Of a stretch of 64,000 nt of DNA, positions 1 to 64,000 are shown in pieces. Both the position numbers and the translations under genes were made by a program. The stretch is taken from assembly GCA_030680855.1 (NCBI GenBank), contig JAUXUN010000034.1:1-64000 (forward strand), given 5' to 3'. The notes beneath the pieces are model-generated. The model saw nothing but the letters and a program-made list of their open reading frames with translations. It was not told where the DNA came from and searched no databases. Numbering within the stretch: the first letter of the stretch is position 1; every line of letters starts with the position of its first letter. Source of the DNA: Aestuariivirga sp. (lineage in GTDB: Bacteria; Pseudomonadota; Alphaproteobacteria; Rhizobiales; Aestuariivirgaceae).

Positions 1-189
1 CATCTCCCAGCCAACTTGGGACCGTTGTGGCCTGACAACATGCGCTTTGCCCTTCGTCATTCAACCTTCCCCTGCAAATCAAATTAAGCAGACTCAAGTG
101 AATCACAAATCGAGCAAAACTGCTATTAATTCACAGCCTCGCACGCCGGGACCCAAGCTTTCAGCGGTCACACATACTCAAAGTCTGGG

Positions 190-207
190 CCCCGACTTCC
201 GTCGGGG
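190..207. repeat. Short perfect hairpin, probable piece of a dispersed intergenic repeat
   Basis: Seven-base arms CCCCGAC and GTCGGGG flank a TTCC loop and are followed by GTGACAG. This form is common in dispersed palindromic repeats of alphaproteobacterial intergenic DNA. There is no T-run, so it is not called as a terminator. The surrounding 1-255 holds no open frame that I can support. Confidence 0.4.
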
Positions 208-255
208 TGACAGACAATAAATGAGCTTTCGCCAGGGTGACGGTGTGGTTAGTTT

Positions 256-387
256 AGACCGCGTTCTTCTTGGCAACATTCCCCAGACGAAGAGCACGGC
301 GATGGCGCCCACAACGGCTCCGATGAAGCCAGCGCCTTCGCCAGGCGCATAAGAACTCAGGGCCTGGCCAAGGAAGGTGGCGACGAC
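256..387 (-). pseudogene. Remnant of a GlsB/YeaQ/YmgE-family small membrane protein (C-terminal part)
   Basis: Read on the minus strand from 387, one frame gives a Gly/Ala-rich membrane segment: ALSSYAPGEGAGFIGAVVGA, then IAVLFVWGMLPRR. This resembles the last transmembrane helix of transglycosylase-associated (GlsB/YeaQ/YmgE) proteins, which are about 80-90 residues long. A TAA lies directly upstream in the same frame (388-390), no start codon precedes the segment, and the frame runs on past the usual RR end. I read it as a decayed fragment. The match is from memory of the family pattern. Confidence 0.35.
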
Positions 388-591
388 TTATGTCGTCCGA
401 TTTGGGCATTTTGCGCAATGGGTGCGCGGTCGGCGGATAACCATAACAAAGCGTTAACAAAACGCCCCGGATTCCACGACTTCCCCACATGGCAGCCAGA
501 CTCGTTAGCCGTCTTGTCAACCATAGAAGCGCCAAGTTATTTCCGGCGCGAAGAATCAATGCTCAGATCATTTCAGATTGCGGAGAAAACC

Positions 592-1368
592 ATGAAAATT
601 TTACGTATTTCCTTGCTTGCGGCGGCGGCGCTGCTGGCGGCACCCCCTGCCCTTGCCGACCTCAAAATCGGCGTGGCGGCTGAACCCTATCCGCCCTTCA
701 CCGCCAAGGACGCCTCCGGCAGATGGGTGAGCTGGGAAATTGACCTGGTGGATGCGCTGTGCGCCGAGATGAAGGAGAAGTGCGAGATCGTCGAAACCGC
801 ATGGGACGGCATTATCCCCGCCCTCACCGCCAGCAAGATCGATGTGATCATCGCCTCCATGGCCAAGAACGCCAAGCGCCGCGAAGTGATCGACTTCTCC
901 GACACCTACTACACCTCGGCTGCCGTCATGATGGGCGCCAGGAACGGTGACATGGATTTCTCGCCCGGGCATCTGGCTGGAAAGATCATCGGTGTGCAAG
1001 TTTCAAGCATTCACGCCGCCTATGCGGAAAAATACTACGGCAAAACAGCAACGATCCAGACCTACCAGACCCAGGACGAAGTGAACCAGGATCTGGCGGC
1101 GGGCCGTCTTGACTATGTCCTGGCCAATGGCACGACGCTTGATGCCTTCTTGAAGTCGGCGCAAGGAGGCACCTTCGAAGCCAAGGGCGCGGTTCCCCTT
1201 GATGTCGAAATCATCGGCGAAGGTGCCGGCGCTGGAATCCGAAAGGGTGAAACGGCGCTTGCCGGCAAGCTGAATGCCGCACTCTCAACCCTCGCGGCAA
1301 GCGGAAAGCTTGATGAGATCTCAGCCAGGAACGGACTGACCGGACTGATCATCACGCCCAAGGAATAG
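592..1368 (+). CDS. Polar amino-acid-type ABC transporter substrate-binding protein (SBP family 3)
   Basis: A 258-residue periplasmic binding protein. The start at 592 is chosen because GGAG lies just upstream and the protein then begins with a standard Sec signal peptide (MKILRISLLAAAALLAAPPA, cleavage near ALA-D); an in-frame start at 418 would put 58 residues before it. Family-3 hallmarks are visible: an LKIGVAAEPYPPF first strand, a WDGIIPAL segment, and FSDTYYTSAAVMM, the usual F-S-D/x-Y-Y motif. The length is normal for the family. No permease or ATPase gene is adjacent, so it is an orphan here and its ligand cannot be read from context. Confidence 0.9.
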   Translation: MKILRISLLAAAALLAAPPALADLKIGVAAEPYPPFTAKDASGRWVSWEIDLVDALCAEMKEKCEIVETAWDGIIPALTASKIDVIIASMAKNAKRREVIDFSDTYYTSAAVMMGARNGDMDFSPGHLAGKIIGVQVSSIHAAYAEKYYGKTATIQTYQTQDEVNQDLAAGRLDYVLANGTTLDAFLKSAQGGTFEAKGAVPLDVEIIGEGAGAGIRKGETALAGKLNAALSTLAASGKLDEISARNGLTGLIITPKE

Positions 1369-1419
1369 AAGCCGCCGGGCCGTCCGGTCCGCAGGATCTG
1401 TTTTGATCGTGAATTTCGC

Positions 1420-1436
1420 CTGAACGGCCCGTTCAG
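1420..1436. promoter_or_regulatory. Perfect 8-bp-arm palindrome between the binding protein and the small exported protein
   Basis: CTGAACGG and CCGTTCAG flank a single C. It lies 78 bases ahead of the next gene's start at 1514 and lacks a T-run. It may be an operator, or the stem of a weak terminator for the preceding gene. Confidence 0.3.
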
Positions 1437-1513
1437 CGCCAGTTCCGTTTGGATGGTGCAGCCTCTCCTTAATTCAAGCGGCAATTGTGCCGCGGTAGCG
1501 AAGGAGAATTCAA

Positions 1514-1828
1514 ATGTTTGCGCATATCCGCTCATTCAAATTCGCCGCAGTCCTCGCTGCGGTAACCCTCTTCAGCAGCGCAGGCGTTGCCTCGGCTGCT
1601 GCCCCCTGCGGCAGTCACGATGCCGTGGCCAAGTCCCTCACCACCAAGTTCAAGGAAGCCCGCCGCATCATGGGCGTGGTGAACGCCCGGGCCGTGATGG
1701 AAATCTTCATGTCGCCGCAAGGCACCTGGACTGTCGTGGTCACCGACACCAGGGGCGTGGCCTGCATCATCGCCACCGGCCAGGACTGGCAGGAAGTTCC
1801 AATTGAAATGGCGGGGCTTGAGAGCTGA
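1514..1828 (+). CDS. Small exported protein of unknown function
   Basis: 104 residues with a clear Sec signal peptide (positively charged start, then an Ala/Val/Leu-rich core ending near ASAAA at about residue 28). AAGGAG lies a few bases before the ATG. The mature part is about 75 residues with two cysteines, one near each end (PCGSHDA and GVACIIATG), which could form a disulfide. The end includes a segment reading WTVVVTDTRGVACIIATGQDW. I do not recognise the family with certainty; similar short secreted proteins are common in Hyphomicrobiales. It follows the binding-protein gene on the same strand after 145 bases. Confidence 0.75.
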   Translation: MFAHIRSFKFAAVLAAVTLFSSAGVASAAAPCGSHDAVAKSLTTKFKEARRIMGVVNARAVMEIFMSPQGTWTVVVTDTRGVACIIATGQDWQEVPIEMAGLES

Positions 1829-1946
1829 CGATTACGGACTGAAGCCATAAGCCTCCGTCACCTTCTACGGCCAGACAGGGCACTCCCGTCGTTGCCAAAA
1901 TGGAACGCCGGCAATGCATTGCTGCTCCGCCGGCGCAAACATTCGA

Positions 1947-3551
1947 TTACACGAACCACCAGCGCTCGGCGATCCGCTGGCCATCCAGTTGCCAGTTGCT
2001 GGCAACATCGCCATGGCCGAGGGTCTTCTGATGGGCCTCGACATAGGAGTTGAAGATGAGGTTGATCAGGCCGCCATCGTCATGCAGCAGCTGCTGCATC
2101 TCGGCATACATGGCGGCGCGTTTCGGCTCATCGGTTTCAGAGCGCGCCGCAACCAGCAGCTCGTTGAAACGCGGGTTTTTCCAGAACGTGTCGTTCCACG
2201 CGGCACCGGCCGCATAGGCCGTGGTAAACATCCAGTCGCAGGTCGGCCTGCCGCTCCAGTAGGACGCGACAAAGGGCTTCTGCAGCCAGACATTGTCCCA
2301 ATAGCCGTCGTCAGGAGCCCGCGTGACTTTCAGGTTGAGGCCCGCTGCCCTGGCGCTCTCCTGCCAGATCAGGGCTGAATCGACCGCGCCTGAGAAAGCC
2401 GCATCGGCAACATGGAGCTCGATCTCGACATTTTCCATGCCAGCTTTCTTGAGCAGCTCCTTGACCTTACCCGGGTCATAAACATGTTTCGGCTCCGGAT
2501 CGATGCCGAACTTCACGCTGAGCGGGATCGGATTGTCGTTGCCGGCGGTGCCATGCCCGAAGAAGACGTTCTGGACGATCTTCTCACGGTCAATCGAGTA
2601 TTTGAGAGCCGAGCGCACATCGAGATTGTTGAATGGAGCAGCTTCGACGTTCATCACGAAAACGTTGTGGCCATAGCCCGTCAACTCGGTGACATTGAGG
2701 TTGGGATCCTGCTTGAGAAGGTCGAGGGTCTTCAGGTCGCAGCGGTCCATGTAGTGGATTTCACCGGCGGTCAGCGCGTTGGTCCGCGCCGTGGAGTCCT
2801 TGATCGCCAGGCACTCGACCGCATCGAACCAGGCCCTGCCCTCCTTGTAGTAGTTGGGATATTTCTTGAATGTGGCGATCACGCCGGGCTCGAACTTTTC
2901 AAGCGTGTAGCCGCCGGTGCGGATGCCCGACTGCCAGTCAACCGAGCCGTCATCATTCTTCGGCATGATCGGCATGTGATAGTCGGACACCGTGTAGGGG
3001 AAATCCGCGTTGCCGCCGTCAAGCTCGAAGATCACCGTGTCGGCCCCGTCAGCCTTGACTTCCTTGACTGACGTCAACAGGGACTTTGCCGCTGATTTAG
3101 AATTTTCGCCGCGGTGATGCATGATGGAGGCCACGACATCTTCGGCCGTGATGTCCTTGCCATTGTGGAAGGTGGCGCCCTTGCGCAGCTTGAACACCCA
3201 TTTCGCCGCGCCTTTGTCCGGCTCGAAACTTTCGGCGACGTCCGGAATGACCGAACCCGTGTGGTCCATCTCGGTCAGGCTGCTGGACAGGGTTCCCCAA
3301 AGGGCCGTGCCGGTGAACTGGTCGGGATAGAGGCCCGGGTCCATCGAGTCCGTTGTCGCGCCATGGCCAATGCCGATCTTGAAGGTGCCGCCCTTCTTGG
3401 GTTCGGCACGGGCCGCCGTGACGAACAGCTTGTCAGCCGCAACGGCGGTAACACCCGTTGCCACAGCCAGTTGAACGAAGTCACGCCGTGACATCCGCCC
3501 CTTTGAAACAAGCTTCTTGGCCTGTTCCAGTGTTTTGTTGAATTCAGTCAT
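1947..3551 (-). CDS. Peptide/nickel-type ABC transporter substrate-binding protein (SBP family 5), Tat-exported
   Basis: 534 residues. The start at 3551 has GGGAG 8 bases upstream; a start at 3578 in the same frame has no comparable ribosome site. The N-terminus carries a twin-arginine signal (MSRRDFVQLAVATGVTAVAA) instead of a Sec signal. The body shows the family-5 pattern: KGGTFKIGIG at the mature start, DVAESFEPDKGAAKWVFKLR, GATFHNGKDITAEDVVASI and, later, FNNLDVRSALKYSIDREKIV. The family binds di/oligopeptides, sugars or metals for dipeptide-type ABC transporters. No permease lies nearby; upstream on the same strand is an amidohydrolase gene, with a terminator-like hairpin between them. 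Confidence 0.92.
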   Translation of the reverse strand: MTEFNKTLEQAKKLVSKGRMSRRDFVQLAVATGVTAVAADKLFVTAARAEPKKGGTFKIGIGHGATTDSMDPGLYPDQFTGTALWGTLSSSLTEMDHTGSVIPDVAESFEPDKGAAKWVFKLRKGATFHNGKDITAEDVVASIMHHRGENSKSAAKSLLTSVKEVKADGADTVIFELDGGNADFPYTVSDYHMPIMPKNDDGSVDWQSGIRTGGYTLEKFEPGVIATFKKYPNYYKEGRAWFDAVECLAIKDSTARTNALTAGEIHYMDRCDLKTLDLLKQDPNLNVTELTGYGHNVFVMNVEAAPFNNLDVRSALKYSIDREKIVQNVFFGHGTAGNDNPIPLSVKFGIDPEPKHVYDPGKVKELLKKAGMENVEIELHVADAAFSGAVDSALIWQESARAAGLNLKVTRAPDDGYWDNVWLQKPFVASYWSGRPTCDWMFTTAYAAGAAWNDTFWKNPRFNELLVAARSETDEPKRAAMYAEMQQLLHDDGGLINLIFNSYVEAHQKTLGHGDVASNWQLDGQRIAERWWFV

Positions 3552-3604
3552 TGTTTTGTCTCCCTGGTGCCCGATCATTCCGTCGGTGCCGGCAAATTAA
3601 AGCC

Positions 3605-3641
3605 AAAAAAGCCCGGTGCACAAATGATCTTTTGATGCACC
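3605..3641 (-). terminator. Terminator-like hairpin with T-run after the amidohydrolase gene
   Basis: On the minus strand GGTGCA and TGCACC (plus-strand 3636-3641 and 3615-3620) pair, extended by an AAA/TTT inner stem with a bulge. A GGGC and then six T (plus-strand A at 3605-3610) follow. It lies 11 bases past the amidohydrolase stop at 3652 and before the family-5 binding protein. Confidence 0.45.
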
Positions 3642-3651
3642 CCGAAAGGGA

Positions 3652-4794
3652 TCAGGCGGAATGCCACCACTTTCCGCCCAGAACCACGCCGCGCACATTG
3701 ATTTTCCGCTCGCCCGTAAGCTTCTCGCCCACCGTATCGACATACTCGAACTGGCCTTCGTCGAGGCTGAGAATGGCGGCGTCTCCCACCGCTCCCGGCC
3801 TTAAACTGCCAAGCTCCGGGCGGGAAAGCGCCAATGCCGCATTCTGGGTGGAAGCCCGGATTACCTCGGAAAACGGCATTCCCAGATGGAGAAATTTGGA
3901 CAGGGTCGTCACCTGGTCGAAGGCCGGGCCATTGATGCAAAGGGCATGGACATCAGACGAGATGGTGTCGGGATAAAACCCGTTCTCCAGCATGATGCGG
4001 GCCACCTTGAACGAAAATGACCCCATGCCATGGCCCACGTCGAAGAACACCCCGCGCTGGCGTGCCGCAAGCACCTCCGGGCGCACGTGGCCGTCGCTTG
4101 TCGTGGGCGTATTGGGAAAAGGCCGGAAGCAGTGGGTGAGCACATCGCCCTTGCGCAGCCGCTCCACCACCTGCGGGTAGGAAGGCGGCGGGTCGTCAAT
4201 ATGAACCATCATCGGCATGCCAGCCTCTTCGGCCACCTGCAGGGCATATTCAAACGGAACCATGCCGTGGATGCCGGAAGCCCAGCGCCCGAGCCGGACC
4301 TTGATGCCGACAATCAGGTCCCGGTTGGCGGTTGCCACCTCGACCGCCGTTTCCGGATCCATCAGGCGCAGCTCTTCGCTTTCGCCCACCATGATGCGGC
4401 TGGAAAAGCCGAAAATCCCAGCGTGCGAAATATGGAGATAGGCCAGAATCCTGACCGCTGACGGCTCGATCACATGCTTGCGGAAACCGGCAAAATTTCC
4501 CGGCCCCGCCGATCCCGTATCAATCGCCGTGGTGACTGCGCTTTTGCGGCAGAAATCCTCCGCATCAATGCCAAGCGAGGTGCCGCCCCAATAGACATGG
4601 GTATGCATGTCGATGAGGCCGGGAGTGACGATAAGGCCCGAAACATCGCGCGCCTCGGCGCCCGCCGGAACCGCAATGGTTTTCGCAACGGCCGCCACCT
4701 TTCCCGCCTGAAAGGCAACATCCATCTTCGCGTCGATGCTCTGCCCCGGATCGACAACATGCCCGCCCTTCAAAACCAGGTCATACGCCGCCAT
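3652..4794 (-). CDS. Amidohydrolase/deacetylase-family metal-dependent hydrolase
   Basis: 380 residues of the amidohydrolase superfamily, near the AHA_3915/EF_0837 'amidohydrolase/deacetylase' group. Metal-site motifs are in place: GLIDMHTHVYWGG near residue 60 (HxH), GIKVR near 165 (the lysine that would be carboxylated), MMVHID near 196, THCF near 220 and SSDVHA near 280. The N-terminal LVLKGGHVVDPGQ and C-terminal GDAAILSLDEG strands form the usual composite beta domain. The substrate is not evident; the family acts on cyclic amides and N-acyl amino acids. It lies upstream of a family-5 binding protein on the same strand, so a link to uptake of a cyclic amide or peptide is possible but unproven. 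Confidence 0.88.
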   Translation of the reverse strand: MAAYDLVLKGGHVVDPGQSIDAKMDVAFQAGKVAAVAKTIAVPAGAEARDVSGLIVTPGLIDMHTHVYWGGTSLGIDAEDFCRKSAVTTAIDTGSAGPGNFAGFRKHVIEPSAVRILAYLHISHAGIFGFSSRIMVGESEELRLMDPETAVEVATANRDLIVGIKVRLGRWASGIHGMVPFEYALQVAEEAGMPMMVHIDDPPPSYPQVVERLRKGDVLTHCFRPFPNTPTTSDGHVRPEVLAARQRGVFFDVGHGMGSFSFKVARIMLENGFYPDTISSDVHALCINGPAFDQVTTLSKFLHLGMPFSEVIRASTQNAALALSRPELGSLRPGAVGDAAILSLDEGQFEYVDTVGEKLTGERKINVRGVVLGGKWWHSA

Positions 4795-4855
4795 GCCGCC
4801 TCCAACTGCTCATGCCGCAACTGGAGACGATTGCCCGGATGATGTCAATTCCGGC

Positions 4856-5449
4856 TTAGGGTGTGATTTTCTGCTGTGGCGAGATGGCACGGACCCGCAC
4901 GGATTTGCGCCGTTGCTTGAACCGGTCAACCGACAGCCGCACGATGAAATAGCAGGCTGCGGCGCAGGCCAGTCCAAGCAGGGTTCCGCCGATGAGCATC
5001 GGGAGGAAAACGGGCTCGATCCGCTGAAAAAGCTTCTCGGCAAAGTCCATCAACCCGGCGTTGACGGCACTTTCCGGAGCCGCCGGAAGGTCGAGAACCA
5101 CTTCCGCCTTCGCTTCGCGCCCAAGAAGTGCAGCACCTACGTTGTAGGTCGACAGCCAGATGAAGGGAAACGTCAGCGGATTGCCAACAGCAGTGCCAAT
5201 GGCCGACGCCAGGATGCTGGCGCGGAGCGCAAAGGCGATAAGCCCGGCCAGAATGAAGTGAAGGCCGATAAAAGGCGTAAAAGACGCAAAGGAGCCTACC
5301 GCGAAACCAAGTGCAATCGCATGCGGGCTTGCCTTAAGCCGCGCCATCCGGTGCACAACATAGCGCCATGCCCGGCTCAGGCCCATCTTGGGCCAAATCA
5401 CGTTCCGTACCTTTAACCAAAATCCTGGCGACTTCCGGCGTAAAAACAT
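4856..5449 (-). CDS. DUF2062-domain membrane protein
   Basis: 197 residues from the ATG at 5449, which fits the typical family N-terminus MFLRRKSP followed by a WxxR-rich stretch. The same frame is open to 5560, but that would overlap the exchanger gene by 83 bases. The DUF2062 signature is clear: ASPHAIALGFAVGSFASFTP, then a membrane segment, then GTAVGNPLTFPFIW. A second hydrophobic segment lies near the end (FLPMLIGGTLLGLACAAACY), before a basic tail. The function of the family is unknown; it is an inner-membrane protein. It follows the exchanger gene on the same strand with a 28-base gap. Confidence 0.9.
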   Translation of the reverse strand: MFLRRKSPGFWLKVRNVIWPKMGLSRAWRYVVHRMARLKASPHAIALGFAVGSFASFTPFIGLHFILAGLIAFALRASILASAIGTAVGNPLTFPFIWLSTYNVGAALLGREAKAEVVLDLPAAPESAVNAGLMDFAEKLFQRIEPVFLPMLIGGTLLGLACAAACYFIVRLSVDRFKQRRKSVRVRAISPQQKITP

Positions 5450-5477
5450 CCCGTCCACTACAATCCAAAAAAAACTG

Positions 5478-6494
5478 CTAATGCCCATGTAGGTATAAAA
5501 CATAGGAATTAAATAAATAAACCGTGAAAATCGCAAGGCTGGCCCACCCCACGGTGCCAAATATCCGCGATCGGGGCCCGTATTGCAAGCCGATGACCGC
5601 GATGCCCGTCATGATCATCGCCGAGACCGCCGAGACGGCGTGGGCTGGCGACACGTTGGCCAGGAGCGGTCCGGGCAGGTAGAGCCCATCCTCGATGGCC
5701 AGAATCAGCATATTGAACAGGTTGCTGCCGAGAAGCGCTGCAACCGCCATATTCAGGGCCCCCAAGCGCACGGCCGCGATGGTCACCACGAGTTCCGGCA
5801 ATGACGTGGCGCCGGCGACAAAGAGGGTGCCGACAAAGGTGCGGTTCCAGCCCATGATGTCCGCTATGGCGCCCCCGGCATATGGCAGGGCGACACCCGC
5901 GACGGCAATAGCGGCGCCGGCGGCGGCATAACGGCGAACCGCCATGGCGAGCGTCACGTCCGGATGGCGGCGCGCCACCTCTTCGCTGAACTGTTCACGG
6001 TTGTCACGCTCGTAGACGAATACGGTGCGCATCGCGCCGACATAGAGCAGCAGCATGATCGGCGTCGAAATCCCGATATGCCACAGCCTTAGCCCGCCCC
6101 CGTTCTGCTCGACAAGGATGGTCAACGCGGCAAAGCCGATCAGCACAATTCCAAAACCGCCGGAAATGATGTGCCCCCGGTTGGCGCGGCGATAAAACGG
6201 CTCGCCGCGCAACATGAAATCGACCACAATCAGGATGGCCAGATTGAAGACGCAGCTGCCCAGCGCATTGCCGACTGCGATGTCCGGCAGGTTCCAGACG
6301 GCCACCGCGCTGACCCCGGTCACCAGCTCCGGCAGCGTTGTGACGGCAGCGATCAGGACCAGCCCGACCCAGCCGCCAGAGAGATTTGTTTTCTCGGCGA
6401 TGATGTCGCCGTTGCGCGACACATAAGGGCCCGCCGCGGCAATCACTGCGGCTACCGCTATGAACATGGCCCAGTAGGTCAGCGCCTCAGACAT
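5478..6494 (-). CDS. Sodium/calcium exchanger-family (CaCA) membrane protein
   Basis: 338 residues with two inverted alpha-repeats, the core of Ca2+/cation antiporters. The first holds VTTLPELVTGVSAVA followed by AVGNALGSCVFNLAIL. The second holds GATSLPELVVTIAAVR, then ALNMAVAALLGSNLFNMLIL. The paired acidic residues (E in LPEL) and the GN/GS plus N residues expected for ion binding are all present. Between the repeats is a loop of charged residues (YERDNREQFSEEVARRHPD). About ten hydrophobic segments are seen. The ion specificity (Ca2+ against Na+ or H+) cannot be read from sequence. Confidence 0.92.
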   Translation of the reverse strand: MSEALTYWAMFIAVAAVIAAAGPYVSRNGDIIAEKTNLSGGWVGLVLIAAVTTLPELVTGVSAVAVWNLPDIAVGNALGSCVFNLAILIVVDFMLRGEPFYRRANRGHIISGGFGIVLIGFAALTILVEQNGGGLRLWHIGISTPIMLLLYVGAMRTVFVYERDNREQFSEEVARRHPDVTLAMAVRRYAAAGAAIAVAGVALPYAGGAIADIMGWNRTFVGTLFVAGATSLPELVVTIAAVRLGALNMAVAALLGSNLFNMLILAIEDGLYLPGPLLANVSPAHAVSAVSAMIMTGIAVIGLQYGPRSRIFGTVGWASLAIFTVYLFNSYVLYLHGH

Positions 6495-6847
6495 CGCCAG
6501 TCATTCACACCGCCCGCTCATCTGCCATTAGAATTTGAGTTTCCCCGTTATTGATTTACTTTGGTGCGCCAATGGCCACTGAAAGGTGACCATCGAGCTT
6601 TGCGGCCGACCCAATTGCCGTCTTCATAGCACCCAGTGGCTTTGGCGAAGCGATATCGGGAGCGATGATGCCATGGAAGATTGGAAATAGCATGCTTTGG
6701 GTCCCTCTTGTATACTGGCCGACACCTACAATGACCTTCTGGAGGTTATATTGACATGGATCAACCGGGGCAATGAAGCTGCGCTGGGCCGGCAGGTTCC
6801 ATCAAGATCAGTCCCGCGCCATTTGATTTTCATTTGAGTACTGGATC
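6495..6847. other. Intergenic stretch without a supportable gene
   Basis: 353 bases between the exchanger's start and the next plus-strand gene. On the minus strand one frame is open for about 85 codons, ending with a TAA near 6550, but it has no upstream ATG/GTG/TTG with a ribosome site and matches nothing I recognise. No hairpin with a T-run and no obvious promoter pair was found. It may be decayed coding DNA. Confidence 0.4.
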
Positions 6848-7465
6848 ATGCGAACTGCAATTGCCGTCCTGAGCCTGGGCTTGGCCTTTGCAACGAGCGT
6901 TGCCTCGGTCGGTGAAAGCCAATGGACCAACCGCGACTATGTGAATTTCTATTTCCGCCACTACAACGGGCACGTGCCGCTGCCACATTTGCGCAACGAG
7001 GCGCAAGGAGCCCTGTTCAACCACCTCATCGATCCCGGCAACATCACCCGCATTGAACAGGCGCCGGTTTCGGATGGCGAGAAGCTCCGCCAGTTGCGCA
7101 TCATTCTGGCCGTGCTTGGCGCCTGCCGCGCCGCCTATAATGTGGCGGTGATTGTCGGCGAGCCGCTTCAGCAGGAATTGACCTTGGTGCAGGTCCATAC
7201 GCTGGAGGTCGCCGCGGCTGTTGCAAAGCTGGTGCGCCTGTCACACGCTGACGAAGGCTCGTCCACCGCCTGGGCCACGCTGGTTGAGGGTGTTATTGAA
7301 TCGGTTGGCGACAGCAAACTTTATTCATCCGCCCAGCGCACCCTCATGTCCGGCGCCATTACCCTGCACTATCCAGTCATTGCCGCGGTTCTTCAGGAAG
7401 ACGAGCGCCTCCGCCTGGATGAAGCGCTCAGGCTGATGAAGCAGGCGCTCCCGGCCGCACCATGA
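6848..7465 (+). CDS. Exported protein of unknown function
   Basis: 205 residues with a signal peptide at the start (MRTAIAVLSLGLAFATSVAS). The rest is largely helical, with repeated Ala/Leu-rich segments and one cysteine (LGACRAAYNVAV). I see no catalytic motif and do not recognise a family. No strong ribosome site precedes the ATG. The 3' end overlaps the convergent MFS transporter gene by 38 bases, which argues for true coding on at least one strand; the MFS call is certain, so this one is the weaker of the two. Confidence 0.6.
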   Translation: MRTAIAVLSLGLAFATSVASVGESQWTNRDYVNFYFRHYNGHVPLPHLRNEAQGALFNHLIDPGNITRIEQAPVSDGEKLRQLRIILAVLGACRAAYNVAVIVGEPLQQELTLVQVHTLEVAAAVAKLVRLSHADEGSSTAWATLVEGVIESVGDSKLYSSAQRTLMSGAITLHYPVIAAVLQEDERLRLDEALRLMKQALPAAP

Positions 7466-8621
7466 GTGCGCCAATAAAGGCCAGCGCCGACAGGGCCGCC
7501 CCGGCGAAAAGAACCCAGATCACCTGGTCATAGCCGCCCATAAGCGACCACAGCACAGCAAGCGCGAACGGCGTTGCCGCCTGGATCGCGAAATTGATGC
7601 CGGCGAATGTTCCCTGCAGCGCGCCATAGCCTTCCCGACCCAGGAATTCAGGTCCCGCCGTGGCCTGCACGATGGTTTTGATGCCCATGCCACCGCCGTA
7701 AAATATGGCAAACCAGTAGAGCAGCGGCGAGCCGGGCGTGGCCAGCATGAGCAGCACAAGGCCCAACACCGGAAGGGAGGTTCCCACAATGCCTGCTAGC
7801 CTGACATCGATGCGCTTCTCAAGCGCGAAAACCACGATACGCCCGATGACCTGAAACGGCCCGACCAGAGCATAGGCCGCGATGATCATGGGCAGCGCAA
7901 AGCCGCGCTCCGTGAGCAGCGGAATGATGTGGAAGGTGAGGCCCGTGAACATGAAGGCGTGGGCCCCGTAGCTCAGCGCCAGCAGCCAGAACACCGGCGT
8001 GGCCAACGCCTTGCGCACCCGGCCCTTGGGCACGCTTGCCTTGGCGATGATTGCCGGCGTGCTGGATTGTCCAAGCACAGTCCAGTGAAGAATAATCCCG
8101 AAGGGGATTTGGATTGCCGCGAGAACCATGAGGGCCCGCCGCCAGTCCGAAACGTCAACTAGGAATTGCGTGAGCGGAATGAAGGCCGTGCTGGCAAGGC
8201 CGCCAAGAAGTGTGATGGTGATGATGCCGCGCCGGTAGTCTTCCTTCAGTTCCCGCGCCATCACAGCAAACACAGGCTCATAAAGAACCGTTGAAAACAC
8301 CACCCCCATGGCAATCCACACGGCATAGAGCTGCCAGAGTTCGGTGACCTGCGACCAGGCCACGAGCAGCAAGGCGGCGGCCGTTGAACCCGCCGTCATC
8401 AGCATCCGCCCGCCATAAATGTCGATGGCGCGGCCCGCAAAGAATGAGGCAAAACCCGTAGCGGCAAGTCCCGCCGACAACGCGCCATTGATCGCGGGGC
8501 TGGACCAGCCCATTTCCGCCGCCATCGGCCCGGCGATCACCGCGAAGGCATAATAGAGGGAACCCCAGGAAACCAATTGCGCAAATGCAAGGGGCAATAC
8601 AAAGCCCCAGCGGAATGTCAT
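7428..8621 (-). CDS. MFS transporter of the arsenic-type operon
   Basis: 397 residues, about 12 hydrophobic helices, major facilitator superfamily. The start at 8621 is coupled to the upstream monooxygenase by a one-base overlap (TGATG). MFS marks include FAGRAIDIYGGRMLM in the loop between helices 2 and 3. Its place in an operon with ArsR and a flavin monooxygenase suggests export of an arsenical or of the monooxygenase product; MFS pumps such as ArsK and ArsJ fill this role elsewhere. I cannot tell which substrate applies here. The same frame runs a little upstream to 8645, inside the monooxygenase gene. Confidence 0.88.
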   Translation of the reverse strand: MTFRWGFVLPLAFAQLVSWGSLYYAFAVIAGPMAAEMGWSSPAINGALSAGLAATGFASFFAGRAIDIYGGRMLMTAGSTAAALLLVAWSQVTELWQLYAVWIAMGVVFSTVLYEPVFAVMARELKEDYRRGIITITLLGGLASTAFIPLTQFLVDVSDWRRALMVLAAIQIPFGIILHWTVLGQSSTPAIIAKASVPKGRVRKALATPVFWLLALSYGAHAFMFTGLTFHIIPLLTERGFALPMIIAAYALVGPFQVIGRIVVFALEKRIDVRLAGIVGTSLPVLGLVLLMLATPGSPLLYWFAIFYGGGMGIKTIVQATAGPEFLGREGYGALQGTFAGINFAIQAATPFALAVLWSLMGGYDQVIWVLFAGAALSALAFIGALMVRPGAPASSA

Positions 8622-10003
8622 CAGCAGCGGCCCGCCGCCGCACAACCGCAGCCGGATTTGCCCGCGTCCTTGGCAATGGCATCAGCGGTGCAGCAGGCGT
8701 CAGCCCGCGAAAGCGCAGGCCCGCCGCAACAGCCGCCTTCTTCTCCGCGGCCAGGGCCTTCACAGACCCCGGTTTGCGGCAGAACCAGTTTTGTATCCAG
8801 CGCTGCTTCCATGTCGCCAGCCAATGCGGCCACGACCGAGCGGACCTGTTCGTAGCCCGTGGCCATGAGGAATGTCGGCGCACGGCCATAGCTCTTCATG
8901 CCCACAATAAAGAAATTGTTTTCCGGCTGCGTCAACTCCTTCACGCCATGGGGCGGAACATCGCCGCAGCTATGTTCATTGGGATCTATCAGTGGCCCCA
9001 AAGTGCGGGTGCATTCCAGCCAGGGATGCAGGTCAAGCCGGATTTCGCTGAGCATGGAAAAATCCGGGCGGAAACCCGTGGCGACGATGACCTCATCGGC
9101 GATGACTTTCCTCCCTGTCTCGTCGCTAATCTCGACTGAATCTTTCGTGAGCGAAAAACCCTGCGCGCGGAATGGCGCTTCCACCGAAACATTGCCGGCG
9201 GAAATGGCCGCCTTGGCCCGGCCACCCAGCGCCCCGCGGTTTGCAAGCTGGTCGTCCGCCCCACCGCCAAAAGTCTTGTCTGTAGGCCGCGAACGCATGG
9301 CCCAGATGATTTCCGTGGCCGGTTCCTCTTTCTTCAAGCGCACCAAATTTAGAATCGAATCCATCGCCGAATGGCCGGAGCCGATGACCATCACCCGTTT
9401 ACCCGCGTAGCGCTTGCGCTCATTCCCGTAGACATCGGGAATTCCCGTGGAAATGCGGGAAGAGCTTTCTTTTTCACCAAGCGCCGGAATCCCGTTCGCC
9501 CCGGCGGGATTGGGCGCCGACCATGTGCCCGATGCGTCAATCACCGCCCGTGCCAACATCCGTTCATGCCTGCCATCGGCGAGTTCCACCGAGACTTCAA
9601 AGGGCCGCTGCTCGCGCCCTTTCGACGGCACCCGGTCCATGCCCTGCCGCGTCACCGCCGCCACCCGCGCGCCATAGCGGATGTGTGGCGCAATGCCTGG
9701 TAATGCGGCAAGCGGCGACAGATAATTATCGATCAATTCCTGCCCGGTGGGATCGCGGTCCTGATCTGGCATGGTCCATCCCGTCTGCTCCAGCAAACGC
9801 CCAGCCGCACTGTCCACATTGAATCGCCATGGCGAGAAGAAGGTGACATGGCCCCATTGCCGGACTGCCGCCGCAACGCCTGCGCCCGCCTCGAATACCA
9901 CAAATGGCACACCGCGCTCGGCCAGATGCGCCGCTGCCGCCAGGCCGACGGGGCCTGCGCCGATGACGGCCACGGGCAATTCGGGTTGCACGGAAAAATT
10001 CAT
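8621..10003 (-). CDS. Flavin-dependent monooxygenase (ArsO-like) with Cys-rich C-terminal tail
   Basis: 460 residues, class-B flavoprotein monooxygenase type. GAGPVGLAAAAHLAERG near residue 16 binds FAD; VMVIGSGHSAMDSILNL near 205 is the NAD(P)H site; VIDASGTWS and EVIVATGFRPD are the usual ATG-like motifs. The last 50 residues form an unusual cysteine-rich tail (GGCCGGPALSR, ACCTAD, GCGCAA), which is likely to bind a soft metal or metalloid. GGAG lies 7 bases before the ATG, and a putative ArsR operator overlaps this leader at 10015-10033. Context (ArsR upstream, MFS pump downstream) makes an arsenical substrate the best guess; ArsO-type genes sit in such operons. Confidence 0.85.
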   Translation of the reverse strand: MNFSVQPELPVAVIGAGPVGLAAAAHLAERGVPFVVFEAGAGVAAAVRQWGHVTFFSPWRFNVDSAAGRLLEQTGWTMPDQDRDPTGQELIDNYLSPLAALPGIAPHIRYGARVAAVTRQGMDRVPSKGREQRPFEVSVELADGRHERMLARAVIDASGTWSAPNPAGANGIPALGEKESSSRISTGIPDVYGNERKRYAGKRVMVIGSGHSAMDSILNLVRLKKEEPATEIIWAMRSRPTDKTFGGGADDQLANRGALGGRAKAAISAGNVSVEAPFRAQGFSLTKDSVEISDETGRKVIADEVIVATGFRPDFSMLSEIRLDLHPWLECTRTLGPLIDPNEHSCGDVPPHGVKELTQPENNFFIVGMKSYGRAPTFLMATGYEQVRSVVAALAGDMEAALDTKLVLPQTGVCEGPGRGEEGGCCGGPALSRADACCTADAIAKDAGKSGCGCAAAGRC

Positions 10004-10014
10004 AGTTTTGCTCC

Positions 10015-10033
10015 TTCTAGAAATATAGAAATA
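10015..10033. promoter_or_regulatory. Second putative ArsR operator, upstream of the monooxygenase gene
   Basis: Plus-strand TTCTAGAAATATAGAAATA matches 16 of 19 positions of TTCCGGAAATATGGAAATA at 10433-10451 in the arsR promoter, in the same orientation. It overlaps the ribosome site of the monooxygenase gene. Such a conserved AT-rich element in a GC-rich genome, found only here and before arsR, points to ArsR binding at both places. Confidence 0.55.
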
Positions 10034-10051
10034 ATTGAACCGAAAAATTCC

Positions 10052-10390
10052 TCATGCGACCTTATCCACCGGCGCGCAGGCGGCATCGGCGCAGCATTCA
10101 TCAACCAGAAATGAAACCAGTGTTTCCATGACCTTGTAATTGGCCCGGCAGGTGAGCGTCGTTCCCTGCCGCTCCTGCGACACCAGATCGACGGTGATCA
10201 GCGCCCGCAAATGATGCGACAGGGTCGACCCGGCGATCTTCAGGCGCTTCTGCAATTGCCCCACGGCCAGGCCATCTTCACCCGCCCGCACCAGAAGCCG
10301 GAACACCGCAAGGCGCGTAGGATTTCCTAGCGCTTCAAGCCGTGCGGCGGCGTCTTCAATGCGGGTGGCGACTGTAGTTCCTCTGAGCAT
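10052..10390 (-). CDS. arsR: ArsR/SmtB-family metalloregulatory repressor
   Basis: 112 residues from the ATG at 10390. An ATG at 10399 in frame lies inside the predicted -10 box, so the later start is preferred. The winged helix is plain: LEALGNPTRLAVFRLLVRAG, then VGQLQKRLKIAGSTLSHHLRAL as the recognition helix region, then LVSQERQGTTL. Near the end, ECCADAACAP supplies three cysteines that could bind As(III) or Sb(III), placed C-terminally and not in helix 3. It would repress itself and the genes downstream (monooxygenase, MFS) until metalloid binds. Confidence 0.9.
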   Translation of the reverse strand: MLRGTTVATRIEDAAARLEALGNPTRLAVFRLLVRAGEDGLAVGQLQKRLKIAGSTLSHHLRALITVDLVSQERQGTTLTCRANYKVMETLVSFLVDECCADAACAPVDKVA

Positions 10391-10396
10391 GAAAGG

Positions 10397-10452
10397 CATC
10401 TATGCTGGCAGGCGCCAATTGTCAATCTATATTTCCGGAAATATGGAAATAT
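10397..10452 (-). promoter_or_regulatory. arsR promoter with palindromic operator
   Basis: On the minus strand TTGACA (plus 10420-10425) is followed after 17 bases by TAGATG (10397-10402). Just upstream is a perfect 16-base palindrome, ATATTTCCGGAAATAT (10429-10444), whose half GGAAATAT repeats directly at 10445-10452. The -10 box sits so that transcription should begin at about 10390, the A of the chosen arsR ATG, giving a leaderless message. Confidence 0.6.
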
Positions 10453-10460
10453 AAAAGCAA

Positions 10461-10489
10461 GAAAACGGCCCGGACAGATGCCCGGGCCG
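10461..10489 (-). terminator. Intrinsic terminator closing the copper-type operon
   Basis: An 8-bp GC-rich stem (CGGCCCGG at 10466-10473 with CCGGGCCG at 10482-10489) and an 8-base loop; read on the minus strand it is followed at once by TTTTC. It lies 24 bases past the stop of the small exported protein at 10513 and ahead of the divergently controlled arsR region. Confidence 0.8.
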
Positions 10490-10512
10490 CAATCAGCCTG
10501 TGTTAGGCCTGA

Positions 10513-10755
10513 CTACATGCCGAGAAGTTTCAGCGCCTCGCCGAGAGTTGCTTCCGATTCCGGGTGATTGCCTGCCGCATGCTGCGACATGCCGGTGGCG
10601 ATCAACTCGGTCACCTTGGCCTTGCCCGCATCATCAAGCGTTGAGGTTTTCAAGGCCTCTTCGGCCTTCGCCGCAAGCGTTGGGCACTGGCTGGCCAGGG
10701 CCGGCCCGGCAAGCGCCGCCAGAATTGTTCCCGCTGCGAGTAATGACTTGATCAT
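10513..10755 (-). CDS. Small exported protein in copper-type operon
   Basis: 80 residues. The start at 10755 has GGGAG 7 bases upstream and gives a clean signal peptide (MIKSLLAAGTILAALAGPALA). The mature part is about 58 residues and helical, with a single cysteine right after the cleavage site (SQCPTLAAKAEEAL) and a helix-turn-helix-like repeat ending in ATLGEALKLLGM. I do not recognise the family. Position at the end of the copper-type operon, before its terminator, suggests a periplasmic helper, but nothing in the sequence shows metal binding beyond one Cys, two Met and a few His. Confidence 0.7.
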   Translation of the reverse strand: MIKSLLAAGTILAALAGPALASQCPTLAAKAEEALKTSTLDDAGKAKVTELIATGMSQHAAGNHPESEATLGEALKLLGM

Positions 10756-10918
10756 GATTGTCTCCCTTGACTGATTATCGCAATAGATTTGCAGGGCCAA
10801 CTTATCGCTCAAACAGGCAAAAGTGTGACCGCAAAAAATATAAAATTCCCGATGATCCGGCGCTCATCATCCGGCGTAATAGTGCGACGAACAGGATTCC
10901 CGGTTGCGCTTCCCAGGT

Positions 10919-11374
10919 TCAGTGGCTGGCGTAAACGGCTGGCGCAGCATTCGCCGAAATCAACAGCACATCGTAAGCTTCCGGGCTGCCTCCGGCTTCC
11001 ATGCCCGGCGATTCCATCGGCATGCCGGGCACGATGAGGCCAATGGCGCCCGCCGGCCGCTCCTTGAGAAACTTCATGACGTCTGCCACGGGGATATGGC
11101 CTTCAAAGGCATAACCGTCCGCAAGGGCAATGTGACAGCTCGCCAGGCCAGCGGGAATATTCAGGCTTTGCCTGCGGGCAGCGAGGTCCTGATCATCTTC
11201 AACCGTCACCGTGAAGCCCGCGGCAACCATGTGCTTCACCCAGCCCTCGCAGCATCCGCATCCCGGATTGCGATAGACCGCCATTGCGGGCAGCGCCGCC
11301 GCCCTGCCCGCATGTGGAACAATCAGGACGGAAGCCGAGGCAATGAGGGAAAGTAATGTGGTTCGGCGATTCAT
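10919..11374 (-). CDS. DUF411 metal-binding periplasmic protein
   Basis: 151 residues with a signal peptide (MNRRTTLLSLIASASVLIVP, ending near GRAAA). The DUF411 core is clear: VYRNPGCGCCEGWVKHM near residue 34 with a CxCC motif, LASCHIALADGYAFEGHIP near 78, and IGLIVPGMPMESPGME near 112 with Met/Gly spacing. Such proteins accompany copper resistance genes and are thought to bind Cu(I) in the periplasm. It lies 58 bases after the multicopper oxidase gene on the same strand, so co-transcription is likely. Confidence 0.9.
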   Translation of the reverse strand: MNRRTTLLSLIASASVLIVPHAGRAAALPAMAVYRNPGCGCCEGWVKHMVAAGFTVTVEDDQDLAARRQSLNIPAGLASCHIALADGYAFEGHIPVADVMKFLKERPAGAIGLIVPGMPMESPGMEAGGSPEAYDVLLISANAAPAVYASH

Positions 11375-11432
11375 GGGTTAACTCCTGACGAGACGGTTAT
11401 AGATCGAAATGGATAAGCCAGGATATTCCATT

Positions 11433-12857
11433 TCATGCTCCCTCGTAACCGACAGTGGCCATCATGCCGGTGGCCATGTGGTAGAGATGGTGGCAGTGGA
11501 ACGCCCAGGCCTTGCCCGGATTGACCGCATCGAAGGCAAAAGCGATGCTGGTCATGGGCGGCAGGAAGACCGTGTCGCGCACCGCGCCGGAAAATTCCCG
11601 GCCATTGACGGCAACGATCTGGAAGTGATGCCCGTGCAAATGCATTGGGTGGGTCATCATCGAGTGGTTGCGCATTTCCACAACCACGCGTTCGCCCCGG
11701 CGCACCAAGAGATCAGCACTTGACTGCATGCCCCATTCATAGCCCTGCATGCTGCCCACGAGATTGACCGCATAGGCGCGGTCGACGGTCTTCGGAGCGA
11801 GTGGCCGGGCCGCGGTAAGTTTCGCTTCCGTGGCCTGCGACAGGATTGGCCCTTGCAACTCGCCAGCATCCGCCAATTTGCTGACCGTAGCGCCAGGAGT
11901 TGCCAGAATGACGCCAGTCCGCTGCGCCCCGCCTTCACGCAAGGCAAGCACCGGGAAGGCGCCGCCTTCCCGGGGCAACTGCAAACGGAAATCCACCCGT
12001 TGGCCCATGGACAGCGGAAACTGCCGGTTTTTCAAGGGAACGACATCCTGACCGTCGACGGCAATCACTTCCCCGTCGAGTGCGCCCGTGTCGATGGTGA
12101 AGGCGGTCGCGGTTGCGCCATTGATGATGCGCAGGCGAACCCGTCCGCCCTTCTCTACCTGGACGACCTGAGGGTCATTGAGGGTGCGGTCATTGGCGAG
12201 ATAGGCATCATACTCAATGTCGTTGACATCCATCCCCATCATCCCGCCGCCCATGTTCATGCCTGACATGTTCGAGTGATCCATGCCCTGCATGTTCATG
12301 CCGTTCATCATCATGCCCATGCCGCTGCCCGACTTGAGCTTTGCCAGCAGCTCTTCCGCCGGCGTGAAGGAGAAGTCGTGCAGAAGCACCACAACCTCCT
12401 GCTCGTCACGCGCCAATTCTTCCGGGCCGCGCACAACCAGCGGGGCCGCAAGAAGGTTTTGCTCCTGCAAGGTGTGCGCATGCATCCAGTGGGTTCCCGG
12501 ATTTCCCGATGGGAGGGTGTAACGGCGCGTTTCGCCGGCCTTGAGCAGCGGCATTGGCATATCGGGCACGCCGTCCTGGTCCCAGGCAGGCAGCAGCCCA
12601 TGCCAATGGACCATGGTTTCCTCGGAAAGGCCATTCTCCAGGTCCACCTCAACGGTCTCACTGGCGGCAAGGGTCAATCCCGGCCTGTCATTGGGGCCGG
12701 TAAGCCCGAACACGGTCGCGGCGCGGCCATTGACGTCAATCGTTCGCGAAGCGACCGCAAGCTTGAGGGGTTGCGGCGCAGCGGAAACGGCACGGCCCGT
12801 TAACAGAAGGCCAGAACCTCCCATGAGAAGAGTCTTGGAAAAATCTCGGCGATTCAT
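11433..12857 (-). CDS. Multicopper oxidase (CueO/CopA type), Tat-exported
   Basis: 474 residues with a Tat signal (NRRDFSKTLLMGGSGLLL). All four copper-ligand motifs are present: HWHG near 84, HWMHAH near 123, HPMHLHGHHF near 405 and HCHHLYHMATGM near 455. The Cys and Met flanking the last motif are those of a type-1 copper site. A Met-rich insert around 175-212 (repeats such as GMMMNGMNMQGM) resembles the Cu(I)-binding loop of CueO. The expected role is periplasmic oxidation of Cu(I) to Cu(II). A ribosome site (AAGGAG) precedes the ATG. Confidence 0.95.
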   Translation of the reverse strand: MNRRDFSKTLLMGGSGLLLTGRAVSAAPQPLKLAVASRTIDVNGRAATVFGLTGPNDRPGLTLAASETVEVDLENGLSEETMVHWHGLLPAWDQDGVPDMPMPLLKAGETRRYTLPSGNPGTHWMHAHTLQEQNLLAAPLVVRGPEELARDEQEVVVLLHDFSFTPAEELLAKLKSGSGMGMMMNGMNMQGMDHSNMSGMNMGGGMMGMDVNDIEYDAYLANDRTLNDPQVVQVEKGGRVRLRIINGATATAFTIDTGALDGEVIAVDGQDVVPLKNRQFPLSMGQRVDFRLQLPREGGAFPVLALREGGAQRTGVILATPGATVSKLADAGELQGPILSQATEAKLTAARPLAPKTVDRAYAVNLVGSMQGYEWGMQSSADLLVRRGERVVVEMRNHSMMTHPMHLHGHHFQIVAVNGREFSGAVRDTVFLPPMTSIAFAFDAVNPGKAWAFHCHHLYHMATGMMATVGYEGA

Positions 12858-12957
12858 TTTGTAGCTCCTTCAATATTACCGACATGCAATCGGCACCTGA
12901 CACATGATCTTGGGTGTTGAACACGTTGGATGAGCCGGACGGATTGCCCGGAATCAC

Positions 12958-13329
12958 TCAGGCCAGGCGCTTTGGGGGGCCAGTTTCCGGCGCGATTGAC
13001 CTGCCGTACAAATCATCGACGGCACTTGGGTCGGGTTGGCTGATCGACAGGCGCTTGGTTACACGCGCGGCTTCATGCAAAAGGGCGCCGGATGAAACAC
13101 AGGATGGACCAAGACAGCAATCCTGGCAGTCGTTATCGCGATGGTCCAAATCCTGACAGCCGGACTGTTGACATCCAGCGCTTGCATCTATGCCATTCTC
13201 GTGATGGCCATTGACGGCATAATGCGGTTGAGGGACAGAGTTGGCCATGCCAGCTGACGCGCCCAAGCTGATGGATACCATGAACATCAACAGGGCGGCA
13301 GCCAAACCTATGAACCGAAAAACAACCAT
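12958..13329 (-). CDS. Small Cys/His-rich exported protein, first gene of the copper-type operon
   Basis: 123 residues from the ATG at 13329, which begins with a membrane/signal segment (MVVFRFIGLAAALLMFMVSI). Then comes a Cys/His-rich stretch: HYAVNGHHENG, CQQSGCQDLDHRDNDCQDCC and LGPSCVSSG, with seven cysteines within about 30 residues. The end, YGRSIAPETGPPKRLA, resembles the tail of small copper-related proteins of DUF2946 type, but I am not sure of the family. The -10 box at 13336-13341 puts transcription start at about the ATG itself. The gap to the oxidase gene is 100 bases. Confidence 0.7.
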   Translation of the reverse strand: MVVFRFIGLAAALLMFMVSISLGASAGMANSVPQPHYAVNGHHENGIDASAGCQQSGCQDLDHRDNDCQDCCLGPSCVSSGALLHEAARVTKRLSISQPDPSAVDDLYGRSIAPETGPPKRLA

Positions 13330-13335
13330 CGACAC

Positions 13336-13341
13336 ATTATA
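13336..13341 (-). promoter_or_regulatory. -10 box of the copper-type operon promoter
   Basis: Minus-strand TATAAT, seven bases before the ATG at 13329, so the message would be leaderless. No good -35 is found at 16-20 bases spacing. A CCAATTGG palindrome (13344-13351) lies in the spacer, which would suit an activator-dependent promoter. No CueR-type ACCTTCC box was found. Confidence 0.45.
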
Positions 13342-13400
13342 AACCAATTGGCCTTGCTTCCATTGATCCAAATCAACTATCTGATTTTGGCAGCCTGCCC

Positions 13401-14867
13401 TCAGCCGCCACCGCCCATTTTCGAAATATCAATGCCGTTGACCAGCACGGTGCCGGATATGGTGTTTTCGATTTTCCAGCTCAGGCTGCCGTCGGCTTCG
13501 GTCTTGGCCATGCCTTTGGCGGCGATGACGGCGGGAATGGCCTGTCCCACCATTTCAGGGGGAGCGGCTTGCAGAGCCTTCATGACGTCATCAAGCCCCT
13601 TGGCCCTGATCGTGGCAGCACCCAGCGGAACGCCCACAGGTCCTGCCGTCATGCTTCCCTCGAAATCCACATCATAGACCTTGCTCGTCACCTTGCTCGG
13701 CCCCATGGATATTTGCACCGCCCCCTTGGGCAACAGGGCGGTAAGAAGTTTCATATTTTCCTCGGGGGTGGTGGGCTTGGCCTCATTGAGGTCAATCATG
13801 TCAAGCAGCATGCCGACAGGATCCGCGAGATTGAAATCCGAAATCTTGAAGTCCAGCGCGAGCTTGTCAGGAACAAGATCAGTGGCCCATGGCGGAACAA
13901 ATCCATACGGTAGAGTCAGGCCTTCCACCGTAAAACCTTCATGCACTGCTCCTTCCACAACGATCCCGTTCATGCCGATGTTGAAGCCCACGTTAGCGAT
14001 GCTAACCGGGCCAATAGGTGTTGTCGGGGCAAAAAAATCCTTCAATGTCCCCGTGCTTGAGATGTTTTCAAACAGCGGAAGGCTCGCACCGAGAATTGCT
14101 TTCAACTCCGACTGGCTTGCCTTAATCGACGCCTGTGAAGGATGGGCGATGAACCACGTGATGAGTTTGTTGATTGCCCTGTTCTTGAGGCCCTTAATGA
14201 TAGTTTCAGTTGTGCTCGGGCCAGCGATGAAATCGACATCCATGGTTACGGGCGAAGCGGGAGAAACCGGCGCAGTGATTCTTTCAAAAAAACCTGACAT
14301 GGTCATCTGAATAGTGCCATCAACGGCATCGGCTCCCGAGGCCGTTGCCGTGGTCTCGTAACGCATGGACTTACTGTCCACTGTCACATGGACTGGTCCC
14401 AATCCAGGCTCAGTGAATATTTCTTCCAAGGAAAAGTCAGCAAATTCTGTTGTCGAACTTATAAATACCTGGAGATTCTCGTCGAAAACCGAACTGACCT
14501 TCATCGCGCCGACCTTGGCAATCACCTCGAACTTGCCCGGAATCTTTGCCGAAAAGGAAAAGGGTGAATCTTGCGTGACCAACCATTTGCCGCCGCCCTG
14601 ATCAGCGAGCTTCATCTCAAACGGCGATACTTCGGCGGAAAAATTAGGTTCAGGTATCTTTGCAAGAAAAGGTGCCAGATCGACCTTCACGTCATAGGCT
14701 TCGCCGGAAGGGATGACGGTCACCACCCCAGGTTCCTTGCCGAGATAGGTCTGGAATACACCTGCGAGGCGCTGAGCCTCCTCCGCGGTGGCAGCGGCGG
14801 CCAGTCCCGGCGTGCTGGCGGAAACAAAACAAATGAACGCGAAGGAGCTGACGCAGGTTTTCATCAT
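13401..14867 (-). CDS. Exported protein of unknown function (possibly DUF2125-like)
   Basis: 488 residues from the ATG at 14867; the next codon is also ATG. It begins with a signal peptide (MKTCVSSFAFICFVSASTPG, ending near LAAAA). The rest is beta-rich, with long segments of alternating hydrophobic and charged residues such as AYDVKVDLAPFLAKIPEPNF, and has no cysteine after the signal. The tail is Gly-rich (DISKMGGGG). The pattern resembles large exported DUF2125-type proteins of Hyphomicrobiales, but this is from memory and weak. No catalytic motif is visible. The upstream leader lacks a clear ribosome site. Confidence 0.7.
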   Translation of the reverse strand: MMKTCVSSFAFICFVSASTPGLAAAATAEEAQRLAGVFQTYLGKEPGVVTVIPSGEAYDVKVDLAPFLAKIPEPNFSAEVSPFEMKLADQGGGKWLVTQDSPFSFSAKIPGKFEVIAKVGAMKVSSVFDENLQVFISSTTEFADFSLEEIFTEPGLGPVHVTVDSKSMRYETTATASGADAVDGTIQMTMSGFFERITAPVSPASPVTMDVDFIAGPSTTETIIKGLKNRAINKLITWFIAHPSQASIKASQSELKAILGASLPLFENISSTGTLKDFFAPTTPIGPVSIANVGFNIGMNGIVVEGAVHEGFTVEGLTLPYGFVPPWATDLVPDKLALDFKISDFNLADPVGMLLDMIDLNEAKPTTPEENMKLLTALLPKGAVQISMGPSKVTSKVYDVDFEGSMTAGPVGVPLGAATIRAKGLDDVMKALQAAPPEMVGQAIPAVIAAKGMAKTEADGSLSWKIENTISGTVLVNGIDISKMGGGG

Positions 14868-14946
14868 GAACACACCCATTGGCAAATCAGGCAGGCAAGC
14901 AAGCATTGCCGCGTGAGGTGGTCAACAGATACTTATAGATAAGATT

Positions 14947-15882
14947 TTACTCAAACAGGCTCGACACCGACTCTTCACGCGATGTGCGGCCGATGGCTTC
15001 GCCGAGCAGAGAGGCGATGCCGATCACGCGGATGTTGCGCGCCACCTTCACCGCTTCCGTGGGCTGGATCGAGTCGGTGATCACCAGATGCTTGAGCTTT
15101 GACGAGGTGACCCGCGCCACAGCGCCGCCCGACAGCACCCCGTGGGTGATATAGGCGCTCACGTCCTTGGCGCCCTGGGCCAGCAGCGCCTCGGCGGCGT
15201 TGCACAGCGTGCCGCCTGAATCGACGATGTCGTCGATCATGATGCAGGACTTTCCCGCCACTTCGCCGATGATGTTCATGACTTCCGACTCGCCCGCCCG
15301 TTCGCGGCGCTTGTCGACGATGGCGAGCGGCGTGGCGAGACGCTTGGCAAGGGCCCGGGCCCGCACCACGCCGCCCACGTCCGGAGATACCACCACTGTG
15401 TTGGCGACATCCATGTGCTGCTTGATGTCGCGCACCATGACCGGTCCTGCGAAAAGGTTGTCGGTGGGGATATCGAAGAAGCCCTGGATCTGGTCGGCAT
15501 GGAGATCCATGGTCAACACCCGGTCGGCCCCCGCCCTGGTGATGAGATTGGCCACGAGCTTGGCCGAAATGGGGGTGCGCGACCCCGACTTGCGGTCTTG
15601 CCGGGCATAGCCGAAATAAGGAATGACGGCGGTGATGCGCTTGGCTGAAGCCCGCTTCAGGGCGTCGATGATGATCAGCAGTTCCATCAGGTGGTCGTTG
15701 GCCGGGAAGCTGGTGGACTGCACCACGAACATGTCCTGGCCGCGGACGTTTTCCTGGATTTCGACGAACACTTCCATGTCGTTGAAGCGTTTGACCACGG
15801 CTTTGGTCTGCGGCAGGTGGAGGTAGGAACAGATGGCTTCCGCCAAGGGCCGGTTGCTGTTACCCGCCACTATTTTCATCAT
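14947..15882 (-). CDS. prs: Ribose-phosphate pyrophosphokinase (PRPP synthetase)
   Basis: 311 residues from the ATG at 15882, which has AGGGAC upstream; the reading frame is open for 63 more codons, but family members start [14 protein letters not shown] as here. It makes phosphoribosyl pyrophosphate from ribose 5-phosphate and ATP for nucleotide, His and Trp synthesis. Motifs: [18 protein letters not shown] (the family N-terminal motif), [20 protein letters not shown], the [12 protein letters not shown] His loop, [19 protein letters not shown] and the PRPP loop [14 protein letters not shown]. Last gene of the lgt-to-prs run, separated from it by a dispersed palindrome. Confidence 0.97.
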
Positions 15883-15983
15883 GCTTGTCCCTCGTCGCCG
15901 CGCTGCGTCTGGGCGCTCTATAACAAGGGTATGACACAAGCGCAAATGCGGCCTGTGGAGAGTGTTAAGAACCCCATTCCAGC

Positions 15984-16089
15984 CCCTCATGCTGAGGTGC
16001 TCACGCGCGAGCGTGAGCCTCGAAGCATCTGTTTCCGCGGCAACCAGCCCTTCGAGGCCTTGCTCACGCAAGGCGCCTCAGGGTGAGGG
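15984..16089. repeat. Dispersed inverted repeat of alphaproteobacterial type
   Basis: Outer arms CCCTCATGCTGAGG (15984-15997) and CCTCAGGGTGAGGG (16076-16089) pair with one mismatch; inner arms GCCTCGAAG (16017-16025) and CTTCGAGGC (16050-16058) pair exactly. This layout is that of a mobile intergenic palindrome common in Hyphomicrobiales genomes. It sits between the lipoprotein gene and prs, both on the minus strand, so it would be transcribed as a structured RNA ahead of prs. Confidence 0.75.
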
Positions 16090-16095
16090 CAGGCA

Positions 16096-16707
16096 TCACC
16101 TGAACTTGTTGATCAGCTCGAATATCCCGCTGGCGGCCGCTTCCACCGCGAAGCCGGCAATTTCGCCCCAGCCCGCATCGAGCGAGCCGGCGGGCACATT
16201 ATTGGCTTGGTTCACGTCGCCAAGCTTGCCGCCATCGGGCGCCTGCACCGCCCATTTCAGCGCCACCATCTGGGTATTGCCCGAAACCTCCGCCATCTCG
16301 ACCCGGCCCGAAATGGTGAGTGCATTTTTGGCCGGCGCGCCGAACACCGTCCAGCCCGCCAGTGTCAGGGTCTGGCGCATGGCGCGGGTCAATTCATCAT
16401 TGCCCGTGCCCTTGGCCCCCTTCACCGGAATGACGGCCACCGCCCTGATCACCAGCCGCCCGCTCTTGGCGTCAGCGGCCAGTTCCTCCGGTGTCGCGGC
16501 AGTTGCCGGTTGCCGGCCCGGGCCATGCAGGGTTTCAAGATCGATCTCCTTGGACGCCCCCGGCCCCGCCGCGATCATCGCCTCCCATGGCGGGGAGATA
16601 ATGGCAGGCGTCCGCTCCGCCGGTTGAAGCTTGCCGAAGGGCTGGCTGCCGCCCCCGGCGCAGGCGGCGAGCAGAAGCAGGAAGAGAATGGACAGCAGTC
16701 GTGTCAT
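16096..16707 (-). CDS. Lipoprotein of unknown function
   Basis: 203 residues with a lipobox (LLLLAACAGGG; C16 is the lipidated residue). Downstream is a Pro/Ala-rich linker to about residue 75, then a folded part with LVIRAVAVIPVKGAKGTGNDELTRAM, TLTLAGWTVF and GRVEMAEVSGNTQMVALKWAVQAP. This looks like a beta-sandwich lipoprotein such as those of the LptE/ABC-type auxiliary kind, but I cannot name the family. The ATG overlaps the stop of the M24-family gene by 4 bases, so the two are co-translated in the lgt-prs operon. Confidence 0.8.
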   Translation of the reverse strand: MTRLLSILFLLLLAACAGGGSQPFGKLQPAERTPAIISPPWEAMIAAGPGASKEIDLETLHGPGRQPATAATPEELAADAKSGRLVIRAVAVIPVKGAKGTGNDELTRAMRQTLTLAGWTVFGAPAKNALTISGRVEMAEVSGNTQMVALKWAVQAPDGGKLGDVNQANNVPAGSLDAGWGEIAGFAVEAAASGIFELINKFR

Positions 16708-17855
16708 CGGACAATCACGGTGAGGGGATGTTTTGAAACGGGTTCAGGTTTCTTGTTCCCGATAATATAGGTGCGCCCCAGGCAATAGGCAGCTTCCGCA
16801 TCGGAATCCATCAGGATCATGTGAGCGAAAAACACCATGCCCTCGGAAAGTTCAACCTCATTGCCGCGAAAGAACATCGGAAAATCCATCCAGCTCGGCG
16901 TGAACTTCGCACCCAGCGAATAGCCGCAGGCGTTGAGCCGGTGTTTTTGCATGCCATGGGCATCCATCACCCTGGCGTGGGCGTCAAACACATCGCCAGC
17001 GGTTTTCCCCGGCCGCAAGGCGCTTTCAACTTCGCTGAGCGCCGCACGGCAGGCCTCATCCATTCTTGTGTGGTCTTTGCTGGGCTTGCCGATAATCAGC
17101 GTGCGCATGAATGCTGCATGGTAATGGCGATAGACTCCGGCGAACTCCAGCGTGAGCTGGTCGTGCTTCGATAATTTCCGGCGCCCCGACTTGTAGCGGC
17201 AGAGCAGCGCGTCACGGTCCGATCCGATGATGAATTCATTGCCAGGGTAATCCCCGCCGCCGGAAAAAATGGCGGAATGCTGGGCAGCGAGAATATCGCC
17301 CTCGTCGGCTCCCGCCCTGGTTTTCTTGATCCCGGCCTTAAGGGCCTCATCACCAAGCTTTCCGGCCTTGCGCACATATTTGAGCTCGGCGGGCGACTTG
17401 ATCAGACGCAGCCGGTCTACAAGATTGGTTGATTCAACCAGCTCGCAGAAACCATCCAGCGCCGCATCCACCGCCTTGCCATTGAAATGCGTAAGGCCAT
17501 AGGAATTGGTCTCAATGCCAAGCCGCTTGCCGCGCGCCCCCAGGCTCTCCAGCATCTCGCGGAGTTGCGTGGCAGGCTGCGCTCCCGCCTGATCCGTCCA
17601 GATGCGGATGTCCTCAATGTTGGAGGTATGCTGCGCTTGCCGCAAATCCGCCGAACGGGTGAGCAGCGCCAGCTTGCCATCGGCCCCCAAATAAAGGCAC
17701 TGGAAGAAGCAGAAGCCGAAGCTGTCATAGCCCGTGAGGTAATACATGCTCTCCTGCTGGAACATCAGCAGGCCATCGAGATTGCCTTTCTGCATGGTGG
17801 AAATCGCCGTCGTGATGCGCTGCCGGTATTCGGTAGGTTCAAAATGCAGTGCCAT
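16704..17855 (-). CDS. M24 (pita-bread fold) family protein with altered metal-site residues
   Basis: 383 residues with the two-domain creatinase/aminopeptidase P architecture: N-terminal GLLMFQQESMYYLTGYDSFG near 28, and C-terminal pita-bread domain from about 160. The usual metal ligands (Asp, Asp, His, Glu, Glu) are not conserved: the first site reads LTLEFAGVYRHYHAAFMRT (Glu for the first Asp, Ala for the second, near 237-248), GYSLG stands where G-H-G-x-G is expected, and GMVFFAHM replaces GMVFTIEPG. Such changes are known in creatinase and other metal-free relatives, so a non-peptidase hydrolase or ectoine-hydrolase-like role is possible. It sits between pgeF (8-base gap) and the lipoprotein. 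Confidence 0.88.
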   Translation of the reverse strand: MALHFEPTEYRQRITTAISTMQKGNLDGLLMFQQESMYYLTGYDSFGFCFFQCLYLGADGKLALLTRSADLRQAQHTSNIEDIRIWTDQAGAQPATQLREMLESLGARGKRLGIETNSYGLTHFNGKAVDAALDGFCELVESTNLVDRLRLIKSPAELKYVRKAGKLGDEALKAGIKKTRAGADEGDILAAQHSAIFSGGGDYPGNEFIIGSDRDALLCRYKSGRRKLSKHDQLTLEFAGVYRHYHAAFMRTLIIGKPSKDHTRMDEACRAALSEVESALRPGKTAGDVFDAHARVMDAHGMQKHRLNACGYSLGAKFTPSWMDFPMFFRGNEVELSEGMVFFAHMILMDSDAEAAYCLGRTYIIGNKKPEPVSKHPLTVIVR

Positions 17856-17863
17856 GAGTGCCC

Positions 17864-18625
17864 CTAGGTCAGCGTGATGGCGGCGATCTGCCGCCCGTAA
17901 TCCTTTTCACGTGCATGCGTGGCGCGGCGGTAGGAGAAATACTCCGCATCAAGCTTGTAAGTGCAAAGCCCACTGTCCACGACCGTGCCGATGCCGAAGC
18001 TTTTCATGCGGGCTACCAGGTATGCAGGTAAATCAAACATATAGTGTCCCTTCTTCACTGATTCTGTGAAGTGGATTCTGTTGTCCGCCGAGGCCTCAAC
18101 GAAGCGCGAGATGAACTCCGGCCCGACCTCATAGGCGGCTTTTGAGATGGTGGGGCCGAGCGCCGCAACGATATTTGCCCGCTTTGCGCCAAGCTCTTCC
18201 ATTTTCAGGATAGTGGCATCGGTGATGCCGGTTAGCGCCCCCTTCCAGCCTGCATGGGCGCAGCCAATGACACCCGCCCTCTCATCGGCAAAAAGCACCG
18301 GCCCGCAATCGGCGGTGAGCGTTCCCAAAATCAGGCCCGGAACATTGGTCACCATGCCGTCAACCTTCGGGCGGTCATCATAAGCCCAAGGTCTTTTGAC
18401 GATCAGAGCCTCCGCGCTGTGCACCTGAAACGTGGTAACAATCTGCGCCTCGCTCCCGCCCAAGGCCTTTGCGACCACGCTACGGTTGCGCACCACCGTT
18501 ACGCGGTCATCGCCCGAGCCCAGCCCGCAATTGAGCGAGGCGAAGATGCCGGTGGAATGGCCGCCCTGCCGTCCGAAGAAGCCATGGGCGATGCCGGGTT
18601 GCTTGAGTTCACGCGTTACTATCAT
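17864..18625 (-). CDS. pgeF: Peptidoglycan editing factor / purine-nucleoside-acting multicopper-like (YfiH) protein
   Basis: 253 residues of the PgeF/YfiH/LACC1 family. Motifs: AHGFFGRQGGHSTGIFASLN near the start, TTFQVHSAEALIV near residue 60 with the family His, LTADCGPVLFAD near 103 with the Cys, and GCAHAGWKGALTG near 120 with the second metal His. Family members remove wrongly built UDP-MurNAc-L-Ser peptides and act as purine nucleoside phosphorylase/deaminase. The ATG overlaps the midA-like stop by 4 bases. Length is typical. Confidence 0.94.
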   Translation of the reverse strand: MIVTRELKQPGIAHGFFGRQGGHSTGIFASLNCGLGSGDDRVTVVRNRSVVAKALGGSEAQIVTTFQVHSAEALIVKRPWAYDDRPKVDGMVTNVPGLILGTLTADCGPVLFADERAGVIGCAHAGWKGALTGITDATILKMEELGAKRANIVAALGPTISKAAYEVGPEFISRFVEASADNRIHFTESVKKGHYMFDLPAYLVARMKSFGIGTVVDSGLCTYKLDAEYFSYRRATHAREKDYGRQIAAITLT

Positions 18626-19662
18626 GGTGTCCCGAAGGGATAGGGCATTGGAAGATCTGCCGATGTTGCTACCATGACTTTGAAGAGATTGCCCATTTCC
18701 GTTTCGCCGGCCAGCCTTGCAACGGCCCGGGCCAGGATGTCCCTGCTGTTCGCATCGGCTTTTGACGATAGAATGGCGGCCCGCTGTTCCAGCCCCATGG
18801 CCAGAAGAAAAGCCCGCTGGGTAATGGCGAGAGGAACTGCCGCACCGCCCTGGCTGAATGCCTTGGCAAGCGCCTCAAAATCCACATGGGAGGTAATGTC
18901 GCTCTCCCCCGGCTGATCGGTGATGGCGACATACTCATGGCCCCGCACCGCCTGCAAGGTGTCGCCGGGCGCGGTTTGCGGATGGCCGTAGTCAATGATG
19001 AGGGCACAGCCCTTGTGCTTGGCAAGGCGCTGGCCGATGTCCTTCGCAATATCGAGCCGCTGCGGCGCAAACTCGATCACGTCGCCATTGGCCCCTTGCG
19101 CGTTATCCAAAGCGGCGGGCATGAAGCCCATGCCCTCTGCCCCAACGCAGCGCTCCAGCCATTTGCCGTGGCGCTTCTCAAACTGCCGGATGGGAATGGC
19201 ATCGAAGAACTCGTTGGCGATAAGAAGCAGGGGGCCACCGGGAATGCTGGCGATGGACTCATGCCATGTCACATTCCCAAGTTTCTCCTTCTGCAGCTGG
19301 CGCAGAACCGGACTCATTTCGACGAGATGAATGCGCCCCGCCTCGCGAAAGCCCGGCATGACCTTTGCGGCTTTCAGGATATCGGCCATCAGGGTTCCCC
19401 TGCCCGGCCCCAGTTCGACGAGATTAAACTCCTTGGGCTTCCCTATCGCATCCCACGCCGCCGCGCACCACACGCCGATCAACTCGCCGAAGATTTGCGA
19501 AATCTCCGGCGCCGTCATGAAATCCCCTTGCTCGCCAAAGGGATCACGGCCCATGTAATAGCCATGCAGCGGATGGCCGAGGCACAGGCCCATGTAACGG
19601 TCGATCGGCATCGGGCCTTCGGCGGCAATGATCTCGCCAATGATTTTTTCCAGCGGCGTCAT
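18622..19662 (-). CDS. SAM-dependent methyltransferase of the MidA/NDUFAF7 family
   Basis: 346 residues. GDFMTAPEISQIFGELIGVW near residue 46 and VELGPGRGTLMADILKAAKV near 84 (the SAM loop) are the family signature; LLIANEFFDAIPIRQFEKR near 151 and ALIIDYGHPQTAPGDTLQA near 222 complete it. Eukaryotic NDUFAF7 dimethylates an arginine of complex I subunit NDUFS2; bacterial members are thought to act on the complex I homologue, but this is inferred. The ATG overlaps the lgt stop by 4 bases and the gene overlaps pgeF by 4, so lgt-midA-pgeF form one transcript. Confidence 0.93.
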   Translation of the reverse strand: MTPLEKIIGEIIAAEGPMPIDRYMGLCLGHPLHGYYMGRDPFGEQGDFMTAPEISQIFGELIGVWCAAAWDAIGKPKEFNLVELGPGRGTLMADILKAAKVMPGFREAGRIHLVEMSPVLRQLQKEKLGNVTWHESIASIPGGPLLLIANEFFDAIPIRQFEKRHGKWLERCVGAEGMGFMPAALDNAQGANGDVIEFAPQRLDIAKDIGQRLAKHKGCALIIDYGHPQTAPGDTLQAVRGHEYVAITDQPGESDITSHVDFEALAKAFSQGGAAVPLAITQRAFLLAMGLEQRAAILSSKADANSRDILARAVARLAGETEMGNLFKVMVATSADLPMPYPFGTP

Positions 19663-20480
19663 GTGGAACGGCGTGAACGCAGCAGCAGCCAGACGCCAAT
19701 CGCCAGAAGCGGCACCGAGAGGATCATGCCCATGGTCACAAAGCCGCCAAAATATCCCATTTGTGCATCGGGCTCGCGCACGAACTCAACCACGATCCGC
19801 GAGAAGCCATAGACCAGCGCATACATGCCCGCCGCGCGGCCGGGCTTGGTCAAAATCTTGTAGCGGTAAACCGCATAGTTGATGACGGCGAACAGCAGAA
19901 CCCCTTCAAGGAAGAACTCATAAAGCTGGCTGGGGTGGCGCGGCAGCCCCGTGAGGTCATTGGGAAACACAAAGGCCCAGGGCAAATAAGTTTCCCTGCC
20001 ATAGAGTTCGCCATTGATGAAATTGGCCAGGCGCCCGAGGCCAAGGCCAACGGGAGTTGCCGCCGCACCCAAATCCAGCAAGCGGTCAAGGCCAATGCCG
20101 TTACGCCGCGCATAGATATAGGACACAAGGATCACGCCAAAGAATCCGCCGTGGAACGACATGCCGCCTTCCCATACGCGGAAAATATAGAGCGGGTCTT
20201 CTTGTATCTGCGTCCAGCCGTAAAACAGCAGGTAGCCAACCCGCCCGCCCAGCACCACGCCGAGCATGGCCAGGAGAAAGAAATCATCAATCTGTTTTGG
20301 CGTGGCCGATGGCGTGGTGCCGGCCCAAAGCTTCGGATTGGAAACCAGCCGCTTCATGTACCAGATGCCGAAGATGATCCCCACGATATAGGCCAGCGCA
20401 TACCAGCGCAGCGCAAACGGCCCGATGGAAAAGAGCACGGGATCGATATTTGGGAATGTCAGCACCGCAAATGTGAACAT
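19659..20480 (-). CDS. lgt: Prolipoprotein diacylglyceryl transferase
   Basis: 273 residues, seven or so membrane helices. Lgt transfers diacylglycerol from phosphatidylglycerol to the lipobox Cys of prolipoproteins. Motifs: GPFALRWYALAYIVGI near residue 21, GGMSFHGGFFGVILVSY near 105 with the essential His-Gly-Gly, GRLANFINGELYGRETYLPW near 148, and RHPSQLYEFFLEG near 182. The adjacent GFSRIVVEFVREPDAQMG is also conserved. It is the first gene of the lgt-midA-pgeF-M24-lipoprotein run. No convincing ribosome site precedes the ATG. Confidence 0.97.
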   Translation of the reverse strand: MFTFAVLTFPNIDPVLFSIGPFALRWYALAYIVGIIFGIWYMKRLVSNPKLWAGTTPSATPKQIDDFFLLAMLGVVLGGRVGYLLFYGWTQIQEDPLYIFRVWEGGMSFHGGFFGVILVSYIYARRNGIGLDRLLDLGAAATPVGLGLGRLANFINGELYGRETYLPWAFVFPNDLTGLPRHPSQLYEFFLEGVLLFAVINYAVYRYKILTKPGRAAGMYALVYGFSRIVVEFVREPDAQMGYFGGFVTMGMILSVPLLAIGVWLLLRSRRST

Positions 20481-20536
20481 GACAGCGGACAGTGTCTGCG
20501 TCGCGGCTCGCCGTCAAGTCCGCAGAACGGGCAGGA

Positions 20537-21724
20537 TTATGCCCCGCGCAGAAGGTCAGACGGGTCCCTGGCCGTCACATCCAGTTGCTTCAACCCACGC
20601 ATCCGTCCGAGCGCCGATTGCGCCACGAAACGCGCCCCGCGCCATGAGCGCAGGCCCATCGATGTGCCGGTTGAAACCCGGCGCAGCCACAGGGCCTTTT
20701 GCAGGGAATCCGACTCGCACTGAACCTTCACCGGATCGGCATAGAAGTCCGCCACATCGGCAGCGTCGATTGTCCCTTTGCAGAACCAGGCCGGCACGTA
20801 AGTGGAGCACAAGCGCTGAACATCGGTCAAAACTTTGTTCACCCCCGTACCCGCCGCCGGACAGGAAGTTGAATAGGCATCGCCAACCAGCACAAGACCT
20901 GGCCGCTCCGGTGCGTTGACCCGCACAAGATCGATTGGCCGGATGCTGACTTGGCCGTCGATGGCAAAAGGTCCGGTAAAATTGGTGAGGGTCGGGATAA
21001 GTTCGAGCAGTGCCTCCTTTGGCTGATGGCGGAACGTCCGCAGGCGCGGGTCTTCCATGTTCCAGTAGACGAAGAGGTTGGCCCCCATGCCACCCCGTAC
21101 AGGAAAAATGCTGAGATAGGCCATCGCCTGGCCCGGCCTTTCCGGAAAAACCGTCAGCGCCGGAAACGCGAAAGGCTGATCAGCATCGGGCTTCATGTCA
21201 AAGCCGATGCTGATCGAGTGGCAGGGGCTGAGCACCTCGCGCTTGATCTCAAGTGTTTCGCGCAAACCCGGATTCAATCCGTTTGCCAGGATCACCAGCC
21301 TGGCCTCAATCTCATCGCCCGTGGCAAGGGTGACACGCTGCCTGCCGGCGTTGCCGGAAATTGCCGCGGCCTTCGTTGCGATATGCGGGACACTGGCAGG
21401 GATCTGCTGTCTCACTGCGTTCACCAGGTCATGATAGAGGATGCCGGCAGGGCTGTTTTTCCCGCGGTCAACCACCCGCCCATAGCGCACCACCCAAACC
21501 TTCCCATCGGCACAGGTCTGCGGCATCACGTCGTCAGCAAGTCCCGTGAGGCGCAGCAGCGCCAGTTGCGAATCATCAAGCTTCTCGCAGCGGAATTCCG
21601 GACGCTGTTCCGTGTGCGGGTCGATGAGCATCGCATTATGCCCAGCCCGCCCAAGCATGGCCGCAGCAGTCGCACCCGCAAGCCCGCCGCCAATTATGGC
21701 AACATCTGTTGTAAGGTTATTCAT
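20537..21724 (-). CDS. FAD-dependent monooxygenase/oxidoreductase of PHBH fold
   Basis: 395 residues. The FAD-binding Rossmann start VAIIGGGLAGATAAAMLGRAG lies near residue 8; GDAYSTSCPAAGTGVNK near 315 is the second FAD motif (GD). The central EARLVILANGLNP matches the family ANG motif. The catalytic substrate is not clear: related enzymes hydroxylate aromatics or reduce polyprenoids. It overlaps the preceding, truncated CelD-like gene by 8 bases on the same strand, so the two were probably expressed together. Confidence 0.85.
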   Translation of the reverse strand: MNNLTTDVAIIGGGLAGATAAAMLGRAGHNAMLIDPHTEQRPEFRCEKLDDSQLALLRLTGLADDVMPQTCADGKVWVVRYGRVVDRGKNSPAGILYHDLVNAVRQQIPASVPHIATKAAAISGNAGRQRVTLATGDEIEARLVILANGLNPGLRETLEIKREVLSPCHSISIGFDMKPDADQPFAFPALTVFPERPGQAMAYLSIFPVRGGMGANLFVYWNMEDPRLRTFRHQPKEALLELIPTLTNFTGPFAIDGQVSIRPIDLVRVNAPERPGLVLVGDAYSTSCPAAGTGVNKVLTDVQRLCSTYVPAWFCKGTIDAADVADFYADPVKVQCESDSLQKALWLRRVSTGTSMGLRSWRGARFVAQSALGRMRGLKQLDVTARDPSDLLRGA

Positions 21725-22463
21725 GCGCCGCTTTCCGTGACATCGTTTGAGTGATGGACCGGATGGCCCGCAGCAGTATGTCCGACTTTTTGACTTTCCC
21801 CTTCAGGGTGAGGCCCGCCCGCCAGAGCCGCGCCACCACCTGCCCCGCTGCCGTAATCGGAATGACCGAGTCGTAAAGCGCTTCGGCGTCCTTGCAATAC
21901 ACCTGCTTGTACGCCGCATTCCCGATACCGAGATCAAACTTGTCCAGGCCACGCTCGCAGCACATCCGGATGACATTGGCGAGCAGCAATTCGCCCGGGC
22001 TGTAGTTTCTAAACTCGGCTCCGGCGATGGAATTGAACATGCCACTGAAGCGCCCATCGGCCACAATGCCGCCGAAGGTGGCGATGATCGTATCACCAAC
22101 CGAGGCGGCGTAGAGTTCGATCACCGGTTCGCCTGTGTCGGGGTCAATCGCATGGGCAGCGGCCCTGGTGAATTCCTTCACACCCGCTGCATCGAAGGCG
22201 TTGCTCAAACCCTGTTCACGCATGCGGGCAGCCTTCTGCTGAAAGAAGGCGGCAAGCACCCGGTCAATCTCCGCGGGGGTCCGGGCGCGCTGGAAGGCGA
22301 CAGGCCCCAGTGCTGCGAGCTGGTGCTCCTCTTGCCGGAGTTTCTTGCGCGAGTTGGCGCCCATGCGCTCCTTGAGAAGCGCTTCGAAATCACGTTGCAG
22401 CTCACCCGCATAGGCCCGGCTGGCAGCTTCCCGGTGCGGTGCCCGGAGCATGGGGTTGGCCAC
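21717..22463 (-). pseudogene. CelD/BioF2-type GNAT acetyltransferase, 5'-truncated
   Basis: 248 codons from a GTG at 22463. The part present is the C-terminal GNAT half of CelD/BioF2-like (COG5653) proteins: KKLRQEEHQLAALG, an AGAEFRNYSPGELLLANVIR active-site-type segment and FDLGIGNAAYKQVYC. Upstream in the same frame another 25 codons still read like family sequence (LLVLLNQPATWQG), but a TAA at 22539-22541 closes the frame and no start lies between. The ~120-residue N-terminal half has gone; only about 100 bases separate it from the ABC ATPase gene. I therefore read it as a truncated, probably non-functional gene, though translation of the remnant from GTG cannot be excluded. Confidence 0.6.
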
Positions 22464-22643
22464 CCCCTGCCAGGTCGCGGGCTGGTTCAGAAGAACGAGA
22501 AGGTCGAGGCGCGGCCCCCAAAAGGCGGCCGCTTGGCCTTAACAAGGCATGCCCTATGCCAGTTAACCCTGAATGCCCGTAACTGCCGGAATGCGGCTAT
22601 CTGCCGGGGATCAAAGGAAAGAATCCGTTAATCGGGCGCGCGA

Positions 22644-23720
22644 TCAGCCGCGGCGGACCACCGTGATATGGTCGGGATCGAGCGTGGCAAAAACCCGCGC
22701 GCCCGGCTTGAATTTCTTGTGGGTTGGCTGGATCACAAACATCGAGCTGTTGGCCGTGGTGATCGTGTATTCCCAGTGCGATCCGAGATAGGTGGCTTTC
22801 TCGACCTTTGCCGGCAACGAAGCAGCCTTTGAGCCCTTGGCGTCGAGGCTGACGCCGCTGGGGCGCACCACAAGATAAATCTCGCTGCCCTCATAGCCCC
22901 GGTCCGGCACCTCGACGCTCAGGTTGCCAAGGTCAATCGTGATGGATTTGTTTTTTTCGTCGCGTTTCTTGATGCTGCCGGGAATGAGATTGGCGCTGCC
23001 GATGAAATCCGCGACAAAAGCATCTGCCGGCCGCTCATAAAGATCATGCGGCGTTCCCACCTGCGCAATTCGGCCCATGTTCATGACGACGATCTTGTCC
23101 GAAACCGCCAGCGCCTCTTCCTGGTCGTGGGTCACGTAGACGCTGGTGAGCCCCAGGGTCTGCTGCAGATCCCTTATCTCCTCGCGCATCCGGCGGCGCA
23201 GTTTCGCATCAAGATTGGAAAGCGGCTCGTCAAACAGCAGCACCTGCGGCTCCAGCACCAGCGCCCGGGCAACCGCCACGCGCTGCTGCTGGCCGCCGGA
23301 CAATTCCGAAGGCAGGCGGTCATCATAACCCTCAAGCCCAACCATCGTCAGTCCCTCGCGGGCCTTTTCCCGCTGGGCCGTCCGCGAAAGCTGCGATTGC
23401 CGCAACCCGTAGGACACATTTTCGATGACGCTCATGTGCGGGAACAGGGCGTAGGACTGGAACACCATGCTGACATCGCGCTCGTTTGGCGGCAGAAGGG
23501 TCACATCCTTCCCGCCAATCAGCACATGGCCCGAGGTTTGCGTTTCGAGCCCGGCAATCATCCGAAGCGTCGTGGTTTTTCCGCAGCCCGAGGGGCCAAG
23601 CAATGTCACCAGCGTGCCGGCTTCAATATCAAGCGTGACCGCATCGACGGCGACTGTCTTGTCAAATGCCTTGGTGACGTCATCAAGTCTTACGGCCGCC
23701 GACCGGCTGACAATTTTCAT
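22644..23720 (-). CDS. Fe3+/polyamine-type ABC transporter ATP-binding protein
   Basis: 358 residues of the FbpC/PotA type. Walker A GPSGCGKTTTLRM near residue 42, Q-loop VFQSYALFPHM, signature LSGGQQQRVAVARAL near 139 and Walker B VLLFDEPLSNLDAKLRRRM near 158 are all intact. The C-terminal half is a TOBE-type domain (EIYLVVRPSGVSLDAKG, YTITTANSSMFVIQ). It powers uptake of ferric iron or a similar ligand with the permease and binding protein upstream. The start at 23720 overlaps the permease stop by 4 bases. Confidence 0.94.
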   Translation of the reverse strand: MKIVSRSAAVRLDDVTKAFDKTVAVDAVTLDIEAGTLVTLLGPSGCGKTTTLRMIAGLETQTSGHVLIGGKDVTLLPPNERDVSMVFQSYALFPHMSVIENVSYGLRQSQLSRTAQREKAREGLTMVGLEGYDDRLPSELSGGQQQRVAVARALVLEPQVLLFDEPLSNLDAKLRRRMREEIRDLQQTLGLTSVYVTHDQEEALAVSDKIVVMNMGRIAQVGTPHDLYERPADAFVADFIGSANLIPGSIKKRDEKNKSITIDLGNLSVEVPDRGYEGSEIYLVVRPSGVSLDAKGSKAASLPAKVEKATYLGSHWEYTITTANSSMFVIQPTHKKFKPGARVFATLDPDHITVVRRG

Positions 23721-25891
23721 GCAATGCTCCCGCGAACCGCCATTGGCTGAATGCCCCGGTTGGCCCGCCGCTGCTCGCCCACCCCAAGCTGAATGGCCCC
23801 GATCGCCATCAGCATGAAAACAATAAGCACCGAGCTATAGGCGATGGCGACGCCGAAATCCGAAACTTCCACCCGCCCGACAATATAGGCCGTGGCAAGA
23901 TTGTATTTTGCGCTGACTAGGAAGATCACCGCGCTCACCGAGGTGATGGCCCGCACGAAGGCATAGACCAGCGAGGCGATAATGGCCGGCCTGAGCAGCG
24001 GCAGGATCACCCGGCGGATTGTCGCGAAGCTTCCATGGCGCAGCATCAGCGAGCATTCATCAAGGCTGCGGTCGATCTGGCTCATGGCGGCAATGCCCGC
24101 CCGGATTGAAACCGGCATGTTCCGGAAGACAAAGCAGATGACGAGGATGAGACCGGTTCCGGTGATTTCAATGGGCGGCACATTGAAAGCTAGAATATAG
24201 CTCACGCCGATGACCGTTCCAGGAATGGCAAAACTCAGCATGGTGATGAATTCGAAGGTCGACTGCCCGATGAAGCGCTGGCGGTTGAGAAGATAGGCGG
24301 TGAGCAGGCCGATTGCGGCAGTAAAGGGTGCCGCGATCGCGGAAACGCCAATGGTCGTGAAGAAGGATGGCCACGCCCGGCCCGTCCATTGCAATCCCCG
24401 CTCCGTCCATTCAACGCCGAAGGCCGTGATGTAATGCTGGAATGTCAGCGTGTTGTCGATGCCAAGCGATTTGACGAAGCCGCCGATGAGAATGATCCCA
24501 TAGAGCAGAACCGTAAAGGCAAGCCACGGCACTGCTGTCATGTAGATCAGCCGCCGCACGCCATCGGGAAGCTTTGCCGGAAGTCCTGAATCGCCCTTCC
24601 CGGCAATTGTCGTGTAGGAGCGCCTGCCCAGCCAGCGGCGCTGGAGATAGAAGGCCGAGAGTGTCAGGGCCAGCAGCGCAATTGAAAGCGCCGCGGCCCT
24701 GCCGGGGTCATTCTGCGAGCCGACGATGGCAAAGAAAATATCGGTCGAAAGCACATCATAATTGCCGCCCAGCACCAGGGGATTGCCGAAGTCGGCGAGG
24801 CTTTCCACAAAGCCGATCAGAAAGGCATTGGCAAGCCCGGGCCGCATCAGCGGCCAGGTCACGTTGGCGAATGTCTGCCAGCGATTGGCCCGCAGGGTTT
24901 GCGAGGCCTCTTCCATGGATGGGCTGATGCCTTCGACAACGCCGATGATCACCAGATAGGCAATGGGCGCAAAGGCCAGTGTCTGGACCAGCAGCAAGCC
25001 GAAGAAGCCGTAGATCCAGCGACTCGGCGGAATGCCGAACAGCTCGCTCATCAGCCATGTTGCCACGCCGTTTCGCCCGAACAGCAGAATGATGCCAAGG
25101 CCGATCACGAAAGGCGGCGTGATGATGGGCAGGATTGCGAGCAGCCGGAGCAGGCCCTTGGCCCGGAAATTGGTGCGCTTGTGCAACAGCGCAAGGCCGA
25201 GGCCAAGCAAGGTCGTGGCCAGCCCCGTGGCAATGCCAAGCGTCAGGCTGTTCAGGGCGACCTGCCCGACATCGGCGGAAAACACACGTGCCACCAATGC
25301 CGCCAATGAGTAGCTGCCCTCCGGCGTGATGGCAGATTCAATGAGGACGAGAAAGACGGGATAAAACACAAATACGCCGATGCACGAGGCAACGACCGCA
25401 ATCGCGCTGACCAGAAAACCATCGCCCCGCATCAGTCCGTTCAGCGCCAGACCGGATGAGAAGATGAGAAGCAGGGCGCTGCCGCAAATGACCGCCCCCA
25501 CACCAAACCCCGTCTGCGCGGCAATGGGGCCGAAGGCTTGTTCAAACAGGCTGGCATTCCAGCCTCTTAGTCCGATGAGGAGTCCTTGCGCAAACATCCA
25601 GAGCAGGCCCACGCCGCCTGCCGCGGCGATGGCTGTGCCGCGCGGACCCCCTGCCCGGAAGACTTCAATGATTGCAACAAGCAGGCAAAGGCCAATGGGC
25701 AGAAGCTGCCACCGGCCATGCAGCAGGGCCTGGATAAACAATGGCGCGCCACGGGCTTCGACCAACTGCCCCATCCAGGCAAAGGCCCAAAAACCTGACG
25801 GAACCACATACCACGGAAGGGCAACGGCCCCTGTCAGGCCGATGATGGCCAGCAACAAAATGTGGCGCGATTGTTTGGAAAGCTCTGGCAT
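23717..25891 (-). CDS. Fe3+-type ABC transporter permease (fused two-domain)
   Basis: 724 residues with two copies of the BPD inner-membrane module and about 12 or more helices, as in FbpB/SfuB-like iron permeases. The first EAA loop reads EGISPSMEEASQTLRANRWQ near residue 328, the second MSQIDRSLDECSLMLRHGSF near 610; both fit the ExxxA...G consensus. N-terminal extra helices (from MPELSKQSRHILLLA) precede the first module. Its ATG is 47 bases after the binding protein stop, with a strong hairpin in between, and the 3' end overlaps the ATPase gene. Confidence 0.93.
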   Translation of the reverse strand: MPELSKQSRHILLLAIIGLTGAVALPWYVVPSGFWAFAWMGQLVEARGAPLFIQALLHGRWQLLPIGLCLLVAIIEVFRAGGPRGTAIAAAGGVGLLWMFAQGLLIGLRGWNASLFEQAFGPIAAQTGFGVGAVICGSALLLIFSSGLALNGLMRGDGFLVSAIAVVASCIGVFVFYPVFLVLIESAITPEGSYSLAALVARVFSADVGQVALNSLTLGIATGLATTLLGLGLALLHKRTNFRAKGLLRLLAILPIITPPFVIGLGIILLFGRNGVATWLMSELFGIPPSRWIYGFFGLLLVQTLAFAPIAYLVIIGVVEGISPSMEEASQTLRANRWQTFANVTWPLMRPGLANAFLIGFVESLADFGNPLVLGGNYDVLSTDIFFAIVGSQNDPGRAAALSIALLALTLSAFYLQRRWLGRRSYTTIAGKGDSGLPAKLPDGVRRLIYMTAVPWLAFTVLLYGIILIGGFVKSLGIDNTLTFQHYITAFGVEWTERGLQWTGRAWPSFFTTIGVSAIAAPFTAAIGLLTAYLLNRQRFIGQSTFEFITMLSFAIPGTVIGVSYILAFNVPPIEITGTGLILVICFVFRNMPVSIRAGIAAMSQIDRSLDECSLMLRHGSFATIRRVILPLLRPAIIASLVYAFVRAITSVSAVIFLVSAKYNLATAYIVGRVEVSDFGVAIAYSSVLIVFMLMAIGAIQLGVGEQRRANRGIQPMAVRGSIA

Positions 25892-25897
25892 GGTTAT

Positions 25898-25928
25898 GGG
25901 ATCCGGCGGCAGGCTGCCGCTGGATCCC
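25898..25928 (-). promoter_or_regulatory. Strong intercistronic hairpin between binding protein and permease genes
   Basis: Arms 25898-25911 and 25915-25928 pair over 14 positions (GGGATCC outermost) with one mismatch in the transcribed strand and a 3-base loop. There is no T-run. Hairpins at this place in ABC operons often protect the binding protein message from 3' decay, giving it more copies than the membrane parts; that role is inferred here. Confidence 0.6.
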
Positions 25929-25937
25929 TATCCGTTG

Positions 25938-26975
25938 TCATTTAGCTCCGATTTCGGCGTCCCAGCGCGACAGCAGGCGCTTGCGCTCGGCCGAACCGCC
26001 AAACCTGGCGAAATCATAATCAATCAGCTTGATATCCGCCATTTTTGGAGCTTCCTTCGGTATTGGCGCTTCCATATTGGATGGATTCTGATAACTGTTT
26101 GACGCCGCACCGAGCTTCTGCGCCTCCGGTGTCAGCGCCCAGTCATACCACTTCTTCGCACTGTCCATGTTGGGAGCGCCCTTGATGATGCTCATGGAGC
26201 CGACTTCGAATCCGGTTCCTTCGCAGGGGCTCACGTTCTTGATCGGCGCATTTGATGTAATGGTGGGCGTGATCACGTCATGCTGAAAGGCGATGCCGAC
26301 CAGGGTCTCGCCCCGCGCCGCGGCCTGGGCCGGCGCCGCTCCCGATTTTGTGTACTGGTTGATGTTGCCGTCTAGCGCCTTCATGTAAACGAAGGCTTCC
26401 TCCTCGCCGAGGATCTGCACCATCGTGGCCAGGAAGGTGTAGGCCGTGCCCGATGAGTTTGGATTGGCGATCTGCACTTCGCCCTTGAATTCCGGCTTGA
26501 TCAGATCGGCCCAGCAGGCAGGTGCTGCAATCTTTTTCTGTTCCAGCAACTCGCTGTTGTAGCCGTAACCCAGCGCACCGAGATAAATCCCGACGGTGCC
26601 GCCCTTGCCGGTTTCATGCTGCTTCACCGCCCAGGGATGAAGCTTGGCAAGCATGGGCGAATCGTAAACTTCCGTCAGCCCCTCTTCCGCCGCCTGCAGA
26701 TGGGGATCGCCCGTGCCGCCCCACCAGATGTCGCCCTTGGGATTGGCCGACTCCGCCTTCACCTGGGCAAAGGTTTCGCCGGAGCTTTTCCGTGTCATTG
26801 CCACGGAAATGCCGGTCGCCTTCTGGAATTCGTTCACCATGCTCTGGCACCATTCTTCCTGGACCGAGCAGTATACGGTGAGATTGCCTTCGGCCTGTGC
26901 GCTCGAGCCGAATGCAAGGGCGGCAAATGCCAAAACAGCCGCGGAATTAAAGAATTTTCGTGTGATCAGGGTCAT
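25938..26975 (-). CDS. Fe3+-type ABC transporter substrate-binding protein
   Basis: 345 residues with a signal peptide (MTLITRKFFNSAAVLAFAAL, ending near AQA). The mature part begins EGNLTVYCSVQEEWCQSMVNEFQKATGISV, which is the FbpA/AfuA-like family-1 pattern, followed by GDIWWGGTGDPHLQAAEEG and LGYGYNSELLEQKKI. It most likely presents ferric iron, or a similar anion-coordinated ligand, to the permease. A GGGAGG ribosome site precedes the ATG, and a CCTTTT/AAAAGG inverted repeat (26994-27009) lies in the leader. Confidence 0.9.
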   Translation of the reverse strand: MTLITRKFFNSAAVLAFAALAFGSSAQAEGNLTVYCSVQEEWCQSMVNEFQKATGISVAMTRKSSGETFAQVKAESANPKGDIWWGGTGDPHLQAAEEGLTEVYDSPMLAKLHPWAVKQHETGKGGTVGIYLGALGYGYNSELLEQKKIAAPACWADLIKPEFKGEVQIANPNSSGTAYTFLATMVQILGEEEAFVYMKALDGNINQYTKSGAAPAQAAARGETLVGIAFQHDVITPTITSNAPIKNVSPCEGTGFEVGSMSIIKGAPNMDSAKKWYDWALTPEAQKLGAASNSYQNPSNMEAPIPKEAPKMADIKLIDYDFARFGGSAERKRLLSRWDAEIGAK

Positions 26976-26993
26976 GTTTTCCTCCCAGTTCAG

Positions 26994-27009
26994 CCTTTTG
27001 TATAAAAGG
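26994..27009. promoter_or_regulatory. Inverted repeat in the leader of the iron-type ABC operon
   Basis: CCTTTT and AAAAGG flank GTAT, 19 bases upstream of the binding protein ATG and within the divergent promoter region shared with the inositol-phosphatase gene. It could be an operator; it does not match a Fur, RirA or Irr box that I know. Confidence 0.3.
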
Positions 27010-27073
27010 TTTTTGTGACAACATGACAGAAGAAAATGCTGTTGGCCAGCAAGGATTTTCCAGGAGAATGAGC

Positions 27074-27859
27074 ATGGACGAGGGTGAACTTGACCGGCGC
27101 TTTCACGCAGGTCTCGGGCTGGTGCGCGAAGTGGGCCAGGAAGCCAGACGGCAATACCGCCGCCGTGACACTTTGGCGGTTGAAACCAAGGGCCTCCAGG
27201 ATCTGGTGAGCGAAACTGATCGCGCCTGCGAAGACGAAATTGTGACTACTCTCACCCGGATGTTTCCCGGCGATGCCATCCTTGGCGAGGAGCGCGGATT
27301 GCAGAATGCCGGCGGTGATGCCACATGGGTGATCGACCCCATTGACGGTACTGCAAACTTTCTCCGCGGCATTCCGCTCTGGTGCGTTTCGCTGGGGCTG
27401 GTCCATCGAAACGTCCCGGTCATCGGCTTGATCTACAATCCGGTGACCGATGAACTCTATGCAGCCAAAAGCGGGAGCGGGGCAACCCTCAATCGCGCAA
27501 AGATAAAAGTCAGCGCCGTTACCAAGCTGAGCGAGGCGCGCATGGGCATTGGCTTCAGTTATCGCCGTCCCGTCGCCCCCCATGCGCGTGCGGTTTCGGC
27601 GCTGCTTGAAGCCCATTGCGAATATAGCCGTTTCGGGTCAGGTGCGCTGGGCATGGCCATGACCGCCGATGGCCGTTTGGATGGCTATTGGGAAGCCCAT
27701 ATCAACATATGGGACGTGGCCGCCGCACTTTGCATTGTCAGGGAAGCGGGCGGCTGGACCAATGACTTCATGTCCGGCGATGTCTTCCGCCAGGGCAACC
27801 CGATCCTTGCCACCAATCCCGCTTTGGCTGCCCCGCTTCAGGCCTTGCTGCCATTGTAG
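27074..27859 (+). CDS. Inositol monophosphatase-family phosphatase
   Basis: 261 residues. The start at 27074 is chosen because AGGAG ends 7 bases upstream; two in-frame ATGs lie 6 and 51 bases earlier. Family motifs: LVSETDRACEDEI near residue 40, FPGDAILGEERG near 60 (Glu ligands), WVIDPIDGTANFLRGIP near 82 (the DPxDGTxN metal site) and WDVAAALCIVREAGG near 216. Members remove phosphate from inositol phosphates, fructose 1,6-bisphosphate, histidinol phosphate or PAP; which applies here is not shown. The 3' end overlaps the convergent methyltransferase gene by 22 bases. Confidence 0.93.
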   Translation: MDEGELDRRFHAGLGLVREVGQEARRQYRRRDTLAVETKGLQDLVSETDRACEDEIVTTLTRMFPGDAILGEERGLQNAGGDATWVIDPIDGTANFLRGIPLWCVSLGLVHRNVPVIGLIYNPVTDELYAAKSGSGATLNRAKIKVSAVTKLSEARMGIGFSYRRPVAPHARAVSALLEAHCEYSRFGSGALGMAMTADGRLDGYWEAHINIWDVAAALCIVREAGGWTNDFMSGDVFRQGNPILATNPALAAPLQALLPL

Positions 27860-28692
27860 CCGCGCACCCCTGCGCTGGAAAACCAGATGTGTTCGTAGAT
27901 TGCGACAGCACTCTCATCAGGGGCCCGCTCACGGTTGAGATGGAGCGAGCGAATGCGCCGCGCCGTGGAAAGGTTGGGAGCGAGCGTACCACCCTTGGGA
28001 CTTGAGGCGCCTGCGCAGGGGATGAACCAGGATGACATCAGGGGCCTCGCCTCAAAGCCCTTCGCGGCACGGGTCACCAGCATGGCGAGGGCCACCTCTA
28101 CTGTGGGCCGCCAGGGAAAGATCAATCGTCCACCGGGACGAAGTGCCGCCAACCAACTTTCTGGCGGAGCGGCGACAGCCGCATTCACATAAATGATGTC
28201 CGAGGGAGGCAGCTCCCGTGAAACCGCGTCACCCGCGATAACCGAAACATTCCTGAAGTCCGCAAGATTGCGCCGCGCCGCTTCAGCCAGATCATTTTCG
28301 ATCTCAAATCCGGTCAAGCATCCACCGGGTTGCACCAGCAGCGACAGAATGGCGGAATAGTAGCCCATCCCCAAGCCAATCTGCGTAATGTCTTCCCCGG
28401 CCTGCGGCAAGACAGCCCCGATCCACATGGCGTGCAGAAACGGTTCGCCATTGTTGATGCCTTTCCCGGCATCAAGGGCGATGGCTGAGTTTCGGTACAC
28501 ATGGCGCGGGTTCGCATCCGGCGTTTCGACATACCGCCCCTCGACAAGCAGTTTCCACGGTCCCGGCGGAAGAAAGTCCTCGCGGTGCACACGGTAAAAA
28601 ACGTCTTCAAGGCGCGGGTCCGGAGAGGCGCTCACCCGCGCCATGTCTTTGGCGTAGGCCCGGCGAATGCTGTCTAGATTAGCTTGGCTCAC
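27838..28692 (-). CDS. Protein-L-isoaspartate methyltransferase-like SAM enzyme
   Basis: 284 residues. N-terminal RVSASPDPRLEDVFYRVHREDFLPPG and later a SAM-loop GLGMGYYSAILSLLVQPGG near residue 105, with GFEIENDLAEAARRNLADF and VIAGDAVSRELPPSDIIYVNAAVAAPP, follow the PCMT pattern. The usual PCMT loop GxGSGY reads GLGMGYYS, and the substrate-recognition motif is only loosely kept, so the substrate may differ from isoaspartyl protein. The C-terminal 60 residues extend past the core. Confidence 0.8.
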   Translation of the reverse strand: MSQANLDSIRRAYAKDMARVSASPDPRLEDVFYRVHREDFLPPGPWKLLVEGRYVETPDANPRHVYRNSAIALDAGKGINNGEPFLHAMWIGAVLPQAGEDITQIGLGMGYYSAILSLLVQPGGCLTGFEIENDLAEAARRNLADFRNVSVIAGDAVSRELPPSDIIYVNAAVAAPPESWLAALRPGGRLIFPWRPTVEVALAMLVTRAAKGFEARPLMSSWFIPCAGASSPKGGTLAPNLSTARRIRSLHLNRERAPDESAVAIYEHIWFSSAGVRGYNGSKA

Positions 28693-28826
28693 TGTAGCAT
28701 CACTCTCCCAATTGCAGTTCCAAACTGCCTCCCGGCAAATTAACTTTCAAGTGGCCCCGTGGCACTACGGCCCTTGAAAAACCTTTCCTGAATCCATAGT
28801 TACAGGGCACGAAGAGGATTGCTGCC

Positions 28827-29090
28827 ATGACCACCACATCGTCCCGGTTTTTTGATGAGCTTGCCAAGCTGATGACCAATGCCACGGGGGCCGCCCAGGG
28901 CCTGCGCAAGGAAGTGGACACCATGGTTCAGGCCCAGGTTGAGCGGGTTTTGAACAACCTCGAACTGGTCAAACGCGAGGAACTGGACGTGATCCGCGAC
29001 ATGGCGCAAAAGGCCCGCGAGGAGAACGAGGCCCTGGCCAAGCGCCTTGCCGAGCTGGAAGCCAGGATTGGCCCCTCTTCCACCCCCTAA
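28827..29090 (+). CDS. ubiK: Ubiquinone biosynthesis accessory factor UbiK
   Basis: 87 residues of the UbiK/YqiC (BMFP) family: an amphipathic N-terminal half (FFDELAKLMTNATGAAQGLRKEVDTMV) and a C-terminal coiled coil (REENEALAKRLAELEARIG) that trimerises. UbiK helps assemble late ubiquinone biosynthesis enzymes in the Ubi metabolon with UbiJ. Length is typical. In many Hyphomicrobiales it lies directly beside lgt; here 8 kb separates them. Followed by ybjN-like and proC on the same strand. Confidence 0.9.
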   Translation: MTTTSSRFFDELAKLMTNATGAAQGLRKEVDTMVQAQVERVLNNLELVKREELDVIRDMAQKAREENEALAKRLAELEARIGPSSTP

Positions 29091-29149
29091 TTTCATGTGG
29101 AGGAATCAACGGCAATTGCCCGTTGACTCTTGTGGCGACTCAATCGCGC

Positions 29150-29171
29150 GGGCATTTTCCCGTTAATGCCC
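29150..29171. promoter_or_regulatory. Short hairpin in the leader of the YbjN-like gene
   Basis: GGGCATT and AATGCCC with an 8-base loop, 35 bases before the start at 29207. No T-run follows. It could end the ubiK transcript weakly or shape the ybjN-like leader. A second near-palindrome, CAACGGCAATTGCCCGTTG, lies at 29107-29125. Confidence 0.3.
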
Positions 29172-29206
29172 AGGTGTGATTCGTTGGGCACGTGAGGACA
29201 AGGCCC

Positions 29207-29707
29207 ATGGGTTCACTGCAGTCATACGAAAGCGGCACAACCAATCCGCTTGATTTGATCGAGCGTCTGGCGGAACGCCGCGACTGGTCGGTCGACCGGA
29301 CCAATGATTGCGAAGTGACCATGGTGATGGGCGGCGGCTGGAGCGACCTCTACGTTTCGCTCAACTGGCGCGACGACCTGGAGTCCTTGCTGGTGGCTTG
29401 CACTTATGACATGAAGGTGCCGCCGGCCCGCAAGGACGAGGTGGGCCGCCTGCTGGCACTCGTCAACGGGCAATTGTTCCATGGCCATTTCGACATGTGG
29501 CACGGTGACGGCAGCATCGTGTTCCGCAACAATCTTGTTCTTTCAGGCGGGGCCGTGGCCAATGACGCCCAGTGCGAAACCCTCATCCGTCTCGGAATCG
29601 AATCCTGCGAACGCTATTACCCTGCCGTGCAATATGTCTGCTGGGCGGGCCAGAACGCCGACGCCGCCCTCGAAAGCAGCCTGCTCGAAACCATGGGTGA
29701 GGCATGA
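29207..29707 (+). CDS. YbjN-domain protein
   Basis: 166 residues. The start at 29207 is preferred over one 15 bases earlier because AGGACAAGG lies just ahead. The YbjN core is clear: NPLDLIERLAERRDWSVDRT at the start, MVMGGGWSDLYVSLNWRDDLESL, then ARKDEVGRLLALVNGQLFHGHFDMW and a C-terminal ESCERYYPAVQYVCW. The biochemical role of the family is unknown; E. coli YbjN affects motility and stress. The stop overlaps the proC start by 4 bases (ATGA), so the two are translationally coupled. Confidence 0.9.
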   Translation: MGSLQSYESGTTNPLDLIERLAERRDWSVDRTNDCEVTMVMGGGWSDLYVSLNWRDDLESLLVACTYDMKVPPARKDEVGRLLALVNGQLFHGHFDMWHGDGSIVFRNNLVLSGGAVANDAQCETLIRLGIESCERYYPAVQYVCWAGQNADAALESSLLETMGEA

Positions 29708-30525
29708 GCCTTGCGCTCAAGGGAACTCTGGTTCTGGTGGGTGCCGGCAAGATGGGCGGCGCCATGCTGGAGGGTTGGCTCAAATCAGGCGCCGATCCCA
29801 AAAAAATCGCGGTTCTTGATCCCTTTGCTTCAGATGATCTGAAGGCCCTGCTGTCCAAGCATAGGGTGTCTCTCAACCCGGCCATTGCCGGGATCAACAA
29901 TGCCGAGGTCGTCCTGATCGCCGTGAAGCCGCAAATGATGGAAGAGGTTCTTCCAACCGTTGTGGGGTTGGGCAGCTCGAAGCCGCTGATCCTCTCCGTG
30001 GCCGCCGGAAAAACCATTGCCTCATTCGAGCGCCACTTTGGAAAATCCGCTGCCGTTATCCGCACCATCCCCAATACGCCCGCCAGCATTGGCCGCGGCA
30101 TTACGGCCATGTCGGCCAATGCCAATGTGTCCGCGGCGCAAATGAAATTGGCCAGGGATCTTCTCTCGGCGATTGGCGAGGTTGTGACCGTTGACCGTGA
30201 GGAGCTGATTGATAGCGTGACGGCGGTTTCCGGTTCCGGCCCGGCTTATGTTTTCTACCTGACCGAATGCCTTGCGGCGGCGGCGGAAAAAGTCGGCCTG
30301 CCCCCTGCCCTGGCCATGCAGCTGGCCCGCGCCACTGTGGCGGGCTCCGGTGAATTGATGCGGGTGACCGGTACCGATGCCGCAACCCTCCGGCAGAATG
30401 TCACCTCGCCCAAGGGCACCACCCATGCGGCCCTGCAGGTTCTCATGGCGGAAGATGGCTTGCGGCCATTGTTTGAAAAGGCCGTGAAGGCGGCGGCGGA
30501 CCGTTCGCGGGAGCTGGCCAGTTAA
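29704..30525 (+). CDS. proC: Pyrroline-5-carboxylate reductase
   Basis: 273 residues; final step of proline synthesis, reducing pyrroline-5-carboxylate with NADPH. The NAD(P) fold begins LVLVGAGKMGGAMLEGWLKSG near residue 10; VLIAVKPQMMEEVLP near 70 and VIRTIPNTPASIGRGITAM near 115 are family motifs. The C-terminal ProC signature reads VTAVSGSGPAYVFYLTECL near 172, followed by TSPKGTTHAALQVL near 238. Length fits. It follows the YbjN-like gene with a 4-base overlap and leads directly into csaA. Confidence 0.97.
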   Translation: MSLALKGTLVLVGAGKMGGAMLEGWLKSGADPKKIAVLDPFASDDLKALLSKHRVSLNPAIAGINNAEVVLIAVKPQMMEEVLPTVVGLGSSKPLILSVAAGKTIASFERHFGKSAAVIRTIPNTPASIGRGITAMSANANVSAAQMKLARDLLSAIGEVVTVDREELIDSVTAVSGSGPAYVFYLTECLAAAAEKVGLPPALAMQLARATVAGSGELMRVTGTDAATLRQNVTSPKGTTHAALQVLMAEDGLRPLFEKAVKAAADRSRELAS

Positions 30526-30864
30526 ATGCCGCAAATCTCATTCGATGATTTCCGCAAGGTCGACATCCGCGTGGGCACCATCGTGGCCGTGGATCCTTTC
30601 CCCGAAGCCCGCAAGCCGGCCTTCAAGCTGCACATTGATTTCGGCGCCGGGATCGGCGTGAAGAAATCCTCCGCCCAAGTGACCAAATACTACACGCGGG
30701 AAACCCTGCTGGGCCGCCAGGTGGCAGCCGTGGTCAATTTCCCGCCGCGCCAGATTGGCCCCTTCATGTCGGAAGTCCTGACCCTGGGGTTTCCCGACCA
30801 TGAAGGCGATGTGGTTCTGATGGCGGTCGAACGCCCCGTGCCAAACGGCGGGCGGATGTATTAA
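30526..30864 (+). CDS. csaA: tRNA-binding/export-chaperone-like protein CsaA
   Basis: 112 residues with the tRNA-binding domain found at the MetRS C-terminus: FRKVDIRVGTIVAVDPFPEARKPAFKLHIDFG near the start, then SSAQVTKYYTRETLLGRQV, AAVVNFPPRQIGPFMSEVLTLG and VLMAVERPVPNG. B. subtilis CsaA has chaperone and tRNA-binding activity. The ATG follows the proC stop with no gap. The 3' end overlaps the convergent histidine kinase gene by 4 bases. Confidence 0.95.
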   Translation: MPQISFDDFRKVDIRVGTIVAVDPFPEARKPAFKLHIDFGAGIGVKKSSAQVTKYYTRETLLGRQVAAVVNFPPRQIGPFMSEVLTLGFPDHEGDVVLMAVERPVPNGGRMY

Positions 30865-32201
30865 ACCGGAATCTGCACCACGGCGCGAAGGCCGCCGGCC
30901 GGGCTTTCATCCAGCTTGATATCGCCGCCATGGGCATGGGCTATATCAAGCGCGATGGCGAGGCCAAGCCCGGTTCCCGTTTCATTGAGGTTGCGCGCAT
31001 TGTCGAGCCGCACAAAGGGCCTGAACGCATCCTCGCGGTTTTCAGCCGGAATGCCCGGCCCATCATCGTCAACAAGGATGGTGAGCAAACGGTTTTCAAC
31101 GCCGCCCTTCACTTTCACGTGGTTTGCATGGCGCACCGCATTGCCCAGAAGATTCGAAATCAGGCGCCGGAAGGCATTGGGTTTGATGCTGACATCCACG
31201 TCCTGCACATCAAGGGCGACATCGGATTTTCCCCGCGTCACGGCAGAGGCAACCGAACTGAACATCTGCGCCAGATTGACGTCTTCCGATTTCTCGCCGC
31301 CGTCACCGCGGACAAAGGCCATATAAGCCTCCAGCATGCGCTGCATTTCCTCCACGTCTTCCTTGAGCGGTTTTATCTTCGGGCCGTCGCCAAGAAAGGC
31401 CAGTTCCAGCTTGAAGCGCGTCAGAATGGTGCGCAGGTCATGGGAAACGCCGGCCAGCATGGCGGTGCGCTGCTCCACATGGCGGGCAATGCGGCTTTTC
31501 ATGTCAACAAAGGCGAGGCCCGCCTGACGGACCTCCTTGGCGCCGCGTGGGCGGAACTCCGTAACCTCGCGCCCCATGCCAAAGCTCTTGGCGGCGTGTG
31601 CCAGCTCAACAATGGGTGCGATTTGTTTTCGAAGGAAAATAACGGCGATAAGCAGAAGAACCAGCGATGACAGCAGCATTCCCAACAACAGCATGCCCGT
31701 GTTGGCGGCATAGGCCCGGTCCTCGTCGGTGCGAATGCGGAAGATCAGGCCCTTTTCTGCCTCAACCCGGATTTCAACCTGGCCATCTTGCGCCGTGCTG
31801 TTGATCCAGAACGGCCGCCCGGTTTCACGCTCAAGATACTTCGTCATCTTGTCGTCAACCAGCGAATAGAGCGTGCGGTCAATTGGTTCCGGCAACGCAT
31901 CGCCACGGGTGATTTCCAGGCCAAGTTTCAAGCGCTTGTTGGCGACAAGCTCTATTTCCTTGATGGCCGCTTCGGATTTGTCCGAGCGGTCATAGAGATC
32001 GGTGACCAGGCCTATTTCGCGGGCCAGAGAGCGGCCAAGGACCTTGGTGACATTGTCCCAGTGTCGCTCGAGGATAATTCCCGCCATGATGGTTTGCAGG
32101 AGCACGATGGGCGCAATGACAATGATCAGGGAACGCATGTAGAGCCCAGTCGGCAGATGACGCTCGAGAAACCGGTTGAAGCGAAAATAGAAGTTGCTCA
32201 T
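30861..32201 (-). CDS. EnvZ-type sensor histidine kinase
   Basis: 446 residues. Two membrane helices (about 22-44 and 170-190) enclose a periplasmic sensor domain, then a HAMP region. The H-box reads MLAGVSHDLRTILTRFKLEL near 250, with His the phosphoacceptor; N-box RRLISNLLGNAVRHANHVKV, G1 ILVDDDGPGIPAENR and G2 NETGTGLGLAIALDIAHAHGG are complete. It is the partner of the OmpR-type regulator just upstream, with a 4-base overlap. In the Rhodobacter petPR locus a similar set is involved in respiratory gene expression; whether that holds here is inferred. Confidence 0.94.
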   Translation of the reverse strand: MSNFYFRFNRFLERHLPTGLYMRSLIIVIAPIVLLQTIMAGIILERHWDNVTKVLGRSLAREIGLVTDLYDRSDKSEAAIKEIELVANKRLKLGLEITRGDALPEPIDRTLYSLVDDKMTKYLERETGRPFWINSTAQDGQVEIRVEAEKGLIFRIRTDEDRAYAANTGMLLLGMLLSSLVLLLIAVIFLRKQIAPIVELAHAAKSFGMGREVTEFRPRGAKEVRQAGLAFVDMKSRIARHVEQRTAMLAGVSHDLRTILTRFKLELAFLGDGPKIKPLKEDVEEMQRMLEAYMAFVRGDGGEKSEDVNLAQMFSSVASAVTRGKSDVALDVQDVDVSIKPNAFRRLISNLLGNAVRHANHVKVKGGVENRLLTILVDDDGPGIPAENREDAFRPFVRLDNARNLNETGTGLGLAIALDIAHAHGGDIKLDESPAGGLRAVVQIPV

Positions 32202-32893
32202 CCTGCCATCTCTTCATCGACATAGAGGGCGTAACCCGCCCCGCGCACCGTTTGCAGATATACGGGATTGGCCGGATCGCTCTCGATCTTCTGGCGCAGG
32301 CGGTTTATCTGCACGTCCACGCTGCGGGCACTCTCCTCGGAGCCCGGCGGTGAAAGTTCCAGCCGGCTGAGCGGCGTTCCGGATTTATGGCTCAACAGGC
32401 GCAGCAGATCCTTTTCGCCGGATGTGAGCCGCACCAGGTCGCCGTTTTTGCGAAGTTCCCCTCGCGATACATTGAACTGAAATCCGCCAAAGCGCACATC
32501 GGTCTTGGCAGGCGCGGCGATGCCCGCGCGGCGCAAAAGGTTCTTGATGCGCAGCAGCAGCTCGCGCGGTTCAAAAGGTTTGGCCAGGTAATCATCGCTG
32601 CCCGTGGCAAGTCCCGCGATGCGGTCATCCGTATCCGTGAGCGCCGAGAGCATGAGGATGGGAACGTCACGTCTTTCGCTGCGCAGGGATTTCGTGAAGC
32701 TGAGGCCGGTTTCGCCGGGCATCATGATGTCAAGAACGAGGAGATCAAAGGTAAGGCCGCGCATGCGCTCGCGCGCTTCCGCCGCCGTTCCCGCCACCGA
32801 AACCAGAAACCCGTTCTTCATCAGGTAGGATTTGATCAACTCGCGGATGCGGCGATCATCGTCAACCACCAGAATGTGCCGGGCCTCACTCAC
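32198..32893 (-). CDS. OmpR-family response regulator (PetR-like)
   Basis: 231 residues from a GTG at 32893, which overlaps the MarR stop by 8 bases and has GGAG 9 bases upstream. ILVVDDDRRIRELIKSYLMK at the start, LLVLDIMMPGETGLSF with the phosphoacceptor Asp near residue 56, and YLAKPFEPRELLLRI with the conserved Lys make the receiver. The C-terminal winged helix holds TSGEKDLLRLLSHKSGTPLS and SARSVDVQINRLRQKIE. Order MarR-OmpR-kinase matches Rhodobacter petP-petR plus a kinase. Confidence 0.93.
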   Translation of the reverse strand: MSEARHILVVDDDRRIRELIKSYLMKNGFLVSVAGTAAEARERMRGLTFDLLVLDIMMPGETGLSFTKSLRSERRDVPILMLSALTDTDDRIAGLATGSDDYLAKPFEPRELLLRIKNLLRRAGIAAPAKTDVRFGGFQFNVSRGELRKNGDLVRLTSGEKDLLRLLSHKSGTPLSRLELSPPGSEESARSVDVQINRLRQKIESDPANPVYLQTVRGAGYALYVDEEMAG

Positions 32894-33398
32894 CAGGTTC
32901 TGCTCCGGGCTTGCCAGCCCCTTCGATCCACTCCTTGACGCCGTCACGGTTTTCCGGGCTGACCAGATGATAAAGCATATCACGCATGGATGCATGCCCA
33001 TTGCCTGAGGTTTCGGCGACCGCCCGGCGGATGCGCGACATCTGCGGCGCCATCAGGCGCTGGCGCAATTCCTCACCCGCCGCGGTGAGATGCAGCAGCC
33101 GCTGCCGCCGGTCCGTCTCGCCTTCTTTCTGGAACACGTAGCCCTTGTCGATCAGGTCCTTCAGAACCCGGCCCAGGCTTTGCTTGGTGATGCGCAGGAT
33201 ATCGAGAAGCTGCGCTACCGTCATGCCGGGATCGCGGCCGACAAAATGCACCACCCGGTGGTGCGCCCGGCCAAAGCCCAACTGCTCCAGAAGCGTATCC
33301 GGATCCGAGACAAAATCCCGGTAGGCGAAGAACATGAGCTCGATCAAAGCCACCGTTTCGTCGTCGCCCAATTTTTCATCAAAATTTATGTCAGCCAT
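32886..33398 (-). CDS. MarR-family transcriptional regulator (PetP-like)
   Basis: 170 residues. The winged helix is seen in GFGRAHHRVVHFVGRDPGMTVAQLLDILRITKQSLGRVLKDLIDKGYV and the wing in GETDRRQRLLHLTAAGEEL. Overlaps the response regulator start by 8 bases, so both come from one message. MarR proteins in this position are PetP-like; in R. capsulatus petP and petR are required for cytochrome bc1 production. A palindrome in the divergent promoter (33453-33467) could be its operator. Confidence 0.92.
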   Translation of the reverse strand: MADINFDEKLGDDETVALIELMFFAYRDFVSDPDTLLEQLGFGRAHHRVVHFVGRDPGMTVAQLLDILRITKQSLGRVLKDLIDKGYVFQKEGETDRRQRLLHLTAAGEELRQRLMAPQMSRIRRAVAETSGNGHASMRDMLYHLVSPENRDGVKEWIEGAGKPGAEPGE

Positions 33399-33452
33399 AT
33401 TGACATATTATTCCATTTTCGTTACGTTGCAGCCCAATAGCACGCAATGTTA

Positions 33453-33467
33453 TTGCGCAAACCACTG
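33453..33467. promoter_or_regulatory. Candidate operator palindrome between MarR and aminotransferase genes
   Basis: CGCAAT and ATTGCG flank GTT. It lies in the 132-base divergent region and is 11 bases upstream of the -35 of the aminotransferase promoter. A MarR-family dimer could bind it; there is no direct evidence. Confidence 0.35.
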
Positions 33468-33478
33468 ATTTTTCGGGT

Positions 33479-33507
33479 TTGACAGTAATATAGGCTGAAG
33501 TTCTATA
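33479..33507 (+). promoter_or_regulatory. Sigma-70-type promoter of the branched-chain aminotransferase gene
   Basis: TTGACA (33479-33484), 17 bases, TCTATA (33502-33507). Transcription would begin near 33514, and GGGAGAG then stands just ahead of the ATG at 33531. Confidence 0.6.
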
Positions 33508-33530
33508 AAAATCGAATTGGGAGAGTTCCG

Positions 33531-34418
33531 ATGTCCATCCTGCCCTTTGACCAACGCGAAGGCTCCATCTGGTTCAACGGCGAAATTGTCCCCTGGAAAG
33601 AGGCGAAAGTGCATGTCCTCACCCACGGACTGCATTATGCTTCCTCCATTTTTGAAGGTGAACGCGCCTATGCCGGCACCATTTTCAAATCCCGCGAGCA
33701 TTCGTTGCGCCTGCACAATTCCGCCGGGATCATGGATTTCACCATCCCCTACTCCGTCGAGCAGCTCGACGCGGCAAAGTCCAAGGTTGTCGAACTGAAC
33801 GGCGGCGGCGACCAGTATGTGCGGCCCGTCGCCTGGCGCGGTTCCGAAATGATGGCGGTGTCCGCCCAGCACAACACAATCCATGTGGCCATTGCCAGCT
33901 GGACTTGGCCTTCCATGTTCGATCCCGAAACCAAGATGAAGGGCATCAAGCTCGACATCGCCGATTACCGCAGGCCCGATCCCGCCTGTGCGCCGGTCCA
34001 TGCCAAGGCGGCGGGCCTTTACATGATCTGCACCATCTCCAAGCACAAGGCGGAAAAGAAGGGCTATGCCGACGCCCTGATGCTGGACTGGCAGGGCCGC
34101 GTGGCCGAATGCACTGGCGCCAACATCTTCTTCACCCGTGACGGCGCCCTCCATACGCCCATCGCCGATTGCTTCCTCAATGGCCTGACGCGGCAAACGG
34201 TGATTGCCATCGCCAAACAGCAGGGCATGGAAGTGATCGAAAGCCGCATCATGCCGGATGACCTGCCAAGCTATAATGAATGCTTCATCGTCGGCTCGGC
34301 GGCGGAAGTCACCCCCATTTCCGAAATCGGCCCCTATAAATTCAAGCCGGGCAACATCTCGCGCGCCCTGATGGACGCCTATTCAAACGCCGTGCGCCTG
34401 CCTGCCAAGGCCGCGTAG
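33531..34418 (+). CDS. ilvE: Branched-chain-amino-acid aminotransferase
   Basis: 295 residues, class IV PLP enzyme. It interconverts Val, Leu and Ile with their keto acids. Motifs: GSIWFNGEIVPWKEAKVHVLTHGLHYASSIFEGERAY at the start, CAPVHAKAAGLYMICTIS near 152 with the PLP-binding Lys, and DALMLDWQGRVAECTGANIFF near 183, with the class-IV E-x-x-G-A-N signature. Near the end FIVGSAAEVTPISEIG is also conserved. The gene has its own promoter (33479-33507) and a strong ribosome site. Confidence 0.94.
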   Translation: MSILPFDQREGSIWFNGEIVPWKEAKVHVLTHGLHYASSIFEGERAYAGTIFKSREHSLRLHNSAGIMDFTIPYSVEQLDAAKSKVVELNGGGDQYVRPVAWRGSEMMAVSAQHNTIHVAIASWTWPSMFDPETKMKGIKLDIADYRRPDPACAPVHAKAAGLYMICTISKHKAEKKGYADALMLDWQGRVAECTGANIFFTRDGALHTPIADCFLNGLTRQTVIAIAKQQGMEVIESRIMPDDLPSYNECFIVGSAAEVTPISEIGPYKFKPGNISRALMDAYSNAVRLPAKAA

Positions 34419-34420
34419 CA

Positions 34421-34885
34421 TCAGGCGACGAAATGCGCCCGCTCGGCCCCCGACATCAGGGCGCGGAAGTCCTTGCCGTCCATATGCACGAGTGAGCGGT
34501 GATCGCCGCCTTCGCAATAGATGTCGGCACTCACGTCAAGCGTCTCGTCAAGAACGGCGGGAATTCCGTAGGCGGCTCCGAACACCGGCACCGCGCCATC
34601 TTCGCAATCGGGAAACAGCATGCTGGCCTCCGCTTCGCTCGCCAGCACGACCGGCGCGCCCGTCACTTTTTCGACGGCTTCCATGGCGATGTGCTTCGAA
34701 GCCGCGAGCACCGCGAGAATGTAGCCGTCACCTGATTTCAGGACAACGCCCTTGGCAAGCTTTTCGCCAGGCACGTGGCTTGCCTCAGCCGTCCGGCTGG
34801 AATTGCCCGTGCGGTCATGCCTGGTAACATCATAGGCCACATGATTATTGTCGAGATAGGATTGCAAGGTCAATGAAACGCTCAT
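34421..34885 (-). CDS. YbaK/EbsC-type aminoacyl-tRNA deacylase domain protein
   Basis: 154 residues from the ATG at 34885, which has GGAGGT 7 bases upstream. YbaK motifs: DVTRHDRTGNSSRTAEASHVPGEKLAKGVVLKSGDGYILAV near the start, EAVEKVTGAPVVLASEAEA in the middle and AVPVFGAAYGIPAVLDETL near 105. Such domains hydrolyse mischarged aminoacyl-tRNA in trans. It is convergent with the aminotransferase gene, separated by 2 bases. Confidence 0.9.
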   Translation of the reverse strand: MSVSLTLQSYLDNNHVAYDVTRHDRTGNSSRTAEASHVPGEKLAKGVVLKSGDGYILAVLAASKHIAMEAVEKVTGAPVVLASEAEASMLFPDCEDGAVPVFGAAYGIPAVLDETLDVSADIYCEGGDHRSLVHMDGKDFRALMSGAERAHFVA

Positions 34886-35029
34886 GACACACCTCCAGTT
34901 AAATGATGGTGCTTGAATGCCCTGGGACCCGGCAAAACTGAGTGTCCTCATGCATCAAGCGCCGACGACAATCACGAACCCGCATGTTACACCCGGCGGC
35001 TCCAGCCAACAAGGAAAACTGTTCCGGCC

Positions 35030-36484
35030 ATGACTGAAACTTGCGACTTTCTCATCATCGGCGGCGGCTCCGCCGGATGCATCATCGCCAGGCGGCTCGC
35101 CGAAAAATCGGCGGGCCGCATCATTTTGCTGGAAGCGGGAAAGGAGGATGAGGGTGATGTTGCCGCCATTGATCTCTTCCGCCTTGATGAGCAAACCGAG
35201 GACTATGACTGGGGCTTCAAGGCGTCCACGTTTGCGGGCAGCAAGCCCGAACTGAATTACGCCCGCGCCAAAATCCTCGGCGGCTGCGCCAATCACAATG
35301 ATTGCGCCTTCCTGCGCCCGCCCGATTCAGATTTTGACGAATGGGAAAACCTGGGGGCCAAGGGCTGGGGCGCGGCAGACATGGCCCCCTATTTCCCTCG
35401 CGTGATGGAAAACACCCATGTCGAGGAAGCGCCGCATCATCCCGCCAGCCAGATCTTCGTGAAGGCAGTTACCGAACTGGGCCTCACGAAAATTGATTTC
35501 CAGAAGCAGATTTCCGAAGGCGTCGGCTACTTTCCCCTGAATGCGAAAGGCCGATTGCGCCAATCCTCCTCCGTCACCTATCTGCATCCCCTTTCCAAAT
35601 TGCCGAAACATCTGGAGGTCTGGACGCAAACCCTGGCCACAAAAATTCTCATTGAAAACGGCAAGGCCATCGGCGCTGAAACCACGCGCGGAACTATCAG
35701 CGCGAGCCGTGCCGTGATCCTCGCCTGCGGCTCCATCCAGACGCCGCAACTCATGATGCTCTCAGGCCTTGGCCCGGCGCAGCATCTGCGCGGGCTGGGA
35801 ATTTCCCTTGTGGCCGACATGCCGGAGCTGGGCGAACATCTCCGCGACCATGTGGGCGCACCCGTCGTCTGGGAAACCCATGGCCCCGTGGCACCCTGGG
35901 AGGTATGCCCCTTTGAAGCCACGATGATGCTGAAGCTTGACGATGATGCGCCCGCCCCCGACGTGCTGTTCCACTTCGGCCTGCGCGTGCGCGAGAAATA
36001 TGGCGAGGATCCCCGCCTTTTCGTGAATGGCCCGGCCGTGAAGGCCTCGCCCAATGTCACCCGCGCCAGAAGCGAGGGCCGCGTAAAATTGGCCAGCGCC
36101 GATTATCGCGCCGCACCTGTCATCGAGCTCAATTATTTTTCCGACCCCTATGACATGCGCATCCTCATGAAGGCCATGCGCTTCACCCGCAGGCTGATGG
36201 AAACCCGGTCTTTCCAAACGCTGTGCAAAGCCGAGGTCCACCCAGGCCCCGACGTGCGGAGCGACGATGAATGGATTGGCTACATCAAAAGTGTCTGCGA
36301 AACCGTCTATCACCCCTGCGGCACGGCCAGCATCGGTCACGTGGTGACGCCCGACCTGCGGGTAAAGGGCATCGACAATCTCATCATCGGTGATGCCTCG
36401 ATTTTCCCAAGCCTGATCACCACCAACATCAACTGCGCCGTGATGATGGCAGCAGAAAAAGCGGCGGATTTGGTGCTGGGGTAA
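35030..36484 (+). CDS. GMC-family FAD-dependent oxidoreductase
   Basis: 484 residues from the ATG at 35030, where the GMC FAD motif begins: CDFLIIGGGSAGCIIARRL. Other family marks: ARAKILGGCANHNDCAFLR (usually GGSS-x-x-N), GSIQTPQLMMLSGLGPAQHL and the C-terminal YHPCGTASIG with the active-site His, then NLIIGDASIFPSLITTNINCAVMMAAEKAADLV. GMC enzymes oxidise alcohols such as choline, glucose or long-chain alcohols; the substrate here is unknown. The G-G-C-A-N variant of the GGSS motif is a mild oddity. A dispersed palindrome follows the stop. Confidence 0.92.
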   Translation: MTETCDFLIIGGGSAGCIIARRLAEKSAGRIILLEAGKEDEGDVAAIDLFRLDEQTEDYDWGFKASTFAGSKPELNYARAKILGGCANHNDCAFLRPPDSDFDEWENLGAKGWGAADMAPYFPRVMENTHVEEAPHHPASQIFVKAVTELGLTKIDFQKQISEGVGYFPLNAKGRLRQSSSVTYLHPLSKLPKHLEVWTQTLATKILIENGKAIGAETTRGTISASRAVILACGSIQTPQLMMLSGLGPAQHLRGLGISLVADMPELGEHLRDHVGAPVVWETHGPVAPWEVCPFEATMMLKLDDDAPAPDVLFHFGLRVREKYGEDPRLFVNGPAVKASPNVTRARSEGRVKLASADYRAAPVIELNYFSDPYDMRILMKAMRFTRRLMETRSFQTLCKAEVHPGPDVRSDDEWIGYIKSVCETVYHPCGTASIGHVVTPDLRVKGIDNLIIGDASIFPSLITTNINCAVMMAAEKAADLVLG

Positions 36485-36500
36485 GCCACTCTCCCCATTT

Positions 36501-36577
36501 CTCATCATGGCCGTGCTTGATCCGGCCATCTTCTCGTCAGCCAAGAAGATGACCGGATCAAGTCCGGTCATGATGAG
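36501..36577. repeat. Dispersed long palindrome between convergent genes
   Basis: Arms 36501-36534 and 36544-36577 pair at 30 of 34 positions around a 9-base loop. The core CTTGATCCGG/CCGGATCAAG is the mark of a repeat found many times in alphaproteobacterial genomes. It fills nearly all the space between the GMC oxidoreductase and pseudouridine synthase stops, so it may serve as a two-way terminator. Confidence 0.8.
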
Positions 36578-36593
36578 AGATTAGAGAATTGTA

Positions 36594-37340
36594 CTAAATC
36601 TTGACGCCCCGTTCGGTGAGATAGGCCAAAAGCTGCTCCACCCGTGCCGGTTCAATCTCCTCCAGCGCCCCGCTCGGCAGCTTGCCGAGATAAAACGGCC
36701 CATACTGCACCCGGATAAGCCGGTTCACCACGCAGCCGAAATGCTCCATCAGTTTGCGGATTTCCCGGTTCTTGCCTTCGGTGAGCACTACACGGTACCA
36801 GGTGTTGCTGCGTCCGCTGCCGTCATATTCCTCAACAAATTCTGCGCCCCGGTAATTCACCCCATCCACAACAATGCCATCGGCAAGCATGGCAATGTCT
36901 TCCGGTTTCAGATGGCCCCTGACCCGCACCCGGTAGATGCGCGACAGCGCCGTCTCAGGACTCATCAGGGCCTGAGCCAATGGCCCATCGGATGACAACA
37001 GCAAAAGTCCTTCGCTATTCACATCGAGGCGGCCCACATTCATCAGGCGCGGCAGGCCCGGCACATTCATCGAGGTCAGGTCAAAAATCGTCCGGCGGCC
37101 CTTGTGATCCCGGTGCGTAACCAAAACATCCAGAGGCTTGTTCAGCACAAACAGGCGCGGCAGCGGTTTCGTCGAAGGCGCCACCGGCTTGCCATCAAGC
37201 GTGATCACATCGCCCTCTTCCGCAGGCGTTGTGGCAAGGGCGACCGTGCCGTTGATCTTCACCCGGCCCTCGGCCACCATGCGCTCGGCCTCGCGCCTGC
37301 TCCCCACACCAGCCCTTTGCAGAAATACATTGAGGCGCAT
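36594..37340 (-). CDS. rRNA/tRNA pseudouridine synthase (RluB/RsuA family)
   Basis: 248 residues: an S4 RNA-binding domain (RLNVFLQRAGVGSRREAERMVAEGRVKING) and then the RsuA-type catalytic domain with MNVGRLDVNSEGLLLLSSDG near residue 102, the catalytic Asp in RLDVNSEG. LTEGKNREIRKLMEHFGCVVNRLIRVQYGPFYL near 188 is the family C-terminal motif. RluB-type enzymes modify 23S rRNA. The ATG overlaps the moaD stop by one base (TAATG). It takes the place where moaE would be expected after moaD. Confidence 0.93.
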   Translation of the reverse strand: MRLNVFLQRAGVGSRREAERMVAEGRVKINGTVALATTPAEEGDVITLDGKPVAPSTKPLPRLFVLNKPLDVLVTHRDHKGRRTIFDLTSMNVPGLPRLMNVGRLDVNSEGLLLLSSDGPLAQALMSPETALSRIYRVRVRGHLKPEDIAMLADGIVVDGVNYRGAEFVEEYDGSGRSNTWYRVVLTEGKNREIRKLMEHFGCVVNRLIRVQYGPFYLGKLPSGALEEIEPARVEQLLAYLTERGVKI

Positions 37341-37591
37341 TAGCCGCCCGTTACAGGCGGGAAGAATGCAACCTCGGTAGCGCCGGCAAGCGATGCATCA
37401 AGCGAGGCATGCGATTGATTGATTGCCACCTTCAGCGTGCGCAGATCGGCAAATGCCGCGGCAATGCCTTCGTCCCGGCCTTTGAGATAATCAATCAAGG
37501 CACTGACGGTTTTCACATCGGCAGGAACCTCGATGTCGTCCTGCCCGCGCCCGATGATTTGGCGCAAACGCGCAAAATATAAAATCTTCAT
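37340..37591 (-). CDS. moaD: Molybdopterin synthase small subunit MoaD
   Basis: 83 residues, ubiquitin-like fold with the double-glycine C-terminus (FPPVTGG) that is thiocarboxylated to deliver sulfur to precursor Z. The start [23 protein letters not shown] is typical, as are the later KVAINQS strand and AGATEVAFFPPVTGG. Its stop overlaps the pseudouridine synthase start, and its ATG overlaps the pgsA stop by 4 bases. The large subunit gene moaE is not next to it and is not in this window. Confidence 0.93.
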   Translation of the reverse strand: MKILYFARLRQIIGRGQDDIEVPADVKTVSALIDYLKGRDEGIAAAFADLRTLKVAINQSHASLDASLAGATEVAFFPPVTGG

Positions 37592-38199
37592 TCCTCGTCC
37601 ACGACATGCCGCATGCCGGCACGGAAATAATCATAGCCCGTATAGAGTGTGAGGCCCGCCGCAACCCACAACCCGGCAATGCCGATCTCGGTTATGCCTG
37701 GCACGACCCGGTCGCCCGCCGGCCCGGCGATCAGGAAGCCGATGGCCACCAGCTGCACCGTGGTTTTCCACTTGGCGATTTGCGTCACCGGCACGGAGAC
37801 CTGCAATCCCCCCAGATATTCGCGCAGGCCCGACACGAGAACCTCGCGCGCCAGGATGATGATCGCCGCCCAGATATGGCCGCCAAACAGGATGCCGTCA
37901 GCCGAAAGCACCAGCAGCACGACCGCCACCAGAACCTTGTCGGCGATGGGATCGAGCATGATGCCCAGCGAGGATTGCTGCTGCCACTTGCGCGCCAGAT
38001 AACCATCGAAAAAATCGGTGATGGCGGCAGCTAAAAAAATGGCAAGCGCGAACCAGCGGGCCGAATTCCCGCCATACATGAGAAGTCCCGCCACCCCGGG
38101 CACTGCGGCGATGCGGCCATAGGTGAGAACATTCGGAAGATTCCAAATCTCGGAGAATTTGGTCTTGCGTGAATTGGTCTTTGCCATGATTTCGCTCAT
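37588..38199 (-). CDS. pgsA: CDP-diacylglycerol-glycerol-3-phosphate 3-phosphatidyltransferase
   Basis: 203 residues, several membrane helices. Makes phosphatidylglycerophosphate from CDP-diacylglycerol and glycerol 3-phosphate. The CDP-alcohol motif reads [20 protein letters not shown] followed by LDPIADK, i.e. D-G-x2-A-R-x(n)-G-x3-D-x3-D, complete. [15 protein letters not shown] near residue 20 is the usual family start. The start at 38199 overlaps the uvrC stop by 4 bases; an ATG five codons on is also possible. Confidence 0.95.
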
Positions 38200-40085
38200 C
38201 CTGAACCCTCATGAAAATGGTCATAGATAGCCTGCGCCAGCGCGCTACTCACACCCTCAACCGACGCCAGGTCGCCCACGCTGGCGCGCGATACCGCTTT
38301 GGCCGATCCAAAGCTCTGGAGCAAGGCCTTCTTGCGCAAAGGACCTATGCCCGCGATCTCGTCGAGCGGACTGACCCCAATCGCCTTTGTGCGCCGCGCC
38401 CTGTGGCTGCCAATGGCAAAACGGTGCGCCTCATCCCGCAAACGCTGGATATAGTAGAGCACCGGATCGCGCGCCGCCAGCATGAAGGAAGGCTTGCCCG
38501 AAACGAAGAAATGCTCGCGGCCCGCGTCCCGGTCTGGCCCCTTGGCCACGCCGACAACCGGCATGTCGCCAAGGCCCAGGTCAGCCAGCACCCCGCGCAC
38601 CGCGGAAAGCTGCCCCTGCCCGCCATCGATGAGCAGGAGATCGGGCCAGGTGGAAGTCTCTGATTCCCGCACGCGCTGGCCTTCCTCTTTCAGAAGACGC
38701 GAGAACCGCCGCGTGAGCATTTCGCGCATCATGCCGAAATCATCGCCGCCGCTCAGGTCTTCCGAACGGATATTGAATTTGCGGTATTGCGATTTCATTA
38801 AGCCCTCAGGCCCAGCTACCACCATTCCGCCTACCGGATTGGTCCCGGAAATATGCGAATTATCATAGATTTCGATGCGTTTTGGCGCTTCCGGAAGGCC
38901 AAATGCCTCCGCCACGCCGGCCAGCAGCTTGGCCTGCGATGAGGATTCGGCAATCTTGCGGCCGGAAGCTTCGCGCGCGTTGGTGACCGCATGCTCCACC
39001 AGGGCGCGCTTTTCGCCCCGTTGGGGAACCAAGACCTCAACCTTTTGGCCCGCATGGGTGGAAAGTGCCTCGGCCAGAAGGTCTACGTCCTCAATCTCGT
39101 GGGATAGCAACACCAGCTTGGGAATGGGCTTGTCGTCATAAAACTGGCTGACAAATGAGCCGAGAATTTCAGCCGCCTCCATGGATTTGTCGGCCCTCGG
39201 GAAATAGGCCCGCGTCCCCCAGTTCTGCCCCGAGCGGAAAAAGAAGACCTGGACGCAAGCCTGCCCGCCCTCCTGGGCAAGGCCGAAAACATCAGCCTCA
39301 TCAACGTTTTGCGGGTTTATCCCCTGGGTCTGGGTGACAAAGCTCATGGCCTGGATGCGGTCACGCAGCCGCGCCGCCTGCTCAAAATCCAGGGCTTCCG
39401 CGGCGGACTCCATGGCGGTGGCAAGCTCCGCCTTCACCGTCTGGCTCTTGCCATCCAGAAAGCTCTCGGCCTCGCGCACCAGCTCATTATAGGCGGGAAG
39501 CGCGATATAATTCACACATGGGGCCGAACAGCGCTTGATCTGGTAGAGCAGGCAGGGCCGTGTTCGATTGGCATAAACGCTGTCATTACAGGATCTTAGA
39601 AGGAAAGCCTTCTGCAAGGTGTTAAGCGACTGGTTGACCGCCCCGGCCGAAGCAAAGGGGCCGTAATAACTGCCTTTGCGAGCCCGGGCACCCCGGTGTT
39701 TGACCAGTTGAGCGACCTCATGGTCCTTGGCGATCAGGATATAGGGAAACGACTTGTCGTCGCGCAGGATGACATTGAAGCGCGGCTTCAGTTTCTTGAT
39801 GAGGTTGGCTTCCAGCAGCAGGGCTTCGGCTTCCGTCGCCGTGGTCACGAATTCCATGTTCGTGGTGAGCGAAATCATCAGCGCGATGCGGTTATTGTGG
39901 CCCTGCCCCCGCGCATAGTTTGACACCCGGTTTTTGAGGTTCCGCGCCTTGCCCACATAGATGGCGTCGCCCTCCGCATTGAACATGCGGTAGACCCCGG
40001 GTTTCCCCGGCAGGCGCTTCACAAAATCGCGGATGATCTCCGGACCGGCGAGATCGTCCAAAGACTGGTCAGACTCATCATTCAT
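38196..40085 (-). CDS. uvrC: UvrABC excinuclease subunit C
   Basis: 629 residues from the ATG at 40085; the frame is open 50 codons further upstream into a dispersed repeat and is not coding there. Domains in order: GIY-YIG nuclease ([28 protein letters not shown], residues ~27-60), UVR motif ([25 protein letters not shown], ~210), RNase H-like endonuclease ([20 protein letters not shown], ~395; [13 protein letters not shown], ~485) and a C-terminal helix-hairpin-helix ([17 protein letters not shown], ~575). It cuts both sides of bulky DNA lesions with UvrAB. First gene of a uvrC-pgsA-moaD-pseudouridine synthase operon. Confidence 0.97.
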
Positions 40086-40120
40086 CGGCTTTATATAGGC
40101 GTTTATCGGTGAAAATCTAA

Positions 40121-40264
40121 ACCTCTCCACCATGAACATGGGGGAGAGGTGTCGCTGGCGAAGCCCGTGACGGAGAGGGGGTGTCGGCAGGAGATTCAAC
40201 GGCCAGCACCCCCTCTCCGTCTGCTCCGCAGACACCTCTCCCCCGCAAATCGCGGGGGCGAGGT
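40121..40264. repeat. Long imperfect inverted repeat of dispersed type upstream of uvrC
   Basis: Left arm 40121-40183 and right arm 40207-40264 are imperfect inverse copies; best-matched parts are GGGGGAGAGGTGTC with GACACCTCTCCCCC and GACGGAGAGGGGGTG with CACCCCCTCTCCGTC. Repeats of this kind are scattered through Hyphomicrobiales genomes. It fills the gap between the cupin stop and uvrC. Confidence 0.75.
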
Positions 40265-40271
40265 TAGTGGA

Positions 40272-40619
40272 CTAAGGCCGCCATTCAAACACAAGCAGCA
40301 GACAGCCCTTGTCACTACGGGTGAAGTGGTAGGACCCCGGCGGGAAGGAGATGAAATCTCCCGGCCCCACCACCGTGCCGTCGCTTTCAACCGCCTCGCC
40401 CTCCAGCACATAGAATTCCTCATAGCCCGGATGGACATGGGGAACCGTGACGGCCCCTGGCAGCAACTGGAAATAATAACTGCCGCACTGGGTGTCCGCG
40501 TTGAAGCTCACCGGCAGCCACTGGCATTTGTTCTCCGCCGTATAACCCTCCAGTCTGTAAGGCACGAGCTTGTCGCGCTGCACATTGGTAATGGGCGGAA
40601 CGCTGAAGGCTCTGCTCAC
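40272..40619 (-). CDS. Cupin-domain protein
   Basis: 115 residues, single cupin barrel. The metal-binding motifs are seen: VTVPHVHPGYEEFYVLEGEAVESDGT (H-x-H-x(n)-E, near residue 64-75) and, 30 residues on, SFPPGSYHFTRSDKG with the final His. The ATG overlaps the folB stop by 4 bases, so it is likely in the same transcript. The reaction or ligand cannot be named. Confidence 0.88.
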   Translation of the reverse strand: MSRAFSVPPITNVQRDKLVPYRLEGYTAENKCQWLPVSFNADTQCGSYYFQLLPGAVTVPHVHPGYEEFYVLEGEAVESDGTVVGPGDFISFPPGSYHFTRSDKGCLLLVFEWRP

Positions 40620-41020
40620 GGCCTGATCCTCTCGATTTCAATGCCAACGCTTTTTGCGTTGGGAATGATATCCGGCTTCTCGATGCGCACCCGCGCCGCC
40701 ATAACCCGCTTGTCCTTGAGGCAGGCCGCCGCGAAAAGTTCAGCCAGGGTTTCAACCAGGTTCACATGGCCCTGGGCAATGATTGCTTCCACTTTTTTGA
40801 CAATGATCTCGTAGCTCACCACATTGCTGATGTCATCGGCCACCGCGTCTTTGCCTTCGCGCACCGACAAATCAATGCTCACGATGATCCGCTGCGGCGT
40901 AAGCTTCTCATGCTCATGGATGCCCAGCGTTGCCATCACTTCCAGGTCGCGCACGAAAACATGGCGCAAGCCCGCCGCCGCATTGGACACGTGATGGCTG
41001 ATTTTTGTCGTAACACTCAT
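40616..41020 (-). CDS. folB: Dihydroneopterin aldolase
   Basis: 134 residues of the FolB/FolX tunnelling fold. FVRDLEVMATLGIHEHEKLTPQRIIVSIDL near the start carries the family G-I-H-x-x-E motif; VSYEIIVKKVEAIIAQGHVNLVETLAELFAAACL near 75 carries the E-T-L-A-E substrate motif; the tail VRIEKPDIIPNAKSVGIEIER has the usual K-P motif. It cleaves dihydroneopterin to hydroxymethyl-dihydropterin in folate synthesis. No other fol gene lies near. Two palindromic units lie upstream. Confidence 0.88.
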   Translation of the reverse strand: MSVTTKISHHVSNAAAGLRHVFVRDLEVMATLGIHEHEKLTPQRIIVSIDLSVREGKDAVADDISNVVSYEIIVKKVEAIIAQGHVNLVETLAELFAAACLKDKRVMAARVRIEKPDIIPNAKSVGIEIERIRP

Positions 41021-41030
41021 TCACTTCCCC

Positions 41031-41081
41031 TTAGATCACGATGACTTTGGATTGAATCAATCCAAAGTCATCGTGATCTAA
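41031..41081. repeat. Perfect 51-base palindrome (dispersed palindromic unit)
   Basis: Two 25-base arms (41031-41055 and 41057-41081) are exact reverse complements about a single A. It begins TTAGATCACGATGACTTTGG. Such GATCACGATGA-type palindromes occur in many Hyphomicrobiales intergenic gaps. It lies just upstream of the folB start (41020). Confidence 0.9.
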
Positions 41082-41091
41082 ATCAATAATG

Positions 41092-41139
41092 GAGCATGAT
41101 GTTATCGCCAAAGTCTGTCAACTTTGGCGCATCATGCTC
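41092..41139. repeat. Second palindromic unit, GAGCATGATG type
   Basis: Outer arms GAGCATGATG (41092-41101) and CATCATGCTC (41130-41139); inner arms GCCAAAGT (41107-41114) and ACTTTGGC (41121-41128). GAGCATGATG/CATCATGCTC ends mark one of the commonest palindromic repeats in Rhizobiales. It follows the first palindrome by 10 bases; the cupin gene stop at 41132 lies inside its right arm. Confidence 0.85.
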
Positions 41140-41497
41140 TAGGCATCAGGATGACATAATGCTTGCGCACCTTCTCGACGGTTTCCCAGGTGCCCTTGAA
41201 GCCCGCCGGGATAATGAAGCCGTCGCCTTTCTTCAAGGTCCACGTCTTGCCCTTTTCATTGGTCAGGATGGCCTTGCCCTCGATGAAGTGGCAGAATTCC
41301 CATTCCACATAATCAATCGGAACCTTGCCCGGCGTTGATTCCCAGATGCCGCAATAGAGCCTGCCATCCTCGCCGGTGAAATGGTTCCAGGTCTTGGTCT
41401 TGTATTTGCCCTTGATCAGCTTTGCCGGGTCCGGCGTTCCCTGATCAAGTTTCGGTGCGGTTTTGCCGCTGGTCTTCATGACAATGATGTCGGCCAT
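41132..41497 (-). CDS. Cupin-3 (ureidoglycine aminohydrolase-like) domain protein
   Basis: 121 residues. The cupin-3 (DUF861) pattern is clear: GIWESTPGKVPIDYVEWEFCHFIEGKAILTNEKGKTWTLKKGDGFIIPAGFKGTWE, with the E-W-E-x-C-H/E site and the turn PAGFKGTWE. Function of these single-cupin proteins is mostly unknown. The ATG lies directly after the cca stop-side boundary (stop of cca at 41498), so cupin and cca are on the same strand, with cca downstream... the cupin gene is the distal one. The stop codon lies within a dispersed palindrome, so the repeat supplies the end of this gene. Confidence 0.87.
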   Translation of the reverse strand: MADIIVMKTSGKTAPKLDQGTPDPAKLIKGKYKTKTWNHFTGEDGRLYCGIWESTPGKVPIDYVEWEFCHFIEGKAILTNEKGKTWTLKKGDGFIIPAGFKGTWETVEKVRKHYVILMPRA

Positions 41498-42685
41498 TCA
41501 ATTTCCCCTTATGCTTTCCAGTAATTCTTCTCGTGTCGATGTGAAGTCCGAGGCAATCCAGTAATCCTCCAGCCGCTTGAGTTCGCGCCCCAGGTCGGGC
41601 CCCGACGGAAAACCAAGCGCCAGCAGATCGCGCCCGGCTACGGGGAAGCTGGGAACCACCCAGCGCCCAGGCAATTTCACCATGCGCTTCCATGCGCGAT
41701 CTGTAAGTGGTGCCCGCGATCTTGCCCAAGCCAGATATACACTGTCGCGCCACGCCTCCGGCCCCATGGCATAGAGCAGTTTCTGCTGCTCATTCTCCCG
41801 CAGTTTGGGTGAAAGCACCGTGCCTTGCAAAAGCGCCTCAATGCGCCGGGCCAGATTGTTCGAAAGCCGCCACGCCCCGCGCAAACCTTCCGGCTTTTTC
41901 GCGAGCACGAAAGCCCGCAGCAGCGGGTCAGGCGGCAGGCGCTGGATCACCCGGAATTCATCGGAGTGCGCCAGGATGTTCTTCAGCACCTTGTGCTTCG
42001 CCATCAGCTTGAGCACCGGCACCGCCTTCGGCCCCACCAATAGCTTGAACATTTCCCGCGCGATGCGCTCGGCCGAAAGGCCCAGAAGGCCCATCCTCAG
42101 GCGCACGCAAGCCGCAAGGCTGGCCCTGTCAGGCGTCATTTTCTCGTAAGCCGCCAGGAAACGGAAAAAGCGCAGGATGCGCAGGTAATCTTCCTTGATG
42201 CGGGCGGCGGGCGTGCCCACAAAGATGATTCTGTTTCGCAGGATATCCGCGTAACCCCCGACATGATCATGGATTTTTCCGGCGGCGTCGCAATACAGCG
42301 CATTGATCGTTAAGTCGCGGCGCAGCGCATCCGCCTTCCAGTCGTCGGTGAAGGCCACAACCGCCCGCCGCCCATCGGTCTCAACATCAAGGCGCAGCGT
42401 GGTGATCTCATAAGGCTTGTGATCGACCACCACCGTCACCGTGCCGTGCTCGATGCCTGTCGGATGGACCGAAATTCCAGCCGCCTTGAACGCCGCCGAG
42501 ACGTCCTCCGGCGCCAGCGTGGTGGCAACATCGATGTCACCGATGGCTTGCCCCAGCAGCGCGTTGCGCACCGCCCCGCCGGCCACCCGGGCTTCGCCGC
42601 CCGCCCTTGCCACGACGGCGAAGACACGCTGCAGGCTTGGCTCTTTCAGCCAATGGGCGCGGGCGAGCGAGGGCAGCTTGGTCAT
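41498..42685 (-). CDS. cca: CCA tRNA nucleotidyltransferase
   Basis: 395 residues. The nucleotidyltransferase head shows EARVAGGAVRNALLGQAIGDIDVATTLAPEDV near the start, with the G-x-D-x-D metal site, and TDGRRAVVAFTDDWKADALRRDLTINALYCD near 105 (R-R-D-x-T-I-N-A). This is followed by PAARIKEDYLRILRFFRFLAAYEK (R-I-L-R). The enzyme adds or repairs the 3' CCA of tRNA; a poly(A) polymerase role is less likely given alphaproteobacterial homologues. It overlaps the NUDIX gene stop by 4 bases. Confidence 0.95.
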   Translation of the reverse strand: MTKLPSLARAHWLKEPSLQRVFAVVARAGGEARVAGGAVRNALLGQAIGDIDVATTLAPEDVSAAFKAAGISVHPTGIEHGTVTVVVDHKPYEITTLRLDVETDGRRAVVAFTDDWKADALRRDLTINALYCDAAGKIHDHVGGYADILRNRIIFVGTPAARIKEDYLRILRFFRFLAAYEKMTPDRASLAACVRLRMGLLGLSAERIAREMFKLLVGPKAVPVLKLMAKHKVLKNILAHSDEFRVIQRLPPDPLLRAFVLAKKPEGLRGAWRLSNNLARRIEALLQGTVLSPKLRENEQQKLLYAMGPEAWRDSVYLAWARSRAPLTDRAWKRMVKLPGRWVVPSFPVAGRDLLALGFPSGPDLGRELKRLEDYWIASDFTSTREELLESIRGN

Positions 42686-43302
42686 GCGTAGAGCCGATCA
42701 TAAAGATTGCGGATCATGCCCGCCGTTGCCCCCCAGATATAGCGCTCCTCGTAGGGCATGGCATAGAAGAAGCGCTGCTTGCCCTGCCATTCGCGCGAAT
42801 GTGTTGCATGGTTCTCCGGCGTCATCAGAAAGCGCAACGGCACCTCAAACACGGCGGAGACTTCGCTTTCCTGGGGGCTGACCGTAAACCCCGGCCGCAC
42901 CAGCGCCACCACCGGAACAACCTGATAGGCAGTGCTCGTAAGGTAGCTGTCGAGAAATCCCAAGGGCTCCACAAAGGCCCGCGCCAATCCGGTTTCTTCC
43001 TCCGCCTCGCGCAGCGCTGCGGAAATCGCATCCTCATCATCCGCATCAACGCGGCCACCCGGGAATGCCACCTGCCCGCCATGGCTTGAGAGGTGATCGG
43101 TGCGCTGCGTCAGCAGTACCGTTACCTCCGGCTCCCGCAGCACAATGGGCACGAGCACGGCTGCAGGCTTTGCCTTCACGCCAACCGGAATTAACGGCGC
43201 GGCCTTGTTCATGTCATCATCGCTGCGTTCATGCTTCAGCGGAACCTCATGCAACAGGCCCTTCACCGCGCGCTTGCGTATCTCCGCCTCGCTAAATTTC
43301 AT
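42682..43302 (-). CDS. CoA pyrophosphatase-type NUDIX hydrolase
   Basis: 206 residues from the ATG at 43302 (MKFSEAEIRKRAVKGLL); a longer reading to 43437 would run through the DUF1285 gene. The NUDIX box GGRVDADDEDAISAALREAEEETGL near residue 86 is complete (G-x5-E/D-x7-REAxEExGx). AAVLVPIVLREPEVTVLLTQRTDHLSSHGGQVAFPGG before it is the CoA pyrophosphatase-type lead (LLTxRs.xLxxHxGQvaFPGG). It would hydrolyse CoA or acyl-CoA, or a related diphosphate. Start overlaps the DUF1285 stop by 11 bases; the stop overlaps cca. Confidence 0.92.
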   Translation of the reverse strand: MKFSEAEIRKRAVKGLLHEVPLKHERSDDDMNKAAPLIPVGVKAKPAAVLVPIVLREPEVTVLLTQRTDHLSSHGGQVAFPGGRVDADDEDAISAALREAEEETGLARAFVEPLGFLDSYLTSTAYQVVPVVALVRPGFTVSPQESEVSAVFEVPLRFLMTPENHATHSREWQGKQRFFYAMPYEERYIWGATAGMIRNLYDRLYA

Positions 43303-43867
43303 CGGCGCGCTGCATTGGAAAAAATTCGCCTGACGACCACACACCGAACCATTCGCCTTCGACGGTGCCTTTGGCCACCAGATCATAAAACAGGGCGCGT
43401 GACACCAGCGCCTCCAGCCGCGCCCGCACCAGAACATAGGGCTTCAGCCCGGAAGTTCCGGCCTCGGTTTCAAAGCGCAGGGGGTGTTCCCTGTTGACCA
43501 CCACTTCATCATCCACATTGGTTTCAAAGGAAATGACCTGGAACTTGCCCTCCCCCTCGGTGTTCATCCGGATGGCCAGAAATGGCGCATCGTCCACCCG
43601 GATGCCGCATTTTTCCACTGGGGTGACGAGATAAAATTTGCCGTCATCATCATGGCGCAGGACCGAGGCAAAAAGCTTGAACAGGGGTTTGCGGCCAATC
43701 GGCGAATTCATGTAAAACCACGTGCCGTCGGCGGCGATGCGCATGTCGAGATCGCCGCAAAACGGCGGATTCCACAGGTGAACCGGCGGCAGGCCCTTGG
43801 CCTTCGCCGTTGCCTCCTTCAGGCCCTGCAATGGATTGCTTGCATCCCGCGCAATCGTCGTCATCAT
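43292..43867 (-). CDS. DUF1285 protein
   Basis: 191 residues from the ATG at 43867; the next codon is also ATG. The family pattern is PPVHLWNPPFCGDLDMRIAADGTWFYMNSPIGRKPLFKLFASVLRHDDDGKFYLVTPVEKCGIRVDD and later FETNVDDEVVVNREHPLRFE. DUF1285 proteins have a PH-like fold and unknown role. It sits divergently from moxR and before the NUDIX and cca genes, an arrangement widely shared in Hyphomicrobiales. Confidence 0.93.
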   Translation of the reverse strand: MMTTIARDASNPLQGLKEATAKAKGLPPVHLWNPPFCGDLDMRIAADGTWFYMNSPIGRKPLFKLFASVLRHDDDGKFYLVTPVEKCGIRVDDAPFLAIRMNTEGEGKFQVISFETNVDDEVVVNREHPLRFETEAGTSGLKPYVLVRARLEALVSRALFYDLVAKGTVEGEWFGVWSSGEFFPMQRADEI

Positions 43868-43997
43868 ATACCCGTCCAGACCACAAATGAGTCGCAAATT
43901 GCCGTCTTTATTAAGCCATTCTCCTTCACGAGGATGTCATTAACAACAATTCCTTTCCCCTGCCATATCAGGGGTGCAGCAAACTATAGTAGGGCCC

Positions 43998-44996
<999 letters not shown>

Positions 44997-45008
44997 GGCG
45001 CGCCGCCC

Positions 45009-45911
45009 ATGAAGACCATTCCTTCACTGGTCTTGAATGAGCGCGCCAACGCGGCGTCACACACCTTGCCGCCCCTGCTGGTGGAGGCGGAGCGCATTGC
45101 CGCAACGGTGATGCAAGGCATCCATGGCCGCAAGCGCGCCGGGCCGGGCGAAAGCTTCTGGCAATACCGCGCTTACGGCTTTGGCGATTCAACCAGCCGC
45201 ATCGACTGGCGGAAATCGGCAAGGTCGTCCCATGTCTTCATCCGCGAAAATGAATGGGAAGCCGCCAACACCCTGTGGCTCTGGGCGGCGCCCACAAAGT
45301 CCATGGATTTCAAGTCCCATCTCAGCAAGACAACCAAGCGCGACCGCGCCTATCTCACGGCCCTTGCCATGGCAAGCCTGGCGCTTCGGGCGCAAGAGCG
45401 CGTGGGATTGATCGGCAGCCCGCACCGGGCAAGCCACGCCCGCGGCGCCCTGGTGCCCATGGCCACCTGGCTCTTGCGCAATGAAGGGGCAAGCCTTCCC
45501 CAGTCGCAACACTTGCAAAAATTCTCCAGCGTCGTTCTGCTCGGTGATTTCCTTGAGAAGCCGGAAGACATTGCCGCGACCGTGCGAAGCCTTGCGGCCC
45601 GCGGCGTGTCCGGCCACATCGTGCAGATCAATGACCCGGCGGAAGAGACCCTGCCCTATGACGGCCGTATCGAATTCCGCGACATGGATGGCCCGCTCAA
45701 ATATCTGGCAGGCAAAACCGAACTCCTGCGCGACGCTTATATCGAAAAATTTGCGGCCCAGCGCGATGCGGTGCGCCGGATCGCCCATGGCGTAAGCTGG
45801 ACCTTCACCCTGCACCACACCGACCAATCGCCTGCCAGGCTCCTGATGATGCTTCATGGCCTGGTCGGCGGGGCAAAAAGCCGGGCCTTTGAGCTGGGCG
45901 GCATCGCATGA
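45009..45911 (+). CDS. DUF58 protein of the MoxR system
   Basis: 300 residues. The DUF58 motif is present near residue 40-70: RAGPGESFWQYRAYGFGDSTSRIDWRKSARSSHVFIRENEWE, i.e. the R-x(n)-D-x-x-R-x-I-D-W-x-x-x-A-R pattern. Later HIVQINDPAEETLPYDGRIEF is consistent with a vWA-like fold. It begins 12 bases after moxR and its stop overlaps the DUF4159 gene's start by 4 bases. Such proteins partner MoxR; the substrate complex is unknown. Confidence 0.93.
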   Translation: MKTIPSLVLNERANAASHTLPPLLVEAERIAATVMQGIHGRKRAGPGESFWQYRAYGFGDSTSRIDWRKSARSSHVFIRENEWEAANTLWLWAAPTKSMDFKSHLSKTTKRDRAYLTALAMASLALRAQERVGLIGSPHRASHARGALVPMATWLLRNEGASLPQSQHLQKFSSVVLLGDFLEKPEDIAATVRSLAARGVSGHIVQINDPAEETLPYDGRIEFRDMDGPLKYLAGKTELLRDAYIEKFAAQRDAVRRIAHGVSWTFTLHHTDQSPARLLMMLHGLVGGAKSRAFELGGIA

Positions 45912-48691
45912 TGGCCTTTCTGCAGGCGCTCACTTTTACCACGCCCGTGGCGCTCGCGGGGCTTCTGCTGCTGCCAGTCATCTGGTGGCTGCTGCGCTTC
46001 ACTCCGCCCAAGCCGCAGACCGTAAAATTTCCACCGCTGCGCCTGCTTCTCGAACTGGTGAGCAAGCACGAGCAGCCGGACAAGACGCCCTGGTGGCTGA
46101 TGCTGCTGCGCCTGGCGATAGCGGCACTTGTCATACTCGGTGTGTCCCATCCATTTTACGCGCCCGGGCAAACGGCGGCAGGAACAAGCGCACCCCTCCT
46201 CATCATTGTGGACGATACCTGGGCGGCGGCGAAGGACTGGAGCCTGCGCCGCACCATGCTGAATGAAATCGTCGGTGAAGCGCGTGAAAACAATGTGACC
46301 CTGACGCTCGCCACATCCGCCCCTTCCGCCCGCGAAGCGGATATTGTGGCGCGCGATGCCGACGCCACGCTCAAGCATATTGCGGCGCTCGAACCCAAGG
46401 CCTTGGGACCGGACCGCGCAAAACTTCTGGTGCGCCTTAGAACCAGTTTTAGTGCCGCCACCTCATTGCATGTCGTGTGGCTCAGCGATGGCCTTGACCA
46501 GGCCTCCGCCACGGCCTTTGCCGAAGGCCTCACCAGCCTCGCCAGCGGCAACGCCCAGGTTGATGCCATCATGCCCGATGCCACGGCGCTGCCCATGGCC
46601 TTTGCAACACCGACAACCGAGGGCGGCCAGTTCAAGGCCCATCTTCTCCGCCCATCGTCCAGCACCGCTTCGCGCGAAACAAATATCCGTGCCGTTGCCG
46701 CCAATGGCCGAAGCCTCGCCGAGGTCAAGGTGGCGTTCGTCGCCAATGCCACCCAGGCCGAAGCAACGCTCGATCTGCCCATCGAACTCCGCAACGAAGT
46801 GCAGCGCCTGGAAATTCTGGGTGAGCGCAATGCCGCAGCGACTTTCCTCTTTGATGACCGTTGGCGGCGCAAGACCATTGCCCTGCAATCCGGCAGTTCG
46901 CTGGAAGATGCCCAGCCCCTGCTCTCGCCTCTCTACTATGTTTCGCGCGCCCTTGAGCCCTATGCGCAAATCACTGAGCCGGAAGATGCCGCGCAGTTGA
47001 AGGAGCAACTTGAAGCGGGCCTCTCCATGCTGGTGCTGGCCGACATCGGCGTCATCCCCGCCGAAACGGCGGACGCCATCAATCCATGGTTGGAGCGTGG
47101 CGGTGTGCTGCTGCGCTTTGCCGGCCCCCGCATGGCCGGCGCCCAGGATGAACTCGTGCCCGTAACGCTGCGCAGCGGTGGCCGCGCCCTAGGCTCCGCC
47201 CTGAGCTGGGAAGAGCCGCAGAACTTGCAGGCCTTCCCCGATAACGGGCCGTTCGCCGGATTGCCTCTCGACCAGAGTGTCACCGTATCGCGCCAGGTGC
47301 TGGCCGAACCGGACATGGATTTGCCCGACAAGGTGTGGGCAAGCCTTGCCGATGGCACGCCGCTGGTCACCGCCAAGCGCCAGGGCAAGGGTCTCATTGT
47401 ATTGTTCCACGTAACCGCCAATGCCGACTGGTCGAACCTGCCGCTCTCAGGCCTCTTTGTGGAAATGCTGCGCCGGATCAATGACCTCGCCCCCGGTGCC
47501 GGCGGCGGCGCATCTGCTGGCGCATCGAGCAGCGATGACCGCGCCACCGCCTTCATCCCGCGCCTTGCCCTTTCGGCGGCAGGCGAACTCATTGAGCCCC
47601 TGCCCGATTCCAAACCGATTTCGCCCGCCGATATCGAAAAGGCAAAGCCCACGCCGGAAACGCCGGCCGGTCTTTACAATCGCGCCAGCGCCGAACGCGC
47701 CATCAATCTCCTGCCTGATACGCATGCCATGATGGCGATCACGGCGCTTCCCAATGATGTGACCTTTCGCTCCTTTGCCATGGCTCCGCGCCAGCCCCTG
47801 GCGCCGCTGCTCTTCACGCTGGCGTTTCTGTTGTTCCTTGGCGATACCTTGGCGGCACTTTTCCTCGGCGGCGGCTGGCACCGCCTGCGTGGCATGACGG
47901 CGGCCCTTCTCATTTTGCTCGTCATGCCCAACGACCACGCCATGGCCCAGCAGGCCGATGAATATGCCCAAAGGGCGACGCAGGAAACCCGCCTGGCCTA
48001 TGTCCGCACCGGCGACGACGCGGTAGACAACACCAGTGAGCAGGGTCTGAAGGGCCTCGGCCTGATTCTGACCGACCGGACATCAGTCACCCCCGGCAGT
48101 CCCATCGGCGTGAGCATCGAGAACGATGAAATTGTGTTTTTCCCGCTGGTCTATTGGCCCGTGCTGGATGGCGCCGCCGTGCCAACCCCCGCCACCCTTG
48201 CCAAGATGGATGCCTACATGAAAAACGGCGGCACCATTTTCTTCGATCTCCGCGACGATGCCTTGGGGCTCGAGAGTCTTTCGGGAGCGGCCACGGGGGC
48301 AACCGATGCGCTCCGCCGCATTCTGGCAAAGCTCGATATTCCGCCGCTTGAGCCGGTGCCTGAAAACCACGTGCTGACCAAGGCCTTTTATCTCCTGCGC
48401 GATTTTCCGGGCCGTTATGCGCGCGGGCAATTGTGGGTGGAGCGCAGCGACACCTCATCAACCAACAATGTTGATGGCGTGAGCTCCATTATCATCGGGA
48501 GCAACGACTATGCCGCCGCCTGGGCCCTCGATGACAACAGCAATCCGCTCTACGCCGTGATCCCCGGCAATGACCGCCAGCGCGAAATGGCCTTCCGCAC
48601 CGGCATCAATGTCGTGATGTATGCGCTGACCGGGAACTACAAGGCCGACCAGGTTCATATACCGGCCCTGCTGGAAAGGCTGGGGCAGTAG
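45908..48691 (+). CDS. BatA/DUF4159-domain membrane protein
   Basis: 927 residues. N-terminal BatA-type domain (FTTPVALAGLLLLPVIWWLLRFTPPKPQTVKFPPLRLL with a membrane helix at about 12-28), then a second helix near 70-85 and a vWA-like stretch whose MIDAS motif DxSxS reads DDTWAA and is degenerate. A large extracytoplasmic region follows, another membrane part lies near residues 620-670 (LLFTLAFLLFLGDTLAALFL), and the DUF4159 domain fills the C-terminus (GLILTDRTSVTPGSPIGVSIENDEIVFFPLVYWP). It belongs to the moxR operon and overlaps its neighbours by 4 bases upstream and a single base downstream. Confidence 0.93.
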   Translation: MMAFLQALTFTTPVALAGLLLLPVIWWLLRFTPPKPQTVKFPPLRLLLELVSKHEQPDKTPWWLMLLRLAIAALVILGVSHPFYAPGQTAAGTSAPLLIIVDDTWAAAKDWSLRRTMLNEIVGEARENNVTLTLATSAPSAREADIVARDADATLKHIAALEPKALGPDRAKLLVRLRTSFSAATSLHVVWLSDGLDQASATAFAEGLTSLASGNAQVDAIMPDATALPMAFATPTTEGGQFKAHLLRPSSSTASRETNIRAVAANGRSLAEVKVAFVANATQAEATLDLPIELRNEVQRLEILGERNAAATFLFDDRWRRKTIALQSGSSLEDAQPLLSPLYYVSRALEPYAQITEPEDAAQLKEQLEAGLSMLVLADIGVIPAETADAINPWLERGGVLLRFAGPRMAGAQDELVPVTLRSGGRALGSALSWEEPQNLQAFPDNGPFAGLPLDQSVTVSRQVLAEPDMDLPDKVWASLADGTPLVTAKRQGKGLIVLFHVTANADWSNLPLSGLFVEMLRRINDLAPGAGGGASAGASSSDDRATAFIPRLALSAAGELIEPLPDSKPISPADIEKAKPTPETPAGLYNRASAERAINLLPDTHAMMAITALPNDVTFRSFAMAPRQPLAPLLFTLAFLLFLGDTLAALFLGGGWHRLRGMTAALLILLVMPNDHAMAQQADEYAQRATQETRLAYVRTGDDAVDNTSEQGLKGLGLILTDRTSVTPGSPIGVSIENDEIVFFPLVYWPVLDGAAVPTPATLAKMDAYMKNGGTIFFDLRDDALGLESLSGAATGATDALRRILAKLDIPPLEPVPENHVLTKAFYLLRDFPGRYARGQLWVERSDTSSTNNVDGVSSIIIGSNDYAAAWALDDNSNPLYAVIPGNDRQREMAFRTGINVVMYALTGNYKADQVHIPALLERLGQ

Positions 48692-48692
48692 G

Positions 48693-50750
48693 ATGAATTT
48701 CACCCTGACATTCGCCCCCCTTCTGCCCCTGCTTTGGCTTTCCATGCTTGGAGCGGCGGGCCTTGTCCTGATCGCCATTTCGGCCTTCGCCCGGACCCGT
48801 GGCTGGTGGCTGAGAGGGTTGGCGCTGGCTCTCCTGCTTGCAAGCCTGTCAAATCCAACCCTTCGCCATGAAGACCGCGAAGCCCTGAATGACATCGCCG
48901 TTGCCGTCATTGACCGCAGCCAGAGCCAATTGGCCGGCGAGCGTATGAAGCAGGCAGATGAAGCCGAAGCAGCCCTCAAGTCGGCGCTGTTGACACTGAA
49001 CAATACTGAACTGCGCGTCGTGACCGTGCAATCCGGCGTGAACCCGCAAGAGGACGGCACCCGGCTCTTCACTGCTCTCAACCGGGCGCTGAGCGATATT
49101 CCTCCGGAACGTTTTGCCGGAGCATTGCTGGTGACGGATGGCCAGGTGCATGACGTCCCTCCTGAAGCGGCCAAGAGCGGCATCAACGGGCCGGTACATG
49201 GCCTGCTCACCGGCAGCCAGACGGAGCGTGACCGCCGCGTGGTGATTGAACAGGCGCCGCGCTTCGGCATTGTCGGTAACGCGCAAATCCTGCGCTTTCG
49301 CGTGGATGATGTGGGCGGCGGCGGCCAGCCCATCGATGTGGCGATCAAGCTCGGCACGGGCACGCCGCAAAGCCTGACGGTGACGCCGGGCGTGAGCGCC
49401 GAGGTTCCAGTTACGCTCGATCACGGCGGGCAAAACATCGCGGAGATTGTGGCTCCGACCATGCCCGATGAAATATCGCTGGAAAACAACCGCGCCATTG
49501 CCGTGGTTGAGGGCATCCGAGACCGCCTGCGCGTGCTGCTGGTATCCGGCGAGCCCCACCCCGGCGAGCGCACCTGGCGCAACCTGTTGAAAGCTGATGC
49601 CTCGGTTGACCTCGTGCATTTCACCATTCTGCGCCCGCCGGAAAAACAGGATGGCACCCCCATCAATGAACTCGCCCTCATAGCCTTCCCGACCCGCGAA
49701 CTCTTCGTTGAGAAGCTCGATCAGTTTGATCTGGTGATTTTTGACCGCTACCACCGCGAAGCGGTTTTGCCCGAAGCCTACATCATGCAGATCGCTCGCT
49801 ATGTGAATGAAGGCGGCGCCTTGCTTGTGGCGGCAGGTCCCGAGTTCGCCATGAACGATGGCCTCTACAGCACCCCCATGTCCGATGTTCTGGCCGCCTC
49901 GCCCACCGGCGAAGTGCTGGACGGTGCGTTTCGTCCCGAGGTGACCAAGCCCGGCACCCGCCACCCGGTAACCGGCGGCCTGCCCGGCGGCGAAGCGGCA
50001 ACACCCACCTGGGGCAAGTGGTTTCGCGTCGTTGAAACCACCGCACCGGAAATCGAAACGCTCATGTCGGGCATCACCGGCTCGCCGCTGCTGGTGCTCT
50101 CACGCCGCGGTGAAGGCCGTGCCGCCCAGCTTCTCTCCGATCAAAGCTGGCTCTGGGCCAGGGGCTATGATGGCGGGGGCCCGCAAACCGAATTACTGCG
50201 CCGCCTCGCCCACTGGCTGATGAAGGAACCCGACCTGGAAGAGGAGGCCTTGAACGGCAGGCAACTGGGCCGTGAGCTGACAGTCACGCGCCGCACCATG
50301 GCCGACACGGCAGAGCCGGTAACTATCACGGCACCGTCAGGCGCTGCCTCGACTGTCACTCTCACCGAAAAAACCCCGGGCCTGTGGCAGGGCAGCCTGA
50401 AGGTCGATGAGGCTGGCATGTATGCCTTGAACGACGGCAAGCTTCAGGCCGTGGCAGCCGCCGCCGCAGGCGATGCCCGCGAGGCGCAGGATATTCTTGC
50501 AACGCCAATCAAACTCGCACCGATTACCAAGGCAACCGGCGGCGGCGTTGCCTGGCTTGAAGACGGCCTGCCGCGCCTCATCAAAATTTCAGGCGACCGG
50601 CAAATGGCAGGCGCCGGCTGGCTCGGCCTGAAGGCCAATGGCGCTTACCGCGTCACCGCCGTGAGCGAGGTTCCATTGTTTGCCTCGCTATTGGCACTCG
50701 GCGCTTTGCTTCTGGCGTTCTGCCTGATGTGGTACCGCGAAGGGCACTGA
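48693..50750 (+). CDS. Membrane protein of the MoxR operon with vWA-like and amidotransferase-like parts
   Basis: 685 residues. Two N-terminal membrane helices (about 10-32 and 38-55) are followed by a vWA-like start IAVAVIDRSQSQLAGERM near 70, which does keep a D-x-S-x-S motif. A middle region resembles the glutamine-amidotransferase-like fold seen in large operon members of this type (RYVNEGGALLVAAGPEFAMNDG near 365), and one more helix ends the protein (LLALGALLLAFCLMWYREGH). It begins one base after the DUF4159 gene stop. Its 3' end overlaps the convergent GNAT gene by 63 bases. Confidence 0.9.
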   Translation: MNFTLTFAPLLPLLWLSMLGAAGLVLIAISAFARTRGWWLRGLALALLLASLSNPTLRHEDREALNDIAVAVIDRSQSQLAGERMKQADEAEAALKSALLTLNNTELRVVTVQSGVNPQEDGTRLFTALNRALSDIPPERFAGALLVTDGQVHDVPPEAAKSGINGPVHGLLTGSQTERDRRVVIEQAPRFGIVGNAQILRFRVDDVGGGGQPIDVAIKLGTGTPQSLTVTPGVSAEVPVTLDHGGQNIAEIVAPTMPDEISLENNRAIAVVEGIRDRLRVLLVSGEPHPGERTWRNLLKADASVDLVHFTILRPPEKQDGTPINELALIAFPTRELFVEKLDQFDLVIFDRYHREAVLPEAYIMQIARYVNEGGALLVAAGPEFAMNDGLYSTPMSDVLAASPTGEVLDGAFRPEVTKPGTRHPVTGGLPGGEAATPTWGKWFRVVETTAPEIETLMSGITGSPLLVLSRRGEGRAAQLLSDQSWLWARGYDGGGPQTELLRRLAHWLMKEPDLEEEALNGRQLGRELTVTRRTMADTAEPVTITAPSGAASTVTLTEKTPGLWQGSLKVDEAGMYALNDGKLQAVAAAAAGDAREAQDILATPIKLAPITKATGGGVAWLEDGLPRLIKISGDRQMAGAGWLGLKANGAYRVTAVSEVPLFASLLALGALLLAFCLMWYREGH

Positions 50751-51284
50751 GATTTCCGTAAAACGATGCGGCGGCAGAACCAATCCATGCATCCCAGCCA
50801 AAGCGCCGGGCACGAGCTCCACATAGAGAAATCGAGCGGGATCGACGGGACCCGGCATGAGCAACTGGCCTTCCGGCAGTTTGTGGAAGCCAACGCGCGC
50901 ATAATAGGGCGCATCACCCACCAGAATGACAAGCCTGTGGCCCTGTGCCTTGGCGCGGGCCAGGCCCTCCTGCATGAGGGTTAATCCAACACCGAGATTC
51001 TGCCGCTTGGGATGCACCACCAGCGGGCCAAGCAGAAGAGCCGGCGTTCCCGCGCTGCCAATGGCAAGCGGCCAAAAACTTATGGAACCCGCCACGCCAA
51101 CCTCCACATCGCGGACAACCAGGGACAGGCCATCGACGGGCGTGCTTCCTTCCCGCAGGCGGTAGGAGGTTTTGACCCTGCGGTCGATGCCAAAGGCAAT
51201 GTCGAGCAATTGCTCAATGAGGGGCTGGTCGGTTGCTTTCGTGTTTTCGACGGGAAATGAGGCGGCCATCGTGATGAATTCCAT
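50688..51284 (-). CDS. GNAT-family N-acetyltransferase
   Basis: 198 residues if the ATG at 51284 is used; another ATG follows five codons on and may be the true start. The GNAT acetyl-CoA site is seen in LGPLVVHPKRQNLGVGLTLMQEGLARAKAQGHRLVILVGDAPYYARVGFHKLP near residue 85-140 (Q/R-x-x-G-x-G/A). The later part is not recognised. Substrate unknown. The convergent end overlaps the MoxR-operon membrane protein by 63 bases, which is a lot for a true overlap, so one end may be mis-set. Confidence 0.82.
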   Translation of the reverse strand: MEFITMAASFPVENTKATDQPLIEQLLDIAFGIDRRVKTSYRLREGSTPVDGLSLVVRDVEVGVAGSISFWPLAIGSAGTPALLLGPLVVHPKRQNLGVGLTLMQEGLARAKAQGHRLVILVGDAPYYARVGFHKLPEGQLLMPGPVDPARFLYVELVPGALAGMHGLVLPPHRFTEISVPFAVPHQAERQKQSAECQ

Positions 51285-51462
51285 GTCAATTGTTTTGGGA
51301 GCCTGGCCCCAATTCACAGGATCACGAATAAAGGTGAATGAATCCTATGCGGTCCAGGCAAGCGAAAGGGCTGCAGCAGCGCTGGCTCGTCGTCGCAAAC
51401 AATGGGGTGCCGACAGGATCATGGCAGGCCGCATACAAGGCGAAGGCGTTAAGGTCAAGGGC

Positions 51463-51942
51463 CTACCAATTACGGGCAACGCCGCGATTTGAAATAATTT
51501 CATCAAGCCGCCGCCGGGTTCCCCCGGTTGTGCCTTCCGGAAGTTGGTTAATTGCAAAGAACTGCATATGGGATATTTCAAGTGACGGTTGCCATGGCGC
51601 TTGCGTAAATTTGCGCAAAGTCAGCACTGCCACATGGTCACCCGGGAACTGGCCGTCATTCAGGCAAATGCCCTGCAGAACCGGCTCCTCCTCCGCGATG
51701 ATTCCGGCCTCCTCGCGGATTTCACGCTTGGCCGAATCAAAAATCGTCTCGCCCCGTTCCACCCCGCCGCCGGGCAAAAGCCAGCCCGGCGCATAGGAAT
51801 GCCGCACCAGCAGAACCCGGTTTTCCCTGTCAAAAACCGCCGTCCGCGTGCCCAGTGTGAGGCCCCGCGTTTGCCGGTAGAGAGGCTGCAAAACAGTCTT
51901 TGAGGCTATTCTGAGGAGGGTGCTTTTTATCATCGGCAGCAC
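51463..51942 (-). CDS. NUDIX hydrolase
   Basis: 159 residues. The NUDIX box GGGVERGETIFDSAKREIREEAGI near residue 57 is complete (G-x5-E-x7-REIxEEAGI). The N-terminus LLRIASKTVLQPLYRQTRGLTLGTRTAVFDRENRVLLVRHSYAPGWLLPG is typical of small NUDIX proteins acting on nucleoside diphosphate derivatives. It lies between the GNAT gene and the divergent ABC exporter, with the start 82 bases from the latter. Confidence 0.92.
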   Translation of the reverse strand: MLPMIKSTLLRIASKTVLQPLYRQTRGLTLGTRTAVFDRENRVLLVRHSYAPGWLLPGGGVERGETIFDSAKREIREEAGIIAEEEPVLQGICLNDGQFPGDHVAVLTLRKFTQAPWQPSLEISHMQFFAINQLPEGTTGGTRRRLDEIISNRGVARNW

Positions 51943-52024
51943 TTAAACGTGGCAAGCTTGAGTTCGCAAGGCTTAGGCTCTATTGCTCCAAACGCAAACT
52001 TTTCCACGTGGCACCATTTCATTC

Positions 52025-53746
52025 ATGAAGCAACTTCTCATTATATTTTTCAAGGCTGAGGGCACCAAGCCATGGCTTGTTTTGGCCTGCCTTCTGCTGG
52101 CCAGCGTGTCCGAGGCACTAGGCATAGGCACCTTGTTGCCCGCTACGAACGTCATCCTCGGCAACAGCCCGCAAAGTGAAACGGGGGTGGGACTTGCTAT
52201 AAAAACCTTCATCGAATCTCTTGGGATCACCCCGAACCTCGGAAATCTTCTTATCATAATGGTTTCCCTGCTGACCCTGAAGGCGGTAATCTCATTCGCT
52301 GCACTTTCCTACGCCGGAATCACAGGCGCGCGAGTTGCCATAAATTTGCGGCGCAAACTCATCAATGCGATATTCGAGGCGCGCTGGAGTTTTTACGCAG
52401 AGCAAAGCGGCGGCCGATTCGCCAATGCAATCAGCAACGACGCCACGCGGGCGGGCGATGCCTATCAGTTTGCGGCAGCTTTTGTAGCGGGTATTTTGCA
52501 GCTAGCGGCCTATGCAGCTGTAGCCATCATTGTTGACTGGCGTATTGCCCTCCTGGGTGCCATCGCCGGAATTTTCCTGACCCTCGCAATGCGCACCCTT
52601 ATCCGAATTTCAAAGCAAGCGGGCTACAAACAGACAGACCGTGTCTCAAGTCTGACTACCGACATGGTCGACATGCTGAGTAACATCAAAGCCCTGAAAT
52701 CCATGGACCGGTATGGGCTACTTGTTCAGGGCCTCTCAGGCCTCCTAAGGCGCATCAAGCGCAGCTTGGTCACTATCCAGCTTGCAAAGCACGGGGTGAC
52801 ACAGGGGAGCGATGCCCTGGTGAACGTCATGACCGGCGCTGTCGCCTATGCGGCCTACACGCTTTTTGGATCAAGCCTGCCAGAGCTATTGGTGACGGGC
52901 GTCGTATTCTTCCAGATTGTCAACAATATCACAAAGCTTCAAAAACAGTTGCAGGTGGCAGTGGTTATTGAAGGTGCCTATGTACGGACCATCGAGCTAA
53001 TCAAGCAGGCAGAAGCGCAAAGAGAAACGCATTCCGGAATTATCCCGCCTAAGCTTGGAGCCGGATGCAAATTTGAAGACGTGACTTTTGCCCACGGTTC
53101 CACTCCGGTAATTTCCAAAGCCACCTTCGATGTGCCGGCAAACAGGATCACAGTGCTGCAGGGTCCATCCGGTTCCGGAAAGACTACGCTCATTGATTTG
53201 CTTATCGGCCTGAACACCGCTCAAAAAGGCAGAATCCTGATTGGGAACCAGACCATCGAAACCATTAATATCAAGGCCTGGCGCCAGAGCATTGGTTATG
53301 TGCCCCAGGAACTCATGCTGTTTCACGATACCATTCACGAAAATATCAGCCTTTCAAATCCGGATATTTCGGCAGAAGCCACCCTTGCCGCCCTGGAACA
53401 GGCAGGCGCGGGAGAATTCATTGACGCCCTGCCAGACGGCATTGAAACCGATGTCGGTGAAATGGGCGGCAGGCTTTCCGGCGGCCAGCGCCAGCGCATT
53501 GCGCTTGCCCGCGCCCTCGTGACAAATCCAAAGTTGCTGATCCTTGATGAAGTCACCAGCGCCCTTGACCCCGAAACCGAAGCCGAGATCGTCAGCAACA
53601 TCGCGTCGCTGCGCGGGCGCTATACGATTATTGCCATCACCCACCGGCCCGCTTGGACAAAAATTGCCGACAGGCTCTATACCATTTCAAAGGGTCATGT
53701 TTCCTCTCCGAAACCTTCCTCAAAATCCAAAAGCGCAAAACGATGA
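52025..53746 (+). CDS. Exporter-type ABC transporter (fused permease and ATPase), putative lipid exporter
   Basis: 573 residues from the ATG at 52025; a TTG at 51983 in frame is possible. N-terminal membrane domain with about six helices (first KPWLVLACLLLASVSEALGIG), C-terminal ATPase with Walker A LQGPSGSGKTTLIDLLIGL near 380, signature LSGGQRQRIALARALV near 480 and Walker B LLILDEVTSALDPETEAEI. MsbA-like half-transporters of this design move lipids, peptides or drugs. The stop overlaps the start of a GNAT-like gene by 4 bases (ATGA), so the two are co-translated. In a sphingolipid locus it could flip a lipid intermediate. Confidence 0.92.
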   Translation: MKQLLIIFFKAEGTKPWLVLACLLLASVSEALGIGTLLPATNVILGNSPQSETGVGLAIKTFIESLGITPNLGNLLIIMVSLLTLKAVISFAALSYAGITGARVAINLRRKLINAIFEARWSFYAEQSGGRFANAISNDATRAGDAYQFAAAFVAGILQLAAYAAVAIIVDWRIALLGAIAGIFLTLAMRTLIRISKQAGYKQTDRVSSLTTDMVDMLSNIKALKSMDRYGLLVQGLSGLLRRIKRSLVTIQLAKHGVTQGSDALVNVMTGAVAYAAYTLFGSSLPELLVTGVVFFQIVNNITKLQKQLQVAVVIEGAYVRTIELIKQAEAQRETHSGIIPPKLGAGCKFEDVTFAHGSTPVISKATFDVPANRITVLQGPSGSGKTTLIDLLIGLNTAQKGRILIGNQTIETINIKAWRQSIGYVPQELMLFHDTIHENISLSNPDISAEATLAALEQAGAGEFIDALPDGIETDVGEMGGRLSGGQRQRIALARALVTNPKLLILDEVTSALDPETEAEIVSNIASLRGRYTIIAITHRPAWTKIADRLYTISKGHVSSPKPSSKSKSAKR

Positions 53747-54876
53747 CCGTCAGCGTCAGGCCTGTTCTCTCAAAGCAGGATAAAAAACTATTCCTTGACG
53801 TCCCCTTCGCACTTTATGGCAAGGGTACGAACTGGATAGCGCCACTCTATTTTGAACGCCTTGAACACCTCAATCCGAAAAAGAACCCCTATTTTCAGCA
53901 CGCCGAAACCCAGCTCTTTCTGGCAGAGATGGACGGCAAACCCGTTGGCCGCATATCCGCGCAGATCGACCGCCTGCACCTGGAGCGTCACCATGACGCC
54001 GCGGGCCAGTTTGGTTTTCTCGAAGCGCCAAATGATCCGGAAGTTTTTGCTGCCCTGTTTGGTGCGGCAGAGGAGTGGCTGAAGTCACGCGGCATGAAAG
54101 CCGCACGCGGTCCATTCAGCTTTTCAATCAATGATGAAATGGGCCTCCTTGTTGACGGCTTTGACAGCCCGCCAAGCATGATGATGGGTCACGCCCTGCC
54201 CTATTACGCGGCCCGGGTTGAAGCATCAGGCTTCACCAAGGCCAAGGACGTTATCGCCTATTATTATGATGACCATAATGCCCTGCCAAAACCGCTTTCC
54301 ATTGCCTATGATCGGGCCATGCGGTCACCCCAAATTGATGTGCGCCCTCTCGACAAAAAAAATCTTGCCCGTGATCTAGAAATCATCCTGTCGATCCACA
54401 GTGACGCATGGTCTGAGAACTGGGGCTTCATTCCCTTTACACCGGGGGAACTCAAGGTTCTCGGTGACAATCTCAAGATTCTTGTAAAAAAAGAGTATAT
54501 CGCAATCGCCAATTACAAGGGTGTGCCAGCGGCTTTTTCGGTGACACTCCCCAACATCAACGAATGGATATCCGGATTGAACGGCAGGCTGTTGCCATTC
54601 GGCTGGGCAAAGCTGGCATGGAATCTCTTTGGCCGCGCGCCGCATTCCGTGCGCATGCCACTCATGGGCGTGCGCAAGGAATTCCACGGTACAATGGCAG
54701 GCTCATCCCTGGCCCTCGCAGTTATCGAAACCGTACGCCGCTATCACATTTCGCGGGGCACCAGAAGCGGAGAACTTTCCTGGATTCTGGAGGATAACCG
54801 GCCCATGCGCCACATGCTCGAGGCGCTGGGAGCCCGCCCCTACAAGACCTATCGCATTTACGAAAAGGCGCTCTAG
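53743..54876 (+). CDS. GNAT-fold acyltransferase, candidate bacterial ceramide synthase
   Basis: 377 residues from the ATG at 53743. It has two GNAT-like halves, LFLDVPFALYGKGTNWIAPLYFERLEHLNP at the start, GPFSFSINDEMGLLVDGFDSPPSMMMGH near 122, and a GNAT-like end SGELSWILEDNRPMRHMLEALGARPYKTYRIYEKAL. This is the pattern of a widely spread alphaproteobacterial GNAT-like family often called 'dATP pyrophosphohydrolase' in error. The bacterial ceramide synthase (bCerS) of Caulobacter is a GNAT-fold acyl-CoA-dependent N-acyltransferase in the same type of locus. The family match is from memory; the assignment is inferred from context. Confidence 0.75.
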   Translation: MTVSVRPVLSKQDKKLFLDVPFALYGKGTNWIAPLYFERLEHLNPKKNPYFQHAETQLFLAEMDGKPVGRISAQIDRLHLERHHDAAGQFGFLEAPNDPEVFAALFGAAEEWLKSRGMKAARGPFSFSINDEMGLLVDGFDSPPSMMMGHALPYYAARVEASGFTKAKDVIAYYYDDHNALPKPLSIAYDRAMRSPQIDVRPLDKKNLARDLEIILSIHSDAWSENWGFIPFTPGELKVLGDNLKILVKKEYIAIANYKGVPAAFSVTLPNINEWISGLNGRLLPFGWAKLAWNLFGRAPHSVRMPLMGVRKEFHGTMAGSSLALAVIETVRRYHISRGTRSGELSWILEDNRPMRHMLEALGARPYKTYRIYEKAL

Positions 54877-55652
54877 TGGCGAAAAACTGGACAGCGATCG
54901 TCCTGGCCGCCGGACGGGGCCCCAATGATCCCATGGCGAAAGCCTATGGCGTAAGCCACAAGTGCACCCTGCCCGTGAACGGCGTGCCAATGCTGCGGCG
55001 GGTCGTGAACGCCCTGCAAAAATCACAGTCGATCACCTCAATCGCCATATCCATTGAAAATCCCGCCATTGTGCGTGAGGCCTTGGCGGAAAAAGAGTCA
55101 GGCATTGCCGTCATTGCTTCGGAAAGCTCTGCCCCTCTCTCGGCCATTGTTGCCATCAGGACGAACCCCGCTTTTCCGGTGCTGATCACAACGGCGGACC
55201 ATGCCTTGCTGACGCCTGAGATGATTGACTATTTCTGCGGACACGCGGAGCATAATGGCGCGGACTTTTCCGCCGGGCTGGCCACAGCAGAAGTGATCAT
55301 GAAAGCCTATCCGCAATCAGTTCGCACCTTCTTCAGGTTCAGCAAGGACCGTGTTTCGGGCTGCAATCTTTTCGCCATAACCAATGAAAACGGCCTTCGC
55401 ATTCTCGAGAAATGGCAATATCTCGAACAGTCACGAAAAAAACCATGGCGTCTGGTTGCCGCCTTCGGCCCCCTTGCGCTCATTCGCTTTGCGGTGGGTG
55501 CCCTGTCTCTCGACGGCGCCTTCAAAGTTGTTTCAAGCAGGCTTGGGCTAACCGCAAAACCAGTCCTCTTGCCCTTTGCCGAAGCCGCCATTGATGTGGA
55601 CAAGCCCTCGGATCTTGAGTTGGCCGAGGCAATTCTGAAGCTGCGGAATTAA
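54876..55652 (+). CDS. MobA-like nucleotidyltransferase (GT-A fold)
   Basis: 258 residues from a GTG at 54876 that overlaps the preceding TAG by one base. WTAIVLAAGRGPNDPMAKAYGVSHKCTLPVNGVPMLRRVVNAL is the L-A-A-G-x-G... NTP-binding start, with an insertion compared with the usual L-A-A-G-x-G-x-R-M spacing; ITTADHALLTPEMIDY near 107 carries the metal Asp. The rest matches MobA/GlmU-like NTP transferases loosely. It could activate a head-group alcohol as a CDP derivative for the phosphatidyltransferase. The next gene is convergent (4-base overlap). Confidence 0.82.
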   Translation: MAKNWTAIVLAAGRGPNDPMAKAYGVSHKCTLPVNGVPMLRRVVNALQKSQSITSIAISIENPAIVREALAEKESGIAVIASESSAPLSAIVAIRTNPAFPVLITTADHALLTPEMIDYFCGHAEHNGADFSAGLATAEVIMKAYPQSVRTFFRFSKDRVSGCNLFAITNENGLRILEKWQYLEQSRKKPWRLVAAFGPLALIRFAVGALSLDGAFKVVSSRLGLTAKPVLLPFAEAAIDVDKPSDLELAEAILKLRN

Positions 55653-56380
55653 ACCCAGCTGGCAACCAATTGCCGCGCCTGCTGCAAATCGATTGGAAAA
55701 TCCACCTCGCACCACTGCAATCCGTTAATCGGAATGGTGCGGATTTCAATTTTTTTGGCAAGCGATCCGACGGCAGCAGGAAACCATTGCTTCAGGGCCT
55801 GCGGATCACGCATGGCGCGTTCCAATGTTTCAACATAGGCAAGGGAGCCCGCGCCGCGAAACACATAGAAGCCGATGGCTTCCGCATCCACCGTATCAAC
55901 CGGCAGGGTCTTGCCGATTTCAGTCAGGCGGCCGCGGTCAAGAATGACCTTCATGTCATCGCTGTCATAGGCCTGCTTGAGATTGGTGGCCACACCTACA
56001 GGAACAACCGGGGCCGCCAGGAGCTTTTCAACGAGATCGCTGCGGAATACATTGTCGCCGTTAACCTGGATGAAATCGCCGGTCATGGACGCGCGCGCCA
56101 TCCAGCAGCTCGCCAGATTGTCGGCAACCGCATAGAAGGGATTGAACACCGTGCTGATCGCAACACCCAGGCTTTGGCCAATTTTCGCCAAGACTTCATC
56201 CATGCGCGGCGCCCCATAACCGGTGACAACCGTGAACTCCTTGAGGCCCCGCGCCGCGAACGCCTCAATTTGCCTTTCGATCAATGTCTTGCCCCCAATG
56301 TCGAGAAGGGCCTTGGGAACTTCCGTGGTCAGTGGCAAAAGCCGTTTGCCCTGGCCTGCTGCAAGAATAACTATACGCAC
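55649..56380 (-). CDS. Sugar/choline-type nucleotidyltransferase (LicC-like)
   Basis: 243 residues from a GTG at 56380 (VRIVILAAGQGKRLLPLTTEVPKALLDIGGK). It is a GT-A fold pyrophosphorylase; after the L-A-A-G-x-G-x-R-L motif and K-A-L come VADNLASCWMARASMTGDFIQVNGDNVF near residue 85, which resembles LicC-type phosphocholine cytidylyltransferase or glucose-1-phosphate types. The true start is not certain: the frame continues to 56452. It is the only gene on the minus strand in the middle of this cluster; it may serve a related head group. Confidence 0.82.
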   Translation of the reverse strand: MRIVILAAGQGKRLLPLTTEVPKALLDIGGKTLIERQIEAFAARGLKEFTVVTGYGAPRMDEVLAKIGQSLGVAISTVFNPFYAVADNLASCWMARASMTGDFIQVNGDNVFRSDLVEKLLAAPVVPVGVATNLKQAYDSDDMKVILDRGRLTEIGKTLPVDTVDAEAIGFYVFRGAGSLAYVETLERAMRDPQALKQWFPAAVGSLAKKIEIRTIPINGLQWCEVDFPIDLQQARQLVASWV

Positions 56381-56465
56381 AATGCTTGAATCCACGTCTA
56401 ACAGAAGGGTAAGTACGGACTGCTCATTCGCACCCGATTCCCCAGAAGTCAACGGAAGCTAAGAT

Positions 56466-57371
56466 TTGGCCCTAACGCTCGCTCATCTCTCGGATGTCCA
56501 TCTCGGGCCTTTGCCCCCGGGGGCCGCATGGGAAAATTTTGCCCTGAAACGCGTTATCGGCGTGCTGAACTGGAAATTGAGGCGGCACAAGCTGCATGAT
56601 ACCGCCATTTCCAATGCCCTTATTGCCGATATCAAGGCCGCATCCCCCGATCATGTGGCCTTCACTGGCGATTTGATGAATGTATCGGCCCATGCTGAAT
56701 TTCCCCGCGCCGCGCGCTGGCTGCGGAACTTCGGAGATCCCGCCTGGATATCCTATGTGCCGGGAAACCATGACGCCTACGTGCCCGTGCCTTGGCAACA
56801 GGGCCTGGCCCATCTCGCCCCATACATGACCGGAGACATGGCCGCCACAGGTTCCCACTCCTCATTTCCCTATGTACGCCTGCGCCGGAACCTGGCGATT
56901 ATTGGCTTGAATTCGGGCATTCCCCAATCCCTGACCAGGGCGGCAGGCTCCCTCGGCCCCAAGCAGCTTGAGGCCCTGCCCGGGCTTCTGCATGACTTGA
57001 AAGCCAAGGGCTATTACCGCGCCGTCATGATTCATCATCCACCTTTGCCGGGCCTCGCGCCGCCACGAAAGGCCCTCAGTGATGCCGTCCGCTTGCGCGA
57101 TATTTTGGCAAGCGAAGGGGCGGAACTGGTGTTGCATGGCCACAATCACCAGCAGATGCTCAATGTTCTTGCAGGGCGTGACGGCAATATCCCCATTATC
57201 GGCGTGCCATCCGCCTCCATGAATGACACGGGCCATGCCGAACCCGCCGCCTGGATCCTTTATCAAATCAGCCGGAATCAGGGCACATGGATGACCGAGG
57301 TTTCGACCCGGGCATGGGATCCCAAATCCCGCCGAATGGCGCCCCAAAACCAATTCACGCTTCCTTCCTGA
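56466..57371 (+). CDS. Calcineurin-like metallophosphoesterase
   Basis: 301 residues from a TTG at 56466 with GGAAG 8 bases upstream. All metal motifs are seen: LAHLSDVHLG near 5-13, VAFTGDLMNVS near 66, YVPGNHDAY near 97, VMIHHPP near 182 and LVLHGHNHQQ near 226. It hydrolyses a phosphoester or pyrophosphate such as a CDP- or UDP-lipid, a role played by LpxH-like members. In this locus a lipid or CDP-lipid phosphatase job is plausible but unproven. Part of the stop-side end overlaps no gene. Confidence 0.92.
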   Translation: MALTLAHLSDVHLGPLPPGAAWENFALKRVIGVLNWKLRRHKLHDTAISNALIADIKAASPDHVAFTGDLMNVSAHAEFPRAARWLRNFGDPAWISYVPGNHDAYVPVPWQQGLAHLAPYMTGDMAATGSHSSFPYVRLRRNLAIIGLNSGIPQSLTRAAGSLGPKQLEALPGLLHDLKAKGYYRAVMIHHPPLPGLAPPRKALSDAVRLRDILASEGAELVLHGHNHQQMLNVLAGRDGNIPIIGVPSASMNDTGHAEPAAWILYQISRNQGTWMTEVSTRAWDPKSRRMAPQNQFTLPS

Positions 57372-57397
57372 GCCCACTTCGGGGTAAGTTGTCGGCC

Positions 57398-57835
57398 ATG
57401 AACGCCACGATGCAGAAATTTGGCTATCCCGGCAGCCTGGTGAAAGAACACCACCACTGGTGCGTGCTGCTGCGCCCCCAGCAAGTAACGCTTGGCAGCC
57501 TGGTTCTCGCCGCTAAGTCCGATGCCACCGCCTTTTCCGACCTGCCGCCAACGGCTTTCGCCGAGCTTTCAATTGTGGTCACCGAGATTGAGCAGAGCCT
57601 GCGGAGATTTAGCCCTTATGACAAAATCAATTATCTCATGCTGATGATGGTCGATCCGCACGTCCACATGCATGTGGTCCCGCGTTACGCCAAACCACAG
57701 TTCTTTGACGCCACCGAGTTTGCCGATACGGGCTGGCCCGGCCTTCCTGACCTTAAATCCGCTCCCGTGCTGACTGACAAACTCCGCAAAAACCTGTTAT
57801 GGACCCTGCAGTTGCGGATGTCGGGAGAATCATAG
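57398..57835 (+). CDS. HIT-family hydrolase
   Basis: 145 residues from the ATG at 57398 (GGGGTAAG upstream). The histidine triad reads DPHVHMHVVPRY near residue 92 (H-x-H-x-H). The front half, LVKEHHHWCVLLRPQQVTLGSLVLAAKSDATAFSDLPPTAFAELSIVV, fits the nucleotide-binding HIT fold. HIT enzymes cleave nucleoside phosphoramidates or dinucleotide polyphosphates. Its place between a metallophosphoesterase and lptF suggests a role in nucleotide recycling or CDP-lipid turnover. Confidence 0.9.
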   Translation: MNATMQKFGYPGSLVKEHHHWCVLLRPQQVTLGSLVLAAKSDATAFSDLPPTAFAELSIVVTEIEQSLRRFSPYDKINYLMLMMVDPHVHMHVVPRYAKPQFFDATEFADTGWPGLPDLKSAPVLTDKLRKNLLWTLQLRMSGES

Positions 57836-57839
57836 GCCT

Positions 57840-59060
57840 GTGCTGACCATTATCGACCGCTATGTTCTCAGGCAGGTGGCAAAGCCGTTGGCGACAGCCA
57901 TGGCGATCGGCCTGCTCATGCTGCTCGCTGAAAGGCTTGTGCGCCTGCTTGATACAACGCTTGGCAAGAAAAATTCCTTTGGCGTGGTCTTTGAACTCCT
58001 CGCTTATCTGGTGCCCCATTATCTGGGAACCGCCATTCCGGCAGCACTTTTCCTGGGTCTGCTCTTTGGCTTCAGCAAGCTGTCGAAGGACAGCGAAATT
58101 GACGCTATGATGGCCACCGGAACGGGCCTGCACCGCCTCACCCGGCCGGTAGTCATGCTGTCATTGGCGCTCGGCGCCCTCTCGCTTTTCATCGTTGGCT
58201 GGCTGCAACCGCAGACCCGTTACGCCTATCGCTCGGTGCTGTTTGATGTCAAGAATGTTGAAGTTTTCTATCTCGCCGAGGAAGGGGTGTTCATGCAGGC
58301 GGGCACCCGCACCTTCATCCTGGACAAGTTGAACCGCTCCAGCAACACGTTCGAACATGTCTTTCTGTTTGATTACCGGGGGCCTTCCGGATTGGAAACA
58401 CTCACCGCTTCGTCGGGGGTTCTGATCCCCCTGGAGGGCCAGCGCCGCCCCGTTCTGAGATTGGACAACGGCCACCGGCTGAAACTTGACCGCTGGCCCA
58501 CCTTGGATAGCAACGCCGAAATCCCCCAAGCCGGCATAGCCGAATTTGCAACAACCGACACGCCGCTTGGAAAAATCTCCGACAGTATTTTCCGCCCGCG
58601 CGGCGAAGATGAGCGGGAACTCACCTTGCCTGAACTTTACACTCAGCTCGACTCCCCGCCGAAGGGCTCGACGCGTAATTCCATGGTTGCGGAATTGCAC
58701 AAGCGAATTGTCAACGTGGTCACTTTCTTCATGTTGCCCTTGCTCGCGGTGCCCTTTGCGATTGGCCGCCAGCGCAGCCAGCGCGGCTATCGCTTCGGCA
58801 TCGCATTGGTCATTGTCGTGGCCTTCCACGAAATCATTGAACAGGGAGCCGTGGCCACCCGGATAAGCGGGCTTTCCCCCTGGCTGAGCATGTGGCTGGC
58901 ATTCGGGCTAATCACCGCCTTCGCAATTTGGCGTTTCTACAAGACCTGTTTTACCTTGAAGCCTGATCGCATCGGCAGCAGCATTGACGCGTTTGGCGCA
59001 AGCGTCCATCGCCTGTGGCGTCCGCTGGCGCGGCGAATTGGTTTGGGAGCACAGCCATGA
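57840..59060 (+). CDS. lptF: LptF-like permease (YjgP/YjgQ family), LPS/lipid export
   Basis: 406 residues from a GTG at 57840. Six membrane helices: three before and three after a large periplasmic part. The start IIDRYVLRQVAKPLATAMAIGLLMLLAERLVRLLDTTL and the following KNSFGVVFELLAYLVPHYLGTAIPAALFLGLLF are typical of LptF/LptG. The second block FFMLPLLAVPFAIGRQRSQRGYRFGIALVIV is likewise. LptF/LptG form the inner membrane part of the LPS exporter with LptB. The lptG ATG overlaps its stop by 4 bases. Being beside sphingolipid-type genes, this pair may move that lipid. Confidence 0.9.
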   Translation: MLTIIDRYVLRQVAKPLATAMAIGLLMLLAERLVRLLDTTLGKKNSFGVVFELLAYLVPHYLGTAIPAALFLGLLFGFSKLSKDSEIDAMMATGTGLHRLTRPVVMLSLALGALSLFIVGWLQPQTRYAYRSVLFDVKNVEVFYLAEEGVFMQAGTRTFILDKLNRSSNTFEHVFLFDYRGPSGLETLTASSGVLIPLEGQRRPVLRLDNGHRLKLDRWPTLDSNAEIPQAGIAEFATTDTPLGKISDSIFRPRGEDERELTLPELYTQLDSPPKGSTRNSMVAELHKRIVNVVTFFMLPLLAVPFAIGRQRSQRGYRFGIALVIVVAFHEIIEQGAVATRISGLSPWLSMWLAFGLITAFAIWRFYKTCFTLKPDRIGSSIDAFGASVHRLWRPLARRIGLGAQP

Positions 59061-60130
59061 CCACCATCGGCTGGATGCTCACCCGCATGATCGTGACCCG
59101 CTTTCTCGGCATTCTGTTCGGGATCACCATTTTTGTGCTGACCCTCGAAGTCATTTCCTACGCCAATGAAATTCTCGCCCTCGACAAGGGCAGCTTGAGC
59201 ATTGTGTTCACATACATGTTGATGCGCGCACCTTCGACCCTGGCAACATTCCTGCCCATGAGCGTTTTGCTGGCGCTCCTTCTCACTCTCATGGAGCTCA
59301 GCTACCGCAATGAGATTACCGCCATTTGGGCATCCGGCGCTTCGCCGCGCCGCCTGATCATCATGCTGTTGCCGCTTGCCTTTGTGACCGGCGGCATCAA
59401 TTTTCTCCTGAATGACCAGGCCATTCCGGCCGCCGCCCCGCAATTGAAGGAATGGGGCGTGGCCGACTATGGCGAGAAGAAACTGAAGCTCGGCGAGCGC
59501 GATCCCATTTGGATGAGGTCTGGCGCCGATATCCTGCGGGCGGCCTCGTCAAACGCCCAGTCAACCGAGCTTGAAGACGTCATTATCTTCCGCCGCGATC
59601 CAGGCGGCCTCCTGCGCGAACAGATTATTGCCAAAGAGGCGGAACTGCAGGGTGACCGCTGGAATCTCACGAACGTAATCGTCTATTACCGCGAAAACCT
59701 GCCGGCCAGCCGGCTTGACCGCATGGTCTATTCCGGGGCCTTGAAACCCGCCGCGGCGGGGGCGCGTTCCGGTGACCCGGAGGAAATGACCATTTCCGAC
59801 CTCAATTATTTTATCGCCAATTCCGGTTTTGGAATCCGCCCGGTCTGGGTCTATGAAACTTGGTGGCAAAAGCGCATTTCACTGTTCTTCGCAACCCTCG
59901 TGATGATCGCCATTTGCATTCCAATTGCCACCCGCTTTCGCCGCGGCGGCGGCTTGGGTTTGCTGTTTGCAACCGGCGTGGGACTTGGCTTTCTCTATTT
60001 CGTGGCCGATGGCCTCTCTCTCACCATGGGTGAACTGGGATTTGTGAGCCCCTGGATGGCAGCGTGGATGCCCATCTTGACCTTTAGTGCTCTGGCGACA
60101 GCCCTAAGCCTTCGCATCGACAGAGTGTAG
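59057..60130 (+). CDS. lptG: LptG-like permease (YjgP/YjgQ family)
   Basis: 357 residues from the ATG at 59057, overlapping lptF by 4 bases. TRMIVTRFLGILFGITIFVLTLEVISYANEILAL at the start is the first helix, PSTLATFLPMSVLLALLLTLMELSYRNEITAIWASG near 68 the conserved block after helix 2 (R-N-E-I-x-A-x-x-A-S-G), and the C-terminal helices carry LVMIAICIPIATRFRRGGGLG and GLGFLYFVADGLS. It pairs with LptF. The next gene, the phosphatidyltransferase, starts 2 bases after the stop. Confidence 0.92.
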   Translation: MTTIGWMLTRMIVTRFLGILFGITIFVLTLEVISYANEILALDKGSLSIVFTYMLMRAPSTLATFLPMSVLLALLLTLMELSYRNEITAIWASGASPRRLIIMLLPLAFVTGGINFLLNDQAIPAAAPQLKEWGVADYGEKKLKLGERDPIWMRSGADILRAASSNAQSTELEDVIIFRRDPGGLLREQIIAKEAELQGDRWNLTNVIVYYRENLPASRLDRMVYSGALKPAAAGARSGDPEEMTISDLNYFIANSGFGIRPVWVYETWWQKRISLFFATLVMIAICIPIATRFRRGGGLGLLFATGVGLGFLYFVADGLSLTMGELGFVSPWMAAWMPILTFSALATALSLRIDRV

Positions 60131-60131
60131 C

Positions 60132-61391
60132 ATGACAACAAAAGCAAGGGCCAAGCCCGCCAAAAAATCTCCGGTCAAAAAACTGCAGGGAAGACCTGTG
60201 CCAAAAGTGGCGATTGCGCCAAAGGCGGCGGAACGGAAGGCGTCCATTCATTTCAGCCCGGTCCTGTGCATCGTAAACGCCCCGGAACAAGAATTGTGGT
60301 CCCTGTCCCTGGCAGAACGATTAAGAAAGCAATTCGCCATCGCGGGCCTTCCCCAGACCGTGAGTGAGGAAACGGCGATCTCCCACAACGGCCCCGTCAT
60401 CCTGGTGCGCGGCGATGCGGTGATTGACCAGCCTCTCATTCCTGTCCTGCTCAAGCGGCCGAATTTTCTGCTGCTGAGCGATGCTGCGGAAAACCAAGTG
60501 CCCATTGCCGCCAGCGTGCGCGGCAACGATGTTTCGCTGGCCATCGAAATCCTGCGCGGCGCCAAGCCATATGCCGCGGCAAAGTTGCTCGCCCGAGCCC
60601 CGGCACAGCTTGACATGGAGTTCTGGAAATCGCTGCGCAAGCGTGAAACGCCCTATGCCATGGTTGTCACGGCCGAAAACCGGAACGCTGTTGAATGGCG
60701 CATGTTCATGGGCACCTACAAGGGCGCCACGGATGTCATCACCAAGCACCTGTGGCCCGTTCCGGCATTCCATGCCACGCGCTTTCTGGCCCCACGCGGC
60801 GTAACGCCCAACATGGTGACGGCAATCGCTGCCCTCATGACAGTTCTGGCATACTGGTTTTTCCTGAACGGCCAGTTCATTCCAGGCCTCATTTCCGCCT
60901 GGGCCATGACTTTCCTTGACACCGTGGATGGCAAGCTTGCCCGCACCACGTTGACGTCAAGCAAATGGGGCGACTACTTCGATCACGGCATCGATCTCAT
61001 CCACCCGCCCTTCTGGTATGTAGCCTGGGGCTATGGCCTGCTGGCCACCGGAACCCAATGGAGCAACCAAATTTTCTGGGGCGTGATGGTGGCCATTCTC
61101 GGTGGCTACGTACTGCAGCGCGCGATTGAGGGCATTGCCATCAAATGGCTGGGCCTTGAGATTCACATCTGGCGCTCCATCGATACCTGCTTCCGCCAGG
61201 TCACGGCGCGGCGAAACCCCAACCTTATTTTACTGACGTTCTTCACCGCCATTGCCAAACCTGATTGGGGTCTGCTGGCGGTTGCGGCCTGGACGGTGAT
61301 TTGCCTCGGCCTTCACATGCTCCAATTGCTGCAGGCGTTCGCCGCGAAACGCAGTACGGGCGCGCTCACCTCATGGATGACCAGGCCGTGA
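60132..61391 (+). CDS. CDP-alcohol phosphatidyltransferase with degenerate nucleotidyltransferase-like N-terminal part
   Basis: 419 residues. A basic tail (1-35) precedes a soluble part of ~170 residues (about 45-210) that reads like a decayed NTP-transferase domain: NGPVILVRGDAVIDQPLIPVLLK near 86 and GTYKGATDVITKHLWPVPAFHATRFLAPRGVTPNMVTAI near 194, the join seen in fused IPCT-DIPPS-type enzymes, but the LAAGxG loop is missing. The catalytic CDP-alcohol motif is complete, FLDTVDGKLARTTLTSSKWG followed by DYFDHGIDL (263-285). About six helices follow. The stop overlaps the lipid kinase gene by 19 bases. Confidence 0.9.
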   Translation: MTTKARAKPAKKSPVKKLQGRPVPKVAIAPKAAERKASIHFSPVLCIVNAPEQELWSLSLAERLRKQFAIAGLPQTVSEETAISHNGPVILVRGDAVIDQPLIPVLLKRPNFLLLSDAAENQVPIAASVRGNDVSLAIEILRGAKPYAAAKLLARAPAQLDMEFWKSLRKRETPYAMVVTAENRNAVEWRMFMGTYKGATDVITKHLWPVPAFHATRFLAPRGVTPNMVTAIAALMTVLAYWFFLNGQFIPGLISAWAMTFLDTVDGKLARTTLTSSKWGDYFDHGIDLIHPPFWYVAWGYGLLATGTQWSNQIFWGVMVAILGGYVLQRAIEGIAIKWLGLEIHIWRSIDTCFRQVTARRNPNLILLTFFTAIAKPDWGLLAVAAWTVICLGLHMLQLLQAFAAKRSTGALTSWMTRP

Positions 61392-62344
61392 AGCGCGCGG
61401 GCTTGTTGATCAATCCCAGTTCCGGAAAATCCAGCGGCAAGGGCCTGGGCCTGGTCGACATGCTGAAAAACAATGCAGCGGTTTCGATCCGCGTGCTCGA
61501 GAGGTTTGAACAGCTTACGGGCTTTCTCGACGAGTTCGCCAGCGACGGGGTGACTGACCTGTTCATCAGCTCCGGCGATGGCACCATTCACGCCGTTCAA
61601 ACGGATCTGGTGGAGCGCAAGCCCTTCAAGGTCATTCCCCGCCTCAGTCTCTTGCCCCATGGCACCACCAACATGACCGCCGCCGATCTTGGCTTTCCCC
61701 ACAGGGGGTTGCGGGCGCAGGCCGATTTCATCACGCGGCTGGAAGCAAAACAGCTGCGCGAACGCCCCACCCTGCGGGTGGTCAATCCCCGCGATGGCAA
61801 GCCGCGGCATGGCATGTTTTTGGGCACTGGGGCAGCTTCCGAAGCCACGCTGTTTTGCCAGCGTGTTTTCAACGCCAAGGGGGTCAAGGGAAGCTGGGCG
61901 ACGTTCGCAACGCTTGCCGGCGCCGCCGGCCGCACCATGTTCACCAGACCCAACCCCCATGATGTCACCCGCTTTGACCGTCCTTTTCCCATTCAGGTGA
62001 CCAGCGATGGCCGGGAATTCAGCAGCGGAACCCAGCTTTTGGCATTTTCCACTACCCTTGAGAAACTCATCCTCGGGGCAAGGCCCTTCTGGGGCCCGAA
62101 ACTTGGCCCCATCCGCACCTCGGTTTTCCCCTACCCTGTACCGAGTATTCCGCGTTGGCTCCTACCCATCATGTATGCGGGCGAAAACCGGAAAATGCCG
62201 GAAGGCGCCGTAAGTTTTTCCAGCGCCCGCCTGGAAATCACCTGCCCCATCAGCTTCGTGATTGATGGCGAATTCTTTGACGCTCCAGAAAATGAGCCCT
62301 TGAAGGTGGAAACCGGCGCGGTTTTCACCTATCTCTGCGGCTGA
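61373..62344 (+). CDS. Diacylglycerol/ceramide kinase-family lipid kinase
   Basis: 323 residues from the ATG at 61373. The DAGK catalytic motif is LFISSGDGTIHAVQTDL near residue 64 (S-G-D-G-T in place of G-G-D-G-T), the N-terminal ATP-site LLINPSSGKSSGKG is present, and GTTNMTAADLGF near 100 gives the family N-x-T-A-x-D-L. C-terminal CPISFVIDGEFFDAPENEPLKV has the D-G-E motif. In the Caulobacter spt region the kinase of this family is a ceramide kinase (CpgB). The ATG overlaps the preceding stop; its own stop overlaps the next start by one base. Confidence 0.88.
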   Translation: MDDQAVKRAGLLINPSSGKSSGKGLGLVDMLKNNAAVSIRVLERFEQLTGFLDEFASDGVTDLFISSGDGTIHAVQTDLVERKPFKVIPRLSLLPHGTTNMTAADLGFPHRGLRAQADFITRLEAKQLRERPTLRVVNPRDGKPRHGMFLGTGAASEATLFCQRVFNAKGVKGSWATFATLAGAAGRTMFTRPNPHDVTRFDRPFPIQVTSDGREFSSGTQLLAFSTTLEKLILGARPFWGPKLGPIRTSVFPYPVPSIPRWLLPIMYAGENRKMPEGAVSFSSARLEITCPISFVIDGEFFDAPENEPLKVETGAVFTYLCG

Positions 62345-63219
62345 TGATTGCATCGCCAGAGAGTCTGAAGGAATTCTGCAAGGCTTCGCTTGCCCGCGAG
62401 GTGTCGCCAGAGATTCACGCGATGGCAGTTGTCCTGCGCCTGAGGCACCCGGGAGCGGTGGCCATTCTGGCCTACGGATCATGCCTGCGGGGCGTTGAGG
62501 TGGCCGACACGCTGATGGACTTTTACGTCCTCATGGAAAATTTTTCCGGCGTCAGCCAAAACATCATCAGCCGCGTCGCCTGCTGCATTGTTCCCCCCAA
62601 TGTCTATTATGCCGAGACGGAATTTGCGGGCCAGCGCCTGCGCGCCAAATACGCGCTCCTCCCCTTGCGGCTCTTTGTCAAATGGATGGCGCGGGAAACC
62701 AGCAACCCTTATTTCTGGGCCCGCTTCGCCCAACCCTCGGCCCTTGTCTACGCACGTGATGACCAGACTAAAGACGAAGTCGTCGCTGGCATCTCCACGG
62801 CTCTGCGAACTGCTTTTGCCAACGCCAAGGCTCTGACAAGCGAACCCGATGCTTTAGCCATTTGGACGGCTGGCTTCAATGCAACTTATAAATCCGAGTT
62901 TCGCTCCGAGAAAGCCAATCGTGCCGCCAGCATCGTTTCCGCAGCGCCCGAATACTACAGGGAAGCTGCAAGGCTTCTGGCTCCGGAAATTCCTGTTCAT
63001 GCCAACCAAACCCTGCGCCGCTTGACGGGCAAAGGCTGGTCCATCCTGCGCCTGATCAAAGCCGCCTTCACTTTTCAGGGCGGCGCCGATTACATCGCCT
63101 GGAAAATCGAGCGGCATTCGGGAGAAAAAATCATTCTCACCGACTGGCAGAGAAGGCACCCCGTCATTGCAGGATTACTGCTGCTTCCCGCACTGCTGCG
63201 CAAAGGCGCAGTCCGCTAG
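62344..63219 (+). CDS. Tam41-like nucleotidyltransferase, candidate CDP-lipid synthase
   Basis: 291 residues, start ATG overlapping the kinase stop (TGATG). The front has a nucleotidyltransferase-type site: VAILAYGSCLRGVEVADTLMDFYVLMEN near residues 39-65 (G-S-x(n)-D/E-x-D). Then NVYYAETEFAGQRLRAKYALLPLRLFVKWM and NPYFWARFAQPSALVYARD correspond in order and spacing to Tam41 blocks (YGSG..., D-x-x-x-x-V, K-Y-G-V-I, W-x-x-L-Y-x-A-G-R-x-x-K-P). Tam41 makes CDP-diacylglycerol in mitochondria and some bacteria. The last 80 residues include a membrane-like segment (VIAGLLLLPALLRKG). I did not align it; the family match is by eye. Confidence 0.65.
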   Translation: MIASPESLKEFCKASLAREVSPEIHAMAVVLRLRHPGAVAILAYGSCLRGVEVADTLMDFYVLMENFSGVSQNIISRVACCIVPPNVYYAETEFAGQRLRAKYALLPLRLFVKWMARETSNPYFWARFAQPSALVYARDDQTKDEVVAGISTALRTAFANAKALTSEPDALAIWTAGFNATYKSEFRSEKANRAASIVSAAPEYYREAARLLAPEIPVHANQTLRRLTGKGWSILRLIKAAFTFQGGADYIAWKIERHSGEKIILTDWQRRHPVIAGLLLLPALLRKGAVR

Positions 63220-64000
63220 GCCGCAGCCCGGCTCGCCACGACTTTTCCAAACAGCGCGATGATCTTGTCGATGTCGTCAAAACTGTGCGCCGCCGACACC
63301 GAACAGCGGAGAAGGCACAGCTTGTTCGGCGTTCCCGGCGGCAACGCGATGTTTACATAGACGCCCGCTTCGAGAAGGGCGTTCCACATGCCGATGGTTG
63401 AAACCTCATCGGCACATTTCACTGCAATCACCGGGCTTACCATGTCACAACCCATATCAAGGCCCAACCCCTTGAACCCGGCAAAGAGCCGGGCCGAGTT
63501 GGCCCGCAGGCGGTCGCGGCGTTCCGGCTCGGCGGCCAGCTTCCTGATGGCGGCAAGCGAAGTCGCAATCGATGCCGGCGACGACGAGGCCGTGAACATG
63601 TAGGGCCGCATGGCATAGCGCAAGGTCTCAAACATCGGGTGGTTGCCCGCCCCAAAACCGCCGATGGCGCCAACGCTCTTGGAGAACGTGCCAACGATGA
63701 AATCAATGTCATCCTCAACGCCGGCCTCATCGGCAAGGCCGCGGCCATGGGGGCCGAGCACGCCAAAGGAATGGGCCTCGTCGGCAAGAAGCTGAAAGCC
63801 ATGCTTTTTCTTGACGGCAACGAAATCGGCCAAGGGAGCGCGGTCGCCCAGCATCGAATAGATGCCCTCGACAACCACAAGCCGCCCGCCCTCTTCGCCT
63901 TCCGAGCGCGTCAGCCGCTTGTCCAAATCCGTTGCGTCATTGTGGCGGAAGCGCACCAGCTTGGCGCCTGAAAGCGTGCAGCCGTCATAAATGGAGGAAT
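63216..64000 (-). CDS. spt: Alpha-oxoamine synthase of serine palmitoyltransferase type (partial, N-terminus beyond window)
   Basis: The C-terminal ~261 residues of a PLP-dependent aminotransferase-fold enzyme; the reading frame stays open through position 64000 (SSIYDGCTLSGAKLVRFRHND at the edge), so the gene starts outside the window. Motifs: VVEGIYSMLGDRAPLADFVAVKKKHGFQLLADEAHSFGVLGPHGRG (PLP Asp/His), then IVGTFSKSVGAIGGFG with the Schiff-base Lys, and a C-terminal TSLAAIRKLAAEPERRDRL. This group makes 3-ketosphinganine, aminolevulinate or KAPA; context favours serine palmitoyltransferase. It is convergent with the Tam41-like gene, and the two stops share a CTAG palindrome. Confidence 0.8.
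   Translation of the reverse strand, partial: SSIYDGCTLSGAKLVRFRHNDATDLDKRLTRSEGEEGGRLVVVEGIYSMLGDRAPLADFVAVKKKHGFQLLADEAHSFGVLGPHGRGLADEAGVEDDIDFIVGTFSKSVGAIGGFGAGNHPMFETLRYAMRPYMFTASSSPASIATSLAAIRKLAAEPERRDRLRANSARLFAGFKGLGLDMGCDMVSPVIAVKCADEVSTIGMWNALLEAGVYVNIALPPGTPNKLCLLRCSVSAAHSFDDIDKIIALFGKVVASRAAA

Follow-up and report, generated by a model that had tools for sequence, protein, structure and literature searches.

The genome of Aestuariivirga sp. (GCA_030680855.1) encodes a single LptF/LptG pair. This pair is located within a sphingolipid locus that carries a complete gene set of the ceramide-phosphoglycerate (CPG/CPG2) type, and the genome, which is 100% complete, gave no match to LpxC or LpxB in a profile search. 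It is likely (probability roughly 0.8) that a phosphosphingolipid takes the place of LPS in the outer membrane of this organism and is the cargo of its Lpt bridge; transport is strongly suggested, in the absence of lipid or transport data. The new part is the setting of the exporter, namely the LptFG pair of a sphingolipid locus in a genome without an LpxC/LpxB match. The initial annotation of the window (the whole stretch of 64,000 nt that was analysed, contig JAUXUN010000034.1) had proposed a sphingolipid (ceramide phospholipid) synthesis and export locus at its end. This proposal is supported, with lipid production and transport still inferred; no lipid was measured and the statement that a sphingolipid is made therefore remains an inference. 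The lack of an LpxC/LpxB match and the fact that the locus holds the only LptF/LptG pair of the host had been missed.

Gene content of the locus

All 12 genes named in the initial annotation were found at 52025-64000 by open reading frame and profile checks, and all gene families listed there are present. The gene content and gene order described below are thus shown, whereas the enzyme activities and the lipid product are inferred.

The first gene (52025..53746, + strand) encodes an exporter ABC protein with ABC_membrane and ABC_tran domains and is adjacent in many relatives. It is MsbA-like only; MsbA proper was rejected, with 214.6 of 602 bits, far below the MsbA equivalog cut-off. The protein is no more than a candidate for the inner-membrane ceramide phospholipid flippase, inferred to be the counterpart of CC_1166 by the described role. 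The adjacent gene (53743..54876, +) encodes a bCerS-type ceramide synthase (N-acyltransferase) without a Pfam family match. Its AF2 model (pLDDT 86.5) has tandem GNAT proteins as top PDB fold matches, so that a tandem GNAT fold is predicted, and the gene lies beside the serine palmitoyltransferase (SPT) gene in many related loci.

Two nucleotidyltransferase genes follow. The first (54876..55652, +; NTP_transf_3, 52 bits) is MobA/CofC-like, with weak matches to the MobA and F420 CofC models, and is the counterpart of CC_1153. The second (55649..56452, -; NTP_transferase, start codon uncertain) is a candidate CpgD-like CTP:phosphoglycerate cytidylyltransferase. Its best PDB sequence match is CTP:phosphocholine cytidylyltransferase and the inositol-phosphate cytidylyltransferase 4jd0 is matched as well; the Caulobacter CpgD is absent among its 49 PDB sequence matches. 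Further downstream, a metallophosphoesterase (56466..57371, +; Metallophos, 43.4 bits), the CC_1158 counterpart, and a HIT-domain protein (57398..57835, +; HIT, 26.4 bits) are encoded. Assignment of the phosphoesterase to the anti-phage protein NF053862 was rejected (48.4 of 420 bits).

LptF (57840..59060, +) and LptG (59057..60130, +) both exceed the PF03739 cut-off, with 230 and 218 bits, respectively, and are of the sphingolipid type according to the trees described below. They are followed by a CpgA-like CDP-alcohol phosphotransferase (60132..61391, +) that matches CDP-OH_P_transf over residues 225-331 (39.6 bits) and carries an N-terminal extension of ~200 residues, and by a CpgB-like ceramide kinase (61373..62344, +; DAGK_cat, 49.5 bits). 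The CpgC candidate (62344..63219, +), a proposed CDP-ceramide synthase, has no Pfam match; the four best PDB matches of its AF2 model (pLDDT 89.4) are all Tam41 (E 4e-7 to 4e-6), and a Tam41 cytidylyltransferase fold is therefore predicted. Compared with Tam41, the mitochondrial CDP-DAG synthase, the model shows 13-14% identity and a TM of ~0.5, and the substrate of CpgC is proposed to be ceramide-1-phosphate instead.

The window ends within the SPT gene (63216..64000, -), of which it holds the C-terminal part; the gene extends to contig position 64412 (398 aa). The rest of SPT and the genes for an acyl carrier protein (ACP), a CerR-type epimerase and an acyl-CoA synthetase are located just past position 64000, and no hem or bio genes were found in the DNA beyond it. 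In comparisons with PDB chains, the synthase matches solved SPT with 452.8 bits, far more strongly than cysteate-C-fatty acyltransferase (206.5 bits), the best 2-amino-3-ketobutyrate ligase (KBL, 195.8 bits), the top-scoring chain annotated solely as 8-amino-7-oxononanoate synthase (179.3 bits) or 5-aminolevulinate synthase (150 bits). The SPT assignment, for which HemA or BioF had been named as the alternatives, thus held, as did the expected neighbours.

The reported gene overlaps of 1-19 bases are real (19 for CpgA/CpgB if the ATG at 61373 is the start). The conclusion that the genes are co-expressed overreaches, however, for the overlaps of the CC_1153-like nucleotidyltransferase with CpgD and of CpgC with SPT, which join convergent genes and are therefore uninformative on co-expression. 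The clustering is beyond chance, since loci under seven different family codes (f1, f5, f7, f36, f37, f38, f47) within the order share the gene order from the ABC protein to SPT.

Lpt and lipid A genes in the host and across the order

The host genome encodes LptA, an LptB-type ABC protein, LptC, LptD, LptF and LptG. LptA and the LptB-type gene adjoin LptC outside the locus. Lipid A synthesis was judged by the LpxC and LpxB families only; neither gave a match in the 12 family genomes (the host and eleven others), and LpxC was matched in 257 of the 297 genomes of the order and in the E. coli and Caulobacter controls. LptFG therefore probably serves the sphingolipid. As no lipid A synthesis was detected and no other LptFG is present in the host, the whole Lpt machine is inferred to do so.

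The survey comprised 297 genomes of the order (Hyphomicrobiales), 40 of which are lipid-A-less; bCerS is present in 32 of these 40. Counted by LpxC alone, bCerS is found in 31 of 40 LpxC-less and 39 of 257 LpxC-positive genomes. Lipid-A-less genomes with bCerS retain LptFG (32/32), LptD (31/32) and mostly LptC (27/32). The corresponding numbers for those without bCerS are 1/8, 1/8 and 0/7, the single Lpt-positive genome being 56% complete and the other seven lacking both LptFG and LptD. Among named loci of >=18 kb, LptF and LptG both occur with bCerS in 33 of 41. Four genus mates (G264, G186, G247, G104) have LptG alone in the locus and LptF elsewhere, and G163 has the LptF/LptG pair on another short contig. 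A single missing Lpx family is no proof of loss, because one genome (G006) has LpxC and no LpxB match.

These counts are not independent because of kinship among the genomes. In our judgement, made without a species tree, the clearly separate LPS losses number only about two in lineages that have the locus (one big group; f34) and two in lineages that lack it (f51; G066).

Phylogeny of LptF and LptG

In the trees, sphingolipid-type and LPS-type proteins form separate clades (support 100/100 and 100/99), and this paralogue split is shown. The host LptF and LptG fall outside the LPS-type clade; they belong to the sphingolipid-type clade, which also holds the second LptFG pair found in species with lipid A, and both f7 and f34 carry the two types. 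Some LptFG copies from lipid-A-less genomes were left off the trees. The only tree-placed lipid-A-less copy in the LPS-type clade is one LptG-like protein retained by G014.

The genus g36 of f34 comprises five LpxB-positive species with four LptFG proteins each and five LpxB-negative species with two, which are the bCerS-adjacent pair. The latter species form one clade (LptG 100/100, LptF 91/90). LptC was not detected by PF06835 in the five lipid-A-less f34 genomes.

Comparison with known systems

By family or role, 14 of the 17 genes of the Caulobacter crescentus region CC_1152-CC_1168 (PMC11324152) are matched here, namely CpgD, 1153, bCerS, LptG2, LptF2, the phosphoesterase, CpgA, CpgB, CpgC, spt, acp, cerR, aas and the flippase. 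The assignments of the Cpg proteins and of the 1153 and 1158 genes rest on family descriptions in PMC11324152 and PMC12275187. A fifteenth match is positional only: the HIT gene, like CC_1157, lies between the phosphoesterase and LptF genes. The correspondence is based on families, order and PMC11324152, not on sequence comparison (bCerS included). The spt/bcerS/cpgABC arrangement given for Caulobacter in the initial annotation agrees with PMC11324152. CC_1167 and CC_1168 (LptC2) have no counterpart in the present locus and the block order differs. In Caulobacter, the region supplies a second version of LptC/F/G in addition to the LPS set, whereas the LptFG pair here is the sole one and LpxC/LpxB are unmatched. 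Like the LPS exporter LptB2FGC-A-DE, the host system has LptA, B, C, D, F and G; unlike it, LptF/LptG belong to a clade separate from the LPS-type pair and the LpxC/LpxB cargo pathway is unmatched.

Sphingolipids in LPS-lacking bacteria such as Sphingomonas are an established idea, and their synthesis is apparently essential in LPS-lacking S. koreensis (PMC11324152). According to the same study, how sphingolipids reach the outer membrane is unknown; it proposes phosphosphingolipid transport by LptF2/LptG2 in Caulobacter without a test. The present analysis adds a survey of Lpt genes in 40 lipid-A-less genomes from an order other than that of Sphingomonas and identifies the pair that is kept. 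Within the part of the open-access literature searched, LptF2/LptG2 appeared by name in PMC11324152 alone, little beyond that study combined Sphingomonas with LptD/LptF, and LPS-less organisms with Lpt gave little or no result (PMC6744409 among the matches). Neither Aestuariivirga nor Taklimakanibacter was named there with regard to LPS, which, given the partial search, decides nothing on the print record.

The question of sphingolipid transport is tangled in Caulobacter because LPS uses a sister system. As no LPS pathway was detected in the present host, an lptF, lptG or lptD phenotype would be readable for the sphingolipid alone. If the proposed reading is true, the lipid-A-less lineages with the locus are natural Lpt-without-LPS organisms and a direct test bed for sphingolipid transport, and they offer a natural contrast for studying how Lpt cargo choice evolved. 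A further suggestion, relevant to annotation, is that LPS cannot be deduced from the presence of Lpt genes by itself.

Proposed pathway

SPT, with its own ACP and the acyl-CoA synthetase, would form 3-oxo-sphinganine, which CerR and bCerS may convert to (dihydro)ceramide in an order that is not settled. CpgB is predicted to phosphorylate ceramide and CpgC to activate ceramide-1-phosphate, as proposed, to CDP-ceramide. CpgD would make CDP-glycerate, which CpgA would add to yield lipids of the CPG/CPG2 type. The other, CC_1153-like nucleotidyltransferase, the metallophosphoesterase and the HIT protein are putative helpers. The ABC protein would flip the lipid across the inner membrane. Extraction and transport along the Lpt bridge would then depend on LptF/LptG, the sphingolipid-specific paralogues, and on LptA, LptB, LptC and LptD, whose genes lie outside the locus. 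The scheme is inferred with respect to every enzyme activity, the function of the ABC protein as a flippase, the identity of the cargo and the location of that cargo in the outer leaflet.

A bolder reading, which we also regard as likely, is that lipid A was dropped by Aestuariivirgaceae and six related Hyphomicrobiales family codes (f5, f15, f36, f37, f38, f47) and, independently, by a sub-clade of another genus. LPS-type LptFG would have been lost with LPS and the sphingolipid type kept, LptA-D would have switched cargo, and Lpt would have become a dedicated phosphosphingolipid exporter.

Alternative explanations

A phosphosphingolipid could be made while LptF/LptG moves another surface lipid (a glycolipid or glycerolipid), their position in the locus being incidental. 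Extra LptF-type copies lie off the locus in some lipid-A-less relatives, for example in G036, where a single LptG is accompanied by four LptF-type copies; Lpt may therefore have several cargoes. In A. litoralis, LptFG is kept at the locus and CpgA, CpgC and CpgD are not in it, so that the cargo need not be CPG2. This alternative is nevertheless unlikely, given the frequent placement of both genes beside bCerS, the absence of LptFG from seven of the eight lipid-A-less genomes without bCerS, and the survival of precisely the bCerS-adjacent pair after LPS loss in f34.

Even less probable is a divergent lipid A pathway that was overlooked, with LptFG still carrying an LPS-like molecule and the sphingolipid as an extra. 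The search covered LpxC and LpxB alone, and the LpxB-less f34 members G193, G215 and G235 still encode an LpxC-like protein, albeit a divergent one (E 1e-67 to 1e-70). Against this stand the lack of both families in 12/12 family genomes, while 257/297 genomes of the order and the controls score for LpxC, and the single LPS-type copy (G014) among the tree-placed lipid-A-less LptFG proteins. An ordinary BioF/HemA/KBL-type alpha-oxoamine synthase next to unrelated lipid genes, conceivable insofar as these families are related to SPT, is all but excluded by the bit scores (452.8 for SPT vs 195.8 for the best KBL), by the adjoining ACP, CerR-like epimerase and acyl-CoA synthetase genes and by bCerS in the locus.

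HIT gene and LptG TM1 residues

The presence of the HIT gene matches that of CpgA in 60 of 60 related loci counted; with only 3 supported independent pairs, the association is too thin for a test. In LptG, a basic-to-acidic residue change is found in TM1. Its interpretation as a cargo switch is weakened and not decisive, because LptG of P. aeruginosa is also acidic at this site (D34/N37/D38), and the change is usable as a clade marker only.

Genomic context of the sphingolipid locus

The host genome comprises 3,730,072 bases in 85 contigs and is 100% complete; the window corresponds to positions 1-64000 of its contig C47. Aestuariivirga litoralis KCTC 52945 (G068) belongs to the same genus and Taklimakanibacter lacteus (G228) to the same family, both being placed in Aestuariivirgaceae, Hyphomicrobiales, and the host is an Aestuariivirga-level relative. 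The locus starts at position 52025 and extends beyond the window. It encodes, in this order, an ABC exporter, bCerS, an NTP_transf_3 protein, a CpgD-like protein (minus strand), a metallophosphoesterase, a HIT protein, LptF, LptG, a CpgA-like protein, a CpgB-like kinase and CpgC. A minus-strand block follows, consisting of SPT (63216-64412), an acyl carrier protein (ACP, 64417-64665), a CerR-like epimerase (64674-65627) and an AMP-binding acyl-CoA synthetase (65646-67469). The initial annotation had read the region as a candidate sphingolipid synthesis locus, and this reading held. SPT scores 452.8 bits against the solved SPT 2x8u, compared with 206.5 bits for cysteate-C-fatty acyltransferase, 195.8 bits for the best 2-amino-3-ketobutyrate ligase and 150 bits for 5-aminolevulinate synthase. 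The Pfam search gave no match for bCerS or CpgC of the locus; the predicted model of bCerS (pLDDT 86.5) resembles tandem GNAT proteins, and the four best PDB matches of the predicted CpgC model (pLDDT 89.4) are all Tam41.

Left of the locus (50688-51942), two minus-strand genes resemble GNAT and Nudix proteins, as judged by sequence reading only. Like-placed counterparts of this gene pair are present in the A. litoralis locus L172.

In Caulobacter, CC_1152-1156 encode CpgD, 1153, bCerS (1154) and LptG2/LptF2 (1155/1156), followed by 1157, the phosphoesterase (1158), CpgA, CpgB, CpgC, spt, acp, cerR and aas, and at the end of the region by a flippase (1166), 1167 and LptC2 (1168) (PMC11324152). 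CpgD (CC_1152) is a CTP:phosphoglycerate cytidylyltransferase, and both this enzyme and the CpgB kinase were assayed (PMC12275187). By family or described role, 14 of the 17 genes of CC_1152-1168 have counterparts in the window locus. The place of 1157 in the order is held by the HIT gene, whereas 1167 and 1168 have no counterpart within the locus.

No LpxC or LpxB match in the host

Profile searches of the host genome gave no match for LpxC (PF03331) or LpxB (PF02684), with E. coli and Caulobacter controls positive. PF03739 matches exactly two proteins of the genome, LptF and LptG of the locus. The LptD gene lies on contig C68, and LptC, LptA and an LptB-type ABC gene are grouped together on C53. 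The locus is more than another copy of the known cluster: its host has no detected lipid A synthesis (LpxC, LpxB), and the sole Lpt permease pair belongs to the sphingolipid type.

Distribution of bCerS and Lpt genes across the order

LpxC, bCerS and LptF/LptG were each searched for in one and the same set of 297 genomes from the order. LpxC is present in 257 and absent from 40, the latter being the remainder after the full list of genomes with LpxC matches. LptF/LptG was found in 285 of the 297, and bCerS (E <= 1e-5) in 70; 31 of these belong to the LpxC-less group of 40 and 39 to the LpxC-positive group of 257. The LpxB profile was run on 52 chosen genomes. Three LpxC-less genomes with LpxB (G089, G162 and G279, 58-85% complete) were excluded from the lipid-A-less set, and three from family f34 with only a divergent LpxC match and no LpxB match (G193, G215 and G235) were included, giving a corrected set of 40. 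G006 (family f7), with LpxC but without an LpxB match, was counted as lipid-A-positive. The LpxC-like protein that G193, G215 and G235 keep despite the missing LpxB match is divergent (E 1e-67 to 1e-70).

In the lipid-A-less set, bCerS occurs in 32 of 40 genomes, five of these 32 being <90% complete. All 32 carry LptFG, 31 carry LptD (missing in G144, 61% complete) and 27 carry LptC, the five misses all belonging to f34. Among the eight lipid-A-less genomes without bCerS, LptFG and LptD were each found in one, namely G123 (56% complete), and LptC in none of the seven searched. The remaining seven, six members of family f51 (G051, G088, G122, G151, G176 and G199; 71-98% complete) and G066 (99%), gave no match for LpxC, LpxB, LptFG, LptC, LptD or bCerS. 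These genomes are LPS-less and Lpt-less, and their outer membrane must therefore be built otherwise. All 12 sampled genomes of the host's own family lack LpxC and LpxB matches but have bCerS, LptFG, LptC and LptD. Fisher p values for the survey ignore kinship and are thus not quotable as probabilities.

Family f41 (G041, G081, G146, G173, G195 and G217) has four LptFG proteins and no bCerS match. This points to an additional Lpt pair that serves some other role.

Inferred loss of lipid A within one genus

In genus g36 of f34, the LpxB-positive G034, G076, G142, G170 and G252 have four LptFG proteins each, and the LpxB-less G111, G269, G193, G215 and G235 have two each, adjoining bCerS. The five LpxB-less species form one clade (support 100/100 for LptG, 91/90 for LptF). 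LptD is kept in all five, and no LptC was detected in any of them. The simplest history is a single loss of lipid A that removed the LPS-type pair and left the sphingolipid-type pair in place.

Phylogeny and residues of LptF and LptG

In careful trees, a single branch separates sphingolipid-locus from LPS-type LptF (33 vs 18 rows, support 100/100), and LptG is split likewise (37 vs 18 rows, 100/99). These trees exclude the very long sphingolipid-locus rows of families f20 and f43; quick trees including them place f20 LptG on the LPS side with a support of only 40. A further tree added 25 copies to the LptF/LptG set. Four of these group with the LPS type; they are the LPS-type pairs from G006 and G094, two lipid-A-positive genomes of f7. 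From lipid-A-less genomes, one added copy falls inside an LPS-type clade, an LptG-like protein of G014 (C197:7438-8487, locus L129), the sole such copy among those placed; it may be a relic or contamination of the 430-contig assembly. Two highly divergent copies of G079 have an uncertain position. Absent from the trees are two copies of G037 (C8), one of G014 (C197:5376-6437), three of G114 (C272, C484) and short pieces of G078.

Within the order, LPS-type LptG has basic residues at 37-38 (R37 in 19/20, R/K38 in 20/20), and 25 of 27 sphingolipid-type copies have an acidic residue at 38. LptF residue 32 is Q in 17/20 LPS-type and R in 23/23 sphingolipid-type copies. Rows of f34 and f43 were tallied separately. 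In an LPS-bound structure, the LPS phosphates are bound by LptG K34, K40 and R136 and by LptF R33 (PMC6744409; the sf proteins of that work we take to be from Shigella flexneri). Since P. aeruginosa LptG has D34/N37/D38 (PMC12738788), the residue change is a clade marker and not by itself proof of cargo.

Proposed transport route

The genes, their order, the missing matches, the clades and the predicted folds are shown; the steps linking them are inferred. By analogy, the enzyme steps would be those of Caulobacter, and CpgC, given its predicted Tam41 fold, may produce CDP-ceramide. The ABC protein would flip the lipid, and LptB2FG(C)-A-D would extract and transport it. LptC2/F2/G2 and the flippase had been proposed as phosphosphingolipid carriers in PMC11324152, by its own statement without detailed investigation.

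Shortened loci and position of LptF and LptG

Within the host's family, LptF and LptG both lie in the locus in G000, G228, G135, G208, G068 and G294, and within the same 20 kb in reversed orientation in G022. LptG alone is in the locus in G264, G186, G247 and G104, with LptF elsewhere, and G163 has the pair on a different contig, its bCerS contig measuring 8 kb. A. litoralis and other genus mates have a shortened locus (L055-L057, L059-L062, L070, L172) that lacks CpgA, CpgC, CpgD, 1153 and HIT (only the locus was searched) and retains LptFG, CpgB, the phosphoesterase and SPT. Judged from this gene content, the cargoes would form a ceramide-based family whose head group varies by species; a different head group in these relatives is likely.

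In the lipid-A-less G036 (C55, C79, C127; loci L065, L123-L125), four LptF-type proteins accompany one LptG, and an extra LptF-type copy is also present in G068, G135 and G208. A single LptG might pair with several LptF.

Co-occurrence of the HIT protein and CpgA

The counts cover the 60 loci that contain bCerS, LptG and SPT; 120 loci had been examined and 15 duplicates removed. HIT and CpgA are concordant in all 60 (both present in 33, both absent in 27). With the window added, three supported independent pairs of rows differ in CpgA (seven on the best tree), and HIT follows CpgA in all three supported pairs. CC_1157, at the same place in the order as HIT, was judged probably unrelated in PMC11324152; Zymomonas lacks CC_1157 and CpgA, and also CC_1158 (PMC11324152). 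We suggest that the HIT protein (57398-57835) is tied to the CpgA step.

bCerS beyond the order

No LpxC match was found in 18 of the 30 genomes behind titled bCerS loci (completeness not given). Aquibaculum arenosum is one of these 18, as are MAGs carrying the labels Emcibacter and Sphingomonadales; LpxC was matched in the isolates Pelagibius marinus and P. litoralis. With genome completeness not given, LpxC absence beyond the order is a possible lead only.

In plasmid-collection records, bCerS relatives occur in 44, most often from Roseomonas (13), and the 15 listed relatives (H1-H15) are 45-47% identical. In one E. coli record the copy bears the name yghO; two of the E. coli records with bCerS relatives are chromosome-sized.
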